Of a stretch of DNA of 64,000 bases, positions 1 to 64,000 are shown piece by piece. The notes beneath the pieces are model-generated. The model was not told where the DNA came from. It worked only from the letters and a program-made list of their open reading frames with translations, and ran no database searches. This stretch comes from Woeseia oceani. GTDB lineage: Bacteria; Pseudomonadota; Gammaproteobacteria; Steroidobacterales; Woeseiaceae. The stretch's first letter is position 1; the number at the start of each line of letters is the position of its first letter. Where the stretch lies: assembly GCF_001677435.1 (NCBI RefSeq), contig NZ_CP016268.1, positions 2,655,001 to 2,719,000 of the forward strand, written 5' to 3'. The translations under genes and the position numbers were made by a program.

Positions 1-628
1 TTACATCTACACATTGTTGCCGGAATTCCTGATGCGCTTCCTTGTCTGGATTCTGGTCAGCACCTTGTACCGGATTCGCGCCAGTGGCCTCGACAATATT
101 CCGAAGGAAGGGCCGGCCCTGCTGGTTTGCAACCATGTCAGCTATGTTGATGCTTTGATCATAGGAGCGTGCGTCCGTCGGCCGGTGCGCTTCGTCATGT
201 GGTACAAAATTTTCCAGATCCCCTTGTTGCGGTTCGTATTCGATACGGCTAAAGCGATTCCCATTGCGTCAGCGCGAGAGAATGCTGAACTCCTTGAAGA
301 AAGTTTCGAGCGTATAGACAAGGAGTTAATGGCTGGCAATCTGGTTTGCATCTTCCCGGAGGGGGCAATAACCCGCGATGGCCATGTTCACCCGTTTCGT
401 CCGGGTATGGAACGAATCCTGGAAAGACGGCCCGTGCCGGTGGTGCCACTGGCACTCGGCGGATTGTGGGGGAGCTGGTTCAGTCGCCGCCGCGGTCAAT
501 TGCGTACGATACCAATCCGCTTGTTAGCGGCAGTGAGCTTGCGCATCGGCAACGCGGTGCCAGCGCGAGACGCGACAGCCGCGCGCATGGAACTGCTGGT
601 TAGAACCTTGCGTGGCGATGACCGATAG
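1..628 (+). CDS. PlsC-type 1-acylglycerol-3-phosphate acyltransferase domain (3' part of a longer gene)
   Basis: Acyltransferase domain of the PlsC/Aas family, which transfers acyl groups to lysophospholipids at the inner membrane. Visible are the HX4D catalytic motif (NHVSYVD) and the FPEG substrate-binding motif (IFPEGAITRDG), followed by a proline/valine-rich block typical of the family. The reading frame is open to the window edge (codons begin at base 2), and the residues before the first possible start (YIYTLLPEFLMRFLVW) look like the linker of MFS transporter-acyltransferase fusions. I therefore treat this as the C-terminal part of a longer protein rather than a complete 204-aa enzyme. 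It converges on the WD40 gene with only 6 bases between the stops. Confidence 0.85.
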   Translation, partial: YIYTLLPEFLMRFLVWILVSTLYRIRASGLDNIPKEGPALLVCNHVSYVDALIIGACVRRPVRFVMWYKIFQIPLLRFVFDTAKAIPIASARENAELLEESFERIDKELMAGNLVCIFPEGAITRDGHVHPFRPGMERILERRPVPVVPLALGGLWGSWFSRRRGQLRTIPIRLLAAVSLRIGNAVPARDATAARMELLVRTLRGDDR

Positions 629-634
629 AAACCA

Positions 635-3600
635 CTAATTCGGCGGACGGTCAGGCACTACGGCTGTGTCAACGTAACCCAGTTTTTGCCGCCACTCTGC
701 CAACAGGTCTTCGCGCGATCCGAATAACAACGGGCCAGCATCGTTGAGCAATGAAACTTCCGCAACTTGAGCAAAACCCGCATCCCTGGTCAACACCAGC
801 ACCCGGTCACCCAACGGGTCTAACAAAGCCTGTTCGCTGCCATTGACGACAGCCTGATCCATGACGATCTGCGAGCCGGTTATAGCGTTTGGCGTACGCG
901 CAGCTTCGCGCCAGGTCAGACCGACCGTGTTGACCGAGGCCCGGTGCACCCAGCGACGGGTCTTGAACAGGACCCGTGAATTGCTTGGGGAAAACAGTAC
1001 ATCGGTGACCGTGTCAGGCAACTGCAGGCGCGCCTCTCCAACCTGACCACTCTGCAAGTCCAGCAGCAATGCCTGGTTGCTTGCATCGACAATTACCAGC
1101 AACGGCCGCTCGGCGGACGCGCCAATCCGGCGCAACGGCTGCGTACCGGACCAGACATTGCGCAACGTCCAGTTGCCTACCCGGTCGCGCACCAGGCTGC
1201 GTAAAGTTCCGCGCTCTGCGCCTATGTAGATATCATTATTGTTGTCGAAGGCGATACTGGTGTGCAGTTCACCAAGATCCAGGTCGGCAAGCAGGACACC
1301 GTCGGCAACGTTCACGACGGCGATGCGGCGGTCAGAAAGAACCGCGAGGCGGTCACCTGAATTGGAAAACGCCAATTGCCGAACACCGCCTGCTGCCGCA
1401 TTCGTGTGATACGGCCGCGGCAGACCGGAGCTTACGTCCCAAACGCGTACAGTGCCGTCAACACCGGCGCTGGCGACCAAAGTACCGTCACGGTTGAACG
1501 CGAGACCGAGTATCGCCCCCTGGTGACCGACGAAGTTCAACTCATCGCTGGCCCTGGCAATATCCTCAATGCTCGCGTGGGCATTGAGCACGTGCACATG
1601 CCCCTCGCGATCAGCAATCGCGATATGCTGACCACCCGCGGAAATAACGGCCGGGGAATCGCCGGAATCCCGCCACAAACGATGCCCGTTATCGACCTCA
1701 GTCAGCGCCGCCGCATCGGTCGCGGAAGGCGTTACGGGCAACTGCCAGTAGCGCGCGCGGTCGGTGTTGCCGGCGGTCAGCAACAGGTCTTCGTCGAAAC
1801 TGAAGGCAAGTAGCGGTTCCGAATCCGCGGCTACGCCGGCGTCAATCACCGGGCCCACCATCGCGCCATCGCTGCTGCGAAAAATCTGGTAGCCGCGTCG
1901 CGGGCTACCGGCAACCAGCTTCGAGCCGGATGGGGAAAAGCGCAACTGCCAGCGACCGACGCCGCGTTCAATCAACAACGGCTCCTCGGCCGAATCGATA
2001 TGCCAGAGCGAAACACCTTGTTCGCCATGCACAATCGCCAGCGCATCACCGGGCGCTGACATGCGGATTTCACTCGCCTGTGCATGCAAGTCCAGCTGTG
2101 CGAGTTGTTCGTTGGTACGCAAATTCCAGACCCGCACAGCCCGATCGTAGTCGGCCACCGCAAGCCGCTCGCCATTAGCGTCGATTGCGACCAGCGCCGG
2201 CGAGCCTGCAATGCGCAAGCTGGCCACAGTCGCACGATTCTCCAGCGACCACAGGCGAAACTCTGATTCCGGTTCGCCACGTCGGGCGACAAACACATGC
2301 CGACCATCGGCGGTCAATTCAACCTGTGCACCGCCAACTTCGGCTTCAATGACCGCCTCACGGCGGCCGTTCACCATTCGCCACAGGTGCAGGTTGTTCT
2401 GCGCAACGGTGACGAGATAGCTGGCATTAGCGCTAAGCCCGATTACCCGTTCGTCCGCCGGTACCGCAATCGTCCGCGCCGGCCGCGCATTACGGAGGTC
2501 CCACATGCGAGCGCTGTCGCTGTGCAATGCCCGCGCGACGGCGTAACGGCCATCGCTACTGAACCAGATATTGTCGGACTCGCGCTCGATCGGCGCCGGA
2601 ATATCGAGACCACGATCAAAGCTCTCAACTATTACCTGAGAATTGAGATTGAGATTCCAGCCAATCAGGTGACCGCTAACACCCGTCGCTTCATCCCGGA
2701 CAGTCAGCGACCAGGTGCCGGCGATAGGCTCGCCGACCAGCGGTAACAGCTTGTCCGCGCGAAATACGGTGTCCTCATTCGCCGCTGAACGCTCTGCGTC
2801 GAATTCCAGCTCAACAGTGCGCCCGGAGGGCGCAATCAATTTCAATCGAATGTCATCGAGCCGCGCGTGGCTGATATTGACGGACAAACCGATACGTGAC
2901 ACCTGCGCGTTGCGATCCACCACAACCCGCCTGACCAACGGAGTCACTTCCAGCGATGAAATGCTCCACGATTCACGTGCCCGCAACTGTCCGTTTTGCA
3001 AAGACCACTGGGAAACCTGCGCACCCTTTACGTAGCTCAACAACATGTCCCGTGGATTGAAGAACAGTCGGTCGCCAATGGCGCCTTCGAGGCTGGCCAC
3101 GAGCTGCGGGTAGTCATCCCCGAGCAAAGAAGCCGCGCGTCGACGCCGATCCGGTGTGGCGACGACCAAGGCTTCCAATGCGGCCAGCAATGCAGCATCC
3201 CGGCGTTCCATTCGCATCTGGCGCTGGACCTCTCGATCCCAAAAACCGGCAACGATTTCACCGGCGAATGCTTCGTTCTCCGGCATTGCCCGCGCATAGG
3301 CTTCAACCTGCAATATTGCCTCGGGATCGCTGGCCATCCCGGCCCGGCTACGGAGCAAATTCAGGTACAGGCGGTCCGCCGTTTCCGAATGACCGGGAAA
3401 CGAGCGCAGGTTTTGCCAAGCATCGGCGATCGACTCCAACGGCAACGTTGGCGAAACCAAGACCCGCATGTACGGCTTCGGCAACAACTGCGTGTACCAG
3501 AAAGGCACGGCAATCAGCACTACAATCAACGCAGTCACCAAAGCGGGGCCCCGCCAATGCAGCGGCAGGTTACGGTTGGCCCATTTGGCAGTAAATACGG

Positions 3601-4690
3601 ATTCATACAGCCGGTTGCGCACGGCCAGCCCACCGTCATCCGATACAACGATCAGCCCGACCGCCAGCAGCTTGCGTTGCTGTCTTGAGGACGGTTCGTA
3701 GACCACCTCCAGCCCCTTTCGCAGGCGACCGTAGAGATTCAGCATCGCTTCGAAATCCCGCCGGTCACGCACGATGCGGCGGTGAATGTGATTCATATGT
3801 GGTTCGTTGTGCAGCGCGGCTCTGCCGGCAAGTTGCTGATAGACGATCCTGTCCACCTGCTCTTCAACATTGCCGTGCACCGTGCTACGTGCGAGTGCGC
3901 GACACAACTTCTGCGTCAAATACGGCTGACCGTTTGTCCAGTACCAGATACGATCCAGGCCGGTGCGCGCTTGCACCCCGGGAAGGTTCAATTCTGTGGC
4001 AAACAAATCAATGTCTGTACGTGAAAAGTCGTCGAGCACGATGGCCTTGGAAACACTGAACGGTGACAACGCCGGATCGCCTGCCAAGGCCTCGGTATCG
4101 CATTCACCGCACATCACGAAACTCAGGCGTTGAAAATCCGGGTCCGTCGCCCGTGCGTTGTGCGCGGCGCGAATACTCGGCAACAGATGTTCACTGAATG
4201 GCAGGTTCTCCAGCTTCTGCAGTTCATCAACGAAGACAACGACTGTCTCGCGGATATTCTGCAGGACAACTTCGATGTAAAACTCGACGAGTCGCTGCCG
4301 ATTGCTGAGTATTGCCTTGTCCTGCCACCAATCCTGCAAGTCGACTTTCAGCCGCAACTGCCGCAACAAACGGTAGGCGATACTGTAGTACCAGCGCCCG
4401 GCGTCGCTGCCGCCATCGCGTTCCGCGATCTGCGCCAGATCAAGTACTGCAACTTTGTAACCATGATTGCGCAACCGCGCCGCAGTTGCGGCGATTAGGC
4501 TGGACTTGCCGCTACGCGCCGGCGCCAACACGTGCGCATAACGGCCAGCCGAAATCGCGGCGTACAATGCATCGTCTGCAGGCCTTCGCACGTAACCACC
4601 GCGCACCGGGTGCAGTGGTGGCCCAACGTTGAAAAAATCAGCGTCGTTATTGCTTGGGCTCGCTTTGGGAGTTTCCGGCTTTTCGCTCAT
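635..4690 (-). CDS. Membrane-anchored AAA-like NTPase with P domain and WD40 repeats
   Basis: Protein of 1351 aa with an unusual domain order. Residues 50-160 hold an AAA/ORC-like NTPase with a P-loop (APARSGKSS, about 56-64) and a Walker B (VVVFVDE, about 150-156). A single membrane helix follows at about 381-400. Residues 585-682 match a proprotein-convertase P domain: a beta-rich block ending GTWSLTV...GWNLNL. From about 700 to the end there are many WD40-type blades, each ending in patterns such as RMWDL, RVWNL or RVWDV. With the P domain and propeller after the membrane helix, they would be extracytoplasmic if the NTPase is cytoplasmic; that topology is inferred. The family recalls STAND-like signalling ATPases fused to WD40 propellers. 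Function unknown. Transcribed divergently from the RIO-like kinase gene, 80 bp away. Confidence 0.85.
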   Translation of the reverse strand: MSEKPETPKASPSNNDADFFNVGPPLHPVRGGYVRRPADDALYAAISAGRYAHVLAPARSGKSSLIAATAARLRNHGYKVAVLDLAQIAERDGGSDAGRWYYSIAYRLLRQLRLKVDLQDWWQDKAILSNRQRLVEFYIEVVLQNIRETVVVFVDELQKLENLPFSEHLLPSIRAAHNARATDPDFQRLSFVMCGECDTEALAGDPALSPFSVSKAIVLDDFSRTDIDLFATELNLPGVQARTGLDRIWYWTNGQPYLTQKLCRALARSTVHGNVEEQVDRIVYQQLAGRAALHNEPHMNHIHRRIVRDRRDFEAMLNLYGRLRKGLEVVYEPSSRQQRKLLAVGLIVVSDDGGLAVRNRLYESVFTAKWANRNLPLHWRGPALVTALIVVLIAVPFWYTQLLPKPYMRVLVSPTLPLESIADAWQNLRSFPGHSETADRLYLNLLRSRAGMASDPEAILQVEAYARAMPENEAFAGEIVAGFWDREVQRQMRMERRDAALLAALEALVVATPDRRRRAASLLGDDYPQLVASLEGAIGDRLFFNPRDMLLSYVKGAQVSQWSLQNGQLRARESWSISSLEVTPLVRRVVVDRNAQVSRIGLSVNISHARLDDIRLKLIAPSGRTVELEFDAERSAANEDTVFRADKLLPLVGEPIAGTWSLTVRDEATGVSGHLIGWNLNLNSQVIVESFDRGLDIPAPIERESDNIWFSSDGRYAVARALHSDSARMWDLRNARPARTIAVPADERVIGLSANASYLVTVAQNNLHLWRMVNGRREAVIEAEVGGAQVELTADGRHVFVARRGEPESEFRLWSLENRATVASLRIAGSPALVAIDANGERLAVADYDRAVRVWNLRTNEQLAQLDLHAQASEIRMSAPGDALAIVHGEQGVSLWHIDSAEEPLLIERGVGRWQLRFSPSGSKLVAGSPRRGYQIFRSSDGAMVGPVIDAGVAADSEPLLAFSFDEDLLLTAGNTDRARYWQLPVTPSATDAAALTEVDNGHRLWRDSGDSPAVISAGGQHIAIADREGHVHVLNAHASIEDIARASDELNFVGHQGAILGLAFNRDGTLVASAGVDGTVRVWDVSSGLPRPYHTNAAAGGVRQLAFSNSGDRLAVLSDRRIAVVNVADGVLLADLDLGELHTSIAFDNNNDIYIGAERGTLRSLVRDRVGNWTLRNVWSGTQPLRRIGASAERPLLVIVDASNQALLLDLQSGQVGEARLQLPDTVTDVLFSPSNSRVLFKTRRWVHRASVNTVGLTWREAARTPNAITGSQIVMDQAVVNGSEQALLDPLGDRVLVLTRDAGFAQVAEVSLLNDAGPLLFGSREDLLAEWRQKLGYVDTAVVPDRPPN

Positions 4691-4770
4691 TCGTCAGGTC
4701 TTACGTCGCCGTAGTGTATTCTTCGCAGTTTGGCACATTCGCCGCCGAAGTGGCTGTCCCGACACCATAA

Positions 4771-5433
4771 ATGATGCCCCGCCAAGACGACAAGTTATTG
4801 AAAAGAGACCTGTTTGGGGAAGTGCGGCTGCAGTACTCGGACAGCGGTCCACGCATTATTCGCGACGTTAGCAGCGCCCCGCTGTGGACCCGCTGGGTGG
4901 CGCGACGGCTCATGGCCCGCGAGGCCCGCACTCTGGCCGCGACCGACGGCCTTAGCGGTGTCCCAGAGTTATTGCACAGCGACGATGACGTACTGCTGCG
5001 CAGCTACCTTAACGGTAAGCCGATGCAAGTGGCTCGCCCCGCACACCCGGATTATTTTCGCAATGCGCTGCATTTATTGCGGCGCCTGCACAGCCTCGGT
5101 GTTGTCCACAACGATCTCGCCAAAGAACCCAACTGGCTGGTGACGCCGGAAGGCCAGCCAGCCGTTATCGATTTCCAGCTCGCGTGGTACTCGCCGCAAC
5201 GTGGCCGGCTGTTCCGGCTGCTGGCCCGCGAGGATCTGCGACACATGCTCAAGCACAAGCGAACCTATCTGCCGCACAGGCTCACGAGTCGCGAACGCGC
5301 CATCCTCGACAGCCCGTCGCTGCTGGCCAGAGTCTGGAAAGCGACGGGCAAGCGTGTCTATCTGTTTGTTACGCGGCGCCTGTTGGGCTGGGCCGATCGC
5401 GAGGGTGCCGGGGATCGCATTCGGCGCAATTGA
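4771..5433 (+). CDS. RIO/lipopolysaccharide-kinase-like protein kinase
   Basis: A 220-aa protein with the C-lobe signature of a small protein kinase. The catalytic loop is VVHNDLAKEPNWLV (H-N-D with a downstream Asn) and the metal-binding segment is VIDFQLAW, where DFG is replaced by DFQ. A basic C-terminal tail follows. The N-lobe lacks an obvious glycine-rich loop, as in RIO1-like and LPS-core-kinase-like bacterial families. The substrate cannot be read from sequence. It lies between a divergent NTPase/WD40 gene and a small conserved-looking gene. The start is one of two adjacent ATG codons; neither has a strong ribosome-binding site. Confidence 0.7.
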   Translation: MMPRQDDKLLKRDLFGEVRLQYSDSGPRIIRDVSSAPLWTRWVARRLMAREARTLAATDGLSGVPELLHSDDDVLLRSYLNGKPMQVARPAHPDYFRNALHLLRRLHSLGVVHNDLAKEPNWLVTPEGQPAVIDFQLAWYSPQRGRLFRLLAREDLRHMLKHKRTYLPHRLTSRERAILDSPSLLARVWKATGKRVYLFVTRRLLGWADREGAGDRIRRN

Positions 5434-5459
5434 ACGTGGTTGTTGGCAGCGGTCATCTA

Positions 5460-5465
5460 TATAAT
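5460..5465 (+). promoter_or_regulatory. Candidate -10 element TATAAT
   Basis: A perfect TATAAT lies just after the kinase stop and about 33 bases before the likely start of the next small gene. No good -35 hexamer sits at 16-18 bases (the best is TGGTTG), so this is a candidate only. Confidence 0.35.
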
Positions 5466-5497
5466 TGCCGCAGCTGTTTCTTACCAGGTAATTGCAC

Positions 5498-5746
5498 GTG
5501 AACTACTGCCATCAACACAATCTCGTCGAGCCGCAAAAAGCCGGCATGGAAAAGAAATACGGCATACGTATTTCACTCCCGTCGGGGGACACGTTTCAAC
5601 GGTTGTTAGGCGATGACTGGCAGCGCGTACGCTGGTATGCAACAGAAGCTGAGCGTGATCGTGCCTACGACGACATTGCACAGCGGCATATGTACTATCG
5701 GCGAACCGACACGCCCACCCAGGTGCTGGAAAAAATCATTCGTTGA
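5498..5746 (+). CDS. Small hypothetical protein (82 aa)
   Basis: Short charged and aromatic protein with no recognised domain and no signal or membrane segment. It contains an RISLPSGDTFQRLLGDDW stretch and a YATEAERDRAYDD stretch that look like genuine coding sequence, with normal codon usage. I chose the GTG at 5498 because an AGGT sits nine bases upstream. The reading frame also allows a TTG at 5492 and an ATG at 5546. A perfect TATAAT upstream suggests its own transcript. It converges on the patatin gene with 25 bases between stops. Function unknown. Confidence 0.55.
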   Translation: MNYCHQHNLVEPQKAGMEKKYGIRISLPSGDTFQRLLGDDWQRVRWYATEAERDRAYDDIAQRHMYYRRTDTPTQVLEKIIR

Positions 5747-5771
5747 TCCCCGGTCGAGCTGGCCCCGCGAT

Positions 5772-8015
5772 CTATCGCGGTGGCGCGCCCAGCGACAAGT
5801 AGAAATTGGATTTGCCGCGTTCGGTCATACCCCCGACGATGTACAAGGGCCCGAAATAAGTATCGAGGCCAACGAACAGACTGCCGCTCATTAACAATGA
5901 TCCGGTACTGATGTCCGAACGCTGCTGCCACACATTTCCGGCCTCGACGGACGCTCCGATATACAGCGGAAAATCGACCAGTCCCCCACCCGTCTCTCCC
6001 GAACGGCGGTACCAGACCAGGCGTGCAAGCCCCGCGTGTGGACCACTGATTTCTCCTCGTGCCAATCCGGACATCCGCAAAAAGCCACCGAGTGGGAAGA
6101 AATTCTGCACTTCATTGGCGGATTGAATAGTCGTACTGAAATCGAGCCCCAGAGATACGGTATGCCGGCCCCAGGTGTTGACCGTCATGAGTTCGGTCAT
6201 GACCGTGTCAATCTCATTATCGGCGCCCAGACCCGGGCGCGACATCTCCCAGCGCAGGTTCACACGGGAACCGTGCAATGGAATTTGCGCATTATCCAGA
6301 GTGTCCACGGCGAAGTTGGCGAAAATGCCGCCCGTCTCGAAATCGATATTGGGCAACACCGGATCGCCGACTTTCAGGCGCGCCTCACCGGCGCCGCGAA
6401 AGGCGCCGATACGAAACTCGCCCCAGCGCCCCAGCTCGCGACCGACGTCGATACCAAACAGGGAATCGGAAACCCGGTAGCGCGCAATGCGGTCCTCACC
6501 GGAGAACGTGCGAAAATTCTCCTGGTGCAATTCGATTCGGGGCGCGACGAAGTAGCGCGCATCGAAACTGAGTGGTTGATAGAACTCGGAAACAAGCAAT
6601 GGCTCAGTGCCAACCTGGACATCGGTACGCCATTCCGCTCCCAGTCGGTTGACGCCTGCGCGGGTCAGCCGCGCCGACAAATTGAAGGCCGTTGTACCCT
6701 CGAAATCATCTTCCAGCTGGATGCCAAAATTCAGGTAGTTGGGGCCCCACGACTTGGGCTGGGCGTCGAACTCTACCCCGGTTTCGGCGCCGTCGCGGAC
6801 GATCCGGTAGTCAACGGATTCGTACAGATCCAGTCCGTACAAATTGGCCGCATCTTCAGCCAGCTGTTGCGGGTCCAGCGGGTCACCCGCCTGCGTATTC
6901 AGGCGCGACTCGAGAACCCGTGCGGACAACGGGGCACCGTGTACGACACGCACGAAATCAAGAGTCGGCGGCGGGCGCGTTTCCAACTTGCGAGCCGCGA
7001 GGTGTTGTTGCCACGCTGCTTCATCCAGCGAGTACGGCTTCAACTTGTCTTCCAGTTCGCGGGTCGCGATGGCACCCGGCTCAATGGCCTCGGTTATTTC
7101 GGCGAAATTACTGGAACCGAATTCACCCAGCTCCGGCCGGATCAGAATGTCATTGTCATCGAGGCTTTCCAATTGCCGCATGGTTTCCTTGCGAATCAGT
7201 ATCGTCAACATTTGCGCCGTTATGCCTAGCGCGGAATCCAACTGATCGGGCGCATACAACGGAAACTCGACGTCGACAGCAATCACGACGTCAACATCCA
7301 TTGCATGGATGGTCTCTACCGGTACATTGCCCACCAGCCCGCCATCGACCAGGGTCCGGCCTGCAACAACGACCGGCGAAAATATGCCCGGTGCCGACAT
7401 GCTGGCGCGCATCGCTCGAGACAGATCACCCGACGACATGACGTACGCTTCTCCGGTCGCGATATCCGAGGCCACCGCGCGAAATGGAATTGGCAAGTCA
7501 TCGAAGCTTTCGATCGCGGCTGTCGCCAGGGTCAGCTCGCGCAATATGTGACCCAGCTTTTGGCCCTGGATCAAACCTCGCGGCAAACGCAATCGGCCGT
7601 CACGCAAGCCCAGTTCAAACTGAATCGGGTAGGCCGAATCGTCCTGCTTACGGCGAAACTGCAGGTCCCGCCGTGCGGTGCGGTCATTGAACGATCCGCT
7701 CCAGTCCAGTGACGACACGATTTCTTCAAGATCGGCCGGCGACTTGCCGGCCGCATAAAGACCACCCACGATCGCGCCCATGCTGGTCCCCGCTACTGCG
7801 TCTATCGGTATACGAAGCCGTTCAAGTTCGCGCAGCACACCGATGTGCGCGGCACCTCGCGCACCGCCACCGCCGAGTACCAGCCCGATGCGGGGCCGCG
7901 CCGCGGCCCCGGGCGACGACTCTGACGGCGTATCGGCTGCTACGGCATCACGGCTTCCGAGCGGCTGGAAGAGTGCCACGAACAGGCATAGGGGAAGATG
8001 TAAATACTTGAACAT
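5772..8015 (-). CDS. Patatin-like phospholipase with POTRA/beta-barrel region (type Vd-like)
   Basis: Predicted secreted lipase of 747 aa. A hydrophobic signal peptide (residues 1-26) precedes a patatin domain with the oxyanion-hole motif GGGGARG (48-54), nucleophile elbow GTSMG (Ser78) and the DGG of the Ser-Asp dyad (Asp224). The C-terminal half has a POTRA-like segment followed by alternating beta strands typical of surface-antigen/BamA-type barrels, ending SNFYLSLGAPPR. This is the layout of PlpD-like type Vd autotransporters, in which the patatin domain crosses the outer membrane through its own barrel. The start at 8015 (ATG) is preferred over an upstream TTG at 8042 because it begins the signal peptide directly. 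It is a monocistronic-looking gene. Confidence 0.88.
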   Translation of the reverse strand: MFKYLHLPLCLFVALFQPLGSRDAVAADTPSESSPGAAARPRIGLVLGGGGARGAAHIGVLRELERLRIPIDAVAGTSMGAIVGGLYAAGKSPADLEEIVSSLDWSGSFNDRTARRDLQFRRKQDDSAYPIQFELGLRDGRLRLPRGLIQGQKLGHILRELTLATAAIESFDDLPIPFRAVASDIATGEAYVMSSGDLSRAMRASMSAPGIFSPVVVAGRTLVDGGLVGNVPVETIHAMDVDVVIAVDVEFPLYAPDQLDSALGITAQMLTILIRKETMRQLESLDDNDILIRPELGEFGSSNFAEITEAIEPGAIATRELEDKLKPYSLDEAAWQQHLAARKLETRPPPTLDFVRVVHGAPLSARVLESRLNTQAGDPLDPQQLAEDAANLYGLDLYESVDYRIVRDGAETGVEFDAQPKSWGPNYLNFGIQLEDDFEGTTAFNLSARLTRAGVNRLGAEWRTDVQVGTEPLLVSEFYQPLSFDARYFVAPRIELHQENFRTFSGEDRIARYRVSDSLFGIDVGRELGRWGEFRIGAFRGAGEARLKVGDPVLPNIDFETGGIFANFAVDTLDNAQIPLHGSRVNLRWEMSRPGLGADNEIDTVMTELMTVNTWGRHTVSLGLDFSTTIQSANEVQNFFPLGGFLRMSGLARGEISGPHAGLARLVWYRRSGETGGGLVDFPLYIGASVEAGNVWQQRSDISTGSLLMSGSLFVGLDTYFGPLYIVGGMTERGKSNFYLSLGAPPR

Positions 8016-8053
8016 ATTGACTTTTTGAACAACCTTTAGCAATTCATTGCTGC

Positions 8054-8059
8054 ATTATA
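8054..8059 (-). promoter_or_regulatory. Candidate -10 element TATAAT for the patatin gene
   Basis: The minus strand reads TATAAT about 39 bases before the patatin ATG. No consensus -35 is placed correctly. It lies immediately beyond a long hairpin, so the same short region may both end glpD transcription and start the patatin transcript. Confidence 0.35.
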
Positions 8060-8069
8060 GAGAAACCGC

Positions 8070-8103
8070 CCGGACTGCACTCCGGATCCCGAGTGCGGTC
8101 CGG
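8070..8103 (-). terminator. Long hairpin downstream of glpD, possible terminator
   Basis: Arms at 8070-8082 and 8091-8103 form a 13-bp stem with one G-T wobble around an 8-base loop. On the minus strand it is followed by GCGGTTTCTCTATAAT, which is only partly T-rich, so termination is plausible but not certain. It is 171 bases downstream of the glpD stop. Confidence 0.45.
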
Positions 8104-8274
8104 TTACGCCGGCAAGCTACGCTCGCCGACGCACCTTCGGCTGGCAGCACATTCAGCAGCGTAGGCTCGGCGAGCCGGTTACGCCCGCGTATTTCCAGCC
8201 AATGCCCTATTGCCTGCAGGCCGTCGCCTCCTGCATCACGCAACCCTTGCCGCTCCAGCGCCGTCGCACAGCGC

Positions 8275-9873
8275 TTAGTCCTGCTTGCCCACTCCCGGCT
8301 GCAAGCGTTGGTTGTACTCGGTCAACCCGGCCAGTTGCTGGCGGGTCTGCGCGGCATCCCAGCCCAGCTCTGTGGCAGCGATAGCCGCTACACCGGCCGC
8401 GGCGGCCCGACCTTGATCAGCGGCCAAACCAAGCATGAGCCGCCGGTGCAAAATATCCACGAGCGTGCAGGCGAATTCGTCGCGCACCGCCATGGCCACC
8501 TCGGCACCCAGAAAACCCGAATCCATACCCACCAGTAATTCCGGCGACCCCTCGCACAGCTCAACGAGGCGCGCAACCCGCGAACCGTACACAGCCAGCA
8601 GACGCTGACGCAACGGTTCCGGCAGACCTGTCAGGGTCGCCAGTGTTTCTTCTGCCGACTGCCGGTCGCCGCCACCGGGGAGCGCTGTGCTTGCCGTAAC
8701 GCAGCGCGAACTTGCTCGCTCGAGAGTACGTTCAATACTGTCGACCACCTGCTCGGCAAGGTTGCGATAGGTGGTCAGTTTGCCGCCGATGATCGACAGC
8801 ATGCCGTGCGCAATGCCCGCATGACGATGAATGATGTGGCGGCGGGTAATCGCGGATTCCGGCCCCTCCTCCACGTAAGGCAGCGGCCGTACGCCGGCGT
8901 AGGAATAGTTGATGTCGGCACGCGTCAATTTTGCACGCGGGAATACGGCATTGGCGGTCGCCAGCAGATAATCGACCTCGGCAACGCTGGCCGACGCATC
9001 ACGCGGGTCGCCAGCAAAGCGAATGTCGGTCGTGCCAATAAGGTACTGATCGTTCCAGGGAATGATGAACACCGGACGACCATCACTCGCGGCTTCGACA
9101 TAGAAGGCATCGTTCGGCGCCCCCTCGAATGCCGCAGTGATAATGTGACTGCCTTTGGTGCCACCCATCAAACGCGCTTGACCCGCCTGCGTACCGGCCA
9201 GCACCCGATCAACCCACGGTCCTGCGGCATTCACAATGCAACGCGCATGAGCCCGTTGGCTTGCTCCGTCAGGACCGATGAAAGTTACCGTGTGCTCGCC
9301 CTCAGTGGAAAAGTCGATACCGCTGACCTGATGGTAATTGCGAACATCGGCGCCCGCCTCTGCCGCAGCGATGATGTTCTCAATAACCAGGCGTTCTGCG
9401 TAAGTGATCTGTGCGTCGTAATAGCTGGCGCCGCCCCGCAATCCCTGCGGATTGACCGACGGCACCAACGCCAGCAACTGCTCTTTCGACAACATCCGGT
9501 GACGCGGCAGTGATTTGCCCATGGACAACGTGTCGTATGCGATCATGCCCAGACGAACCAGCCACGGTGCGCGCTTGCCGCCACGGTACAAGGGGATGAT
9601 GAGTTTGAGCGGACGTACCAGGTGACTCGCTATGCGGCGCAAATACCGTCGTTCGTGCAAGGACTCGTAGACCAGCGGAATCTCGCCGTATTCCAGGTAG
9701 CGCAAACCGCCGTGTATCAGGCGACTGGACCAGCTACTGGTACCGCTACCGAAATCCGCAGCTTCGAGCAACAATACATTGAGACCGCGCAATGCCGCGT
9801 CACGCGCAATGCCGGCACCGTTGATGCCACCACCAACGATGATCGCATCGAACTTATCCGCCGCACCGGTCAT
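8275..9873 (-). CDS. glpD: Aerobic glycerol-3-phosphate dehydrogenase
   Basis: FAD-dependent enzyme that oxidises sn-glycerol 3-phosphate to dihydroxyacetone phosphate and passes electrons to quinone at the inner membrane. The N-terminus has the Rossmann FAD motif VGGGINGAGIARDA and the family signature SSWSSRLIHGGLRYLE. The C-terminal helical domain includes the GDRQSAEETLATLTGLP region. The length of 532 aa is normal. Its ATG overlaps the proA stop as TGATG, so it appears to be the last gene of an ilvN-proB-proA-glpD transcript. The partner kinase glpK is about 40 kb away in this window. Confidence 0.95.
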   Translation of the reverse strand: MTGAADKFDAIIVGGGINGAGIARDAALRGLNVLLLEAADFGSGTSSWSSRLIHGGLRYLEYGEIPLVYESLHERRYLRRIASHLVRPLKLIIPLYRGGKRAPWLVRLGMIAYDTLSMGKSLPRHRMLSKEQLLALVPSVNPQGLRGGASYYDAQITYAERLVIENIIAAAEAGADVRNYHQVSGIDFSTEGEHTVTFIGPDGASQRAHARCIVNAAGPWVDRVLAGTQAGQARLMGGTKGSHIITAAFEGAPNDAFYVEAASDGRPVFIIPWNDQYLIGTTDIRFAGDPRDASASVAEVDYLLATANAVFPRAKLTRADINYSYAGVRPLPYVEEGPESAITRRHIIHRHAGIAHGMLSIIGGKLTTYRNLAEQVVDSIERTLERASSRCVTASTALPGGGDRQSAEETLATLTGLPEPLRQRLLAVYGSRVARLVELCEGSPELLVGMDSGFLGAEVAMAVRDEFACTLVDILHRRLMLGLAADQGRAAAAGVAAIAATELGWDAAQTRQQLAGLTEYNQRLQPGVGKQD

Positions 9874-11153
9874 CAGGGTCGCAGTTGCCCGGCACCGTGC
9901 ACGAGGTACTTGTAGCTCGTCAGTTGTGCGGCGCCGACCGGGCCTCGCGCGTGTATCCGGCCTGTCGCAATACCGATTTCGGCGCCCATGCCAAATTCAC
10001 CACCGTCTGCAAATTGCGTAGACGCATTGTGCAGGAGAATCGCGCTGTCGACGGATGCGAAAAACGCCTGCACAGCTTCAACGTCTTCTGCAACGATGCA
10101 TTCCGTGTGGCCGGAGCCATACTCACCGATGTGTGCTGTGGCCGCGCGAATATCATCGACGATGCGTATTGAAATAATTGCATCGAGGTACTCGGTGGTC
10201 CAGTCCGCTTCCGTCGCCGGCACCGCCCGGCTGTCCAGCGCGCACACATCGGCATCACCGCGAACTTCGCAACCGGCATCAACCAGCAATTCCATCACCT
10301 TCGGTAACAACCGCTCGGCGGCACTGCGATCGATCAGCACCGTTTCTGCGGCACCGCAAATACCGGTTCGCCGCATTTTCGCATTCAGGACAATGTCGGC
10401 GGCCATCGTACTGTCTGCCGATTCGTGCAGGTACACGTGACACAAGCCTTCGAGATGACCGATGACCGGAACCCGCGCATCCTGCTGAACCCGAGAGATC
10501 AGACTCTTGCCACCGCGCGGAACAATTACGTCTACAAAACTGGTCATGGATGACAGCAGGTAGCCGACGGCCGCACGGTCCGTGGTCGGCACCATTTGCA
10601 ACGCATCGCTATCCAGTCCTGCCGCCGTCATACCGTCAGTCATGCAGGCGAAAATAGCGCGGCTGGAGGCAAAACTTTCCGAGCCACCACGCAGTATCAC
10701 GGCATTACCCGATTTCAGGCACAAGCCCGCTGCATCGGCAGTGACGTTTGGCCGACTCTCGTAAATGATCCCGATGACACCGAGCGGCACCGCGACCCGT
10801 TGTATACGCAAGCCGTTCGGTCGCTCCCATTCCGCAAGCACATTGCCCAGCGGATCCGGAAGTGCGGCGATGGACTCGAGCCCGCTCGCCATGCCCTCGA
10901 TACGCGCATCATCGAGCATCAACCGGTCCAGCATTGCCCCGCTCAGGCCACGCTGCGTCGCAGCCTCCATGTCTTTTGCATTCGCGGCCGCAATAAGCGA
11001 TCGACGCTCGCGCACCAGGCCGGCGGCGTTCTCCAGCGCCTTGTTTCTTGCTGCAGCGCTCGCTTGCGCGAGACGTTGCCCGCCCTTGCGCGCCGCCGCG
11101 CCCAGGGCATCCATAGTCGCGGCCAGTGCCGATCCGGAAATTTCAGTACTCAT
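9873..11153 (-). CDS. proA: Glutamate-5-semialdehyde dehydrogenase (gamma-glutamyl phosphate reductase)
   Basis: Second step of proline synthesis: NADPH-dependent reduction of gamma-glutamyl phosphate to glutamate 5-semialdehyde, in the cytoplasm. It is recognisable along its full length (426 aa) as ProA: the NAD(P)-binding block [35 protein letters not shown], and the catalytic cysteine region [14 protein letters not shown]. It lies 42 bases after proB and overlaps glpD by one base, which suggests translational coupling. Confidence 0.96.
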
Positions 11154-11195
11154 CTGTATGCCGTTCCAACTGTTTTAAACGAATGTATTAATAGA

Positions 11196-12323
11196 CTAGT
11201 TTGCCTGATCAAACAGCACGAGGTCGTCCCGGTGCACGACCACGGCCGGGCCGCGATAACCCAGCCGGTTCTCAATATCCTGCGACCGGCAACCGCGTAT
11301 CTCCGCCACCTCTTCACTTGCATAGGTTGCAAGGCCGCGGCCAAGTTCGCGGCCGGCGTTGCTGATCAGACTGATCGCATCGCCACGCCGAAAGCTGCCA
11401 GTGACCGATGCAATACCAACGGGCAAAAGGCTTTTGCCGGCCAGCAGCGCAGCGCTTGCGCCGGCATCAAGATGCAGCTCGCCGCGCAACTCCAGCATTC
11501 CGGCGAGCCATTGCTTGCGGGCCGCTGCCGGTGTTCCTGTGGCAACAAAACGGGTGGTGGTGGCACCGTTGGCCAGAGCCCGCAATGGGTGCGGAATGGC
11601 ACCATTGCCTATCCAGGTCGTGCAGCCGGCGCGCGTGGCAATCCGTGCAGCCAGCAATTTGGTGGTCATGCCACCGCTGCCATGACCGCTGCCCGTGCCG
11701 CTGGCCATCGCCATGACTTCGTCATCGACCTCCGCAACTTCCGCGATGTGTTGTGCATTGTCATTCGCCCGCGGATTGGCATCGAACAAACCGTCCACGT
11801 CCGACAGCAGTATCAAGCCATCCGCCATGACCATTTGCGCGACACGGGCCGCCAGGCGATCGTTGTCACCGTAACGCAGCTCTTCCGTAGCCACCGTATC
11901 GTTCTCATTGATTACCGGAATCGCACCCAGTTCGAGCAGCTTATTCAACGTGCCCCTGGCGTTCAGAAAACGACGCCTGATCTCGGTATCGTCCGGCGTC
12001 AACAGAATCTGGGCGACGGCAATGCCGCGCTGCGCCAACAGTTCCTGGTAGGCCTGCGCCAGCCGAATCTGACCTACGGCCGCAGCCGCCTGCAGTTCTT
12101 CCAGCCGGGCACGACGTCGATTCAGGCCCAGCGTGCTGCAACCGAGAGCGACCGATCCGGATGACACAAGCAATACTTGTTTGCCGCTCGCCGTGAAATC
12201 CGCCACATCATCGAGCAAGGTCTGCAGCCAATGACGGTCCAGCACCCCGTGCCCATCGATCAACAGCGCAGAGCCGATTTTCACGACGACACGTTGCAGA
12301 CCGGCAATGCCGATGTCAGTCAT
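11196..12323 (-). CDS. proB: Glutamate 5-kinase with C-terminal PUA domain
   Basis: First step of proline synthesis: ATP-dependent phosphorylation of glutamate. It has an amino-acid-kinase fold with VVVKIGSALL at the N-terminus, VSSGSVALG, and the substrate and ATP-binding blocks INENDTVATEELRYGDND and GTGSGHGSGGMTTKL. The final 90 or so residues match a PUA domain (LLPVGIASVTGSFRRGDAI). At 375 aa it is close to the family length. I chose the ATG at 12323, since the longer frame only adds a low-complexity Arg/Ala-rich stretch that overlaps ilvN. It sits 7 bases after the ilvN stop. Confidence 0.95.
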   Translation of the reverse strand: MTDIGIAGLQRVVVKIGSALLIDGHGVLDRHWLQTLLDDVADFTASGKQVLLVSSGSVALGCSTLGLNRRRARLEELQAAAAVGQIRLAQAYQELLAQRGIAVAQILLTPDDTEIRRRFLNARGTLNKLLELGAIPVINENDTVATEELRYGDNDRLAARVAQMVMADGLILLSDVDGLFDANPRANDNAQHIAEVAEVDDEVMAMASGTGSGHGSGGMTTKLLAARIATRAGCTTWIGNGAIPHPLRALANGATTTRFVATGTPAAARKQWLAGMLELRGELHLDAGASAALLAGKSLLPVGIASVTGSFRRGDAISLISNAGRELGRGLATYASEEVAEIRGCRSQDIENRLGYRGPAVVVHRDDLVLFDQAN

Positions 12324-12330
12324 TGCTCGA

Positions 12331-12852
12331 CTAGCCCGTGAGGCGGTGTTGCCGGGAGTAGGACGACAACGTGACTTCGCCCTTGGAGACTGCCACGCTG
12401 CCGCTGCGGGCAACAGCAGACAAGCTGCCGATCTGCGCCGCTTCAATGACGAAGGAATCCACTTCTTTCTGGTTTCCGGTCAGTTGCAGCGTGCAACTGA
12501 TCATCGAATCGTCGAGCATCTCGGCACCGAACTTCTGCGCCAGCGCCTGCACTTTGGGCAAAGCACCTTCCGGTAATTTCAATTTGACGATGGCCAGCTC
12601 GCGCTCGAAGTGCTTGCCGAGCGTCATATCGTGAATATTGACGACATCGACCAGCTTGGCCAGCTGGGTATTCAGCTGCGCAACAGCTGCATCTGAACCA
12701 TTGATTACGAGCGTCACCCGGGAGACCGATTCATCCTGAGTCGGTGCGACGTTCAGAGAGTCGATGTTAAAACCGCGCGTAGAAAATAGGCCTGTCATGC
12801 GTGTGAGCGCACCGACTTCGTTTTGCAGCAATACTGATATGACGTGACGCAT
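12331..12852 (-). CDS. ilvN: Acetolactate synthase small (regulatory) subunit
   Basis: Regulatory subunit that confers valine feedback inhibition on acetolactate synthase. The N-terminal ACT domain is clear: the segment beginning HVISVLLQNEVGALTRM is followed by the signature FNIDSLNVAPTQDE. The C-terminal ALS-SS domain follows. At 173 aa it is slightly longer than typical IlvH/IlvN (about 163). It is transcribed away from the large subunit gene and appears to lead an operon with proB, proA and glpD. That is unlike the usual arrangement, where it follows the large subunit on the same strand. Confidence 0.93.
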   Translation of the reverse strand: MRHVISVLLQNEVGALTRMTGLFSTRGFNIDSLNVAPTQDESVSRVTLVINGSDAAVAQLNTQLAKLVDVVNIHDMTLGKHFERELAIVKLKLPEGALPKVQALAQKFGAEMLDDSMISCTLQLTGNQKEVDSFVIEAAQIGSLSAVARSGSVAVSKGEVTLSSYSRQHRLTG

Positions 12853-13004
12853 GTTGTTGTTTCCGGTGTTGAGTTCAATTCTGCTGAAACGGCCAATGCA
12901 CTTTCAGCACATAATTCCGGCCAGCGGCGCCAGTATTGCAATGCACCAGAAATTAGTAAACACTCGCGAGAAATCTGAAAGTTACATTGATCTTGTGGCA
13001 CCTA

Positions 13005-14855
<1,851 letters not shown>

Positions 14856-14890
14856 ACCGCGCTTCTGGCGGTATTCACAGCACAGTTAGC

Positions 14891-14930
14891 AAACGCCGTT
14901 GCTGGTCTGACAGCAACGGCGTTTGTCGTT
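14891..14930 (+). terminator. Strong terminator hairpin between ilvB and the S9 peptidase gene
   Basis: A perfect 14-bp inverted repeat (14891-14904 with 14911-14924, six-base loop) follows the ilvB stop by 35 bases and precedes GTCGTTTAT. The opposite strand has AAAC/GTTT ends too, so it may work for both converging genes. Confidence 0.85.
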
Positions 14931-16888
14931 TATAGCCCGCCTGGTCCGCATTCGTTTTTCAGGTAACCCGTGAGGTTCTGATAAAGCGTGATCTTGTGAT
15001 CGAAGAACAAGGTGTTGTAAAAGTGGTCAGCACCTTCAAGCCATACATAGCGGTAGTCTTTCTCCAGATCAGCCAGCTTTTTCAGGTAACGACGCATATG
15101 CGCCGGTGGTACGCGCTGATCAACGTCACCGTGCACCAGTAACATGGGCACATTGATCTTGTCGGTTTCGTCAATAGGATTGATCGCGCCCTCGCGATAG
15201 CTCAGTTGCGAAATCCTCGCGGCGCCACGCAGTTCGTCGCGGTAATAATTCAACTGCATTGTCATGTCGGCTACCGCGGCCCCGGCCAGCACGCATTGAT
15301 AGATCTGCGGCGTACGCGACGCGGCAACCAAAGCAGCGTAGCCGCCATAGGACCAACCGTACATTGCGATCCTGTCGGCATCCGCGAGACCTTCCTTGAC
15401 CAGGTACAGCGCGCCGTCGTCTTTGTCATCCTGCATGCCGTAACCAGCCTCGCTGCCGTCCGTGAAGGCAGCAAGGAAGTGCTTGAGCCCATAGTTGGTC
15501 GAGCCACGGTACTGCGGCTGCAAAACCATGTAACCATTGTTAGCGAGCATTTGCCCCCATTCGTCGTAGCCGACGACTTCAGAGACGAACGGGCCGCCGT
15601 GCGGCATGACGACCAGCGGGAACGGTGGCTCGCCATTGGGCACTGTCAGGTAACCGTGAATCGTCAGCCCGTCGCGTGACGGGTAAGAAATGTAGCGCAC
15701 ATCCGCCAGCTTCTCCGATTCAAGCAGCGGCTGTTTGCTGCCGACGGTAGTGATCTTTGCATCCTTGATCAGGTAATACGTACCGGGGTCACGCGGACCT
15801 TCGTTGTAGACCGTCATGCTGTTGCCGTCGCGCGAACGGCTGGTAATGCGTATCTCATGGGCATGCGGAATAAGGCCTTCGAGCTGCGCAATTGTCGCGC
15901 CTTCGAGCTCGTCAAAATACTCGACCCGGTACTTATCGGTTCCGTAGACAACGCCGGCAATTGTGTCGGGCTGCGTCCAGCTATTGCTGTGAAAACGCAC
16001 CCCGGCGACATTGACATCATTGCGCCGGTAAATGAGCTCCTCGAACTCCTGGGTATCCGGATTAAATGACCAGAGTCCGGACTTGTCACTGCCGTTGTGG
16101 GCGGTAACGAGAAAGTTGCCTGCCTTGGCATCGTCGAGACCTTCGACAACAAAGTCTTCAAAGCTGTTCTCGTCCATGCGGAACATCTCGGACCACTTGC
16201 TTTCGCCGGGCCGGCGAAAATACCAGATGAACTCGCCCGCTCCGATATCGAAGCCGCGCGCAGTATACGGATTGCCATCACCGTCAAACTCGATCTGCGC
16301 AAGATCAATTTTTCCGCGAATCAACAGCTTCTTGGTGCCACGCTTCAGATCAAACTCGTAATACGCGCGCGGCCTGAACGCCTCTTTCAGCTTTGAATCC
16401 TGCTCCGCCCCCGGATTAAAGGACACAATGATTTTCTCAGGCTCTTTCGGCAGAAGGTGCGAGATCGTGCCGTTCAGCTCGTCAAAGGTTTCTATATCCC
16501 TGGCATCGACATCGAAGTTCGCCAAGCGGAATTCGTAGACGCCCTGATTAAAGCCTTCGATCTTGTCGCGTATCTTCTGTCGCGCAACAAACGCAATGTT
16601 GGAATCACTTACCCAGAAGAAGCGCGTGATTTCCATGGGGTCCGCGTTAACCCGAAACGGTTCTTTCGACAGATCCCTGGCGTCATAAACCTCGATGACC
16701 GGATTACCGTCCCGCGTAGGAATTTTCAACAATGCGAGACGCTCGCCATTCGGTGACAGCTCTACATTACTGACTACGGCGCGCAGCGCGAAGTACTCCA
16801 GTGGGTAGGGCTCCACCGCTGCACTTGCGCTCGACATGCCGAAAACTACAAGAAGTAACGATAATCTGAACAGTCTGGATTCAGTCAT
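14930..16888 (-). CDS. Secreted S9 family prolyl oligopeptidase-like peptidase
   Basis: Serine peptidase of the S9 (acylaminoacyl-peptidase/dipeptidyl-peptidase) family, 652 aa, with an N-terminal signal peptide (LFRLSLLLVVFGMSSASA). An N-terminal beta-propeller region is followed by an alpha/beta-hydrolase domain. The nucleophile elbow is GWSYGGYAAL, the acid is in VHGDVDQRVPP, and the histidine is in GADHFYN. The start at the second methionine gives a clean signal peptide. It lies just downstream of a TonB-dependent receptor on the same strand, but a strong terminator separates them. This pairing is common in peptide-scavenging marine and soil Gammaproteobacteria; cooperation in peptide uptake is inferred. 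Confidence 0.9.
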   Translation of the reverse strand: MTESRLFRLSLLLVVFGMSSASAAVEPYPLEYFALRAVVSNVELSPNGERLALLKIPTRDGNPVIEVYDARDLSKEPFRVNADPMEITRFFWVSDSNIAFVARQKIRDKIEGFNQGVYEFRLANFDVDARDIETFDELNGTISHLLPKEPEKIIVSFNPGAEQDSKLKEAFRPRAYYEFDLKRGTKKLLIRGKIDLAQIEFDGDGNPYTARGFDIGAGEFIWYFRRPGESKWSEMFRMDENSFEDFVVEGLDDAKAGNFLVTAHNGSDKSGLWSFNPDTQEFEELIYRRNDVNVAGVRFHSNSWTQPDTIAGVVYGTDKYRVEYFDELEGATIAQLEGLIPHAHEIRITSRSRDGNSMTVYNEGPRDPGTYYLIKDAKITTVGSKQPLLESEKLADVRYISYPSRDGLTIHGYLTVPNGEPPFPLVVMPHGGPFVSEVVGYDEWGQMLANNGYMVLQPQYRGSTNYGLKHFLAAFTDGSEAGYGMQDDKDDGALYLVKEGLADADRIAMYGWSYGGYAALVAASRTPQIYQCVLAGAAVADMTMQLNYYRDELRGAARISQLSYREGAINPIDETDKINVPMLLVHGDVDQRVPPAHMRRYLKKLADLEKDYRYVWLEGADHFYNTLFFDHKITLYQNLTGYLKNECGPGGL

Positions 16889-16921
16889 TTGCACTACTCT
16901 CACTTTGCGTTTACCTGCAGC

Positions 16922-16952
16922 AAAAAAAAGCCCGCGGTGAACTACCGCGGGC
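16922..16952 (-). terminator. Rho-independent terminator after the TonB-dependent receptor gene
   Basis: On the minus strand a 9-bp perfect GC-rich stem (16944-16952 with 16930-16938, loop of five) is followed by eight consecutive T residues. It is 36 bases beyond the receptor stop codon. This is a textbook intrinsic terminator. Confidence 0.93.
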
Positions 16953-16987
16953 CCTCAATTACCTCGAATCAATGGTGCCCGCTGATA

Positions 16988-19900
16988 TCAAAGACCCAGA
17001 TCAAAGGTTGCAGACACATTGAAGTAGAACGTACGACCATTGATGTCATAGCCGTAGCCAATCGGCGTGTTGTTGATAGCCAGTACTTCGTCGCCATCCA
17101 CCATGGGTGGCTCCTGATCGAAGACATTGCGTATGCCACCGCCGAAGGTCCAGACATCACCGTAGTAATAAATCGACGCGTTATGCGTGAAGTAGTTATT
17201 GGCAAAACCTACGTCACGGCAGTCAACATCGCCGTCCGCCGTGCCAAGACAGGTGTCCGCCGTGCCAGCGTTCGCATTGCCGAAATCATCGACAAACGCC
17301 GCATCCTGGTGAACTGAACCAATGTAACGGGTCTGCCAGGTCGCGCGCCAGTCGGCGAAGTCCGCTCGCAACGTCATGCTGCCGTTCCAGTCCGGAAAGC
17401 CGAACTCGCCCTGGTCAGAGTCGAAATCGACATTGCCGTTGTCATCAATGAAAGTTTCTTCAAGAGCAAGTGAACGGTTCATCATTACGTCCACGCCGAA
17501 ATCAACCGGCCGGCCGAACATCTGCACGGTCATGTCAAAGGCAACGTTTACGTCCACGCCCTCAACTTTCTCCGAATCGCGGTTGATGAATCCGGCGTCG
17601 ATGAAATCGAGCAAGCCGTCTGCGCCGCGACGAATACGACTGCAGAATGCGCTGCGCACAGATGTCGGGCTGCCATAACAGTCGTTGACAATAAACTGCG
17701 CGGACGGCTCAACAATCGAATCAGTCAACTCAATGCTGTAGAAAGTCGAACCGATTGTCAGGTTGAACTGATTGAACCACGGCTGCTCGAAAGCGAAACC
17801 AAGAGAGACGGAATCCGAAGTTTCTTCGAGCAAGTCCACCGCGCCGCCGGACGAACGTTCAACACTGTACGAAGCGTTGATATTTGAGCCCAGCGAAGTT
17901 GGGTCCACACCACCGATGTCGATGCAGTTTTGAATGATGTTCGCATCACGCGTATCCAACGTCGGGTCGTAGCCACTCAAAGGATCGTAAGCGGCATCCG
18001 GAACGACGCAGGGATCACCAACCGCCAGGAAGCCTGTCTGGCCCAACAGGAAGTTCTCGCGCAAATTTGGTGCCCTGTAGGACGTTCCGTAAGTGGCCCG
18101 CAACAACAGTGACGGTACCGGCCGGTAACCCAGCTTGCCTGAATAGGTCCAGGCACTGCCGTAGAACTCGTCTTCCGTCCAGCGTGCTGACAGGTTCGTG
18201 GTCAACTCACTGGCCAAAGGCATGTCCACCAGCAGCGGGATTTCAAACTCCGCGTAGGCTTCGCTGGTGTCTTTTTGACCGACGGCGCCCTGATCGGCGA
18301 AGAAGCCGAAGAACAGGCCCTGACTCGCTACCTCGTCAGGAATGGACTGAATTTCGTCAATCCGATGCTCGATACCGAGACCCATCGACACCGGGCCGGC
18401 CGGCAGTTCCAGAATTTCACCGGTGACAAACGCGGAATAAATCGCCTGCTTGTAAACCGTGTCAAAGTCGCGACTGTCGAACAGGAATGCACGTTCTTCA
18501 GGCGTCCCAAAGTCGCCCACAATGCCGTTGTACAACGACGGTGCAAACATGTTGACGGGAACGCAAGGAGAACCGTCAGCCATTACGCCATCGGGCACGC
18601 CGTCATTGTTGTTGTCGACACCACAGACCACGTTGTTGGTTCCGGCAACAATCTGCGACGTGGCCAGCGATGTAGCGAGCCGGTCGCCACGAACACCGAG
18701 CCGGCTGGACACACCATCCGACCTTGACCAAACACCGGTAAGGTCAAATGTCCAGTTTGCCACCGAGCCGAAATTCATACCCGGGATGTCGCCACGCACG
18801 CCCGCGACGAATCGCGTCTGCTCGACTTTGTTGTCATTACCCGTACGGTCGCCAAAGACACTGGCAATCGGCAATACACCAACCGGACCCGACGGACCTT
18901 CCAGGCCAAGTCCGAAGGCAGTCGGTGGTACACCGTAGTAGTCAGTGAAGTCGGCGGCAAAATTCGGGTTATTCATCAACGAGTCGAACGCGAGTCCGCA
19001 ATCAACACCCGACAATCCATTCGGATTACACGGGTTATACGGATTGTTAGCGCCAACTTGCGGGAACAGCTGGAAGCGGCCGGAATCAAAGAAGACTTTG
19101 CGTTCGTTGTACATCGCCTCAAAATACGGCGTGATGTTCGCTTCGCCTTCGAGGGTGTATTCACCGTAGGCCATTGCACTCAGAGAATCGAATTCGGGAT
19201 AGAGCGTCCGGTTCAGTTCCCGCGATTCAAGGGCGTAGTCAGCGAAATCGATGTCAACCATGCCGTCGCCATCAGCATCCACAGGGACGCTGAACGACGA
19301 TGATTCGGACCAGTCCGCCAGGCCGGAGTTGCCCGCGCCCGGTGTCCAGTAAATACTGCCCCAACCACCGTAGTTGCCGAACGGATCGGGCACGATACGT
19401 CCAGCCAGTGCAGCACGTTTGCATGCATTCGTCCGCATGCCGAGCGCAACCTGGTCTGCAAGGCCGACCGTCCGGAATTCACCGGTGGTTGTCATTTCGT
19501 AGTGCCTGTCACACTGATTGGTCCAGCTTCTGTCGGCGGCAGTGACAACCTCGGCCGTTTCGGCTTCGATGCCAATACCGATGAAACCGCGATCAAAATT
19601 CTTGCCCCAGATCGCTGTCATGTTGTGGGTCATGCCTTCGTTCTGCTCAGGCACGGTGGTGAAATACTCAAGCTCAAGGCCATCGAAATCCTTGCGCATG
19701 ATGATGTTCACAACACCGGCAACGGCGTCTGAACCGTAAACCGACGAGGCTCCATCCAGTAACAGGTCGTATTGCTGCACAAGCGAGCCCGGCACAAGAT
19801 TAAGGTCAGCGGCAAACGGCGCCCCTTCCACACCCGCTGGTGCAAGGCGTCGGCCGTTGACCAGTACCAGGGTGCGCGCAGAACCCAGCCCGCGAAGACT

Positions 19901-20254
19901 CACCGGGTTGGTACCCGGGCCTTCGTCGATAACAAAGCCGCTGAAGGTAAGATCGATCTGCTGCCCCGTCGCGGCCGACGATTCCTGCAGAATATCTGCA
20001 GCATTTATGAGCCCGACTTCACGGGATACCTGACTGGTAATAACCTGTAGCGGCGCGATGCTGCTGTAAGTGCTGCGTTTCAGGCGCGAGCCGGTAACAG
20101 TAACCTCATCGATGGCTTCGTCACTGTCAGAACTGCTGGTCTCATCGCTGTTCGCTTCCTGAGCGAAGGTTGCGGGCGCTGCCAACAGCGCAAGACTGAA
20201 AAGTCCGGCAGCCAGCAGACGCGCGCAAAAACTGCGCGAATCGTCAAATTGCAT
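16988..20254 (-). CDS. TonB-dependent outer-membrane receptor
   Basis: Outer-membrane active transporter of 1088 aa. It has a signal peptide (about residues 1-31, ending ATFAQE), an acidic Ser/Asp/Glu linker, then the plug domain with EVTVTGSRLKRS, the LRGLGSARTLVLVNGRR motif and GSDAVAGVVNIIMRKDF. A long beta barrel ends in alternating-residue strands (FYFNVSATFDLGL). Asn/Asp-rich loop segments resemble large receptors for peptide or oligosaccharide uptake. The substrate is unknown. Its adjacency to a secreted S9 peptidase gene suggests peptides, which is inference. An own terminator follows the gene. Confidence 0.93.
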   Translation of the reverse strand: MQFDDSRSFCARLLAAGLFSLALLAAPATFAQEANSDETSSSDSDEAIDEVTVTGSRLKRSTYSSIAPLQVITSQVSREVGLINAADILQESSAATGQQIDLTFSGFVIDEGPGTNPVSLRGLGSARTLVLVNGRRLAPAGVEGAPFAADLNLVPGSLVQQYDLLLDGASSVYGSDAVAGVVNIIMRKDFDGLELEYFTTVPEQNEGMTHNMTAIWGKNFDRGFIGIGIEAETAEVVTAADRSWTNQCDRHYEMTTTGEFRTVGLADQVALGMRTNACKRAALAGRIVPDPFGNYGGWGSIYWTPGAGNSGLADWSESSSFSVPVDADGDGMVDIDFADYALESRELNRTLYPEFDSLSAMAYGEYTLEGEANITPYFEAMYNERKVFFDSGRFQLFPQVGANNPYNPCNPNGLSGVDCGLAFDSLMNNPNFAADFTDYYGVPPTAFGLGLEGPSGPVGVLPIASVFGDRTGNDNKVEQTRFVAGVRGDIPGMNFGSVANWTFDLTGVWSRSDGVSSRLGVRGDRLATSLATSQIVAGTNNVVCGVDNNNDGVPDGVMADGSPCVPVNMFAPSLYNGIVGDFGTPEERAFLFDSRDFDTVYKQAIYSAFVTGEILELPAGPVSMGLGIEHRIDEIQSIPDEVASQGLFFGFFADQGAVGQKDTSEAYAEFEIPLLVDMPLASELTTNLSARWTEDEFYGSAWTYSGKLGYRPVPSLLLRATYGTSYRAPNLRENFLLGQTGFLAVGDPCVVPDAAYDPLSGYDPTLDTRDANIIQNCIDIGGVDPTSLGSNINASYSVERSSGGAVDLLEETSDSVSLGFAFEQPWFNQFNLTIGSTFYSIELTDSIVEPSAQFIVNDCYGSPTSVRSAFCSRIRRGADGLLDFIDAGFINRDSEKVEGVDVNVAFDMTVQMFGRPVDFGVDVMMNRSLALEETFIDDNGNVDFDSDQGEFGFPDWNGSMTLRADFADWRATWQTRYIGSVHQDAAFVDDFGNANAGTADTCLGTADGDVDCRDVGFANNYFTHNASIYYYGDVWTFGGGIRNVFDQEPPMVDGDEVLAINNTPIGYGYDINGRTFYFNVSATFDLGL

Positions 20255-20526
20255 TTCCTTCCCCTTATGCAGTGTTTTTGTTTATGTGCGGGTTCAAATA
20301 CCCCGCTGTTGTGTTTAGTCGTAGGCCTTGCTCCGATGTTAGTTGCAGGGAATATTGCCGATTGTGATTGCGTTGTAAATGCTTCAGCGGCGAATACCGC
20401 ATCGTTGCGTCAGAAACGTTGCTTTAGAACAACGAAATCGCGCAAAAGGTAGATATATAGGACCTACAATGTCGTAAATTGAAAACGATGGTCTATCTAG
20501 TGAGCCTCGCGGGTGGCCCGGGCAGG

Positions 20527-21825
20527 TTACGCAACGACGCGATTTCGACCTTCGCTTTTGGCCTTGTACAAGCGCGTATCAGCAACCCCCAGTACCGTCG
20601 TGCGACGGGTGTCGCTACCGACGGCCGCGACGCCGAAACTGATCGTGATCCCGAAGTCTGCCGGTACGGCACCCTGCAACACCGACCAATCCATTTTCTC
20701 GATGGCCGTACGAATCTGCCCACAGATCTGCGTTGCGAACTCGATATTGGTATCCGGAAAGCACAGAAGAAATTCCTCGCCGCCGTAGCGGGCGACGATA
20801 TCGGTTTTGCGACAACGATTGACCAGCAAACGAGACACACGACGCAGCACCTCGTCGCCAGTCGCGTGCGAATAACTGTCATTAATCTTCTTGAAGTGAT
20901 CGATGTCAGCGAGCGCAATAGTCAGGTCACGATCGGTACGCTTGGCAGCCTCCATCTCCCTTTGCAGGTAATCGTCAGCAAAGCGGCGATTGAACAAGCC
21001 GGTCAACGTGTCATGAGTCGCCTGACGCTCGAGCTCAATGGATTTTAGCCGCAGCTCTTCCGTTCGCTCATCGACAAGTTTCTCAAGGCGGTCGCGCATG
21101 ATTGCAAATTGCTTGAGCACCAGCATCCCAAGCCCGAGCACGAACAACAGCAAAGCCAAAGTCGTCAGGTCGAGGCGCACAAATACGATCGTCACCACCA
21201 CCGCGATAATGCCGGAGACTATTTCGACGGCTGACGAGAACACGTTCAGCAGGCGGGTAGGATCGAGGTGCCGCAAGTAGATCAGCAGCAGCATGCCCGC
21301 ATCGTTTGCCAGTTGCATGCTGAGCAACAACAGCAGCAACAGCCCGGCTGTCGTGCCATTTAACTCAAATAACGGCACGGCCCCGCCAAGCTCTACGTAC
21401 AAGGTACCGCAGGCTAAAATAACCAGCGACATCAGACCCGCATTGTGCAACGAGGCCGTGAGCACATCCTTGGCCGTTACGCCTTTCCACAATCGGTGCC
21501 AGGGCCAGATGAACGATGCCAGACCATTGATCCAGGCCGCGTCGAGCGGACCGAGCAACAGCAGGCTGGCTACCTGCGCAACCCGATCAAACGACACATG
21601 CCCGAAGCCGGGATGCGGAAAACCCATCGTGATCGTGAACAGGCCGAACAAGAGAAAGAAACCGCCCGTGCCCCAGCCGTAGGGGCCGGCAAGCACCCCC
21701 TGCTGAGCACCGAGCACTGCGATGGTCGCAGCAGCCACCGCGAATAACAGCAACGACCAGATGAAATCCGGTCGCAACAATGTCCTTTGCTCACGAACGG
21801 TTGCCGATTCGACGACCTCTGCCAT
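20527..21825 (-). CDS. Membrane-bound diguanylate cyclase (GGDEF)
   Basis: Predicted cyclase that makes cyclic di-GMP from two GTP. The N-terminal half has about seven hydrophobic helices forming a membrane sensor of unrecognised type (MASE-like). A short coiled linker (DRLEKLVDERTEELRLKS) leads into the GGDEF domain: DTLTGLFNRR, ALADIDHFKKIND, and the active-site loop RYGGEEF. The inhibitory I-site RKTD sits five residues before that loop, so product inhibition is likely. I prefer the ATG at 21825 with a G-rich sequence upstream over a longer start. It is a stand-alone gene. Confidence 0.9.
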   Translation of the reverse strand: MAEVVESATVREQRTLLRPDFIWSLLLFAVAAATIAVLGAQQGVLAGPYGWGTGGFFLLFGLFTITMGFPHPGFGHVSFDRVAQVASLLLLGPLDAAWINGLASFIWPWHRLWKGVTAKDVLTASLHNAGLMSLVILACGTLYVELGGAVPLFELNGTTAGLLLLLLLSMQLANDAGMLLLIYLRHLDPTRLLNVFSSAVEIVSGIIAVVVTIVFVRLDLTTLALLLFVLGLGMLVLKQFAIMRDRLEKLVDERTEELRLKSIELERQATHDTLTGLFNRRFADDYLQREMEAAKRTDRDLTIALADIDHFKKINDSYSHATGDEVLRRVSRLLVNRCRKTDIVARYGGEEFLLCFPDTNIEFATQICGQIRTAIEKMDWSVLQGAVPADFGITISFGVAAVGSDTRRTTVLGVADTRLYKAKSEGRNRVVA

Positions 21826-21920
21826 GGAGCCCCCAGAAATTGACCCGCCACTCCCGTACCGCACGAGGAGGCTGACTGCGATAGTATCGGCTTCCTGGGG
21901 TGAACGCGATGGAGCACTTG

Positions 21921-22340
21921 ATGAGCGAACAGACTTTTTCCGGCAGCTGCCTGTGCGGCAAGGTTGCCTATGAGATCAGCGGTGAAGTTCAGGCCTTCTT
22001 TCACTGCCATTGCGGACGCTGTCGCAAAGCAAGCGGTACCGGCCATGCCAGCAACGTCATTGTCCGTTACAGCCAACAATCATGGACCCGCGGAGAGAAT
22101 TTGCTGCGCCGCTATCACGTACCCGACGCCGAGCGATTCCATACCGTGTTTTGCAGCGAGTGCGGCAGCCCGATGCCACGGGTAGCAGCGCAAGCAAACA
22201 TCGCCGTCATCGGCGCTGGCAGCCTGGACAATGACCCCGACCTCACCGTCACTGGCCGCATATTTCAGGATTCCCGGGCCAAATGGTCCTGCAGTGGTGA
22301 CGGCTTGCCGCATTGGCAGCAATTCCCGGACAAAAAGTAG
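21921..22340 (+). CDS. GFA/CENP-V family zinc-binding protein
   Basis: A 139-aa protein with the cysteine pattern of the glutathione-dependent formaldehyde-activating (GFA)/CENP-V fold: SCLCGKVAYEI, then HCHCGRCRKASGTGHAS, then FCSECGSPMPR. These cysteines normally bind two zinc ions. The exact reaction of most such proteins is unknown, so I do not assign the formaldehyde role. The start at 21921 is supported by a GGAG seven bases upstream. It is followed by the methyltransferase-like lipoprotein gene on the same strand. Confidence 0.85.
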   Translation: MSEQTFSGSCLCGKVAYEISGEVQAFFHCHCGRCRKASGTGHASNVIVRYSQQSWTRGENLLRRYHVPDAERFHTVFCSECGSPMPRVAAQANIAVIGAGSLDNDPDLTVTGRIFQDSRAKWSCSGDGLPHWQQFPDKK

Positions 22341-22422
22341 TCAACTGCCGTCAGTTGTTGCCCAACCGGCCGCCCGGTATCCTCGCCTACGCACGCCAAT
22401 CTTATGCAAACGGAGCATGCCC

Positions 22423-23229
22423 ATGTTCGCAAACACTCAGATGCTGGCACTGTTACTGACATCAATGCTGCTGGTCGCCTGCAGCTCAGACAACAACGAC
22501 ACGGAAGCAACGGGCGCGAGCAACAGCGAGACGAGTAAACCGGCGTCAGCACCCAGCTTGCGCGAGCGGCTGGCCGACAGCGCCCGACCGCAAGCTGACC
22601 GCGATCGCGACGCCGGACGTAAGCCCGCGGAAGTCATCGAGTTTCTCGGCATTGAGCCCGGCATGGCCGTCATCGATCTCATCGCCGCCGGCGGCTATTA
22701 CACCGAAGTCCTGGCCATCAGCGTCGGACCAGAGGGACGGGTTGTTGCCCAAAACCCGGACGCGGTACTGAAAATGCGCGACGGCGTAAACGAAACCGCT
22801 TTGACCGAACGACTCGCGGGCAACCGCCTGCCCAACGTCAGTCGGCTGAACAAAGAACTCAAAGACCTCAGCATTGCGGACGGTCAATTCGATGCTGCGA
22901 TCACCGCGCTCAACTTTCACGACATCTACAACAGCGCCGGTCCGGAAGCGGCCGTTAGTGTTCTGACGACCGTCCGCAGCATGCTCAAGCCCGGCGGTGT
23001 GTTCGGCATCATCGATCATGCCGGCATCGGCAGCGAAGACAATGCGGCCTTGCACCGGATCGAAAAAGCCCGGGTGATAGAAACCGCCGAAGCGGCCGGC
23101 TTTGTCGTCGAAGGTGACAGCAAGCTATTGGCCAACCCCAACGACGACCATCGTCAGGGTGTTTTCTCCGAGGGACTGCGCGGCAATACAGACCGCTTCG
23201 TTCTGAAACTGAGAAACCCGCTGCCCTGA
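22423..23229 (+). CDS. Exported methyltransferase-like lipoprotein
   Basis: Protein of 268 aa beginning with a lipoprotein signal (LLLTSMLLVAC, lipobox LVAC) and a Ser/Asn/Thr-rich linker. A class I methyltransferase-like domain follows: motif I-like VIDLIAAGGYYTEVLA, a middle ITALNFHDIYN segment and the post-motif LKPGGVFGIIDHAG. It resembles the family annotated as predicted methyltransferase (COG4798 type), many members of which carry signal peptides. The start at 22423 follows CGGAG with a seven-base gap. Since SAM is not known to be present in the periplasm, the real activity is uncertain. Confidence 0.8.
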   Translation: MFANTQMLALLLTSMLLVACSSDNNDTEATGASNSETSKPASAPSLRERLADSARPQADRDRDAGRKPAEVIEFLGIEPGMAVIDLIAAGGYYTEVLAISVGPEGRVVAQNPDAVLKMRDGVNETALTERLAGNRLPNVSRLNKELKDLSIADGQFDAAITALNFHDIYNSAGPEAAVSVLTTVRSMLKPGGVFGIIDHAGIGSEDNAALHRIEKARVIETAEAAGFVVEGDSKLLANPNDDHRQGVFSEGLRGNTDRFVLKLRNPLP

Positions 23230-23604
23230 GCGAACGCGCCCATCCGGTCGGCCAGCCCGCACACAGCATGCGGCCGGACCGGGCGCCTGCAGCTGACACC
23301 CGTCAGCGCCACTGTGGAGCCACGCCGGGATCGCGAACGTCAAGAGGACGCCAAACGCACGGTGCGCAACAGAGCGGCGCGGGTGAACCTGACCCCGCCC
23401 CGTTGCCGGGCGCTCGCGATTGGGTTGCTCAAGCCGACCGGCCACCACCACCCGGGCACCACAGGTATGCAGCAAGGACTCTAGGAATACCCGGTAAGAC
23501 TATGATTGCACTACTGATCTTGTGATACTGTGATGCAGCGCAAGGACACCTTGCACTGCAACGCTCAGTCTGTCCCGAGTCCTGTCGACACGAGAAGTGC
23601 ACTT
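23230..23604. other. 375-bp non-coding interval before parA-like gene
   Basis: No convincing reading frame. The first 60 bases contain an imperfect GC-rich inverted repeat (about 23236-23286) that could form a structured 3' end for the upstream gene. The last 100 bases are AT-richer and probably carry the parA-like promoter (for example GATACT at 23524), but no clear -35/-10 pair is visible. Confidence 0.4.
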
Positions 23605-24360
23605 ATGCTGATAACGCCCAATCGCAGTAACCTCAACAAGATTGTGGTGCTGAATCCCAAGGGCGGCTGCGGCAAAACGACGCTGGTCACGAACATCGCC
23701 AGCCGAATCGCGGCTGATGACAGCACACCGGCCATCATGGATTTCGACCCGCAAGGCTCCACCATGCGCTGGCTGGAAAAACGGCCGGCGGACCGTCCGC
23801 CGATCTACGGAATCGCCGCGTACAAGCAGAGCATGGGGGCGACACGCAGCTGGCAGTTACGGGTTCCACACGAAACCACAACGCTGCTGGTCGACTCGCC
23901 CGCCGGTGTGGCGCATAACGATCTCTGCAACCTGACCCGCGATGCCACCAGTATTCTCGTCCCGGTACTGCCCTCCGCCATTGATATTCATGCGGCTGCG
24001 CGCTGCATCGCCGACCTGTTGCTGATTGCGAAAGTGGACCGACGCGACGGCAAGCTCGGGGTAATCGCCAACCGAACACGGCGCAACACCAAGAGCTACG
24101 CGAGCTTGATGCGCTTCCTCGATTCGCTGGGCATTCCGGTAGTCGGCGTCTTGCGCGACAGTCAGAATTTTGTGCGTGGCGCCGAAGAAGGTCTGGGGGT
24201 GTGCGAACTGCCGGCGCGGCGAACGACTCAGGATGTAGAGCAAATTGAGAAAATCACCAGCTGGCTGCAAAACTGGCGCAACCGTGGCCGCAATGTCGAC
24301 CTTGACCGCCAGATCCGCAGCGCCGCTAACGTTACCGAGCTGTACCAACAACAGCGCTAA
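23605..24360 (+). CDS. Orphan ParA/MinD-family P-loop ATPase
   Basis: A 251-aa ParA-like ATPase with the deviant Walker A motif (NPKGGCGKTTLVTN), the switch/Walker A' region PAIMDFDPQGSTMRWL and the Walker B segment LLVDSPAGV. Such proteins dimerise on ATP and position cargo on DNA or membranes. No parB-like gene or obvious centromere repeats lie nearby, so chromosome partitioning is unlikely from context; the cargo is unknown. I chose ATG 23605 (GAGAAG eight bases upstream); GTG 23530/ATG 23533 would add a 25-residue leader. It converges on the dehydratase gene with 12 bases between stops. Confidence 0.82.
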   Translation: MLITPNRSNLNKIVVLNPKGGCGKTTLVTNIASRIAADDSTPAIMDFDPQGSTMRWLEKRPADRPPIYGIAAYKQSMGATRSWQLRVPHETTTLLVDSPAGVAHNDLCNLTRDATSILVPVLPSAIDIHAAARCIADLLLIAKVDRRDGKLGVIANRTRRNTKSYASLMRFLDSLGIPVVGVLRDSQNFVRGAEEGLGVCELPARRTTQDVEQIEKITSWLQNWRNRGRNVDLDRQIRSAANVTELYQQQR

Positions 24361-24372
24361 ATCAGGTCAGCG

Positions 24373-25338
24373 TCAGGCAGCGCTCTGAATCTCCGCGAAC
24401 AAAGCCGGGTCAACATTGCCACCGCTCAGCACCACGACAGTCGTCTTGTCCCGGCCGTCAATTCGACCAGCCAACAACGCGGCAAGTGCCACTGCACCAC
24501 CCGGTTCGAGCACCAGCTTCAGGTAGCTGAATGCAAAGCGCATCGCCGCACGAACCTCGTCATCGCTGACGCCCAACGCTCCCGCGAGCTCCGAGCGATT
24601 GATGTCGAACGTGAACTTGCCCGGTATAGCGGCTAGCAACGCGTCGCAGATGCTGTGTGCTTTGGGATCGTTGCGGACCCGCTCACCGGCCGCTAGCGAG
24701 CGCGCCGTGTCGTCCAGGTCCGCGGGTTCCACAGCGTAAACCGCCGTATTCGCGGCGCTGGCGTGCACGGCCAGCGCAATGCCCGCCACCATGCCGCCAC
24801 CGCTGCAACTAACCAGCACCTGGTCCGGCGTGACAGCACCGCACTGCTGCATGAACTCAAGGCCGATAGTGCCCTGACCAGCAATGATGTCGAGATGGTC
24901 ATAGGACGGCACCAGAACCGCACCGCGTTCGGCCGCCAGTTCCCGGGCAATCTGCTCCCGATCACCGGTGTAGCGATCATAGAGCACAGTCTCGCCACCA
25001 AGCTTGCGCGTATTGCGAATCTTGGCGGCCGGCGCATCGTCAGGCATGACAATCGCCGTCTTGATACCGAGCATCGTACCCGCCGCCGCCACACCCTGTG
25101 CGTGATTGCCGGACGAGTAAGCCACAACTCCGGAGGCTCTCTGTGCAGCATCCAGTTGCGCCATGAGGTTGTAGGCGCCACGAATCTTGAAGGAACCGGT
25201 GCGTTGTAAACACTCGGCTTTCAGCAGGACCCTGCCGCCCGTCAACTCATCCAGTTCCGGCGAGCTGATCAAGGGCGTTTCCACGGCGACACCGTGCAGG
25301 CGAGTTGCAGCAGCTGCAATTTCGGCAATCGAGATCAT
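24373..25338 (-). CDS. Threonine/serine dehydratase-like PLP enzyme
   Basis: Fold-type II PLP enzyme of 321 aa, probably threonine ammonia-lyase of the short catabolic (TdcB-like) type, which converts threonine to 2-oxobutyrate. The Schiff-base lysine lies in RTGSFKIRGAYN, the substrate loop is SSGNHAQGVA, and the phosphate-binding glycine loop is SCSGGGMVAGIAL. There is no C-terminal ACT domain, so it lacks the isoleucine-sensitive regulatory part of IlvA. Serine racemase or serine dehydratase are alternatives. It follows phhB by nine bases and is probably co-transcribed with it. Confidence 0.85.
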   Translation of the reverse strand: MISIAEIAAAATRLHGVAVETPLISSPELDELTGGRVLLKAECLQRTGSFKIRGAYNLMAQLDAAQRASGVVAYSSGNHAQGVAAAGTMLGIKTAIVMPDDAPAAKIRNTRKLGGETVLYDRYTGDREQIARELAAERGAVLVPSYDHLDIIAGQGTIGLEFMQQCGAVTPDQVLVSCSGGGMVAGIALAVHASAANTAVYAVEPADLDDTARSLAAGERVRNDPKAHSICDALLAAIPGKFTFDINRSELAGALGVSDDEVRAAMRFAFSYLKLVLEPGGAVALAALLAGRIDGRDKTTVVVLSGGNVDPALFAEIQSAA

Positions 25339-25347
25339 TGATTGTTC

Positions 25348-25698
25348 CTATTGATCGGCCGCGATGCGATCGACTTTCGCGGCGCAAATAAAATCGTTAT
25401 CGGATAAGCCGTCAATCGCCGTTGTTGTATAACGAACGTCACAGCTCCCGTATTTGACCAGTAACTCCGGGTGATGTCCTTCGACAGTGGCAACCCAGGC
25501 AACTGCGTTGACGAACGCAATTGTGCGGCTAAACACCGGGAAGCGAAACTCCCGGCTAATGGACTTACCATCGTCACTCAGGCTCCAGCCATCATTCAGC
25601 AACACCAATAATTCCTTGGCCTGCGAACGGCTTAACGGCTCAACGCCGCCCTCGCACGGTTCACAGCGACGTTCAGTTAATTCCACCACTGGTTGCAC
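25348..25698 (-). CDS. phhB: Pterin-4a-carbinolamine dehydratase
   Basis: Small enzyme (116 aa) that recycles the pterin cofactor of aromatic amino acid hydroxylases. It has the family pattern LSRSQAKELLVLLNDGW, then FVNAVAWVATVEGHHPELLVKYG (the conserved histidines of the active site) and VRYTTTAIDGLSDND. The start is GTG at 25698. No phenylalanine hydroxylase gene is present in the window. It leads a likely two-gene transcript with the dehydratase, which would link amino acid catabolism steps (inference). Confidence 0.92.
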   Translation of the reverse strand: MQPVVELTERRCEPCEGGVEPLSRSQAKELLVLLNDGWSLSDDGKSISREFRFPVFSRTIAFVNAVAWVATVEGHHPELLVKYGSCDVRYTTTAIDGLSDNDFICAAKVDRIAADQ

Positions 25699-25763
25699 AC
25701 CCCTGAAAATTCCAGCGGCCTACTATAAGACCTGCCACGCCACATTGCACCGCCGTTCAGCAA

Positions 25764-25792
25764 GAAAAAGGGCCAGCCCTTGCGGGCTGGCC
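25764..25792 (-). terminator. Intrinsic terminator after the OmpA-like gene
   Basis: On the minus strand a 9-bp perfect stem (25784-25792 with 25771-25779, four-base loop) is followed by C and a run of five T residues. It lies 90 bases beyond the OmpA-like stop and would end transcription of that gene, and possibly of the whole upstream cluster. Confidence 0.88.
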
Positions 25793-25881
25793 AGTCGTGA
25801 CTCAAGGTCGAGTCAAGCGGGGAAAATCAACGTTGCGGGCGGGATGTAAGCAACCAGCTTTCCTGCACCCGTAGCCGTTAC

Positions 25882-26607
25882 TCAGTCCTGTGGATTCGCC
25901 GCGAACGCCTGAGAATCAGCAATGAACAAAGTCAGTCCGACTTTACGATCCAACGCATAACTGTCGGGGTAGGTATCGTTGGCAGGTGTCTCACCGTGTG
26001 CGGAGATTTTGATCCGGCTTTCTGCAACCCCGTTGGCCACCAGCAAGTCACGTATCGAGCTGGCCCGACGCGCCGACAGATCGCGATTGTAGGTTTCATC
26101 GCCCCGTTCATCGGCAAAGCCATCGAGCTGCACCTGCACGTCCGGCATGCTGGCCAATGTCGCTGCCAACTGAGCTACACGACTGCGCGTCCCATCCACG
26201 AGCACGTGTTCGTCCGTGCGGAACAGGAGGTCCATTTCGATTCCCGCCTGCAGTAACGACAACAACTCCGGTCGCGACTGAGACTGCAAACGGCGCAAAT
26301 CACTGTCGATGACGCTGATATCACGATTGAGATCGGCGACCGTGCTTTCCAGTTCATTGACCCGCGAGCTGGAGCGCGCGAGGGAGCTTTGCAGTTCGCC
26401 AATTTCGGTATTTTTGTTGTGATAGTTGTCGCCGAATTTGGCGCCGATGGCGGCACCTATGATGGCACCAACCGGTCCACCGGCCGCTGCGCCCACGGTG
26501 AGACCGAGGCCGATGCCCAGGCGTTCTTCCTTGGGGCTGGATGCTGCCTGTGCAGTATTGCCTATCAATGCCAGTGCGGTACCTAAAATCAGTAGTGTTC
26601 GAGTCAT
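25882..26607 (-). CDS. OmpA-family protein with glycine-zipper segment
   Basis: Envelope protein of 241 aa. A signal peptide (TLLILGTALALIGNTAQA) precedes a glycine-zipper hydrophobic region (GLGLTVGAAAGGPVGAIIGAAIGAKFGD). Next come a coiled-coil stretch (about residues 70-115) and an OmpA C-terminal peptidoglycan-binding domain: VQLDGFADERGDETYNRDLSARRA, with the Asp and Arg used to bind diaminopimelate. It likely tethers an envelope component to the cell wall. It lies 147 bases downstream of the VWA gene pair on the same strand, so it may belong to that system. A terminator follows it. Confidence 0.85.
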   Translation of the reverse strand: MTRTLLILGTALALIGNTAQAASSPKEERLGIGLGLTVGAAAGGPVGAIIGAAIGAKFGDNYHNKNTEIGELQSSLARSSSRVNELESTVADLNRDISVIDSDLRRLQSQSRPELLSLLQAGIEMDLLFRTDEHVLVDGTRSRVAQLAATLASMPDVQVQLDGFADERGDETYNRDLSARRASSIRDLLVANGVAESRIKISAHGETPANDTYPDSYALDRKVGLTLFIADSQAFAANPQD

Positions 26608-26754
26608 GATGTGATCCTCCGAAAGTGTCAGCCACCGGTGTGGCCGTCGTCGGAAGCAATTACACCGTGCCCGGTGGCCAGCGAGGCGTCAGGGAAATGG
26701 CAGCCTGGCGATCAATTGTGACGAACTGTGGCCGCAGGCAGCAGCCACCCGCAG

Positions 26755-27747
26755 TTAGCGATTGCGGTTGGTCAACGCGACGAAAGTGCCGCCATTGCGC
26801 TCGCACAGCAAACGCATGAGGCCGGCAAACCGTTGCGAACTCTGAGGGATGGTGCTGCCGCTAAACGAATATGGAAAGCCGACCGCATGAATGCGAACCA
26901 GTCGATTGCCGTCTTCGTCCTCGACATTGATCCCGTCGATGTCGCGCAGCACCGCCTCCATCGACTGGCCCTGGAATTCATCGCCAAACACGTAAATGCT
27001 GATCTTTTTGTCCGGTGCCCAGAATGTCTGAATGGCGTAGGCAATACCGTCGGACGGATCACTGTCCGAGAACGGTGCCCATTGCCGCATCGTGCTCTTG
27101 ATAGCCTGGCGCAGTTGCGGGGTGTCCGGCAACCAGGTGCGGCCGTGTTGTTCGAACATGAAGCGGCCGTTGTCGTTCATGATTTGCAGACCTTTTACGG
27201 TCGGATAAACATCCAGCACTTCGCCGAGTTTTTCCTCGGCCCAGTCCCATTTGGCCTGCATACTGCCGGAAGTATCGATCACGAAAATGATGTACTCACT
27301 GTCGACGGGTATACCGCCTATGGAATCATCCGGCGCGCGTCGGAAGTTCGGTCGCAAACGACGCATCTCTGCCGTCAGCCGTTGCCGCGCCGCCTCCAGT
27401 TCACCCTCGTCGACATCCAGCGCCGGCGCATCTTCTGAAATTAGCGCGTACTGTCCCTGAACCTTGTCGAGCTCACGCTGCAGCTGCGCCAGCGTCATAC
27501 GTGTTTCAGTGGTTTCTTCGCGTCGCGAAACCAGTTCGCGATTCAGCACGGCGGTATCACCGCGAATCTCAAACAATTCGGCTTCCAGCAAGGCAATAAG
27601 AGCATCGAGGTCTTCTTCGGATTTTTCGATAACCGAAGGTTCGTAAATCTTACTCAACACCAACAGCAACAGAATGGCACCAAAGCCGCAGGAAATGCAG
27701 TCAAGGAACGACAGGCTGAAACCTTCTACATTGCGACGTCGTCTCAT
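26755..27747 (-). CDS. VWA-domain protein with MotB/ExbD-like membrane anchor (second of a pair)
   Basis: A 330-aa protein. An Arg-rich start is followed by one membrane helix (residues 11-33) with the motif SFLDCISCGFGAILLLLVL, including Asp16 at its start. A coiled-coil region follows (about 44-135). The C-terminal von Willebrand A domain has the metal-binding MIDAS motif IFVIDTSGSM (Asp158, Ser160, Ser162). The same N-terminal motif occurs in the neighbouring VWA protein. The helix resembles the ion-carrying helix of MotB/ExbD stator proteins, and a TolQ/ExbB-like gene lies upstream in the same cluster. The gene starts 8 bases after the previous stop. Function unknown; it is probably a periplasmic binding or assembly protein. 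Confidence 0.82.
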   Translation of the reverse strand: MRRRRNVEGFSLSFLDCISCGFGAILLLLVLSKIYEPSVIEKSEEDLDALIALLEAELFEIRGDTAVLNRELVSRREETTETRMTLAQLQRELDKVQGQYALISEDAPALDVDEGELEAARQRLTAEMRRLRPNFRRAPDDSIGGIPVDSEYIIFVIDTSGSMQAKWDWAEEKLGEVLDVYPTVKGLQIMNDNGRFMFEQHGRTWLPDTPQLRQAIKSTMRQWAPFSDSDPSDGIAYAIQTFWAPDKKISIYVFGDEFQGQSMEAVLRDIDGINVEDEDGNRLVRIHAVGFPYSFSGSTIPQSSQRFAGLMRLLCERNGGTFVALTNRNR

Positions 27748-27755
27748 AGCAACAC

Positions 27756-28850
27756 CTACGGCCAGTCCTTGCTAACGCTCATGAATGAACCGCCCGTGCG
27801 GTAGGCCAGCAACCAGTACGCGACGGCGGCGTTGTAATCGCCTTCCATCGGGTACAGCAATACGTTGACCGGTACGCCACTCGGAATTTCGCGCTCGGCT
27901 TCGTAATGAAACTTCAGCCGTTCCTGGCCCGTCACCATGCCCCGCTCGGTCTCGGCGGCATTCATGGTGGGCAAGCCATCGACCAGCAAGATGACATTGT
28001 CCGGCTTCGGATTAAGGCTGTTGATCACCTTGTAGGCGTCGAGCATATTCGTCCCGTTCTCGGGCACCGTGCGGCGCAACACCCGGATGGCTTCGTCCAG
28101 CTGCTTGCCATCGCCAACATCCAGCCAGACCCCATCGCTGCCTTTGAGCACGGGCTTGGCGCTGGTGTTGAAGGTATAAATCTGAAACTTGCTGGTCGGC
28201 GGGAACTGCGCCGACAACCAGTCAACCGACGAAACTGCCTGACGCCATTTCAGGGAACGCAGTTTAACGTCCTCGGACATGTTGCGGCGGCGAATGATGT
28301 TGATGATGCGCCGGTCCAGCATGCTCGCAGAACTGTCCACCAGAACCAGAATGCGATCACCGCCCACTTTCAATCCGGTCAGGTACTGGCGATCGCCCTC
28401 ACCGGTGAACGAACGCACTTTACTGCCGGACTCACGTGCCTCTTCAGCTGCCAGCAAGCGTTTGCGCTCTTCTTCCAGGCGTTCGATATCCGACTGCAAT
28501 TTCTCCACACGCTCAACCTTCGCCAGCGTTTCCTGATCGTGTTGCGCCAGCTCGATCTTCAGCTTTTCAATAAGCGCGGTAATCTGTGCAATGCGACTGG
28601 TTGCCCGTGCCCGTTCGTCATCGAGTTCTTCCATCGTATTCTTCGCAAGCACGAGGTTTTTGCGCGCTTCGAGAACTTCGAACTCCAGCCGCGCGGTCTC
28701 TCCGCTCAGCTCTTCGGGCGGGGAGTCCGTGTCACGCCGGACCTGCGAGTTGATAATCATGAAAAACAGTACGACGGCGCCGAATCCACAGCTCATGATG
28801 TCGAGGAACGACATGCCAATGATCTGACTTTCGCGACGTTTACGCGCCAT
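27756..28850 (-). CDS. VWA-domain protein with MotB/ExbD-like membrane anchor (first of a pair)
   Basis: A 364-aa relative of the following gene product. The membrane segment (residues 14-34) reads SFLDIMSCGFGAVVLFFMII with Asp17. A long, highly charged coiled coil (about 50-140) leads to a VWA domain whose MIDAS is VLVDSSASM (Asp172, Ser174, Ser176), followed by the Thr region ENGTNMLDAY and LLVDGLPT. It overlaps the FHA gene by 11 bases and precedes the second VWA gene by 8 bases, so the three are almost certainly translated from one message. Confidence 0.82.
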   Translation of the reverse strand: MARKRRESQIIGMSFLDIMSCGFGAVVLFFMIINSQVRRDTDSPPEELSGETARLEFEVLEARKNLVLAKNTMEELDDERARATSRIAQITALIEKLKIELAQHDQETLAKVERVEKLQSDIERLEEERKRLLAAEEARESGSKVRSFTGEGDRQYLTGLKVGGDRILVLVDSSASMLDRRIINIIRRRNMSEDVKLRSLKWRQAVSSVDWLSAQFPPTSKFQIYTFNTSAKPVLKGSDGVWLDVGDGKQLDEAIRVLRRTVPENGTNMLDAYKVINSLNPKPDNVILLVDGLPTMNAAETERGMVTGQERLKFHYEAEREIPSGVPVNVLLYPMEGDYNAAVAYWLLAYRTGGSFMSVSKDWP

Positions 28851-30210
28851 GCTGCTCGTCCGTAGTAATCAGCCTGAATTCGAAACCGGGCGTACCCACC
28901 CGCAAGGAATCACCGACCTGCAGAATGGCAGACCCGTTTATTCGGTGACCGTTCAAAAAACTGCCGTAGCGGCTATGGTCCTCGACAACACATTGACCGC
29001 CTTCCCGGCGCACCTCGCAATGGCGACGCGACAAACCGGGCATATCCCCGTCGAGTTCGATAAAGCGCGTCGCCGTGTCCGGCTGGGACCCGAGCACGAG
29101 ACTCTGCTCGTCGATGCGCCAGGCGATATCACCGAACAGCAGATGCGTCGGTATACCGCTTTTGCTGGCAGCGGTGTCTGTCGGCCGAATCTCGATGGCC
29201 GCCTGATCCCACGGCAGCTGCCGCAGCAAGCTGACACTGCCACCGTCGCGGACGCTGCCCCGACAGCGAGCCAGCGCTCCGCGCGCGGTCGCGCCGGTTT
29301 CCAGCGCGTAAATTTCTCCGCCCACCCTGGCCAGCAGCAGGTCAGCCAGTCCCGGCAGGCTCGCAATCCGCGAAGTGATCTGAATTGCCGGCACTTCGTC
29401 GGCGCGATAGAGCGCCCGGAGGCGATTGGCAATTTGCTGGTACCAGGGGGCTGCCGCACCTATCAGGCTCAGGGACTCGATTTCCGCGCTGTGACTTACT
29501 CCCCCGCTCGTCACGGTCATCGATACGCTATCCGCACGACCCGCGAGACGCAGCCACTGCCCCATTTGATCCAGCAGCATTTGTTCGGTCTCAGCCGTGT
29601 GCAACGGGTCAAACCGGGACTGGCGAACGAATGCTTCCGCTATGGTTTTCAGCCAGGCATCGTACAGCGGGTAGGTGCCGCAGGAGTCGATCACTTCACT
29701 CGCTTCCACGATGGCGCCGTCAACCTGGCCAAGGCGGGTCAGTGTAGTGGCATGCAGGCCGCAATCGACGTGAACTGGCACTGCGTTCCGGTACTCCCGC
29801 CGGGTAGCCGCGACGGCAGCATCCACCATGGCCGAAACCGGCATACCAATGTCCGCAGCGATACCGAGGACGAGCCCGAGTTGTGACGCCGTCAGGTACG
29901 CCGGGACAGCGACAATCAGCTCATCAATACCGTTGCCCGCCGTTGCCCACATGTGCTCCAGTTGCCGGCTCGCGAGATCTGCCGCCGTCAGGTGCGCGAA
30001 ACGCTGCTCCAGCAGCGCCGTAGTTGCAAGCTCCATCCAGTGGCGATGCTGAAGATGACGCGGGTTGATGCGCGCCCGGGCGAACGCGTCAATCCCCGTT
30101 GTCAGCTGATCCTCCGCAAGCAGCACGAAACCCGGTTGCCGGTACAACAGCCGCTCCGTCGTCAGCAAGGTGATGCCGGCGTCGTTCAGGTGAATCGCGG
30201 CGCGGGTCAT
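28840..30210 (-). CDS. Actin-like (ASKHA) ATPase domain fused to a C-terminal FHA domain
   Basis: A 456-aa soluble protein. Residues 1-310 resemble a divergent Hsp70/FtsA-like actin fold: LIVAVPAYLTASQLGLVLGIAADIG, then the phosphate-2-like loop VHVDCGLHATTL and the adenosine-like loop TSRIASLPGLADLLL. Residues 357-450 form an FHA domain with the phospho-threonine-binding residues in LSRRHCEV and SRYGSFLNG. FHA domains bind pThr peptides, so this protein probably reads the output of the kinase encoded upstream. The start at ATG 30210 is supported by GGAG nine bases before it; an upstream GTG (30225) is less likely. The actin-fold call rests on motif spacing and is moderate. Confidence 0.75.
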   Translation of the reverse strand: MTRAAIHLNDAGITLLTTERLLYRQPGFVLLAEDQLTTGIDAFARARINPRHLQHRHWMELATTALLEQRFAHLTAADLASRQLEHMWATAGNGIDELIVAVPAYLTASQLGLVLGIAADIGMPVSAMVDAAVAATRREYRNAVPVHVDCGLHATTLTRLGQVDGAIVEASEVIDSCGTYPLYDAWLKTIAEAFVRQSRFDPLHTAETEQMLLDQMGQWLRLAGRADSVSMTVTSGGVSHSAEIESLSLIGAAAPWYQQIANRLRALYRADEVPAIQITSRIASLPGLADLLLARVGGEIYALETGATARGALARCRGSVRDGGSVSLLRQLPWDQAAIEIRPTDTAASKSGIPTHLLFGDIAWRIDEQSLVLGSQPDTATRFIELDGDMPGLSRRHCEVRREGGQCVVEDHSRYGSFLNGHRINGSAILQVGDSLRVGTPGFEFRLITTDEQHGA

Positions 30211-30291
30211 GATCGCAGGCTCCACGCATCACTGGCTGCTTGCACTGCAAGTGGCGACTTATAACCAATGGCCATCGAAGCACGCATAGAT

Positions 30292-31092
30292 TCAGTCGGA
30301 CTTCATGTGCCGAATCAACTTGTTGTTCGCGTAGTTCTCACTGTCGAACACCAGTCGTTCCTGCAGCAATTGCAACTGGTGCACCAGGAACATGAGAAAA
30401 ATACTGATCAACAGGGCGATGAACGTGGAGTTGAACGCAACACCGAGGCTCTGAGTGACGCCGGCAATATCGCCCTGCACGGCTTTGTCCGCTTGCGCCA
30501 GCGCCTCACCGATACCGCGCACGGTACCGATAAACCCAATGGAAGGAATCGCCCAGGAAATGTAGCGAATCATGGACAGTTCGGATTCCAGCTGCTCGGC
30601 TTCTGATTCAAACTGGGTATGCGTGCTGCTCGCCACATCCTGAATGTTGCGGGTCGAACTGAACCGTTGCAGCGCATTCAACAAGGCGCGCGGCAACATC
30701 AACTTCTGCTGGTGCTCCGGCAAGGCCTGTACCTGGCGCGCAAACTCGCGGGTATCCTCCGGCAGGATGCGCATGCCCTCGGCGATCGCCACCAGGTCCG
30801 TTTCCAGCAGCATACGCTCCTGCAACAGCAGCCGTGCTTTGAAACCCATAATCGCCAGCGCCCAGAACATCAGAATGAAGCAGGACTCCTGCTCCAGATC
30901 CTTGATCAATACCCAGGTCGATCGCTCGCGAACGTAATCAGGGTTGGCCTGTGCCTCCAGTGCCTGCTGTGCGATAACCTCGGCGGCGTTCGGCCGTACC
31001 ACGGCCACATAAAACGCGTGCACCACGATGATGGCGATAATCAGTGCAAACAGCTGGTATACGAACTCTACGGGAATATTCTTCTTTTTCAT
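30292..31092 (-). CDS. MotA/TolQ/ExbB-like proton-channel protein
   Basis: A 266-aa inner-membrane protein with four predicted helices: about residues 10-32, 70-86, 176-197 and 213-240. The last two match the MotA/TolQ/ExbB family: ISWAIPSIGFIGTVRGIGEAL, then GVTQSLGVAFNSTFIALLISI, with a cytoplasmic helical domain between helices 2 and 3. These proteins form a ring around a partner helix carrying a protonatable Asp. There is no classic ExbD/TolR/MotB gene here, but the two VWA proteins downstream carry an Asp-containing helix of the right kind. It lies 36 bases after the small acidic protein gene. Confidence 0.85.
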   Translation of the reverse strand: MKKKNIPVEFVYQLFALIIAIIVVHAFYVAVVRPNAAEVIAQQALEAQANPDYVRERSTWVLIKDLEQESCFILMFWALAIMGFKARLLLQERMLLETDLVAIAEGMRILPEDTREFARQVQALPEHQQKLMLPRALLNALQRFSSTRNIQDVASSTHTQFESEAEQLESELSMIRYISWAIPSIGFIGTVRGIGEALAQADKAVQGDIAGVTQSLGVAFNSTFIALLISIFLMFLVHQLQLLQERLVFDSENYANNKLIRHMKSD

Positions 31093-31128
31093 GCAATGCA
31101 GTTCCTGGTTGCAGCGACCGGCCCAAAA

Positions 31129-31392
31129 TCAAATATTGGTCGGAAACGGAATTGGTTCGTCCGCCGGAATTTCTTCAGTCGGGACGAAGTCGTCGTCATC
31201 TTCTTCGTAGGTTTGCAGATCGAGGTCGGAATCATCAATTTCGTCAGCTTCAACGTCGCCAGCGTCCGCATCAGCCGTATCCGCGGGTTCCTCCGCTGCC
31301 GTTTGAGCCGCCGCCGGGTCAGCGCTCTCCTGCGCCACCGTGAAGGTCGCTGCAAGCAGTCCACAAAGCATTATCAGCGTCAGTTGTTTCAT
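31129..31392 (-). CDS. Small secreted acidic protein
   Basis: An 87-aa protein with a signal peptide (QLTLIMLCGLLAATFTVAQ) and a mature part made almost entirely of Ala, Asp, Glu, Pro and Thr, including the runs DIDDSDLD-like and YEEDDDDF, so it is very acidic and probably disordered. No domain is recognised. The start at ATG 31392 is chosen because it begins the signal peptide directly. It may bind cations or act as an assembly or phosphorylation substrate of the neighbouring kinase system; both ideas are speculation from position. Confidence 0.7.
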   Translation of the reverse strand: MKQLTLIMLCGLLAATFTVAQESADPAAAQTAAEEPADTADADAGDVEADEIDDSDLDLQTYEEDDDDFVPTEEIPADEPIPFPTNI

Positions 31393-31457
31393 TTTGGGTG
31401 CCTGAAAGGAGATCTTGTTCAGTTGGACAGCCACGAGGGCAAAATATCCCGTGTTCC

Positions 31458-33884
31458 TTACAACGCGCTCCGCGCCAGGCGGAAACCAACATCCACCCGT
31501 CCCGCCGTGCCAAAGTCACGATAGCTCAGGCGCAGCTCTGTAATCCCGGCGTGCCGCCAGCTCGAGCCGCGTATAACCCGTTGCGCGCCGCGTTTCGGCC
31601 CCAGTGGATCCTCGCTCGCCGTTGTCTGTCCGGGCGTCGGCACAGCATAGTAATCCTGTACCCACTCGGCAACATTGCCACCGCCATCGTAGATACCGAG
31701 CGCATTGGCAGGAAAACTGCCAACCGGAGCTGTTGATGCGAAACCGTCATTAAAGCCCGGTAACACGGTAGGCACGAGTTCTCTGGCGGCCTGGTCGGCG
31801 TAATTGCCACTATCACGGCGCGGCGGCAAGCGGTTGCCCCACGGGAAGACGCTTGCTTCCGAACGCGCCTGATAGCGTATCGCCCAGGTCCATTCGGCTT
31901 CCGTAGGCAAGCGGTAACCGTCCGGCAAAGGCGTAACGACCTCCCATTTCTCGAAGCGTTTCTCATAGACCGGCGTCAAGCCTTCCTGCCGGCTCAACCA
32001 GTTGCAGTATTCGACGGCGTCGGCCCAGCTGACGTTGGTAACCGGGTTATTGTTGCCGGCCAGGGACGCATGGATGTCGCCGCCGGAATCGTGCGTGTTG
32101 CGAAAGCGCAGAAACTCCGAGTTGGTCACTTCTTTGGTGCCAATGTAGAACGGCTTGGTCAGCGTCACTGGCACTATTACTTCGTTGGCGCGCCGGCCTT
32201 GCTGACTGCGCGAGGCCCCCATCGAGAAGGAGCCCGGTTCGACGCGGCGCATGACCTGACCTTGCGATGTGCTGACCGTGGTCGCGATGCTGCGCATGCG
32301 CACCTCTTCGTCGGACAACAGGCGAACCTGTATGGTCTGCGGGTAACCGGGGCGCGGCGTGATACTGCGACTGAATGTTTCGTAGCCGTCCTTGCGAACT
32401 TCGAGTTGCTGTGGCGCCGAAGGCAGCTGCAAAGTCACCGAACCACTGCCGCGTGGCTGACCGTTAAGATAAATGACCGCATCTTGCGGCAAGGCGTTGA
32501 TGGTTACCTCGCCCGCGCGCGCCGTCAGGTCCACGGTGATCGCCTGGGTCGCTGCCGCTTGCAGGCGCACACTGCGCACGGTCGATCCGTAACCAGCTTT
32601 CGACAGGCCAATTTCGTAATCCACGTCCGGCGACAAAGCCAGCTTTATGGGTGACTGGCCGCGATAGCGGCCGTCCACGGACACGTTCGCACCGAGCGGA
32701 ATGGAATTGACCTGCAATTGCGCGTTCGCTGGCGTCAGTCGGATCAGTGGCAGTTCCTGGGCAACATTGGCCACGGCATCGACCACACCTTCCCATGCGC
32801 TAAAGCCTTCCTTGACCACCGTCAGATCGTGACTGCCTTCGTTGAGTCTTATGGAGAGGGGGGTTTCACCGAGCGTTTCTTCACCGCGCAAGACCACTGC
32901 CCCGGCCGGCTCGGAGCTGATAGACACGTCTGCCCATGCTGGCACCAGTTGCACATCCAGCAACTGAAAAATCCCGAGGCCTGGCACCGTCAGCTCGTAG
33001 TCGAATGGCAAGTAGTTATCGGCGCGGACCGTAACCAAATGCGTACCCGGTTCCAGCTCCAGCGGACCGTAGGGTGCGCGACCGAGCATCGTTCGATTCA
33101 CGGTAACCATCGCATCGACATCGGGATCGGTAGTGACCTGCAGCTGGCCAGGCAGCTTCCGCATCTCGATTGTGACCGTGCGGCTCGGTGACTCATCGAC
33201 ATCCAGGCTCTGGTTCACATCGTAATAGCCCTCTTTCTCGACATGTACCGTGTAGCTGCCTTCGCGCAATAACAAGCGGTCTGCCAGTGGCAATTGAAAC
33301 CAGCCGCCGGATACTTCAAGACGATCAGGTGGCCCCGGGTACACGTCAAACTGTATGGATCGTGAGGAAAACAGCAGATAGGAAATGCCCACCAGCAACG
33401 CAACACCAACGGCAACCGCCGTCTGCCACGTGTAGCGCTTCTGCGCTACCGTCGCCGGCCGCACTTCAGCGGCACGACGGAAGGCGGACGGTGCAATGGT
33501 TTCTTCAGCGCCTCCGCTACCGGCACCCGGTGCCGACGGCGGTTGGGTCACGTAAGCGCTGTCTTCAAGCTTGACGGCGAGTGTCAGTGTACTGTCCGTC
33601 ACGGACACCAGCAGCCGCGTACCGTAATAGAGAATGACATCGGCGTCGCGCAACGAACGGGTCCCGAGCAACGGTTCGCCGTTGATCTGCATGTCGCCGC
33701 CGCGTACGCCGGGCTGCAGAAAGGCTTTGCCATCAAGCTGATCCAGCGTTGCAACGACAGAACTGCCAGGCCCCGGCAAGCGCAGCTCGCAATCGGTGCC
33801 GGTACCAATGCGGATCGGCAAGGACTCAGTACCGAGTCGCTGCACACCCGCGGCGGTGTCGATGATCACCGTCTCAAGAGTCAA
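31458..33884 (-). CDS. Degenerate-FHA / PEGA-repeat / FGE-sulfatase-like membrane protein
   Basis: An 808-aa protein. Residues 20-95 look like an FHA fold (LPIRIGTGTDCELRLPG) but lack the SxxH and Asn residues that bind phospho-threonine. One membrane helix lies at about 154-173. About five PEGA-type repeats (roughly 176-525) follow, recognisable by GSYTVHVEKEGY, GTHLVTVRADNY, GSHDLTVVKEGF and QQLEVRKDGYE. The C-terminal 260 residues are an FGE-sulfatase/SUMF1 domain (GSFSMGAS, KEVTNSEFLRF, YRLPTEAEW, GNVAEWVQDYY). The catalytic cysteine pair of true formylglycine-generating enzymes is missing near RVIRGSSWRHAG, so it is probably a binding module. The TTG start overlaps the kinase stop as TTGA. 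Confidence 0.85.
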   Translation of the reverse strand: MTLETVIIDTAAGVQRLGTESLPIRIGTGTDCELRLPGPGSSVVATLDQLDGKAFLQPGVRGGDMQINGEPLLGTRSLRDADVILYYGTRLLVSVTDSTLTLAVKLEDSAYVTQPPSAPGAGSGGAEETIAPSAFRRAAEVRPATVAQKRYTWQTAVAVGVALLVGISYLLFSSRSIQFDVYPGPPDRLEVSGGWFQLPLADRLLLREGSYTVHVEKEGYYDVNQSLDVDESPSRTVTIEMRKLPGQLQVTTDPDVDAMVTVNRTMLGRAPYGPLELEPGTHLVTVRADNYLPFDYELTVPGLGIFQLLDVQLVPAWADVSISSEPAGAVVLRGEETLGETPLSIRLNEGSHDLTVVKEGFSAWEGVVDAVANVAQELPLIRLTPANAQLQVNSIPLGANVSVDGRYRGQSPIKLALSPDVDYEIGLSKAGYGSTVRSVRLQAAATQAITVDLTARAGEVTINALPQDAVIYLNGQPRGSGSVTLQLPSAPQQLEVRKDGYETFSRSITPRPGYPQTIQVRLLSDEEVRMRSIATTVSTSQGQVMRRVEPGSFSMGASRSQQGRRANEVIVPVTLTKPFYIGTKEVTNSEFLRFRNTHDSGGDIHASLAGNNNPVTNVSWADAVEYCNWLSRQEGLTPVYEKRFEKWEVVTPLPDGYRLPTEAEWTWAIRYQARSEASVFPWGNRLPPRRDSGNYADQAARELVPTVLPGFNDGFASTAPVGSFPANALGIYDGGGNVAEWVQDYYAVPTPGQTTASEDPLGPKRGAQRVIRGSSWRHAGITELRLSYRDFGTAGRVDVGFRLARSAL

Positions 33885-36229
33885 ATTCGTTCCTCACATT
33901 GCACGATGATCGGTTTCATTTCGATTTCCGGTGCGACCCGGAACTCCAGTCGCACGTCACGGTACCCTGCCCGACTGCCAAGTGCGACATACGAGCCCGG
34001 GCGCAACTCCAGTTGCCGGCTGTCGAAAGTACCCAGCCGGCCGACCCGGAATATCGATACCTCGGTCTGGTTGTCGGACTGCAGCTGAACCGGCAACGGC
34101 GTTGCCGCTCGTTTCAAAAGGCGGGCCAGCGTTGCTTTTTCGTCTTCGAGGCGCGGCCCCGAGGGCGTAATCCGCGACAATTCAAGTAGCAAACCAGTAG
34201 CAGCCTGCATTGTGTCCGGCGAACTCAATGAATCCGGCTCGCTGATATAAGCCGCGAGACGCTTGTGCAAACCCGCTCTTTGCGTGGCTCGTCGCAGACC
34301 TTCCTTTGCGAATTGCAGATCACCGTCAACCGACAATGCCTCCTGGTAACTGTCGATGGCCGCTTCCCACTGCTCGGCCTCCTCTTGTTCCAACGCAGCG
34401 GATTCCAGGCTTTGTATCCGCAACAGGCGGACTTCCTGGTCAACTTGCAACAGTCCGTCGACCGGCTGCCGCGAATCGGGGCGCATTGCTTTGGCTGCTT
34501 CAAACGCAACCCGGGCGCTGTCGTAGTTATTGCTGGCCAGCGCCATGAATCCTTCGGTCATTCGGGATTCGAATGCCAGTTGTTCCAGCGCCGCGCGTAC
34601 CCGCGTCAGTGCCTCTCGCGCTGGCTGCCATTGTGGATCGATATCCAGCGCACCCGAGAAGGCCTGCAAAGCGGCATCGTACTCGAGGTTTTTCTCAAAC
34701 GCCCTGCCACTGTCCATCAGGCGCAGAACACTCTCGATATTTTGCGCGCGCTTCAGCCCCTGCTCGGCCTCTGCATTGCCCGGCGTAATCGCCACAGCGA
34801 GATCAAAAAGCCGGATTGCCTCGCGATGATCCTGCGCGTCAAACGCTGCACGGGCTGCCGCCATCGTTTCCCGGAATACCTCAGGAATCCGATCAAAGAA
34901 GGGCTCGAGCATGGTCGATGCTGCACGGTAGTGATCGCCGGCGGCCTGATAATTCTTGGCGAGGTACGCCTCGTCGCCAGTCCCGTACCGGTCGAGGACA
35001 TCAAGAAATTCCTGTCCGCCCCACCGATCAATACCACGGTAGCGCAAGCGTTCGAGTTGCGAGAGCAGATCACCGAGCGCATCGTCGGTGGCCGCCTTGA
35101 TCGCAGTGTCGCTGCTGCCGTCGCTGCGCGGTGTGTTTTCGTTGAACTCGGCAACCTCTTCTTCGGTTGTATCAGCGAGCTTGTCGGCTGCGGATTCCCC
35201 GGCTCCCGCCGTGACAGCTTGCTCTGATTCTGCTTGCACCGCAGGCAACTCGTCAGCAGGTGGCAGGACGAATAACACCGCGAGAAACGCCGCCAATAGC
35301 AAGCCAAGACCGACCACAACCGCACTGAGCGGCACACCACCACTCTTCGTGACCGGGCCCTTTGCCGCCGCCGTTTGCGACGCTGGTCGGGGTCGCACCG
35401 AGCGAACTTCGATTTCTTCGGACGCCGGTGCACCGTTGCTGACGCTTGCCGCAAGTGGCGTGACGCCTGGCGGGAAGCCGGCCGTTTTCAGTGCCTCGGC
35501 GACCGCCTCCGCGTCAGGTCGGGCAGCCCGCTCCGGTGCCAGCATGCGACTGAGCAGATCGCGCAAACTGGCAGGCAGTTTTTCACCACGGCTGTCGGTC
35601 AGTGCCGGTTCACCGGCAAGCGGTGGCGCACCACAGACCAGTTCATTCAACAGTATCGCGAACGCGTAGATGTCATCCGCAGGATGTGCCGGTTCACCGG
35701 CCTGTTGTTGCGGACTCAGTGCCACCGGTGTGCCACCGGTGCTTTGCGTCGCGCCGTCAGCCCGCGCTGCCCCGAAATCCAGCAAGTAAGGCGCGCCCCT
35801 GGCATCCAGTACAATGTTGGCACCGGTAAGATCGGAGTGGACGATGCCCTTGCCATGCGCGTAACGCAACGCATCCGCAATCAGGCCTGCGGGCCCCAGA
35901 ATTTGTTCGAGGGGCCGCCCGTGCAAGGCGGATATTGACTGACCAGCCAGGTATTGCAGTGCGAAGTACGGCCGCTCATCGTCATCGTGATAATCAAAAA
36001 CACGCACGATGTGGGCATGCATCAAACGACTTGCTGTTTGCCACTCACGGCGAAAGGCATCGTGACGGGCAGTGTCCGCAGCGAACTTCTCGTGCAGAAT
36101 TTTGAGCGCCACCTGGCTGTCGTTGCGGGCATCCTGTGCCAGCCATACGTCAGCCATAGCACCGCCGCCAACACGCCGAATCAGCGTGTAGCGGCTGGAC
36201 AGACAAGTGCCTTCAGTCAGTGCCTGCAT
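33881..36229 (-). CDS. Transmembrane Ser/Thr protein kinase with extracytoplasmic TPR-like region
   Basis: A 782-aa receptor-type kinase. The kinase domain (about 13-250) has a glycine loop RRVGGGAMADVWLA, ATP-binding Lys43 in QVALKIL, a likely alpha-C Glu62, the catalytic loop VHSDLTGANIVL (Asp133) and DFG at 151-153. The usual HRDLKxxN is thus HSDLTGAN, so it is a non-RD kinase, but the core residues are kept. A Ser/Pro linker precedes one membrane helix (301-323). The rest is rich in TPR-like helical repeats (YLAKNYQAAGDHYRAAS, YDAALQAFSGALDIDP, WEAAIDSYQEALSVD) and would lie outside the cytoplasm. The start at ATG 36229 is preferred over GTG 36277. It probably phosphorylates the targets read by the FHA protein. 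Confidence 0.87.
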   Translation of the reverse strand: MQALTEGTCLSSRYTLIRRVGGGAMADVWLAQDARNDSQVALKILHEKFAADTARHDAFRREWQTASRLMHAHIVRVFDYHDDDERPYFALQYLAGQSISALHGRPLEQILGPAGLIADALRYAHGKGIVHSDLTGANIVLDARGAPYLLDFGAARADGATQSTGGTPVALSPQQQAGEPAHPADDIYAFAILLNELVCGAPPLAGEPALTDSRGEKLPASLRDLLSRMLAPERAARPDAEAVAEALKTAGFPPGVTPLAASVSNGAPASEEIEVRSVRPRPASQTAAAKGPVTKSGGVPLSAVVVGLGLLLAAFLAVLFVLPPADELPAVQAESEQAVTAGAGESAADKLADTTEEEVAEFNENTPRSDGSSDTAIKAATDDALGDLLSQLERLRYRGIDRWGGQEFLDVLDRYGTGDEAYLAKNYQAAGDHYRAASTMLEPFFDRIPEVFRETMAAARAAFDAQDHREAIRLFDLAVAITPGNAEAEQGLKRAQNIESVLRLMDSGRAFEKNLEYDAALQAFSGALDIDPQWQPAREALTRVRAALEQLAFESRMTEGFMALASNNYDSARVAFEAAKAMRPDSRQPVDGLLQVDQEVRLLRIQSLESAALEQEEAEQWEAAIDSYQEALSVDGDLQFAKEGLRRATQRAGLHKRLAAYISEPDSLSSPDTMQAATGLLLELSRITPSGPRLEDEKATLARLLKRAATPLPVQLQSDNQTEVSIFRVGRLGTFDSRQLELRPGSYVALGSRAGYRDVRLEFRVAPEIEMKPIIVQCEERI

Positions 36230-36242
36230 TAGTCGTCGGTAC

Positions 36243-37490
36243 TCAATCGCGGATTTGCGCGGACCTGGCGGGCACACCGACGTCTAAGTCATCAGGGAAG
36301 CCGGTTTCCAACTGGTAGATATCTTTGAGCAATTTGCGCCAACTTTCGTACTGCGCTTCAGCCGTCCCCGTCAGGCGGCGTGACTCGCCTTCCACCTGCA
36401 CGGTGAGCGGCGCCGCTTCCGCAATAAACGACTCCGACAATTCGCGAATATCTTCCCTGTACATATCGGCGGACTGACGCAGGTTCCATGCACTGATGAT
36501 CGTCTCGATACCGCGGTTGATACCGACGGCCTGAGTAACACTTTTCGCACGACGCCGTGAGCGGCTAGAGCTGTCGGTATCCATCTGCAGAGAACCTGCC
36601 ACCACAACCACACCCAACAGGGCGCGCATGGTTGCCGAGCGCTTCACCTGCCGTATGTTGATGGCGTTTTCCCGGGCTTTCTTGCGCCAGCCCTCGTACG
36701 GCAGTGCGACACCGTAGTAAAAGTTGGCGTAATGCTCATTCAGCGTATCGATAACCAATCGATCGCGCTCCCGTATCTGCCGCAAACGCTCAACCATTGG
36801 GTCATTCTCAGCCGGTAATCGCAGCAAGCTGCTCATCCCTGCCTCGTCGGTCGTCACGTAATCGCCGTAGGTGTCCGGTGCCATATCGGCGAAGAACTGC
36901 ATCTCCGAAACCTGCCGGATTCTCTGTATATCTGCATTGCTTAACGTCAGTGCGAACGCATGCATATCATTGGCAATGTCGTTGAACACTTTCTGGTAAG
37001 GGTCCTGCGAGCGATCGCGACCCTGATCGAAGGAACGGATTCCGGTCTGCATATCGTAACTGCGTTCAAACCAGTGACGGCCGGTCGCGTCCTCAACCCG
37101 CACCCGAAGTTCAATGTACTCGCCGTCCGAGCGTTCAATTTCGCCGCTGAGCGTAACGTCGGTAAATACGTACCGTGACGGAATAACACGCACCGCACCC
37201 CAGTAACCCGTGCCCTGCAACGTGGTCTTTATGTGGTACGGCAAGTAGCGCGCTTCGGCGCGCCGGATTTCTTCATAGACTCCGGTTTTTTCCGGATCGT
37301 TGCTTTTCGGGATGCCCTCGTCGAAATTGATAATGCCGACATCCAGTAACAGGTTCTCGGCAATCTCCTGCCTGGCCACTTCCAGGTCGGTGTGCTCTGC
37401 CGTGATGACTTCCGATACTGTGCAGGCTGTTGTCAGGAATAGCGTCGCGACAATGAGTGATGCGGGCAAAAAGGTGTAACGTTCCGTCAT
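36243..37490 (-). CDS. Uncharacterised lipoprotein (415 aa)
   Basis: A predicted lipoprotein: signal peptide LPASLIVATLFLTTAC with lipobox LTTAC. The mature protein has no domain I can name. It contains an N-terminal beta-rich part (YWGAVRVIPSRYVFTDVTLSGEI...YIELRVRVEDATG) that could be a ligand- or subunit-binding domain, and a helical basic C-terminal part (RQVKRSATMRALLGV...SSSRSRRRAKSVTQ). It lies 35 bases after the Gly-rich lipoprotein gene and 13 before the kinase gene, so it is probably the outer-membrane or periplasmic component of this cluster. The start at ATG 37490 begins the signal peptide. Confidence 0.75.
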   Translation of the reverse strand: MTERYTFLPASLIVATLFLTTACTVSEVITAEHTDLEVARQEIAENLLLDVGIINFDEGIPKSNDPEKTGVYEEIRRAEARYLPYHIKTTLQGTGYWGAVRVIPSRYVFTDVTLSGEIERSDGEYIELRVRVEDATGRHWFERSYDMQTGIRSFDQGRDRSQDPYQKVFNDIANDMHAFALTLSNADIQRIRQVSEMQFFADMAPDTYGDYVTTDEAGMSSLLRLPAENDPMVERLRQIRERDRLVIDTLNEHYANFYYGVALPYEGWRKKARENAINIRQVKRSATMRALLGVVVVAGSLQMDTDSSSRSRRRAKSVTQAVGINRGIETIISAWNLRQSADMYREDIRELSESFIAEAAPLTVQVEGESRRLTGTAEAQYESWRKLLKDIYQLETGFPDDLDVGVPARSAQIRD

Positions 37491-37525
37491 GTGATGGTCG
37501 TCCGTACCGTGTCGTGCATTCGGTG

Positions 37526-38518
37526 TTACAGCCGATTGTATCGTCGATACTCGTCCCATAGCCGCTCGCGCAATTCCGGATCTTCTTCGGCGAGCGCCGC
37601 CTCGCGCAACTGTTTGGCGACGATGTCTTCGCTCACCAGATCGGGAATGTCGGCAGGTGTTCGACTCTTGATCTCGTCTTCGCTCATGCCCGCCACGCTG
37701 GGCGTGCTGCCGCCGCCACCCGCGTTGCCCGCACCGGCCTGACTGCCCGCACCGTTGTCACCGGTACCGCGCATGCCTTCCTGGCGGCCAAGGCCTACCC
37801 GGCCACTACCACCGCCGCCACCGGCACCGCCAAAGCCTTCCGTGTCCCGGCTGACGGTGGAAATTTCCCGTTGTTCTTCAGCAAGCACTTCATCGAAGCC
37901 GCCCACCGATTCCTCCAGTTCGCCTTCCAGCCGTGCTTTGCGTTGTGCCGCAGTTTCGCCGGGGTACTGGCCAACGTCGCCGGCGCCGTTGCAATCGGCA
38001 GGTTGTTCCATGCCGCCCACACCGCCGGGCACTTCGCTGGAATTGCAGTCGCTGCCGGTACCGCCCGCAGCACCTGGCATACCGCCCGGCATCTGCCCAC
38101 CCAGTCCTTGGACGCTGCCGCCGCCAGCGCCGCCGCCACCGGCTGCACCGCCAGCCATGTCGCCACCGGCCGCACCTCCGGATGATCCTCCCGACATACC
38201 CCCGGCGGAGGACCCGCCGGGCATGCTGCCACCGGAGGAACCCCCCGACATACCGCCGCCGGACGAACCACCGGGCATGCTGCCACCGGATGAACCACCG
38301 GACATACCGCCACTGGAGGACCCGCCCGGCATACCGCCACCGGACGAACCGCCGCTGGAGCCACCCGGCATACCACTGCCCGACGAACCGCCGCTGGCAC
38401 CACCCCCGCTGCTTCCGACCGACACCGCACAACCGCCGGCCATCAATATCATTGATGCACCGAACAGCACTGTCGCGCCGCGCAGGGTAGTAATTCGATT
38501 TTGCTTGATCGCGCTCAT
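37526..38518 (-). CDS. Gly/Ser/Met-rich repeat lipoprotein
   Basis: A predicted lipoprotein of 330 aa (lipobox MAGGC, Cys30). Residues 35-150 are low complexity, built from nonapeptide units such as MPGGSSGGG and MSGGSSGGS, corresponding to a 27-bp DNA repeat. The C-terminal third is charged and helical (RKARLEGELEESVGGFDEVLAEEQREIS ... DPELRERLWDEYRRYN, quoted in part) and looks folded or coiled. No family is recognised. It is the first gene of the kinase/FHA/VWA cluster, and its Ser-rich repeats could be surface-exposed or phosphorylated. The start at ATG 38518 begins the signal sequence. Confidence 0.72.
   Translation of the reverse strand: MSAIKQNRITTLRGATVLFGASMILMAGGCAVSVGSSGGGASGGSSGSGMPGGSSGGSSGGGMPGGSSSGGMSGGSSGGSMPGGSSGGGMSGGSSGGSMPGGSSAGGMSGGSSGGAAGGDMAGGAAGGGGAGGGSVQGLGGQMPGGMPGAAGGTGSDCNSSEVPGGVGGMEQPADCNGAGDVGQYPGETAAQRKARLEGELEESVGGFDEVLAEEQREISTVSRDTEGFGGAGGGGGSGRVGLGRQEGMRGTGDNGAGSQAGAGNAGGGGSTPSVAGMSEDEIKSRTPADIPDLVSEDIVAKQLREAALAEEDPELRERLWDEYRRYNRL
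38170..38405 (-). repeat. 27-bp tandem repeats inside the Gly-rich lipoprotein gene
   Basis: About eight imperfect in-frame units of 27 bp encoding alternating MPGGSS and MSGGSS nonapeptides. Units differ mainly at third codon positions, which argues for selection on the protein sequence. Copy number may vary between strains. Confidence 0.8.
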
Positions 38519-38864
38519 GTGAAAAGTGGCCTCACTGCGTGGTCTGTGTGTGGCAAGCGGAGGCGGTTTGGGGCCCGCTCGCACCGTCTTTGTTGTTGCT
38601 TGGATTGCAACAGGCGGCGGTAAGTTCCGTCACAAACTACCGCCAGCAAGTGTTTCAGACCTTAATACGCCTGTGCGGCACTCGCAACAACAGATCGACG
38701 TCGATACCGCGCCAGCGCACGGCCTCGGGGACGCGTATCGGAATTAATCTAAGTTATTGATTTGAAATAAGCCTGGGCCGGATGGCGGGCTCATGCCGGG
38801 TCCGGCCGCACAGCGCCTGAGTGGGGGGCTCGGGGACACTGTGCGGCCGGCTGGCGGGGGTTAA
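38519..38864. other. 346-bp interval upstream of the kinase cluster
   Basis: No gene seen. It should hold the promoter of the minus-strand cluster; the most AT-rich part is 38741-38770, but no clear -35/-10 pair is visible. A 12-bp perfect inverted repeat (38802-38813 with 38839-38850, 25-base loop) lies just after the Spy-like stop. It lacks a T-run, so it may be a processing or regulatory structure rather than an intrinsic terminator. Confidence 0.45.
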
Positions 38865-39404
38865 CTAACTTTTTGTTGAAGAACGGTCGGCTCGTCGCTT
38901 GCCCGCGCGCTCTTTGCGCTCGCTCTTGATTTCAGCCAGTCGCTGCCGCTGCTCGTCGGTCAGCTGCGCATCGATCTCTGCGCGAATGCGCCCGTGCAAT
39001 TTCGCCCGGTCCGCTTCCAGCTGGCCGCGCTCATCTGCCAGAGCCTGTAACTGCACGTCGTAATCAGCGGCATCCGGAGAAAGTTCGCGCATCGCCTTGT
39101 GGTTGGCACGGGATGCGTCCCTTAGCGCGTCGGCTTCGGGTTTCGCCGCCAGCAATGAATTGTCAATCGCCTGCTTCTGCAGGTCGGTCAGATCGAGCTC
39201 CCGTTGCAGGCGCTTTACCATGTGCCGGGGATTGCCGAAGCGATCGCCCTTCTTGCCGCGATGCATTTTCGAGCGGTCGCCGCCATGGTGTTCGCCCTCG
39301 GCGTGCCGCGTAGTCGGCGTATCGTCGGTCTGTGCCATGACCGGACCGTTCGCCAGTACGGCGAAGGCCGTCGCGGCCATCAATGTCGTCAGTTGTCGTT
39401 TCAT
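38865..39404 (-). CDS. Spy/CpxP-like periplasmic LTxxQ protein
   Basis: A 179-aa exported protein: signal peptide (TTLMAATAFAVLANGPVMA), a His/Lys-rich segment (EGEHHGGDRSKMHRGKKG), then helices carrying the paired LTxxQ motifs (LTDLQKQAI and LTDEQRQRL) that define the Spy/CpxP family of envelope chaperones and stress sensors. A very basic tail follows. The start at 39404 is six bases after GAGGA. It is transcribed divergently from a Cpx-like regulator/kinase pair, as CpxP is from cpxRA in enteric bacteria, so it is probably a target and feedback regulator of that system. The His-rich segment suggests metal binding. Confidence 0.83.
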   Translation of the reverse strand: MKRQLTTLMAATAFAVLANGPVMAQTDDTPTTRHAEGEHHGGDRSKMHRGKKGDRFGNPRHMVKRLQRELDLTDLQKQAIDNSLLAAKPEADALRDASRANHKAMRELSPDAADYDVQLQALADERGQLEADRAKLHGRIRAEIDAQLTDEQRQRLAEIKSERKERAGKRRADRSSTKS

Positions 39405-39473
39405 GTGCATTCCTCAGTTCCGCTATCGGCACAACGTTGATGTTGCAGCCTGTGGATGAAGCATAGTGAGAAC

Positions 39474-39491
39474 ACCGTCAGGTACCGTCAG
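39474..39491. promoter_or_regulatory. Candidate response-regulator box: ACCGTCAG direct repeat with 10-bp period
   Basis: Two identical octamers (39474-39481 and 39484-39491) are repeated exactly one helical turn apart in the divergent intergenic region between the Spy-like gene and the Cpx-like regulator gene. OmpR-family regulators bind tandem half-sites with this spacing. The sequence differs from the enteric CpxR box. Confidence 0.55.
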
Positions 39492-39596
39492 CAACGCGCA
39501 ATGCACTGCAAAGAAATGTCAAACGAAACCGTTCAGCGTTGCGTGCCGCGGCAGTTTCGCCGACGATGAGACCCTACTGTACCTACGGGCCACACC

Positions 39597-40298
39597 ATGA
39601 CTTCCGATTCCACAGACGCCAGTGTCCTGCTGATAGACGATGATCGACAGCTGGCAACCATGCTGAGCGACTTTCTGCGCCCGGACAAACTCAAGCTGAC
39701 CACCTGCGACAATGGCGAAGACGGCCTCGATTTATTGCGCAATGAAAAATTCGACCTCGTCATACTTGACGTCATGTTGCCGGGCATCAGTGGTCTCGAC
39801 GTACTCCGCAAACTCCGCCAGGACAGCGAAGTTCCCGTGATCATGCTGACAGCACGTGGCGATGACGTAGATCGCATCGTCGGACTCGAGATCGGCGCCG
39901 ACGACTACCTGCCCAAGCCCTTCAATCCACGTGAGCTAAGCGCTCGAATCAAAGCCATATTGCGCCGCGCGCAATTGCCATCGGGCAATAGCGCCGAACG
40001 CCTGTTTGGTGGCATCCGGCTGGATCCGCGCACGCGCAAGGCATCGGTCAACGGCGAGGCCCTGCGACTCACGGGAACCGAGTTTGAAATTCTGGGCTGC
40101 CTGCTGGAAACACCGGGCAACGTTGTCAGCAAGGAAGCGCTTAGTGAGCGCGCACTCGGTCGCCGTTTATTGCCCTATGACCGGAGTATCGACACCCATA
40201 TCAGTAACCTGCGCGGCAAACTTGAAAATGCTGGCAACGATTCCGTAACCATCCAGAACCAGCGTGGCATCGGCTACGTGCTGATTCCCGGGACCTGA
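39597..40298 (+). CDS. OmpR-family response regulator (Cpx-like)
   Basis: A 233-aa DNA-binding regulator. The receiver domain has the acidic pair in LLIDDDRQ, phospho-acceptor Asp in LVILDVMLPG, Thr/Ala in MLTARGDDVDR and Lys in DDYLPKPFNPREL. The C-terminal winged helix follows the OmpR/PhoB pattern (RLTGTEFEILGCLLETPGNVVSK...YDRSIDTHISNLRGKLE, quoted in part). It is paired with the histidine kinase gene 8 bases downstream. The divergent Spy/CpxP-like gene suggests an envelope-stress role like CpxR. No clear Shine-Dalgarno precedes the ATG. Confidence 0.92.
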   Translation: MTSDSTDASVLLIDDDRQLATMLSDFLRPDKLKLTTCDNGEDGLDLLRNEKFDLVILDVMLPGISGLDVLRKLRQDSEVPVIMLTARGDDVDRIVGLEIGADDYLPKPFNPRELSARIKAILRRAQLPSGNSAERLFGGIRLDPRTRKASVNGEALRLTGTEFEILGCLLETPGNVVSKEALSERALGRRLLPYDRSIDTHISNLRGKLENAGNDSVTIQNQRGIGYVLIPGT

Positions 40299-40306
40299 GC
40301 AGCATC

Positions 40307-41677
40307 ATGCGTAGCCTACTCGTCCGCATTTTTCTTTCGTTCTGGCTGATTATCGGCATAACAATCAGCATCGCAGCGCTCGCCGGCTACTACTACGCCG
40401 AACGCATGCGGGACACGATTGAGAATTTCTCGGACAGCGATACCGTGCTGGAAGCGGGCGATGTACTGGCGCACGAGGGCCGGGAAGGCTTGTTACGCTG
40501 GCTGGAAGGTCGCCCTAAGCGCGGCGGTGTCATTCTGTACATCGTTGATGACAAGGGTCGCGACCTGTTGCAACGCCACGTACCGCGCCATTTACAACAC
40601 ATGCTGCAGCGTGACCGCATGCCCGATACCGATTCACGGTCGGCCGCCAACACGCCGGGCAACGTCCGTCCTGCCCGTCACCTGCCGCAACTGGTGGCAC
40701 CCGACGGCAACATACTGACGCTCATCGCCTGGCCGTCACGCTCGCCTTACAAAGGCTGGCTGCAGGAGCAAGGCATACCTGCGTTCCTGATAATCGCACT
40801 GCTCTCCAGTGCCGCGGTTTCGTTCCTGCTTGCGCGAACCCAGAGCCAGCCGGTGCAACGGTTGCGCAAAGCCACCCGTGCGATTGCGGATGGTGACTTG
40901 AGCACCCGGGTAGCGGGCTCGCTCAATCAACGCAAGGACGAACTGGGCTTGCTCGCCAACGATTTCGATCGCATGGCGGAGAAACTCGAACAGGCGGCTG
41001 CTCAGCAGACCGAGCTGTCGAGCAACATTTCGCACGAACTTCGTTCGCCGCTCGCAAGGTTGCGCGTGGCCCTGGAACTTGCTCGACGGCAGGCCGGAGA
41101 ACTGCCGGAGTTCGAACGTATTGACCACGAAACCGAACGACTCGATCAGCTGATAGGCCAGATCCTCAGCTATGCGAGACTCGATGCAGCCGATGCCGAA
41201 CGCGCGCTGCCGGAGTCACTGGCGGAACTGCTTGCCGAGGTCGTTGAAAACGTAAACTACGAATGCCGCGCGGACGGTGGCAATGGCGTTCAGGTGGAAT
41301 TCCACGGCTCGGTTACCGCAACTATTCCGGTATTTCGCGACGCATTGATGAGTGCAGTTGAAAACGTGTTGCGCAATGCCGTTGCCCACAGCCCGACGGG
41401 CGGCACGGTCAAAGTTCAACTCGACGAAAAAGACAACGGCTACCAGATTACCGTGGATGACGAAGGCGCGGGAGTCGCGGAACAGGAGATCGACAATCTG
41501 TTCAAGCCGTTCTATCGAACGCGTGACGCACAACAGCAATCCCGAAACGGCAGCGGGCTCGGACTCGCCATCGCAGCTCGCGCCATCGAGTTGCACCACG
41601 GCAGCATACGTGCGCTGAACACTGAAGGCGCCGGACTGCGGATTGTGCTGTGGTTGCCCGACCCTGCCCGGACCTGA
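40307..41677 (+). CDS. Sensor histidine kinase (CpxA-like)
   Basis: A 456-aa inner-membrane sensor, about the length of CpxA. It has an N-terminal membrane helix, a periplasmic domain (about 30-150), a second helix (about 157-175) and a HAMP domain. The dimerisation/phosphotransfer helix has NISHELRSPLARLRVALELARR (the H-box), followed by an ATPase domain with the N-box NVLRNAVAHSPTGG, a G1 box DDEGAGV and a GSGLGLAIA G2 box. It phosphorylates the adjacent regulator. Its stop codon abuts the stop codon of the converging PP2C gene with no intervening base. Confidence 0.92.
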   Translation: MRSLLVRIFLSFWLIIGITISIAALAGYYYAERMRDTIENFSDSDTVLEAGDVLAHEGREGLLRWLEGRPKRGGVILYIVDDKGRDLLQRHVPRHLQHMLQRDRMPDTDSRSAANTPGNVRPARHLPQLVAPDGNILTLIAWPSRSPYKGWLQEQGIPAFLIIALLSSAAVSFLLARTQSQPVQRLRKATRAIADGDLSTRVAGSLNQRKDELGLLANDFDRMAEKLEQAAAQQTELSSNISHELRSPLARLRVALELARRQAGELPEFERIDHETERLDQLIGQILSYARLDAADAERALPESLAELLAEVVENVNYECRADGGNGVQVEFHGSVTATIPVFRDALMSAVENVLRNAVAHSPTGGTVKVQLDEKDNGYQITVDDEGAGVAEQEIDNLFKPFYRTRDAQQQSRNGSGLGLAIAARAIELHHGSIRALNTEGAGLRIVLWLPDPART

Positions 41678-42493
41678 TTACTGCGGTTTCTTCGCTTTGC
41701 CGGGTTTGCGGAACAAAATCACTGACAGGTCATCCGGCTTGCTGGGCTGATTGCCGGATTCGGCCGACATGCGGCGTGCCGCAAGCCGGGTCAGTTGCTC
41801 AACCGCGCCCTGCAGCGAGCCCTTGCGGATAATCTCGATCGTTTCATGCAGGTGAATGTTGTCGGTCAGGCCGTCACTCGCGAGCAGCACCGTATCCCTG
41901 GACTGCAACTCCACGGCCGCACCCATATCGATACGCATGTCGGCCGTCCCCAAAAAATTGGAAACCAGGTGCCGTTCTGCATGGTGCAGTGCTGCACGCT
42001 GATCGAGAAAACCCGCCTCGACCGCGAAGCCGGTGGGTGAATGCGCCATCGTCTGCAACCGGACTCTGCCACGTTGCCCGACAACCAGTGCTTCCGAATC
42101 ACCAATCTGATAGGCGCGCACATTGCGTCCTTCGATGCCGACCACGGTCAGCGTCGTAGCCGCGCCATTGCCCAGGTCGAGCACGGCGCGGTTCGCCGCT
42201 TCAATGCCGTTGAGTATCGCAGTTCGCATCAGCATTGTGTCTTCTTGTGCCTGCTGCAGTGAGCGACGCAGTTCGGTCACTGCCATTTGCGACGCACGCT
42301 TGCCCGCCGGCAATCCGCCGGCGCCGTCCGCCACTACCAGAACGGCCGCCGCTGGCCCGTACTCTATCGCGGCAACCGTGTCTTCATTCTCGGTCTCTTT
42401 GTCCGGCGCAACGCAGCTGTACGCTACGAGTTCGCCACCAGCGATCGACAGTGAGCGCTGATCCGCTGTTCTCGCGCCATCCAAAATTGTCAT
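41678..42493 (-). CDS. PP2C-family Ser/Thr protein phosphatase
   Basis: A 271-aa metal-dependent phosphatase. The PP2C metal-binding motifs are visible: NEDTVAAIEYG near the N-terminus, VVADGAGGLPAGKRAS (DGxGG), LLASDGLTDN and the final Asp in KPDDLSVI. I chose the ATG at 42493, because the longer frame runs into the upstream kinase gene and adds unrelated sequence. It is the second gene of a kinase-phosphatase pair on the minus strand, 41 bases after the kinase stop. It could reverse phosphorylation by this kinase and perhaps by the TPR-linked kinase encoded 5 kb away. Confidence 0.9.
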   Translation of the reverse strand: MTILDGARTADQRSLSIAGGELVAYSCVAPDKETENEDTVAAIEYGPAAAVLVVADGAGGLPAGKRASQMAVTELRRSLQQAQEDTMLMRTAILNGIEAANRAVLDLGNGAATTLTVVGIEGRNVRAYQIGDSEALVVGQRGRVRLQTMAHSPTGFAVEAGFLDQRAALHHAERHLVSNFLGTADMRIDMGAAVELQSRDTVLLASDGLTDNIHLHETIEIIRKGSLQGAVEQLTRLAARRMSAESGNQPSKPDDLSVILFRKPGKAKKPQ

Positions 42494-42534
42494 TTCATTG
42501 TCAGCCGTTCCATGGGCCCGCGCCCGTCGTAAGA

Positions 42535-43824
42535 CTATTCGCGCCCGACCGGCTCCCGGCACCACGCGCAGAAGTTCCAGAAGTCGTCGCATATTCCCGA
42601 ATGGCAGGCACTGCAAGTTGCCTTGCTGCCTGCTATCTTCCACGGCCGCTTGACCTTGGTGCGACACCAGGGACAGTAACGCATGAACGGCATTAACGGC
42701 TCCCGACAACGCGTATTCGCGCAACGTGCGCTGTAGCGCTTGTCGGGATAATGCCGGTTGGTCTCAGTTTCAAAACCAGGGCCGTAACACCATGCGCAAT
42801 AATCCCAATCCAGTTTTACACCGCGCTCACAACGTGGACAGTGCGCAGGCATGCGCGTTGTGCAGCCGCGCGCCGGATTATCGAAACCACACCAGGGACA
42901 GGCCTGCATGCTTTCCGCAACCGGGCCTTCGCAGCGCCGACACTGGTGAGTCGTCTCCAGCGTCTTGCGATAGCGGCGCTGGAACTCGCGCCAGCGAATT
43001 TGTCGCCATGAGCTACCCTGTTTCGACGACGACTTCGCACTGGCCCGGCGCTGGCGTCGCGCCCGCGTCTGCAACTTGTCGAAGGCTTCGTACATCTCGA
43101 TGGCGTCGGCATAGCGTTCCGCCGGATCGATGCGCAACGCCTTCTTCAGGAACTCCGCAAACTCCGGGCGAAACCGCGCTTTCAAGCGATCATGCCCCAG
43201 CAGCGGCCATTCATACGGCCATTCCGGCAGCTTGCCGCTGAACATGCGGTACAGCACCAGACCTACCGAAAATACATCAGACTGGAACTTCGGCCGACCC
43301 ATCGCCTGCTCCGGCGCAATGTAATCGATCGTCCCGGAGCCTGACGCTTTCAAGGTGCGCACGCTGATTTTCGCGAAGCCGAAATCGGCGAGTTTCAGCG
43401 TGTTGTCGGCGAACAGTATGTAGTTCTCCGGTTTGATATCGCAGTGAATAATCTTGTGTTCATGGGCATGTGCCACGGAGACCAAAGCCTGTTCGGCCAG
43501 ATCCAGTGCACGCGCTGTCGAAATGCGCCGTTCCAGGCGGTCACCGAGAGATTCTTCGCCCAATTCCATCGCGATAACAAAATGCTCGTCTATGTAGCTG
43601 GCGTTTTGTACCGCAAGAATATTTGGGTGCTTCAGTCGGGTCGCGACCTGGACTTCATGCAGGAAGTCTTCATGGGACGTTCCGTGATGATCCTTTTTCG
43701 GGATTTTCAAGGCGACGCGACATTTGTGTATGGTATCGAATGCACGATAGACATCAGCCAGCGGGCCGCTGGCGATGCGTCCAAGTATCCGGTATTTGCC
43801 GAGCTTCTGGCGCGCGCGAAACAA
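42535..43824 (-). CDS. Ser/Thr protein kinase with four C-terminal zinc-ribbon-like clusters
   Basis: A 429-aa cytoplasmic kinase with no membrane helix. The kinase domain (about 11-250) has ATP-binding Lys40 in RVALKIP, catalytic loop IIHCDIKPENYIL (Asp129, Asn134), DFG at 147-149 and the APE-like segment YIAPEQ. A basic linker follows. The last 135 residues carry eight CxxC-type pairs (about 295/298, 309/312, 329/332, 343/346, 368/373, 384/387, 404/407, 419/422), consistent with four zinc ribbons of the CPWC/CAWC kind. The frame has no ATG near its start; TTG at 43824 is the only reasonable start, since an in-frame TGA lies close upstream. It pairs with the PP2C gene downstream. Confidence 0.88.
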   Translation of the reverse strand: MFRARQKLGKYRILGRIASGPLADVYRAFDTIHKCRVALKIPKKDHHGTSHEDFLHEVQVATRLKHPNILAVQNASYIDEHFVIAMELGEESLGDRLERRISTARALDLAEQALVSVAHAHEHKIIHCDIKPENYILFADNTLKLADFGFAKISVRTLKASGSGTIDYIAPEQAMGRPKFQSDVFSVGLVLYRMFSGKLPEWPYEWPLLGHDRLKARFRPEFAEFLKKALRIDPAERYADAIEMYEAFDKLQTRARRQRRASAKSSSKQGSSWRQIRWREFQRRYRKTLETTHQCRRCEGPVAESMQACPWCGFDNPARGCTTRMPAHCPRCERGVKLDWDYCAWCYGPGFETETNRHYPDKRYSARCANTRCREPLMPFMRYCPWCRTKVKRPWKIAGSKATCSACHSGICDDFWNFCAWCREPVGRE

Positions 43825-43876
43825 GAGTCAGTCAATCCCTGTGAAGCAAAGGGTGAAAATACCGCGTCGTCCCCAA

Positions 43877-45058
43877 CTACACAATCTCGAACAGACCGGC
43901 AGCGCCCATGCCACCACCAATACACATGGTGCAGACAACGAACTTCGCATTGCGTCGCTTGCCCTCAATCAATGCATGGCCAACCATGCGTGCGCCGGAC
44001 ATTCCATAGGGATGGCCTATCGATATAGCGCCGCCATTTACATTGAGTATTTCATCGGCAATACCGAGCTTGTCACGGCAATAAAGCACCTGCACCGCAA
44101 AAGCTTCGTTGAGCTCCCACAAACCGATGTCATCCATCGTCAGCCCGGCATTCTTCAGCAACTTCGGCACGGCAAACACCGGGCCTATGCCCATTTCGTC
44201 CGGTCTGGTACCAGCCACTGCCATGCCGCGGTAGATGCCCAGTGGCTCAAGACCGCGCTTTTCGGCCAGCCGGCTGTCCATCACCACAGCTGCTGATGCG
44301 CCGTCGGATAACTGACTCGCGTTGCCCGCAGTAATGACGCCGCCTTCGAAAACCGGCTTCAAACTCTGCAACGCCTCGAGCGTCGTTTGCGGGCGATTGC
44401 CTTCATCACGTTCGAGCGTCACCTCGCGAAACGAAATCTCTTTCGTTGCCTTGTCCATCGTGCCCATCGATGTCGTCACCGGCACGATCTCTTGATCGAA
44501 TAAACCCGCTTCCTGCGCCGCCGCAGTCCGCTGCTGGCTTTGCAAGGCGTACTCGTCCTGCCGTTCGCGCGAAATGTTGTAGCGTTTCGCCACCACCTCG
44601 GCCGTTTCCAGCATGCTCATGTAAATATCCGGCGCGGCGGCTTCCGTATTCGGGTCCTTTATACGGTGCTGATTGTAGTGCTCGTTCTGTACCAGGCTGA
44701 TCGACTCGACACCACCGCCCACGACCGCCTGCATCCCGTCGTCCAGGATCTGTTTCGCCGCCGTCGCTATCGCCATCATGCCCGATGAACACTGTCGGTC
44801 GATGGTCATGCCGGCCACACTGGTCGGCAGCCCTGCGGTAAGACCTGCCTGACGTGCAACGTTCAGACCGGTTGTGCCCTGCTGCATGGCACAGCCAAGG
44901 ATAACGTCGTCAACCAGTTCGCCATCAATGCCCGCGCGCTCAACCGCCGCACGTATGGCATGCGACGCGAGTGTCGGCCCGTTTGTGTTGTTGAAAACGC
45001 CGCGGTACGCACGCCCTATGCCTGTACGGGCAGTCGATACGATGACAGCTTCTTTCAC
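43877..45058 (-). CDS. Thiolase (acetyl-CoA acyltransferase)
   Basis: A 393-aa thiolase that cleaves 3-ketoacyl-CoA or condenses acetyl-CoA. The nucleophilic cysteine lies in [12 protein letters not shown], the conserved WELNEAFA block and the [16 protein letters not shown] histidine motif are present, and the C-terminal active cysteine is in [10 protein letters not shown]. The GTG start at 45058 has GGAG seven bases upstream. It is the last gene of a MaoC-SDR-thiolase set, which together could run the hydratase, dehydrogenase and thiolase steps of a beta-oxidation cycle. Confidence 0.93.
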
Positions 45059-45089
45059 TGCATTCTCCGGGTTAGTGAACGGCGAGAGG

Positions 45090-46013
45090 CTAGCCGTTCA
45101 GTTTGATTCCAAGGGCCGCTGCCGCTTTCGAGAGCAGCTTCACGGTTTGCTCGCCACCGGCTTTAAGTTCCACCTGCCCGGCGGTATCGGCAATCTGCGA
45201 CCAGGCCGCCGCGACATGATCGGCATCGCGCTGATCGTCGGGCAAGAACACGCCCGGCGTTTCCTGGATAACCACGCGCGAAAACACACCTGCACCGGCT
45301 GCAATGATCTGCCGTGTCGGGGCCTCCTTGCTGGCCATGAAGACCACAGCCGGCGTGACCGCTTCGGGCTGTAACAGTGCGAGCACATCCGGCGGCATAA
45401 GATCTTCGGTCATTCGGGTCGCCGCAATTGGCGCAAGCGCGTTGACATGAATGCCGTATTTCTGACCTTCAATGGCCAGCGAATTCATGAAGCCAACCAA
45501 TCCCATCTTGGCGGTGCCGTAGTTGGTCTGGCCGAAATTGCCGTATATGCCGCTGGACGATGAGGTCATCACGATGCGTCCGTACTGCTGTTTACGCATC
45601 TGCTCCCATACCGCTTTGCTGCAGTTGACCGCCCCTCCGACGTGCACGTCCATCACCACGTTGAAATTTTCGAGATCCATTTTGGCGAAGGTCTTGTCGC
45701 GCAGAATACCGGCGTTGTTGACCAACACGTCAATCCGGCCCCACCGCGATACGACCTCATTGACCATGGCTTCGACTTCAGCATAGTTGGCGACGTTCGC
45801 ACCGTTGGACATCGCGGCGCCACCGGCAGCTTCAATCTCCGTAACGACGGCCCGTGCAGCGTCGCTCGACCCGCCGGTTCCGTCCCGCGAACCGCCGAGG
45901 TCATTCACAACCACGCGCGCGCCGCGCCGTGCAAACTCGAGCGCGTGACAGCGGCCGAGCCCGTTGCCGGCTCCGGTCACAATTACTACCTGATCGTCGA
46001 ATCGAATGGTCAC
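45090..46013 (-). CDS. SDR-family 3-hydroxyacyl-CoA dehydrogenase (MFE-2/HSD17B4-like)
   Basis: A 307-aa NAD(P)-dependent short-chain dehydrogenase. It has [20 protein letters not shown] (cofactor loop), [11 protein letters not shown], the [11 protein letters not shown] block, [17 protein letters not shown] with the catalytic Tyr and downstream Lys (YGTAK). These stretches match the dehydrogenase part of eukaryotic peroxisomal multifunctional enzyme type 2 closely, as I recall it. It likely oxidises 3-hydroxyacyl-CoA. The GTG start at 46013 is six bases after AAGGAA; a longer frame adds 20 residues without support. Here the hydratase is a separate upstream gene (maoC-like). Confidence 0.88.
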
Positions 46014-46032
46014 TGCTTGTTCCTTTTCTACT

Positions 46033-46497
46033 TTAGTTGTTGTCGCATATAAACAGGGAAAGAATATCGGCAATCAATGCCGGCGTCTCGGACCCTTTAA
46101 CTTCTACTGTCATTCGTGTCGTCGTTAACACCTGCCCGGGCTTTTTCTCCCGGACGGCGAGTAGCCGAGCAACACAGCGTATTTCACTGTTCACTTTAAC
46201 AGGTTCAAGAAAACGCACTTTGTCAGTGCCGTAGTTAACGGCCATCTGCACATTGCCAGGTGCAATACCGCACTCGCCGAGGAAGTAGGAAATCAATGAC
46301 AACGTCAGGTAACCATGCGCAATGGTTGTACCGAACGGGGTCAGTGCCGCTTTTTCCGGGTCCACGTGAATGAATTGATGATCAAGAGTGGCGTCAGCGA
46401 ATGCGTTGATTTGTTCTTGATCAATAGTCAACCAATCGGACGGCGGCAGATCCTTGCCAATGTAGCTATCCAGTTCTTCCCGGGAAACCGTCAGCAT
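46033..46497 (-). CDS. MaoC-family (R)-enoyl-CoA hydratase
   Basis: A 154-aa hot-dog-fold hydratase. The hydratase-2 motif is visible: ATLDHQFIHVDPEKAALTPFGTTIAHGYLTLSL (quoted in part), with the catalytic Asp and His, followed by the VNYGTDKVRFLEPVKVNSEI strand region. It hydrates trans-2-enoyl-CoA to (R)-3-hydroxyacyl-CoA. It lies 19 bases upstream of the SDR gene and is probably the first gene of the three-gene operon. A short palindrome sits about 105 bases upstream. Confidence 0.9.
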   Translation of the reverse strand: MLTVSREELDSYIGKDLPPSDWLTIDQEQINAFADATLDHQFIHVDPEKAALTPFGTTIAHGYLTLSLISYFLGECGIAPGNVQMAVNYGTDKVRFLEPVKVNSEIRCVARLLAVREKKPGQVLTTTRMTVEVKGSETPALIADILSLFICDNN

Positions 46498-46600
46498 TTC
46501 GCCTGCTCCTCCAAAAAAAGTAGTGTAACTGATCTGCCCGCCGATCGGAGTTCATCCGCCGCCGTGCTGACACAAGACTGTCATCGCTCTGTAAGGCCTT

Positions 46601-46614
46601 GGTCAATAATGACC
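46601..46614. promoter_or_regulatory. Candidate operator palindrome GGTCAATAATGACC
   Basis: A 14-base inverted repeat (GGTCA, four-base centre, TGACC) sits in the divergent interval between the MaoC-like operon and the LpxH-like gene. A regulator-binding site is possible; no regulator gene is adjacent. Confidence 0.35.
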
Positions 46615-46651
46615 TATACGGTACAGCCCATGCCTAGCGATTTTCCTGACA

Positions 46652-47446
46652 ATGGCACCCGACATGACCTGTAGCCTGCGAACCTTGTGGCTTTCCGACA
46701 TTCACCTGGGTACACCTGCCTGCCGTTCCACGGATCTCGCCAGGTTCCTGCTCAATGTCAGGGCCGAACGGATCTACCTGACCGGTGACATTATCGATCT
46801 GGAGAGACTGAAGCAAAAGCCGGTCTTTCCTGAACACCATTGGCAACTCGTCAGCCAGATACTGCAGCTGGCCCGCAGCGGAACAGAAGTGATCTACATT
46901 CCGGGCAACCATGATTTCCAGGTTCGTGAGCTGGCCGGACAAACAATCTGTGGGGTCCGCATTGCACTGGAAGCAATGCATGTCACCGCAACCAATGAAC
47001 GCCTGCTAACCGTGCACGGTGACTGCCTTGATTCTCAGACCCGTGCGGGCACGAGCCTGGAACAATTTGGTGCAACCGCCTACCGCTGGCTCGTCGATGC
47101 CGATGTAAAGATCAATCAGCTTCGCGGCAAACTGGGCCGCGATTACGCACCTATCGCATCCCGCATCAAATTGCGCCTCAAAGCCGCCAATCAATACATT
47201 GAACGTTTCGAACGCACCGCCGCCCGCTATGCTCGTGGCCGCGGAGCCGACGGCATCGTTTGTGGCCATATCCACAAGCCGGCGTTGCGCATACTCGATG
47301 GGGTCCGCTACGCGAACGATGGTGATTGGGTGGAACACCGTACCGCGATCGCGGAGAACATGAACGGAAAACTGCAATTGCTGAGCTGGCATGCCGGCTC
47401 ATTACACACTTTGGAGACCAACAATGAACAAACGCTGGCTGCCTGA
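46652..47446 (+). CDS. LpxH-like metallophosphoesterase (UDP-2,3-diacylglucosamine diphosphatase-related)
   Basis: A 264-aa calcineurin-like phosphoesterase. The metal-binding motifs occur in order: SDIHLGT, TGDIIDLE, PGNHD, HGDCLD and CGHIHKPAL. This is the pattern of the UDP-2,3-diacylglucosamine pyrophosphatase group (COG2908), though it is not clearly the essential lipid A enzyme LpxH itself, and some relatives act elsewhere. Genes around it (DgkA, PAP2, GT4) concern envelope lipids, consistent with a lipid-linked substrate. The following small gene overlaps its 3' end by 23 bases. Confidence 0.82.
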   Translation: MAPDMTCSLRTLWLSDIHLGTPACRSTDLARFLLNVRAERIYLTGDIIDLERLKQKPVFPEHHWQLVSQILQLARSGTEVIYIPGNHDFQVRELAGQTICGVRIALEAMHVTATNERLLTVHGDCLDSQTRAGTSLEQFGATAYRWLVDADVKINQLRGKLGRDYAPIASRIKLRLKAANQYIERFERTAARYARGRGADGIVCGHIHKPALRILDGVRYANDGDWVEHRTAIAENMNGKLQLLSWHAGSLHTLETNNEQTLAA

Positions 47447-47615
47447 TCCAGTAACGGCGTACCAGACTTCGGGCCTGGATCGAGATGCCCTTGCGGAACA
47501 ACAAGCACAACTGTTATCACGCTGCTGGGATGACAATGCGTCGTTCGACGCAAACCTCGCGCTGATCAGTTACTGGCTCGCCGAATCAGAACACGAACCG
47601 GTTCCCTGCCAGTAG
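47424..47615 (+). CDS. Small hypothetical protein (63 aa)
   Basis: A short acidic protein starting MNKRWLPDPVTAYQTSG and continuing with two helical segments. No domain, signal peptide or membrane segment is recognised. The start is well supported by TTGGAG seven bases upstream, and it overlaps the end of the LpxH-like gene, which suggests translational coupling. It precedes the dgkA gene by 51 bases. Function unknown. Confidence 0.6.
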   Translation: MNKRWLPDPVTAYQTSGLDRDALAEQQAQLLSRCWDDNASFDANLALISYWLAESEHEPVPCQ

Positions 47616-47666
47616 CCGTAGCCTGGTCCCGGGCCATCCGGCCCACACCCACTATTGGAAAAGAGT

Positions 47667-48053
47667 ATGGCCAAACCCGGTTACACCGGCTTACGCCGGA
47701 TTGTGCATGCCGCACATTTCTCGGCGCTCGGTCTGCAACAGGCCTGGCGCCACGAAGCCGCATTTCGTCAGGAACTGGCGCTAACCGCCGTGCTTGGCCC
47801 GACGGCTGTATGGCTGGGCGAGAGTGCGCTGGAAATACTGTTGTTGATCGCGCCGCTCATTCTGCTGCTGATCGTCGAGTTGCTTAACTCGGCAGTAGAA
47901 GCGGTCGTGGACCGCGTTGGCCACGAACATCACGACCTGTCCGGCCGTGCCAAGGACATGGGCTCGGCCGCCGTCCTGTTGAGCGTCGGCTTGCTGATTG
48001 CCGTCTGGTTGACGGTACTGCTGCCCGGTATGCCCGGAAATCCGACGCCTTAG
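47667..48053 (+). CDS. dgkA: Diacylglycerol kinase
   Basis: A 128-aa integral membrane kinase that phosphorylates diacylglycerol to phosphatidic acid, recycling lipid released by glucan or LPS modification. It has the family signature IVELLNSAVEAVVDRVG (with the metal/ATP-binding Glu and Asn), an N-terminal amphipathic helix containing HEAAFRQEL, and three membrane helices. The length is typical. The ATG at 47667 is preceded by GGAAAAGAG. Its stop overlaps the converging PAP2 gene by four bases. Confidence 0.93.
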   Translation: MAKPGYTGLRRIVHAAHFSALGLQQAWRHEAAFRQELALTAVLGPTAVWLGESALEILLLIAPLILLLIVELLNSAVEAVVDRVGHEHHDLSGRAKDMGSAAVLLSVGLLIAVWLTVLLPGMPGNPTP

Positions 48054-48571
48054 AAACTGATCGCAATCAGGGCCAACAGCGCGCCGATTGCCGCTCCGGC
48101 CAGCACGTCGGTCGGGTAGTGCAAGCCAAGAATAATTCTGGAAATGGCCACCAGCAGAGCAAAAGGCACAACCAGAATCGCCATCATTGGTTCGTAGCTG
48201 CAAAACAGGATACTGAAGCTGACGGCGTGCAGGGTATGCCCCGACGGAAAGCTGTAGCGATCAAGCGGTGCCGTGCCGCAAGCGATTCCGGCGTGCGCTA
48301 TGAATGGGCGCTCGCGAACCAATCGATTCTTCAGACCACGGTAAATAACCAGGCCCACTCCGGCTGTCAGCAAGGCCCGGAAAAGAAACACGCTGATATT
48401 CTCCGTTTGCGCCAGGACGAACACGGTTGCCAGTGCAATCCAGAAATAGCCGTCACCCAGCTTGCTGATGACCGCAAAAAAATTCCTGACGGCAGAGTGC
48501 CGGCAAAGACGATTGACTCGCACACACAAATCAATTTCAAACCGATCGATGTTTTGCAGCAACGCTGACAT
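48050..48571 (-). CDS. PAP2-family membrane phosphatase
   Basis: A 173-aa membrane phosphatase with the three PAP2 signature motifs: KNRLVRERPF, YSFPSGHT and SRIILGLHYPTDV. It has about five membrane helices. It probably dephosphorylates a lipid phosphate such as phosphatidylglycerol phosphate, phosphatidic acid or undecaprenyl diphosphate; the exact substrate cannot be read. It faces dgkA tail to tail, so a kinase and a phosphatase acting on lipid phosphates are adjacent. It diverges from the glycosyltransferase gene. Confidence 0.9.
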   Translation of the reverse strand: MSALLQNIDRFEIDLCVRVNRLCRHSAVRNFFAVISKLGDGYFWIALATVFVLAQTENISVFLFRALLTAGVGLVIYRGLKNRLVRERPFIAHAGIACGTAPLDRYSFPSGHTLHAVSFSILFCSYEPMMAILVVPFALLVAISRIILGLHYPTDVLAGAAIGALLALIAISF

Positions 48572-48725
48572 GGTCTGTCCTCATACCAATACAGCGCGCA
48601 GTTTTTCGGTTTTTGGCGACACCGCAATGACGATGTTGTGAAGTATTCATGAACATCAATCAGGTCACGTCGCGTTCATTAACGCGTAACCCGACGGTCA
48701 CAATCGTCACGCAACATGCCGCGTC

Positions 48726-49775
48726 ATGCGTATAGCCATAACAACAGACGCCTGGCAGCCGCAAGTCAACGGCGTAGTCACAACATTGACCCGCACTCGC
48801 GAAGAGCTGATCAAGATGGGGCATGAGGTGCTCATGGTGACACCGGAGGGCCGGCGCACGGTACCGTGCCCCAGCTACCCGGAGATTCGCCTCGCCCTGT
48901 TCCCGCGGCGCAGCGTTACGCGTGAATTACGTGCCTTTGCACCGGACTGCATACATATCGCGACCGAAGGCCCTCTCGGCATGGCGGCACGGCGATACTG
49001 TTTGTCGAACGAGTTGCCCTACACCAGCTCCTATCACACGCAGTTTCCTGAATACGTGCGTGCACGCGTACCCATACCCGTTAGCTGGACCTATGCCTGG
49101 CTACGCCGCCATCACCGCCACTCGCAGGCGATACTGGTACCCACAGAGGCCGTGCAAACGCAGCTGTTGCGGCGCGGCTTTCAGCGCGTGCACGTCTGGT
49201 CACGCGGGGTCGACACCGACGTATTCAAGCCCGATGTAGCGCACGATTTCGCGCTCCCCCGGCCAATCTGGATTAATGTCGGCCGGGTATCGGTGGAAAA
49301 GAACATCGAAGCCTTTCTCAACCTGAAACTGCCGGGCAGCAAAGTCATCGTTGGCGACGGTCCCGACAAAAAGCGGCTTGAGGCCCTGTATCCGGACTGT
49401 CATTTTGCCGGCTATCGCTTCGGTGACGAACTCGCAGCGTACCTCGCCGGTGCCGATGTCTTCGTGTTTCCCAGCCGGACCGACACGTTCGGCCTCGTGA
49501 TGCTGGAAGCCATGGCTTGCGGACTGCCGGTAGCCGCCTTCCCGGTTACCGGCCCGGTAGACGTGGTCGACGACGGCGTGACGGGAGTGTTGAACGAAGA
49601 CCTCGCTCACGCCAGCGAACAGGCACTGACACTGGACAGCGCCGCGTGTTTGCGACAGGCACGCGCAAAAAGCTGGCAAGCCGCAACGCTTCAATTCGCC
49701 GAGCGCCTGGCGCCGTGTACCGATGCAGCAACCGCCGGCTCAATCGACGGTACGTACTCGCGAAACCGCGTCTAG
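48726..49775 (+). CDS. GT4-family glycosyltransferase
   Basis: A 349-aa GT-B glycosyltransferase. The N-terminal domain begins RIAITTDAWQPQVNGVVTTL (the acceptor-side motif of lipid-linked GT4 enzymes), with FPEYVRARVP and a WSRGVDTDVFKP linker. The C-terminal domain has NVGRVSVEKNIEAFL and the nucleotide-sugar motif FPSRTDTFGLVMLEAMACGLPVAA (in part). It resembles glycosyltransferases that act on diacylglycerol or phosphatidylinositol, which fits the neighbouring lipid enzymes; the sugar and acceptor are unproven. Its 3' end overlaps the converging glpK gene by 36 bases. Confidence 0.88.
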   Translation: MRIAITTDAWQPQVNGVVTTLTRTREELIKMGHEVLMVTPEGRRTVPCPSYPEIRLALFPRRSVTRELRAFAPDCIHIATEGPLGMAARRYCLSNELPYTSSYHTQFPEYVRARVPIPVSWTYAWLRRHHRHSQAILVPTEAVQTQLLRRGFQRVHVWSRGVDTDVFKPDVAHDFALPRPIWINVGRVSVEKNIEAFLNLKLPGSKVIVGDGPDKKRLEALYPDCHFAGYRFGDELAAYLAGADVFVFPSRTDTFGLVMLEAMACGLPVAAFPVTGPVDVVDDGVTGVLNEDLAHASEQALTLDSAACLRQARAKSWQAATLQFAERLAPCTDAATAGSIDGTYSRNRV

Positions 49776-51224
49776 CCAGCCGGCATACAACTGGTCGCGC
49801 TGTTGTTCGTCCATTCGGGCAGAGAACAACGCATCGCTTTTCCACAATGCCGCGACCTCGTCCAACGACGAGTACAGTCCACAGGACAAGCCCGCAAGCA
49901 AAGCCGCACCGAGCACCGTGGACTCAACGTTTTGCGGCCTTTCCACATTGATGCCGATTACGTCGGCAAGAAATTGCAGAAACCAGTTGTTCGCCGCCAT
50001 CCCGCCATCCACGCGTATGACCGCCGGATCGATCCCGTCCTCAGCCATTGCCCGCATCAGGTCCCGGGTCTGGTAGGCAACAGCCTGCACCGTTGCCGTC
50101 ACAATGTCGTCTCTTGTAATGCCCCGTGACAAACCAAGGATGGCACCGCGCGCGTCGGCGTCCCAGTACGGTGCACCGAGACCGACGAAGGCCGGTACAA
50201 CATGCACGCTTTCAACAATACCGCAACGGTTTGCGATAGCTTCGCTGTCGGCGGCGGAGTCGATGATGCCCAGTTCGTCCCGCAGCCATTGCATGGCGGA
50301 ACCGGCAACGAAAATACTGCCTTCAAGCGCGTAGGTTACTTTGCCCTGCAAGCGCCACGCGACCGTCGTCAGCAGGCGGTTTTGCGAGGCGAGTGCTTTA
50401 TCACCCGTGTTGGTAATAACGAAACAACCGGTGCCATAGGTACTCTTGACCATGCCGTCGGTGAAGCCCGCCTGGCCAACCAATGCGGCCTGTTGATCAC
50501 CCGCCATTGCCCGCACCGGCACTTGCATGCCGAATGCCGCTGCATCCGTCATTCCGAAATCGGCGGCGCAGTCTTTGACCTCCGGCAACAATGAGGCCGG
50601 AATCCGCAGCAGTTTGAGCAAGTCGGCGTCCCACTGCTGGGTATGAATATTGAACAGCAAAGTCCGTGATGCGTTGCTCGCATCCGTTGCGTGAACCCGA
50701 CCGTTGGTCAGTCGCCAAAGCAAGAAACAGTCAATGGTGCCGAACGCGAGCTTTCCCGCCTCCGCTTGCTGGCGTGCGCCGGGGACATTGTCGAGTATCC
50801 ACGTGAGCTTGGTACCAGAGAAGTACGGATCGAGACGCAAACCTGTCTTCTCGATCACCATCGGCTCCACACCGTCCTTGCGCATGGCAGCACATTGCGC
50901 GGCCGTGCGCCGGTCCTGCCAGACTATCGCCTTGTACACCGGCTTGCCCGAATCCCGATCCCAGACAATCGTGGTTTCGCGTTGATTGGTAATGCCCAGT
51001 GCGGCGATGTCCGCTGCTTCCAGGCCGCTCCCGGCCAGCGCGTCACGCGACACCTCGCGTACCGATTGCCAGATTTCCTCGGCGTCGTGTTCAACCCAAC
51101 CGGACTGCGGGTAGTACTGTCGAAATTCTTTTTGTGCGCTGCTGAGTACCTGCGCCTGACTATCAAAGACAACCGTACGGCTGCTGCTGGTTCCCTGATC
51201 GATCGCGAGCAGGTAGTCAGCCAT
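49740..51224 (-). CDS. glpK: Glycerol kinase
   Basis: A 494-aa FGGY kinase that phosphorylates glycerol to sn-glycerol 3-phosphate. Full-length family match: LLAIDQGTSSSRTVVFD, GWVEHDAEEIWQSV, ITNQRETTIVWDRDSGKPVY, KSTYGTGCFV and VDGGMAANNWFLQFLAD. The length is normal. Its start overlaps the thioesterase stop by eight bases, so it is probably co-transcribed with the acetoacetyl-CoA synthetase gene upstream. The oxidising partner glpD is elsewhere in the window. Confidence 0.96.
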   Translation of the reverse strand: MADYLLAIDQGTSSSRTVVFDSQAQVLSSAQKEFRQYYPQSGWVEHDAEEIWQSVREVSRDALAGSGLEAADIAALGITNQRETTIVWDRDSGKPVYKAIVWQDRRTAAQCAAMRKDGVEPMVIEKTGLRLDPYFSGTKLTWILDNVPGARQQAEAGKLAFGTIDCFLLWRLTNGRVHATDASNASRTLLFNIHTQQWDADLLKLLRIPASLLPEVKDCAADFGMTDAAAFGMQVPVRAMAGDQQAALVGQAGFTDGMVKSTYGTGCFVITNTGDKALASQNRLLTTVAWRLQGKVTYALEGSIFVAGSAMQWLRDELGIIDSAADSEAIANRCGIVESVHVVPAFVGLGAPYWDADARGAILGLSRGITRDDIVTATVQAVAYQTRDLMRAMAEDGIDPAVIRVDGGMAANNWFLQFLADVIGINVERPQNVESTVLGAALLAGLSCGLYSSLDEVAALWKSDALFSARMDEQQRDQLYAGWLDAVSRVRTVD

Positions 51225-51738
51225 TGATCAGTTCCCGGTTGGCGAACAACGGTCGCTTGACCTGCATTTTCTTGCCCGCCTCGGCAGGCAATGGCAGGTC
51301 GCCCTGCTCGGTCACGAGTGCTGCCAGTTCCCGTAACGTCTGTTCCGGCCAGGGACTGACGCGGCGCGTATCCAGGTTCACGTGCAGATTCATCCATTCG
51401 CCGGTTGCGGCAAGAAAGCCTTCGTCGGCGTGATACATCCGCTGCAGTTGATGAATTCGTTTCTCGTCGTAGGCCAGCAACTGGCTGGTTACAACGTAGG
51501 GCTCACCCTCTTTCAGCTCACGTTGCCAGGTGACGTGGTTTTCTACCGCGAACGTCGAACCACGGGTCGTTGCAATGTACTCGTCGGTTATGCCCAGCCG
51601 GGCCCAGAGGTCATCGACTGCCCTGTCAAAGATCAGAACGTAGTATGCAACGTTCATATGACCGTTCACATCTATCCAGTCAGGAATAACCACGCCCTCC
51701 GACACTGTCACGCCTGTCCGCTTGTCCGTCATCATCAA
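51217..51738 (-). CDS. Hot-dog-fold acyl-CoA thioesterase
   Basis: A 173-aa protein of the 4HBT/YbgC-like thioesterase superfamily: DWIDVNGHMNVAYYVLIFDRAVDDL contains the conserved Asp and Asn-Gly-His-Met segment, followed by beta strands HVTWQRELKEGEPYVV and IHQLQRMYHADEG. Relatives in carnitine catabolism hydrolyse betainyl-CoA, but the substrate cannot be assigned here. It overlaps the acetoacetyl-CoA synthetase gene by four bases (ATGA) and glpK by eight. Confidence 0.8.
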   Translation of the reverse strand: MMMTDKRTGVTVSEGVVIPDWIDVNGHMNVAYYVLIFDRAVDDLWARLGITDEYIATTRGSTFAVENHVTWQRELKEGEPYVVTSQLLAYDEKRIHQLQRMYHADEGFLAATGEWMNLHVNLDTRRVSPWPEQTLRELAALVTEQGDLPLPAEAGKKMQVKRPLFANRELING

Positions 51739-53654
51739 TCCTTCAGTTCAGCAAGATCGCGAAAATGTTCCAGCGCTTCCGGGTTCGCCAGCGCATCGGT
51801 ATTGCGCACCGGCTTGTTGTGCACAACCGAGCGCACGGCGAGTTCGACGATCTTGCCGCTGATCGTGCGCGGAATTGCCGGTACCGCGATGATCTTGGCC
51901 GGCACGTGACGCGGTGTTGTGTTGGCGCGAATGACCTTGCGGATTTTCTGCTGCAGATCATCGGTCAACGTTACACCGGCACGCAACACAACAAAGAGCA
52001 CTACCCGCACGTCGTCGTCCCAGTCCTGCCCGATCGCTATGCACTCGAGGATTTCATCGAGCTTCTCAACCTGTCGATAGATTTCCGCAGTTCCTATGCG
52101 TACGCCACCCGGGTTCAACACCGCATCCGAACGACCGTGGATGACGACGCCACCCTCTGTAGTCATCTCCGCAAAGTCACCTTGTGCCCAGATGCCCGGG
52201 AAACGATCGAAGTACGCGGCCCGGTAACGCGAGCCATCGGTATCGTTCCAGAATCCGACCGGCATCGACGGGAACGCCTGTTTGCAGACCAGCTCACCAT
52301 TCTGTTCGCGTATGGACTGGCCGTTGTCGTCGAATATATCCACGTCCATACCCAGACCGACGCACTGAATTTCACCGCGGCGCACGGGTAACACGGGGTT
52401 GCCAAGCACGAAGCAGCTGATGATGTCAGTACCGCCCGCAATGGACGACAGTTGCACGTCAGCGCTAACGGCGTTGTAGACATAGTCGAAACTGGCGGGG
52501 GCCAACGGTGAGCCCGTCGACAGCACGCTGCGCACATGCTGCAGATCAAACTCTGTGCCTGGCAATACTCCCGCCTTTTCCTGGGCCGCCAGGTATTTTG
52601 CGCTGGTGCCAAAGACCGTAACCTTTTCGTCGGCCACGATTTGCCAGAGTATGCGGCCATCGTTGGCGAACGGTGCGCCATCGAACAAAACCAGAGTAGC
52701 GCCGGTTGCGAGTCCGCTCGCCAACCAGTTCCACATCATCCAGCCACAAGTCGTGAAGTAGAACAGCCGGTCGCTGGCATCAAGATCGCCATGCAGCACG
52801 TGTTCTTTCAGATGTTGCAACAAGGTTCCGCCGTGGCCGTGCACGATGCACTTTGGGGCACCTGTCGTGCCCGACGAGTACATGATGAATAACGGATGAT
52901 CGAACGGCAGCGGCACGAATTCCAGCGGTTCGGAGCGTGCCGTAAAATCGTCCCAATGACGGAGCGCCGGATGATCACCCAGCTGCCAGTCGCGCTCTGT
53001 AAACGAAATGACGACAGCAACTTCGATACTGTCGACACGATCCAGAACCTGCTGGACAGTCGCGAGCGAATCGAACGTCTTGCCGTTATAAACATAACCG
53101 TCGGCACAGAACAGCACTTTTGGCGCAATCTGCCCGAAACGATCGACTACGCCGTTCGCGCCAAAATCCGGGGAACACGAAGACCAGATTGCGCCCATGC
53201 TGCTGGCGGCCAGCATGGCAATAATGGCTTCCGGGCAGTTCGGCAAATAACCCGCGACACGATCGCCTCGCGTAACCCCAGCATCTTTAAGGCCGGTCGC
53301 CACGGCCGCCACTCGGGCGCGCAATTCGTCAAAGCTGATCTCCTGCCGTTCGCCCAGCTCACCGCGGAATATCAGTGCGGGTTGATAGCCGCTGTGGCGC
53401 AACAAGTGCTCCGCGTAGTTGAGCGTCGCGCCCGGAAACCAACGTGCCGATAACATGTCGCCGTTCTGTTCGAGGGTCTGGTCGGCAACGTCGTGGAAAA
53501 TGACATTGCTGTAGCTGGCCAGGGACTCCCAGAAGGCGGCCGGATCGCGTACTGACCACGCATGCAATGCCTGATAGTCGCTGCATGCGTGCTGCTGCAT
53601 GAATTGCCGCATGGCACTTGCCGAATCCCGCGGTTCCCACAATACGCCCCTCAT
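51735..53654 (-). CDS. Acetoacetyl-CoA synthetase
   Basis: A 639-aa adenylate-forming ligase that activates acetoacetate (or a similar short acid) to its CoA ester. It has the N-terminal acetyl-CoA synthetase-like domain (NVIFHDVADQTLEQNGDM, ARWFPGATLNYAEHLL), the AMP-binding P-loop FIMYSSGTTGAPKCIVHGHGG, the TTCGWMMWNWL segment and the C-terminal GRSDAVLNPGGVRIGTAEIYR and RTISGKIVE with the catalytic Lys. The start at 53654 has a strong GGAGG upstream; an earlier ATG adds 22 unsupported residues. It heads the AACS-thioesterase-glpK set. Confidence 0.92.
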   Translation of the reverse strand: MRGVLWEPRDSASAMRQFMQQHACSDYQALHAWSVRDPAAFWESLASYSNVIFHDVADQTLEQNGDMLSARWFPGATLNYAEHLLRHSGYQPALIFRGELGERQEISFDELRARVAAVATGLKDAGVTRGDRVAGYLPNCPEAIIAMLAASSMGAIWSSCSPDFGANGVVDRFGQIAPKVLFCADGYVYNGKTFDSLATVQQVLDRVDSIEVAVVISFTERDWQLGDHPALRHWDDFTARSEPLEFVPLPFDHPLFIMYSSGTTGAPKCIVHGHGGTLLQHLKEHVLHGDLDASDRLFYFTTCGWMMWNWLASGLATGATLVLFDGAPFANDGRILWQIVADEKVTVFGTSAKYLAAQEKAGVLPGTEFDLQHVRSVLSTGSPLAPASFDYVYNAVSADVQLSSIAGGTDIISCFVLGNPVLPVRRGEIQCVGLGMDVDIFDDNGQSIREQNGELVCKQAFPSMPVGFWNDTDGSRYRAAYFDRFPGIWAQGDFAEMTTEGGVVIHGRSDAVLNPGGVRIGTAEIYRQVEKLDEILECIAIGQDWDDDVRVVLFVVLRAGVTLTDDLQQKIRKVIRANTTPRHVPAKIIAVPAIPRTISGKIVELAVRSVVHNKPVRNTDALANPEALEHFRDLAELKD

Positions 53655-53930
53655 ACTTCCCTCCGACCAGCTTCTCGAGGGGCGCATTATGCATTGGCGG
53701 CCCGCATTATTCATGCGCACCGGTACGGCTGGTGACTGCCGGGCTTGAAATCCGACACTCGTGACATCACCTGTAGCGATACCGGCAAGATCCTGCCCGG
53801 ACGGCTTACATCACCTTGGTTAAAGCCGGCGATGTGCAAACAACGGAACAGGCACTCGTCCGTCAGGTGGTGCATGCGCCAGCGGTACGGTAGCCTGCGG
53901 GTCCTGCGCCCGCCCTTTCAAGGAAGCGTT

Positions 53931-54512
53931 TTGATTATCTATATTGCTGTATTCCTGCTGTTGACCGCCGTTGCGGCAGGCTGGTTCTTGCACATCAACC
54001 TGCGGGGCAAGCCAGCGCCAGTCGCATTGCAACCCGGTCAATCGTTGCCGGCATTCAGCGCCGTTGACGAGAACGACCAAGCGGTCAGCACAGCCGCTCT
54101 TGTGGGGAAACCCGCGGTAATCCTGTTTGTACGTGGCAACTGGTGCCCGTTTTGCACGCGCCAGGTTGAAGGTCTCACGGCGTACTACAAGCAAATCACC
54201 GAGCTCGACGCGCGATTGATTTTCGTTACGCCAAAGCCATTGAGCACGACCCGCCACGTTGCCGACATGTTCGGTGTGCAGTTTGATTTCTGGCTGGATC
54301 CGGAACTCAAGGTCGCCCGGCAACTCGGTCTCGTGCACACGGCTGGCGTGCCGGGCAAGCACCGGCAGCAATACGGTACAGATACGGTTTGGCCAACGGC
54401 ACTGGTCGTCAAAGCGGATGGGGTGATCAGTTACGTAACGCAATCACGGCACATTACCGACCGACCCGACCCGAAAAACCTGTTGCAGGAACTCCAGCAA
54501 GCCATCAGTTGA
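53931..54512 (+). CDS. Membrane-anchored peroxiredoxin/thioredoxin-like protein
   Basis: A 193-aa protein. One N-terminal membrane helix (IIYIAVFLLLTAVAAGWFL) anchors a thioredoxin-fold domain of the AhpC/TSA-redoxin type in the periplasm. It has a CxxC active site in RGNWCPFCTRQVEGL and the later cis-proline-like region in TDTVWPTALVV. It may reduce disulfides or peroxides. The start is TTG at 53931 with AAGGAA just upstream; longer frames add a sequence without coding character. It converges on the leucine-dehydrogenase-like gene. Confidence 0.8.
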   Translation: MIIYIAVFLLLTAVAAGWFLHINLRGKPAPVALQPGQSLPAFSAVDENDQAVSTAALVGKPAVILFVRGNWCPFCTRQVEGLTAYYKQITELDARLIFVTPKPLSTTRHVADMFGVQFDFWLDPELKVARQLGLVHTAGVPGKHRQQYGTDTVWPTALVVKADGVISYVTQSRHITDRPDPKNLLQELQQAIS

Positions 54513-54537
54513 TCGGCACGATTTTCGCGGGTCATCG

Positions 54538-54558
54538 CGCGCGCTTGAATTGCGCGCG
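54538..54558. terminator. Weak hairpin between converging genes
   Basis: A 7-bp CG-only stem (54538-54544 with 54552-54558) around a seven-base TTGAATT loop lies between the peroxiredoxin-like and leucine-dehydrogenase-like genes. No T-run follows on either strand, so a terminator role is uncertain. Confidence 0.3.
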
Positions 54559-54587
54559 GCTGTTGCAACAACGGATACCCTGGGACG

Positions 54588-55661
54588 TTACTGCGGATTC
54601 TGATCCGTCGGCGTCTTTGCTTGAGCGATCTTCCGCCGTGCCTGATTGTCGGCAATTTCGTTGGTCGGCAAACCGGAATCCCGGGCTTCCTGGAAAATAC
54701 CGGTCAGCCTGGGTCCGATTGCCGCAACCCGGTTCATGACCTCGTCTTCGTCAACGTCGCCGTAAAACTCACTGGCTACATTGATAATACCGCCACCATT
54801 GATCACGTAGTCAGGCGCGTACAGGATTCCGGCCTCCAGCAGGCGGCGACCATCGGCATCGGTTTGCAGCTGATTATTCGCGCCGCCCGCGACAATAGTG
54901 CTCTTTATTATTGGGATACTCTGCTCGTTCAATACAGCGCCGAGCGCACAGGGCGCAACCACGTCCACGTCCTGAAACAGAATCTCGTCCAGCGCCACCG
55001 GCTTCGCACCGAACTCATCAACCACCCGGTTGATGCGCGCCTGATCAATATCCGCCACGATCAGCCTGGCGCCAGCCTTGGCAAGGTACGCGCAAAGAAA
55101 GTAGCCGACATTGCCAACGCCTTGCACGGCCACCGTCAGCCCGCGCAGTGTGTCATTGCCCAACCTGAACTTAACCGCCGCTTCAATGCCCTTGAATATA
55201 CCGAACGCGGTCTTGGGTGACGGGTCACCGCCAGCGTGACCGGCTTTTTTCGGCAGGCCGGAAACAAAGCGGGTGCGGCGTGCGATCTTTTCCATCACGG
55301 CGACGCTCATGCCGACATCTTCGGCCGTCACATAGCGTCCATGAAAAGCATCAACGAAATCGCCGAACTTCTCGTAGAGCGCATCAGTCCCCTGAAAATC
55401 GGCCGTTTTGAGTATGACTGCCTTGCCACCGCCGAAACGCAGGTCAGCCATCGCGTTCTTGTAACTCATGCCGCGGGACAGGCGCAGGACGTCATACAGT
55501 GCCTCGGTATCTGACGCGTAGCTCCACAAGCGGCAACCGCCGGCCGCCGGCCCAAGCGCGGTTGAATGGATCGCGATAATGGCACTCAAGCCGGTTGCCG
55601 CATCGCGGCAAAAAGTCACTTGTTCGTGGTTATCGAAGGCCGGATTACTGAAGGCAGACAT
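54588..55661 (-). CDS. Leucine/valine/phenylalanine-type amino acid dehydrogenase
   Basis: A 357-aa NAD-dependent oxidative deaminase of the Glu/Leu/Phe/Val dehydrogenase family. It has the substrate-binding GPAAGGCRLW segment, the catalytic-lysine block MSYKNAMADLRFGGGKAVIL, YVTAEDVGMS, and the Rossmann motif VAVQGVGNVGYFL with the acid in VADID. The length and the GGCR motif fit leucine dehydrogenase best, giving 4-methyl-2-oxopentanoate from leucine. No branched-chain ketoacid dehydrogenase genes are adjacent, so it stands alone. Confidence 0.9.
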   Translation of the reverse strand: MSAFSNPAFDNHEQVTFCRDAATGLSAIIAIHSTALGPAAGGCRLWSYASDTEALYDVLRLSRGMSYKNAMADLRFGGGKAVILKTADFQGTDALYEKFGDFVDAFHGRYVTAEDVGMSVAVMEKIARRTRFVSGLPKKAGHAGGDPSPKTAFGIFKGIEAAVKFRLGNDTLRGLTVAVQGVGNVGYFLCAYLAKAGARLIVADIDQARINRVVDEFGAKPVALDEILFQDVDVVAPCALGAVLNEQSIPIIKSTIVAGGANNQLQTDADGRRLLEAGILYAPDYVINGGGIINVASEFYGDVDEDEVMNRVAAIGPRLTGIFQEARDSGLPTNEIADNQARRKIAQAKTPTDQNPQ

Positions 55662-55808
55662 AGCGTTCCTTCTGTTGCGTTAGCTTACTGGCAGCGTCAC
55701 CGTCGCAGATCCTGTGCGGCGCGTGGATTCTAGCACCCGCTACCTGACCGATCACGGTTGACACCGGACCGCAGCGGTTTGCACGGGCTAGCCACCGGGT
55801 GTCAATGA

Positions 55809-56504
55809 CTAGAACCGCAAGTCCATTGACCTGCACAGAAAAGTCATGAACGGCGCGGCTGTCTTGAACAATGCTGCCACCTGGCGCAAAAACCTGGGTT
55901 CGAGTACCTGCGCGTGCGTCAGCTCGCTGACAGCGATGAAATCCTTCCGACGCAAATCAGTCAGCAACGGATGATTGCTGGCGTAACCGCGCGGTGGGCG
56001 CACCAGGCTTTCTCCGCCGAGTTCGAATTGCCGCCTGAATGCGGGGTTGTCGCGTGCTTTGGTCCAATCGTCAGGCTGGTCAGCGATGCGCGCTCGAATT
56101 TTCGCGAGAGCCGGTGCCGCTGGCCGCCACATACCGGCACCGACGAATACCCGCTGCGGATCTATGTGGAGATAGAAGCCCGGAGCATGTACGTCTTTGG
56201 CCAGTTCGTGGCGAAACTGGATACCGATATTGGTCTTGTACGGGGTCTTGTCCTTGCCGAAGCGTGTATCCCGGTAGACCCGCATCAAGGAACCGCCCAT
56301 GCGTTTTGGCACGGCCTGGAAATGCGCTGAAATCTTCTCCAGCGGCGCTTGCATGGCCTGTATGAAGGCCAGGGACCTGTCGAGGACCTCGGCCTCGTAA
56401 CGCGGCTTGTTCTCGTTGAACCAGTCACGCGTGTTGTTGCGCTCAAGCTCCGCCAGAAAGCGCAGAGTTTGCTCGTCGAAATAGCCGCTGTTTTGTTTTG
56501 CCAT
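55809..56504 (-). CDS. DUF2461 family protein
   Basis: A 231-aa protein of the DUF2461/TIGR02453 family: FLAELERNNTRDWFNENKPRYEAEV at the N-terminus, then RMGGSLMRVYRDTRFGKDKTPYKTNIGIQFRH (in part), and HIDPQRVFVGAGMWRP. These are the conserved blocks of the family, whose function is unknown. It is probably cytoplasmic: no signal or membrane segment. It lies 147 bases upstream of the leucine dehydrogenase gene on the same strand. Confidence 0.87.
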   Translation of the reverse strand: MAKQNSGYFDEQTLRFLAELERNNTRDWFNENKPRYEAEVLDRSLAFIQAMQAPLEKISAHFQAVPKRMGGSLMRVYRDTRFGKDKTPYKTNIGIQFRHELAKDVHAPGFYLHIDPQRVFVGAGMWRPAAPALAKIRARIADQPDDWTKARDNPAFRRQFELGGESLVRPPRGYASNHPLLTDLRRKDFIAVSELTHAQVLEPRFLRQVAALFKTAAPFMTFLCRSMDLRF

Positions 56505-56931
56505 CGGTCACAACGTCCTGCGCCAGCGTTTTTGAAAACCCGCCACCTGCGCGGCGGAACGGTTGCCGACACTATAACGGTACAGCGCCGTTCAGGATGG
56601 AGATGGCGCGCATTGGCCGTGATTTTCCCGACCACGGGCGTACTCGGCCAGCGGGAGCGGCAGGCCGGAGAAAGCAGGCGCGCACGACGTTGCAGTAGCC
56701 TGCGACCCGCAAAAGCGCCGGAGCGCGCTTGCCGAGTCGCAGACCTGCAACGAATGGTCGACGACTGGCGAACGTATGCACAAACGTCAGTGCAGCGAGG
56801 TTCGCCTGGTGCCGTCGACCCCCGATTGACCACGAGGGATGCGAACCCGGCACGACGACCGGGCTGCGGACTACAGGACTATCGGAATTGCGGATGTCGC
56901 CCGGAGGTTAGGCCGTTGTGGCCTGCCCCTG
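56505..56931. other. 427-bp interval with no recognised gene
   Basis: Several overlapping frames exist on both strands, but none has a ribosome-binding site, a recognised domain or a family-like composition. A short hairpin (56910-56914 with 56920-56924) lies just after the cold-shock gene stop on the minus strand, without a T-run. I looked for RNase P, 6S, SRP and tRNA hallmarks and did not see them. An unrecognised small RNA cannot be ruled out. Confidence 0.4.
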
Positions 56932-57144
56932 TTATTCGGCGATGACGTTTTCCGCTTGCGGGCCTTTCTGACCCTGGGTCACTTCCATAGAGACCTTCTG
57001 GCCTTCTTTCAGTGATTTAAAGCCTTCCATCTGGATTGCGCTGTGATGCACGAATACGTCTTGCCCCCCCTCGCGCTCAATAAACCCAAACCCCTTGTCA
57101 TCGTTGAACCATTTAACGGTTCCGGTCACTCTTTCACCTGCCAT
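56932..57144 (-). CDS. Cold-shock domain protein (CspA family)
   Basis: A 70-aa single-stranded nucleic acid chaperone: [20 protein letters not shown] contains the RNP1 motif, [17 protein letters not shown] the RNP2 motif, and the domain ends GPQAENV. The length is exactly that of CspA-type proteins. The ATG at 57144 is six bases after GAGGT; a longer frame only reads through the leader. The upstream leader contains a 14-bp palindrome. Cold induction is typical of the family but not shown by the sequence. Confidence 0.95.
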
Positions 57145-57194
57145 GATTACCTCAGTACGTAAAATTCCCGGCCCCCCGGCCGGAACAAGGCCGA

Positions 57195-57208
57195 GACAGC
57201 TAGCTGTC
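57195..57208. repeat. Perfect 14-bp palindrome in the cold-shock gene leader
   Basis: GACAGCTAGCTGTC lies about 50 bases before the csp start codon, within the probable 5' untranslated region or promoter. It could bind a dimeric regulator or form part of a leader structure. Confidence 0.4.
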
Positions 57209-57399
57209 AGGGCAGCGGTCATATTACTCATATTCGGCGCCAAACGCGCCCCCTATGGCAATTTTTTGTCCGCATATGGGCGCGGAGCGGCAATATAAGG
57301 CCGGGAAAACGGTTTTTTTACGAAACTGAAGCGACCGGCGCAGGATCGCGCGCCATTTCGGTGCAAACGAACCTGCCACAGCGGCCACGCGTTGCAGCA

Positions 57400-58503
57400 T
57401 CAGACTCCGAGCAAGCGGAACATCGTGGGCGCCAGCGTCGCGATCATCAGCAGACTTACTGCGCCAATCAGCGCCGCTGCCAGCATGCCGAGCAGGAATG
57501 GCCGCGGCCCGATTTCACGCAAGCCAGCGAACATTGAGGTCAGGCCGACGGCAGCCATCGCGATCAGGAGAAAGTGTTCTGCGGCGCTGCGGAGCCAGCT
57601 CACGGTCCCGTCCCATACTTCGGGCGCAAGAAAACCGAATGGCCGGTCGCCGAGGTCGCCGACTGTGCGCAGCGCAGACATCGCGGCAAAACCGATAATG
57701 AACCACGGCACCATGGACCACAGCGACACCCGCTTGTCGCTGGCCGCTTTGCCCTCGCTTGCGTACAAAAAGCCAACGAGCGGAATGACGGCAATCATGC
57801 ACAGGTTGCGCACCAGCTTCGTTACGGTGGCGATATCCAGCGCCACCGGCGACTGGTATTGCGCTTCGTACATCATGCCCGCACCGGCCACTTGGGCCGT
57901 CTCGTGGATAGACGTACCGAGGAACAGGCCGGCCATCGCCGGCTGATCGGCGAACAACCAGTGGCCGACGTACGGGTAACAAAACATCGCGACCAGGCCG
58001 AACACGGTGATACAGGCGATTGCGTAACTGACTTCAGCTTCGCGCGCGCGAATCAAAGGTGCTGTCGCGACAATCGCCGTGGCGCCGCAAATGCTGGTAC
58101 CGACCGCAATCAGTCCACTAAGCTGGCGCGAAAGGCCGAGCCGTTGCCCGAGGAAGCGGACCGTGATCAGCCCGACGCCGATCGCAACCACGACAAACGG
58201 CAACGCCACGAGGGTGAAGCGGCCAGCACCGAGCAGGCTGAGGCGGATGCCGAGCAACATGATGCCAAGGCGCAGGATGGTGCTGGCACAAAACCGCAGG
58301 CCATCGCGGACGCCCTCGGGCAAAGTCACGGTATTGGCGATGACCATGCCGATGATAATGGCCATCATGATGTCGCTGATCGGGCTCTTCGCAAAACCCA
58401 GTACGGATTCGCCCACCCAAACGGCCGCGTAGCCGGCGGCAAACGCCACCAGTACCGCCAGGGCCAGTCCACCCCACCATTGTCCGTTCCTGACTTGCGC
58501 CAC
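57400..58503 (-). CDS. YeiH/UPF0324 family putative sulfate or sulfonate exporter
   Basis: A 367-aa membrane protein with about ten hydrophobic helices. Conserved family blocks are visible: FAKSPISDIMMAIIIGMVIAN, RLGIMLLGIRLSLLGAG, GTSICGATAIVATAPLIRA and FLGTSIHETAQVAGAG. The family is annotated as putative sulfate exporters, but direct evidence is thin, so the substrate is open. The start is GTG at 58503, preceded by an AGGGG. It appears monocistronic. Confidence 0.9.
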   Translation of the reverse strand: MAQVRNGQWWGGLALAVLVAFAAGYAAVWVGESVLGFAKSPISDIMMAIIIGMVIANTVTLPEGVRDGLRFCASTILRLGIMLLGIRLSLLGAGRFTLVALPFVVVAIGVGLITVRFLGQRLGLSRQLSGLIAVGTSICGATAIVATAPLIRAREAEVSYAIACITVFGLVAMFCYPYVGHWLFADQPAMAGLFLGTSIHETAQVAGAGMMYEAQYQSPVALDIATVTKLVRNLCMIAVIPLVGFLYASEGKAASDKRVSLWSMVPWFIIGFAAMSALRTVGDLGDRPFGFLAPEVWDGTVSWLRSAAEHFLLIAMAAVGLTSMFAGLREIGPRPFLLGMLAAALIGAVSLLMIATLAPTMFRLLGV

Positions 58504-58567
58504 GATAATTCCCCTGGTTATGAAAGCAGCAAGCGCTTACTCGCTGATTTGGCGGTGCGATTGGTAG

Positions 58568-59722
58568 TTATTTCTTGCGTACCGCCAGCATGTTTCGTCG
58601 CAAGTCGGCAATGGACTTGCAGCCCATCAGCAACATGCCGCGTTCTATCTCGCTCTGCAACAAGCTCATCGCCCGCCGCACGCCTTGTGAGCCCGCTGCC
58701 GCGAGCGCGTACAGGTACAGGCGGCCACCGGAACAGGCGGTCGCGCCCATCGCCAGCGCCTTCAGGACGTGCGTGCCACGACGAATGCCGCCGTCGACAA
58801 TGATTTCGATATCGCCGCCGACGGCATCGACTATCGCGGGCAATTGATCGATCGGTGAGCGCGAACCGTCGAGCTGCCGGCCGCCGTGATTGGAAATCAT
58901 GATGGCACTTGCACCGATGTCGACCGCGCGGCGGGCGTCATCCACGGACATCACGCCCTTGATGGCGAAAGGACCGCCCCACTCCGCGATCATATTCGCG
59001 GCATCGTCCCAGCTGATCGTGCGTTTCAACTCTTTGTTCAGATACTCCATCACGGATACCGGTACTTTCGACCCGGCATCGACGCTTGCCGATATGTTCG
59101 GGAGGTCGAATTTTTCACGCGCCAGGTAGTTCAGCGTCCAGTTCGGGTGGGTCATGAAGCTGAGCAAGCTGCGCGGTGTCAGCTTCGGCGGTGTTGTCAT
59201 GCCGGTCAGGTAATCACGTTCGCGGTTGCCGGCGACGATGGTGTCCACGGTCAGCGCGAGCGCGTCGAATTTCGCTTCGCGACAACGCTCGATCATGCTG
59301 GTGGTGAGCCCCGGGTCATTGTGCACGTAGATCTGAAACAGCTTCGGCGCGGCGCTCATTGCACCCAGTTCTTCGATGCTGCGGGTACCGAGCGTTGAAA
59401 CACCAAACATCGTGCCGAGTTTATCCGCCGTGCGCGCCAGTGCCGTTTCCCCTTCGTGATGAAAGAGGCGCTGCATGGCCGTGGGCGACATGAACAGCGG
59501 CATGTCGAGCTTGCGCCCGAGCACTTCAACCGACATATCGACACTATCAATGCCGGCCAGCACATTCGGCACGAGATCCACATCATCGAACGCGCTGGTA
59601 TTGCGGCCCAGCGTGACTTCGTCGTCAGCACCTCCATCGATGTAGTGAAAAATGGGCGCGGGCAGGCGCTTTTTCGCCAGCCGTCGAAAATCGTCAGTCT
59701 TGTAGCACTGTTGCAGTCGCAT
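58568..59722 (-). CDS. lldD: FMN-dependent L-lactate/alpha-hydroxy-acid dehydrogenase
   Basis: A 384-aa TIM-barrel flavoenzyme of the LldD/glycolate oxidase family that oxidises L-lactate to pyruvate at the membrane. It has PAPIFHYIDGGADDEVT, MSPTAMQRLFHHEGE, the catalytic histidine in ISNHGGRQLDGSRSP and the FMN-binding EIIVDGGIRRGTHVLKALAMGA (in part). The substrate could be another 2-hydroxy acid. The start at 59722 gives the family-typical N-terminus (RLQQCYKTDDFRRLAKKRLP, in part). The permease and regulator seen in enteric lld operons are absent. Confidence 0.88.
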   Translation of the reverse strand: MRLQQCYKTDDFRRLAKKRLPAPIFHYIDGGADDEVTLGRNTSAFDDVDLVPNVLAGIDSVDMSVEVLGRKLDMPLFMSPTAMQRLFHHEGETALARTADKLGTMFGVSTLGTRSIEELGAMSAAPKLFQIYVHNDPGLTTSMIERCREAKFDALALTVDTIVAGNRERDYLTGMTTPPKLTPRSLLSFMTHPNWTLNYLAREKFDLPNISASVDAGSKVPVSVMEYLNKELKRTISWDDAANMIAEWGGPFAIKGVMSVDDARRAVDIGASAIMISNHGGRQLDGSRSPIDQLPAIVDAVGGDIEIIVDGGIRRGTHVLKALAMGATACSGGRLYLYALAAAGSQGVRRAMSLLQSEIERGMLLMGCKSIADLRRNMLAVRKK

Positions 59723-59866
59723 GCTATCCCCGGTAATCGCAATTTGAGGGCGCATATCTTACAGACACCAATGCCGGGTTCGGCAACTTTTGCCTGCGGG
59801 GATTCAAGCGTTGCGAAAGCCTGCTACCATTGCGCGCGATAAATGCAGGCACGACCGGACCGGCGC

Positions 59867-60898
59867 ATGAACACTCTCACAATCGAACAGGTACGTAATC
59901 AACGGGTCGCGCGCTGGCTGCTGATCTGCTGTGCGCTGGTGTTCGCGATGGTGGTTCTCGGCGGCTTCACCCGCTTGACTGAATCCGGGCTCTCAATGGT
60001 CGACTGGCGTCCGGCGACCGGCTGGCTGCCGCCGTTATCGGACGCCGCTTGGGACCAGGAATTTTCCCGCTACCAGCAATCGCCGCAATACCTGAAGAGC
60101 AATTCGCACATGAATGTGCATGATTTTAAAGGTATTTTCTGGCTAGAATATTTGCACCGCCTGCTCGGCCGGATCATCGGCCTGGCGTTTCTGCTGCCGT
60201 TTCTGTATTTCGCGGCGCGCGGCTATATCCGCCGCAGCGAGACCCCCAAATTCACCCTGATGTTCGTGCTCGGCGGGCTGCAGGGCGTACTCGGCTGGTA
60301 CATGGTCAAGAGCGGGCTGGTCGATAACCCGGCGGTCAGTCAGTACCGTTTGACGGCCCATCTCGTCGCCGCGTTCATGATTTACGGTTTCATGCTGTGG
60401 GTGGCGCTCAGCCGGCTCTACCCCGCCGAAGGACGCAGCGTACACCCGTTGTTCGGCCGTACCCTTGCGCTGTCGGTACTGATACTGGTCACGATTATTT
60501 CCGGTGGTTTTGTCGCCGGGCTGCGGGCCGGCAAAATCTACAACACGTTCCCGATGATGGGCGACTACTGGATACCGCCTGGCCTGTTTGCGCTGGAACC
60601 CGCCTGGCGAAATTTCTTCGACAACATCGCGACAGTCCAGTTTGACCACCGGGTCCTCGCGATCACCACGTTCACCATGGTCTGTCTTTACTGGTGGCGC
60701 ATGCGCCGCGCTGAACTACCGCGGCGCATAGCCATCGGCGTCAATGCACTGCTGCATACCGCGATACTGCAGGTCGTGCTGGGCATCTCAACCCTGTTGC
60801 TCATGGTTCCCATCGTGCTGGGCGCGGCGCATCAGGCCGTCGCAATGCTGCTCTTTACAATAGCGCTGTATCTTTGCCACAGTCTGCGCCGCGTCTGA
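59867..60898 (+). CDS. ctaA: Heme A synthase (COX15/CtaA)
   Basis: A 343-aa membrane enzyme that oxidises the C8 methyl of heme O to make heme A for aa3-type cytochrome oxidases. It has eight helices and the four conserved histidine sites: FKGIFWLEYLHRLLGR, YRLTAHL, VQFDHRVLA and LGAAHQAVAML. The early segment VVLGGFTRLTESGLSMVDWRP is a strong family signature. No cytochrome oxidase, SURF1 or heme O synthase gene lies in the window, so the gene is separated from its usual neighbours. The start at 59867 gives the normal N-terminus. Confidence 0.95.
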   Translation: MNTLTIEQVRNQRVARWLLICCALVFAMVVLGGFTRLTESGLSMVDWRPATGWLPPLSDAAWDQEFSRYQQSPQYLKSNSHMNVHDFKGIFWLEYLHRLLGRIIGLAFLLPFLYFAARGYIRRSETPKFTLMFVLGGLQGVLGWYMVKSGLVDNPAVSQYRLTAHLVAAFMIYGFMLWVALSRLYPAEGRSVHPLFGRTLALSVLILVTIISGGFVAGLRAGKIYNTFPMMGDYWIPPGLFALEPAWRNFFDNIATVQFDHRVLAITTFTMVCLYWWRMRRAELPRRIAIGVNALLHTAILQVVLGISTLLLMVPIVLGAAHQAVAMLLFTIALYLCHSLRRV

Positions 60899-60929
60899 TT
60901 CGGCGGTTTGCTCGTGAGGTTTATCTGAC

Positions 60930-62186
60930 GTGAAAAGCGCGCTCATGCCCGTTGCTGCCTTGTTGCTGGGAGTCGCCTTGCTCCTCACCGGCCAGGGCTT
61001 GCAAGGCACCTTGCTGCCGGTGCGCGCCTCGCTGGAATCCTTCAGCGCGCTGTCCATCGGCGTGATGGGCGGTGCTTACTTTCTGGGATTCACCTTCGGC
61101 TGCCTCAAAGGTGGCGACCTGGTTGCCAAAGTCGGCCACGTTCGGGTGTTCGCGGCGATGACCGCCATCGCCTCAGCCGCGCCGCTGTTGCACGGCCTGA
61201 TACTGGAACCGATCACCTGGACCGCGTTGCGCTCGCTGACCGGTTTCTGTTTCGCCGTGTTGTACATCGTAATTGAGAGCTGGTTGAACGAAGTCTCGAC
61301 CAACGAGAACCGCGGCATGGTGTTCTCGACCTACGTGATGATCACGATGAGCGTGTTTGCCATCGGCCAGATGATGATGCTGATGTACGATCCGCTCGAG
61401 CTGTACCTGTTTGGTATCGTCGCGGTGCTCATTTCTGTAGCGGTTGTTCCGGTCGTGTTGTCGACAGCACCAGGGCCACAACAGCCGCACAGCGCCAAGG
61501 TCGACTTACGCCGCCTGTTTTTCATCTCGCCCGCCGGTACCGTCACCTGTTTTTGCAGCGGCCTCGCCAACGGTGCGTTCTGGTCACTGGCGCCCGCAGT
61601 TGCCGTCGCCGTATCCGACGATCTCTCCATGGCCGCCTGGTTCATGTCGGCCAGCGTCATCGGTGGCGCGGTTTCGCAGTGGCCGGTCGGCTGGCTGTCC
61701 GACCGGGTCGGTCGTCGCCCGATGATGATTGCCTGTGCCATTTTCTCCAGCCTCATTGCCCTGCTCATTGTTATTGGCGGCGAGTCGACATCCATGACCA
61801 CATTCGCGATTCTGGGCTTTGCGTGGGGCGCTGCCGCGTTTCCGCAGTACGCCATTGCCGTGGCCAACACCAACGATCATGCCGAACCGAGTGAGTACGT
61901 GATGGTGTCGAGCGGCTTGTTGCTGGTTTACGGGCTTGGCGCGATTGTCGGACCGCTCATTGCCAGTGTCGCGATGACCTATGCCAGTAGTACGGCTTTG
62001 TACCTGCACACCGCCGTCGTGCACATTCTGGTCGCGATATACATCGGCTTTCGTACCACTCAACGTACGGCACCACCGGATGCCGAGCATATTGATTTCA
62101 GCGAGTCGCTGGTCGCCGCGCGTACGATGTCGCAGGTCTACGAAGAAGAAACGCACAACGAGGTGGCTGACGAGCCAGCCACCTGA
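60930..62186 (+). CDS. MFS transporter (YcaD-like)
   Basis: A 418-aa major facilitator with about twelve helices. It has the early motif GGAYFLGFTFGCLKGGDLVAKVGHVRVF, a central hydrophilic loop (STAPGPQQPHSAKVDLRRLF) and the second-half signature GWLSDRVGRRPMMI. It resembles the YcaD-type subgroup of unknown substrate. A hydrophilic C-terminal tail (DAEHIDFSESLVAARTMSQVYEEE) is cytoplasmic. The GTG start at 60930 follows GTGAGGT by nine bases. It lies 31 bases after ctaA and may be co-transcribed. Confidence 0.88.
   Translation: MKSALMPVAALLLGVALLLTGQGLQGTLLPVRASLESFSALSIGVMGGAYFLGFTFGCLKGGDLVAKVGHVRVFAAMTAIASAAPLLHGLILEPITWTALRSLTGFCFAVLYIVIESWLNEVSTNENRGMVFSTYVMITMSVFAIGQMMMLMYDPLELYLFGIVAVLISVAVVPVVLSTAPGPQQPHSAKVDLRRLFFISPAGTVTCFCSGLANGAFWSLAPAVAVAVSDDLSMAAWFMSASVIGGAVSQWPVGWLSDRVGRRPMMIACAIFSSLIALLIVIGGESTSMTTFAILGFAWGAAAFPQYAIAVANTNDHAEPSEYVMVSSGLLLVYGLGAIVGPLIASVAMTYASSTALYLHTAVVHILVAIYIGFRTTQRTAPPDAEHIDFSESLVAARTMSQVYEEETHNEVADEPAT
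62161..62184. terminator. Hairpin at the end of the MFS gene
   Basis: An 8-bp perfect inverted repeat (62161-62168 with 62177-62184) overlaps the last codons of the MFS gene, facing the converging PLP-enzyme gene. No T-run follows, so it may be a weak terminator or just coding sequence. Confidence 0.3.
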
Positions 62187-62213
62187 GTTCTGCCTGCCGT
62201 GCCGTGGTGGGAA

Positions 62214-63371
62214 CTAAACCTTGATAGCCGCGAGCGCTTTCTCCAACGCTTCAATCAGATCTTCCGCGTCTTCAAGGCCGACCGACAAACGCACCAGGCC
62301 GTCAATAATACCGACGCGTTCGCGCTCTTTTTTCTCAACGGCGGCGTGTGTCATGGTGACCGGATGGGTAATCAGCGATTCCACTGAACCGAGATTCTCA
62401 GCCAAGGTCCACAGCTCGATGTTGTCCATCAGCTGCTTGCCGGCTTTGACACCGCCTTTCACTTCGAACCACATCATCGCGCCAAAGCCGCTTGCCTGCT
62501 TCTTCGCCAGTTCGTGCTGACTGAAGGACTCCAGTCCGGGGTAAGCGACTTGCTTAACTTTGTCGTGCTTTTCGAGGTAACGGGCAATCGCCATCGCGTT
62601 CGCCGATTGCTGATCCATGCGCACGGACAAGGTTTTGCAACCCTGCAAGGTCAGCCACGCCACCTGCGGCGACATGATTGAGCCGGTGCTGTTCTGAATG
62701 AAGCGCAGCTTCTCATCGAGTTCTTTGGTCTTGGCGATAACAGCGCCGCCGACCGTTGCATTGTGGCCATCGAAATACTTCGTCGTGCTGTGCAGCGACA
62801 GGTCCGCACCGAGCTCAAGCGCTTGCTGGTAACACGGCGTCAGGAAGGTATTGTCCACGACGTGCACGGCCTTGGCCGCCTGTGCGATCTCGGAAATGGC
62901 CGCGATGTCGGAGAGCTTCATCGTTGGATTGGCCGGCGTTTCGGTCAGGAACAACTTCGTGTTCTTGCGCACGGCGGCTTTAACAGCAGCCGGGTCGGCC
63001 GTATCCGCGAACGTAAAATCAATACCAAAACGGTTCAGCACCTTGGTGCACAAACGGTAGGTACCGCCGTACGCGACATCGGAAATAATGGCGTGGTCAC
63101 CTGCGCTGAGAAACGCGAGCATCGTGCCGTGCACGGCTGACATGCCGGTGGTGAAACAGGTTGCGTCCGCACCGCCTTCCAGCACTGCGAGTTTTTTCTC
63201 CAGCGCGCGGACGGTCGGGTTGCCGGAGCGAGAATAGGAGTAGCCTTTCGCGAGATAGGTATCGACCGATTCCTGAACGAAGGTCGTCGATTGGTAGATC
63301 GGCGTGAGTATCGCGCCGGTGGTCGGGTCGGGGGTAACTCCAGCGTGGACCTGCTTGCTGCGAAAGCGCAT
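62214..63371 (-). CDS. Cystathionine gamma-synthase/gamma-lyase family PLP enzyme
   Basis: A 385-aa Cys/Met-metabolism PLP enzyme. It has IYQSTTFVQES, YSYSRSGNPTVRALEKKLAVLEGG, the PLP-phosphate region GMSAVHGTML, the Schiff-base lysine in HSTTKYFDGHN and LGSVESLITHPVTMTHA. It carries out trans-sulfuration: either cystathionine synthesis from O-succinyl or O-acetylhomoserine, or cleavage to cysteine and 2-oxobutyrate. The sequence alone does not separate these. The start at 63371 is six bases after AGGAG; an ATG at 63377 is less well spaced. It converges on the MFS gene. Confidence 0.88.
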   Translation of the reverse strand: MRFRSKQVHAGVTPDPTTGAILTPIYQSTTFVQESVDTYLAKGYSYSRSGNPTVRALEKKLAVLEGGADATCFTTGMSAVHGTMLAFLSAGDHAIISDVAYGGTYRLCTKVLNRFGIDFTFADTADPAAVKAAVRKNTKLFLTETPANPTMKLSDIAAISEIAQAAKAVHVVDNTFLTPCYQQALELGADLSLHSTTKYFDGHNATVGGAVIAKTKELDEKLRFIQNSTGSIMSPQVAWLTLQGCKTLSVRMDQQSANAMAIARYLEKHDKVKQVAYPGLESFSQHELAKKQASGFGAMMWFEVKGGVKAGKQLMDNIELWTLAENLGSVESLITHPVTMTHAAVEKKERERVGIIDGLVRLSVGLEDAEDLIEALEKALAAIKV

Positions 63372-63534
63372 GAACATCTCCTGATTTCTCGGTGAATACT
63401 GTGCTTGCTGGCCGATATCATACACACTCCCCCGTTCCGGAAGTATGCACAACTGATCGCCAGCACAGGCTCAACACGCGTGGCTCGCCGGCTGCCCGGA
63501 AGCGCTGTCGGAACTGACAATAACGAGGAAAACC

Positions 63535-64000
63535 ATGAATTTACGATACGCGATTTCACTGGCCGCACTGCTCGCCAGCACCCTGTTCAGCCGCGTACTG
63601 GCCGGCGAGGCCGAGACCCGCTGGGAACTGATGAACCAGATTCGCCAGGAGAAATTTGACCTCGTACTGCCGGAAGTCATGCGCGAAAACAAGGTCGACA
63701 TGTGGATCACAGTGAACCGCGAAGGCTATGAAGATCCATTGACCGAAGACTTCGGCAAAGGCTACACGGGCAGCTGGGGCTATTACATCTTTACCGACCG
63801 CGGCGGCGACCGCATCGAGCGCGCCATCCTCGGTGTAGAGACCTACCTGGTCGAAGAGAACGGCGCCTATGACATCTTCGGCAACGCCAACGATCTCGAA
63901 AAATTTGTGGCCGATCGTGATCCGAAACGCATTGCATTGAACTACTCGGAGCACATCGGCGCCGCAGACGGACTGACCCACACCGCCTTCCTGAAACTCT
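63535..64000 (+). CDS. Secreted M24/creatinase-like metallopeptidase (5' part, truncated by window end)
   Basis: The first 155 codons of a protein with a signal peptide (NLRYAISLAALLASTLFSRVLAG). The mature N-terminus (TRWELMNQIRQEKFDLVLPEVMRENKVDMWI, in part) matches the N-terminal domain of Xaa-Pro aminopeptidase/creatinase-like (M24) proteins. The catalytic pita-bread domain, with its metal ligands, would lie beyond the window. The start is supported by GAGGAA just upstream. It diverges from the PLP-enzyme gene. Confidence 0.75.
   Translation, partial: MNLRYAISLAALLASTLFSRVLAGEAETRWELMNQIRQEKFDLVLPEVMRENKVDMWITVNREGYEDPLTEDFGKGYTGSWGYYIFTDRGGDRIERAILGVETYLVEENGAYDIFGNANDLEKFVADRDPKRIALNYSEHIGAADGLTHTAFLKL

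Follow-up and report, generated by a model that had tools for sequence, protein, structure and literature searches.

What nine consecutive genes for kinase, FHA, PEGA/FGE, TolQ-like and vWA proteins do together, and whether they constitute a single system, was the question raised by the window studied here (the whole stretch of 64,000 nucleotides of Woeseia oceani DNA that was analysed). The first-pass annotation had regarded them as an undescribed, phospho-controlled, possibly ion-powered envelope machine. The cluster is read here as one pmf-driven trans-envelope machine that transmits force to the outer membrane and is regulated in many lineages, with a probability of roughly 0.6.

Gene content and conservation of the cluster

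The ORF listing contained nine consecutive minus-strand ORFs at positions 26755–38584, the end being 38518 with the likely ATG of LipoA. Start codons and lipobox counts are approximate because the ORF caller was a simple one. Overlaps of 4 and 11 bases in two gene pairs hold under any start choice, and the remaining small gaps and overlaps of the nine-gene cluster vary with the start codon chosen. The cluster and two further genes were as follows:

25882..26607, minus strand: OmpA-like glycine-zipper protein (OmpA, 6.1e-15)
26755..27747, minus strand: VWA1, N-terminal membrane helix with Asp16 (SFLDCISCGFGA), coiled coil and vWA/MIDAS domain (VWA_2, subthreshold); proposed axle subunit 1
27756..28850, minus strand: VWA2, membrane helix with Asp17 (SFLDIMSCGFGA), coiled coil and vWA domain (VWA_2/VWA_3, subthreshold; alignment); proposed axle subunit 2
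28840..30225, minus strand: Hsp70/DnaK NBD-like domain (~5–328) fused to FHA (~360–453) (AF2 model; Pfam FHA, 3.6e-11); likely start at the ATG near 30210
30292..31092, minus strand: TolQ/ExbB/MotA-like channel subunit (Pfam MotA/TolQ/ExbB channel domain, PF01618, 2e-15); proposed pentamer ring
31129..31392, minus strand: small acidic secreted protein with the conserved end FPx[DN]I-COOH (motif count); the ORF opens at GTG 31434, the likely start being 31392
31458..33884, minus strand: degenerate FHA, TM (~155–173), five PEGA repeats and FGE-fold domain (Pfam, conservation, hydropathy)
33881..36277, minus strand: Ser/Thr kinase domain, TM (~320–338) and TPR tail (Pfam, conservation, hydropathy)
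36243..37490, minus strand: LipoB, predicted lipoprotein with a FlgT/PelC/CsgG/TolB-N-like domain (~55–210) and long helices (254–382) (AF2); the ORF extends to 37559
37526..38518, minus strand: LipoA, Gly/Ser-rich predicted lipoprotein with the C-terminal motif EDIVAKQLREAA..E.DPELRERLWDEYRRY (ORF, motif conservation); the ORF extends to 38584
41678..42724, minus strand: PP2C-type phosphatase (PF13672, 3.1e-16)

Pfam backed the earlier domain calls of kinase (Pkinase, 4.6e-27, together with TPRs), PEGA (five repeats) and FGE fold, TolQ-like channel, FHA and OmpA.

Homologous loci came from two samples: 40 loci of the window's order, hand-picked for diversity and long contigs from genomes with matches, and the best 80 of at least 546 loci found with a VWA2 motif pattern in genome contigs, which partly repeat genomes already among the 40. 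Among the matches listed, an identical eight-gene order was found in 67 of the 84 non-redundant full-coverage loci, and 7 of the 84 deviated solely by missing the Hsp70-FHA gene. All genes lay on the same strand in 83/84 of these unique loci, and the VWA2 loci contained VWA1 in 82/84 and a TolQ homologue in 82/84. Separate searches of 274 genomes of the class gave a strong VWA1 match in 18, LipoB in 19 and both in 17, against ~1.2 expected under independence, uncorrected for kinship. The LipoB-only genome G329 carries a decayed cluster, and G357 has VWA1 with no LipoB match and no TolQ match within its 20 kb. Of 147 genomes sampled from the window's order, 123 had a VWA2 match, including genomes of ~1.4 Mb. 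The cluster also occurs in bins classified in several further phyla; the named carriers among the matches listed were mostly metagenome bins, whose organism names are possibly wrong (L137 and L144 are titled Klebsiella pneumoniae). As had been proposed, the nine genes form a single conserved unit, and their conservation is far beyond chance. The first-pass annotation had proposed co-occurrence of the kinase, TolQ-like and VWA genes as a check; the TolQ-like and VWA genes do co-occur, whereas the kinase domain is present only sometimes.

The proposed motor core

The Pfam VWA matches of VWA1 and VWA2 were both under the cut-offs, but the earlier call of two VWA proteins is confirmed by MIDAS residues that are invariant or nearly so. 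Among the matches listed, the VWA1 MIDAS (DxSxS ... D) residues D158, S160, S162 and D256 were each found in 121/121 homologues, and those of VWA2 were kept in 125–126 of 126. Hydropathy indicated a single hydrophobic helix in each protein. Asp16 of VWA1 was invariant (121/121 of the matches listed), as was Asp17 of VWA2 (126/126 of the matches listed), the latter partly by construction because the locus search pattern contained the Asp17 motif. The TolQ-like subunit retained Thr190 and Thr223 in 118/118 of the matches listed, and in the alignment they correspond to T145 and T178 of TolQ (8odt_A). ExbD/TolR (PF02472) was found in 16 of 16 genomes, never inside the cluster, the nearest gene being ~7 kb off, in G400; MotB was looked for within the Pfam scan of the proteins from the window. 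A VWA1-TolQ fusion, suspected in L165 from a 673-residue ORF, was not found. We read the core as a 5:2 motor driven by ions, in which a TolQ-like ring would surround two Asp-helix vWA proteins, with presumed stoichiometry and rotation. Co-occurrence, kept order and invariant motor residues agree with the earlier idea of one envelope machine, which is probably ion-powered.

A TolQ and paired-vWA motor core has been predicted computationally (Mol Biol Evol 2025, PMC12204202), and this prediction agrees with ours and supports the motor explanation. The TPH-vWA/TolQ-like motor of that paper shares with the cluster a TolQ homologue, a heterologous vWA pair with an Asp transpore helix, the absence of a TolR/ExbD gene and a Thr ring, a likeness drawn from the description of that motor, whose reference proteins are those of Idiomarina loihiensis. 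The word kinase is absent from its main text, which in the portion available also names no Hsp70-FHA, PEGA/FGE, LipoA/LipoB or FPx[DN]I protein and no function, whereas the cluster has these parts. In a literature search outside subscription journals and bioRxiv, this was the sole direct precedent recognised, and a term search of the 5:2 motor review PMC9389320 returned no passage on vWA or kinase. The cluster, earlier considered undescribed, is thus partly known already, in its TolQ and paired-vWA core; for the remaining parts no description was found. Tol-Pal (TolQRAB-Pal-CpoB) also has a TolQ-type motor, a TPR protein, a TolB-N-like lipoprotein and an OmpA-like neighbour. In contrast to it, the cluster lacks TolR (16/16 genomes), with vWA proteins in TolR's place, LipoB has no TolB propeller, and ExbD/TolR genes lie elsewhere in the same genomes.

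Putative regulatory and envelope proteins

The kinase Lys, HxD Asp, Asn and DFG are all present in the window protein, and the catalytic residues were kept in 58–60 of ~65–67 domain-bearing homologues among the matches listed, most of which have an HRDLK-type motif (R and K) where the window kinase has HSDLT. Judged by HMM within the fetched stretch, 28 of the 92 non-redundant loci among the matches listed have no kinase domain in the cluster, a kinase elsewhere in the genome being possible; the rest of the cluster stays. In the cultured environmental carrier Microbulbifer sediminum TT37 (L153), too, no kinase domain was detected in the cluster. The kinase domain on the TM-TPR protein is optional across homologues.

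The adjoining claim of an actin-like ATPase-FHA fusion was right as to the FHA fusion and needs narrowing as to the ATPase, which according to the AF2 model (pLDDT 92.4) has specifically the Hsp70/DnaK NBD fold. The predicted NBD matched DnaK 2v7y with Z 29.9 (322 aligned, 3.2 A), and the profile meets Hsp70 SSB1 at E 1e-4; FHA follows the NBD in place of the Hsp70 substrate-binding domain. Compared with what we take to be the canonical Hsp70 phosphate and adenosine loop positions, the loops look altered, Asp15 being kept in 89/98 and Asp/Glu154 in 97/98 homologues (among the matches listed). At the positions that we take to be canonical for pThr binding by FHA (Arg after the beta3-beta4 Gly and Asn in SxNG), the window protein has Ser380 and Tyr420, and among the matches listed the usual Arg was found in 12/98 homologues, and 77/98 have Tyr/Phe where Asn is usual. 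Judged by these residues, most FHA domains appear to be devoid of the usual phosphothreonine residues and of the canonical pThr pattern. Phospho-control is partly supported, by the kinase present in many loci, but is weakened as a defining trait by the 28/92 loci and by the FHA residues. The Hsp70 domain was found in all 64 kinase loci and missing in 8 of the 28 kinase-less loci (among the matches listed), a suggestive raw pattern; joint absence of the kinase domain and the Hsp70-FHA gene was not significant on the tree (independent-pair test, median p = 1, too few pairs), and their joint loss was rejected as proof of one signalling module. The threonine-phosphorylation pathway of T6SS (TagQRST-PpkA-Fha-PppA) likewise has a membrane kinase, an FHA protein and a lipoprotein, and its TagR is presumably an FGE-fold periplasmic protein, like the FGE-fold protein of the cluster. 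In the cluster, however, the kinase domain is optional and FHA is atypical and fused to an Hsp70-like domain.

No Pfam match was obtained for the N-terminal FHA of the PEGA/FGE protein, and the earlier label "degenerate" is therefore fair. This protein was rejected as an FGE enzyme: at positions 770–803, which we take to be those expected for the FGE active-site cysteines, no Cys was found in the window protein, nor among the six commonest residues in 102 homologues (among the matches listed).

The AF2 model of LipoB (pLDDT 83.4) is helical after residue 254. Its fold matches were FlgT (Z 10.3), PelC (Z 9.7), CsgG (Z 8.9) and TolB (Z 8.8), only the N-terminal domain of TolB being aligned. The match is moderate, as the best Z is 10.3 and models with no clear match often reach 7–8; the Foldseek search returned nothing at E ≤ 0.001, and a family missing from the structural match lists is not thereby excluded. 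The fold of the N-domain is common to ring-forming envelope proteins. Lipobox-like signals were detected with a rough pattern in 69/97 LipoB and 67/99 LipoA ORFs, and the strict C-terminal motif of LipoA in 63/99 (all among the matches listed); both proteins are probably located at the outer membrane. The small secreted protein ends in FPx[DN]I in 101 of 106 unique loci among the matches listed, against 1 of 4,964 control windows, with a motif defined after sight of the sequences and a count that left out L053, L074, L112 and L172 (PEGA and TolQ far apart; four before deduplication) as well as L164, L180 and L182. The tail in the window is FPTNI, and thus Asp is not universal in the motif.

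Proposed function and alternatives

In the proposed force-transmitting machine, the TolQ-like inner-membrane pentamer would enclose the two Asp-bearing helices of the VWA1/VWA2 pair, which would stand in for TolR/ExbD/MotB as the axle. Ion flow would rotate this pair and move its coiled coils in the periplasm and its metal-site vWA heads, which may engage partner peptides, most likely the FPx[DN]I tail and/or the C-terminal tail of LipoA. Force would run via the PEGA/FGE and TPR scaffolds to LipoB at the outer membrane, which might be organised or tethered by the machine in a manner broadly like that of Tol-Pal. Many lineages, though not all, would add regulation of assembly or engagement from the cytoplasmic side, through the kinase domain on the TPR protein together with the Hsp70-like/FHA protein. 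The output we favour is that force is transmitted to the outer membrane. A more specific version is tentative: a TolQ-type ring would turn the vWA heterodimer, the heads would catch and release the FPx[DN]I and LipoA tails and so pull cyclically on an outer-membrane LipoB ring, with kinase/Hsp70-FHA control in some lineages, as a further motor class beside Tol, Ton, Mot, Gld, Agl and Zorya. The cluster supplies an almost complete inventory of parts for a motor family; its C-terminal peptide motifs and invariant Asp make it possible to test directly what is pulled by a vWA-tipped motor, and Ser/Thr phosphorylation control over a 5:2 motor can be tested in it.

A gliding or surface-adhesion machine, whose motor drives surface lipoproteins as in Myxococcus Agl-Glt or Bacteroidota Gld/T9SS, is considered unlikely. 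Agl-Glt pairs a Tol-type motor (AglR/Q/S) with the vWA outer-membrane lipoproteins CglB and CglD (PMC4488436), and both systems resemble the cluster in combining a Tol-type motor with envelope partners of the vWA or FGE-fold kind. The FGE-fold domain gave a match of 4e-27 to GldK/PorK and LipoB one of 1.2e-3 to CglF, both far under the cut-offs of those models. Nevertheless, the GldK match can be explained by the common FGE fold, the vWA of the cluster is joined to the motor helix, no Glt/Gld model was matched at cut-off and no adhesin or translocon family was matched among ten proteins scanned. The prevalence of metagenome bins among the named carriers also speaks against gliding. An export machine, less likely again, would use LipoB as a PelC/CsgG-like outer-membrane pore or collar, the motor powering polymer or protein release, in line with the resemblance of its N-domain to those two proteins; however, no synthase or barrel family was matched among the cluster proteins, the fold is common to the non-pore FlgT, TolB and PqiC, and the model has long helices instead of extra barrel strands.

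We regard as improbable a sensor complex in which periplasmic PEGA/FGE, TPR and vWA parts report the envelope state to the kinase, with the TolQ-like protein as energy sensor or gate. Kinase and FHA do precede a single predicted TM, with large repeats after it, and a precedent exists in P. aeruginosa, where TagQ/TagR feed PpkA (PMC10482370), but motor and scaffold are kept in the 28/92 loci (among the matches listed) with no kinase domain detected, and kinase signalling is therefore not the shared core function. Threonine-phosphorylation control of a T6SS, or a TerY-like vWA/PP2C/kinase triad, would account for kinase and FHA lying close together and for PP2C in the window's family, but is highly improbable: TssC/VipB, the Tss component searched for, was not found anywhere in the complete genome, with the E. 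coli control detected, which contradicts T6SS control in this genome and agrees with the earlier report of no type VI system, the vWA proteins bear a motor-type membrane helix, and the cluster recurs with neither kinase domain nor PP2C.

Anti-phage defence was rejected, as no defence set was recognisable in the PADLOC matches of the ten proteins scanned. The kinase-model matches were chiefly to PD-T4-6, with mad6 and others besides; the channel and OmpA proteins matched ZorA/ZorB weakly, and weak coiled-coil matches occurred as well. A PdsO/sortase system was rejected as well, the OmpA-like protein scoring 128 bits against a PdsO cut-off of 152; the neighbouring two-component pair was closest to the CpxR/CpxA models, also under the cut-off. 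Of the 40 order loci, 11 have a PP2C gene, possibly encoding an antagonist of the kinase, within the fetched 20 kb; 9 of these belong to the window's family and the other 2 to a single further family. The OmpA-like gene adjoins the cluster in the window's family and in some other families, and its product is a possible accessory.

Gene content of the cluster

The source genome of the window is complete, with a size of 4,059,891 bases. Nine adjoining ORFs were found on the minus strand at 26755-38584, the same as those of the cluster described in the first-pass annotation, whose end at 38518 follows from an alternative start choice.

Genes of the cluster, in transcription order, and the adjoining gene
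LipoA, first, minus strand: Gly/Ser-repeat lipoprotein, no Pfam family in the domain scan
LipoB, second, minus strand: lipoprotein, no Pfam family in the domain scan
Kin/TPR, third, minus strand: kinase-TM-TPR protein (domain scan)
PEGA, fourth, minus strand: degenerate FHA-TM-PEGA x5-FGE fold protein (domain scan)
31129-31392, fifth, minus strand: small acidic secreted protein
TolQ-like, sixth, minus strand: TolQ/ExbB/MotA-like channel protein (PF01618, 2e-15)
Hsp70-FHA, seventh, minus strand: FHA fusion (domain scan)
VWA2, eighth, minus strand: vWA protein (domain scan)
VWA1, ninth, minus strand: vWA protein (domain scan)
OmpA-like protein, directly after VWA1 (domain scan)

The genome contains seven MotA/ExbB-family genes, including the TolQ-like gene of the cluster. 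TssC is missing from it, in agreement with the earlier statement that the cluster has no type VI secretion genes, and control of such a system in this genome is contradicted. Upstream of the cluster (38865-42724) lie a PP2C gene, a Spy-like LTXXQ gene and a two-component pair of response regulator and histidine kinase, whose nearest models are CpxR/CpxA.

Conservation as one unit

Of 147 genomes in the order, 123 gave a VWA2 match; the stretches of ≤20 kb fetched around 40 of these matches carried the cluster, most with all eight larger genes. The scan of GTDB species genomes yielded at least 546 VWA2 relatives. Among the best 80 of these, the cluster was present as far as contigs extend, and the labels included Gammaproteobacteria, Deltaproteobacteria/Desulfobacterales/Desulfatiglandales, Myxococcales, Acidobacteria (Vicinamibacteria, Thermoanaerobaculia) and Kiritimatiellia. 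The nearest relatives within these 80 showed 73-77% identity; those named to family or genus were Woeseia sp. or Woeseiaceae bins (loci L080, L081, L082 and L116), and the remainder were labelled Gammaproteobacteria or Proteobacteria only. Two GTDB bins with the cluster (L137 and L144) carry the title Klebsiella pneumoniae and are probably mislabelled.

After deduplication, 84 fetched loci with full coverage, chosen via VWA2 and excluding the window, contained PEGA (84), Kin/TPR (83), TolQ-like (82), VWA1 (82), LipoA (81), LipoB (80) and Hsp70-FHA (76). One exact gene order was found in 67 of them and the same order minus Hsp70-FHA in 7 more; all cluster genes were on a single strand in 83. 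Since these loci were selected by VWA2, paired VWA1 and LipoB searches of 274 class genomes are the less biased test. The VWA1 profile gave 25 matches at E ≤ 0.001, 18 of them of at least 286 bits, and the LipoB profile 19; both occurred together in 17 genomes, with about 1.2 expected under independence, uncorrected for kinship. Gene order and paired searches support co-occurrence of the cluster genes, the subject of the neighbourhood check proposed in the first-pass annotation. The exceptions were G357, with VWA1, no LipoB match and no TolQ-like match within its 20 kb; G243, a 560-contig draft with cluster fragments split over two contigs; and G329 (locus L164), which holds a decayed cluster, with only broken Kin and LipoB remnants and motor genes unmatched within 20 kb. 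Among 249 phylum genomes, 16 had a match, 14 of them strong (at least 241 bits), and 12 of these 14 belonged to family f204, outside the class. There is good support for the cluster being one system and for its having motor-core residues.

A sister arrangement lies at L180:6121-10749 and L182:5563-13107. Both carry a membrane-helix protein with the motif SALDLFASAMGAF (vWA by Pfam in L180 only), a PP2C-like ORF (custom HMM) and, by Pfam, a trypsin-FHA protein; L180 has a TolQ-like gene in addition, and L182 has Ser/Thr kinase ORFs. Judged from best matches, it is present in 3 of 185 class genomes, including the query's own.

Proposed motor core and its possible control

Each vWA protein opens with a short basic segment and a single hydrophobic helix (VWA1 14-32, VWA2 15-33), which starts at the Asp of an SFLDxxSCGFGA motif. 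This Asp was present in 121/121 VWA1 (Asp16) and 126/126 VWA2 (Asp17) sequences, Asp17 being partly selected by the search pattern of the GTDB scan and Asp16 free of that selection. The checked MIDAS residues of VWA1 were all invariant, and D172, S174, S176 and D291 of VWA2 were each kept in 125 or 126 of 126. Invariant Thr190 and Thr223 of the TolQ-like channel align to T145 and T178 of the solved TolQ 8odt_A (profile alignment, E 0.011). ExbD/TolR genes were present in all 16 genomes checked, never inside the cluster (nearest about 7 kb away, in G400). The main text of a 2025 computational prediction, the sole direct precedent found in the open-access literature, puts forward pairs of vWA proteins bearing this type of helix as the dimer that partners a TolQ-like pentamer; that text lacks the word 'kinase', and 'FHA' matches once, as the beginning of FhaC (PMC12204202).

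The kinase domain was detected in the cluster at 64 of 92 unique loci, some of which (8 before deduplication) have it as a separate adjoining ORF; it was not detected at the other 28, which retained the TM-TPR tail. The kinase Lys, catalytic Asp, Asn and DFG were kept in 58-60 of about 65-67 domain-bearing homologues. The Hsp70-like domain was found at all 64 kinase loci and was missing in 8 of the 28 without a detected kinase domain. On a FastTree phylogeny of VWA1, VWA2 and TolQ, the kinase state switches at least 8 times, and its linkage to Hsp70-FHA was not significant. Neither a kinase domain nor an Hsp70-FHA gene was detected at L049, L125, L126, L128 and L145; the source genome of L049 is of about 1.4 Mb, so a small genome retains the machine while lacking the kinase layer.

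For the protein previously annotated as an actin-like ATPase-FHA fusion, the FHA domain was retained, and the ATPase was reassigned as a DnaK-type NBD (Z 29.9, 322 residues; model pLDDT 92.4; profile match Hsp70 SSB1, E 1e-4). At what we take to be the canonical FHA and FGE positions, its FHA showed the usual Arg in 12/98 and Tyr/Phe replacing the usual Asn in 77/98, so classical phosphothreonine reading is doubtful from these residues; the FGE-fold domain of PEGA lacked the expected Cys.

Outer side and proposed function

The LipoB model (pLDDT 83.4) showed a domain at about 55-210, followed by long helices, resembling FlgT (Z 10.3, 132 residues, 3.7 Å), PelC (Z 9.7, 111 residues, 2.3 Å), CsgG (Z 8.9) and the N-domain of TolB (Z 8.8). 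The likeness is a fold match only, because Foldseek gave no match at E ≤ 0.001, and a profile search found no relative of conviction among solved sequences, the best match having E 0.67. The favoured interpretation is a trans-envelope machine powered by the PMF, with an axle tipped by vWA domains, that would act on outer-membrane lipoproteins, kinase/Hsp70-FHA control being optional. A role in gliding is unlikely, one in export less probable still, and sensing is improbable.

LipoA is of low complexity apart from its C-terminus, where a strict pattern, common to examples from distant groups, fits 63/99 homologues. The conserved part of the small secreted protein is its last residues, the rest being variable; in a few loci (for example L075, L168 and L178) just the extreme C-terminus is shared. 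The ending [FYLW]Px[DN]I-stop was found in 101 of 106 unique loci, leaving out L053, L074, L112 and L172 (PEGA and TolQ-like far apart), L164, L180 and L182, compared with 0/106 on the opposite strand and 1/4,964 in control windows. The protein of the window ends in FPTNI.
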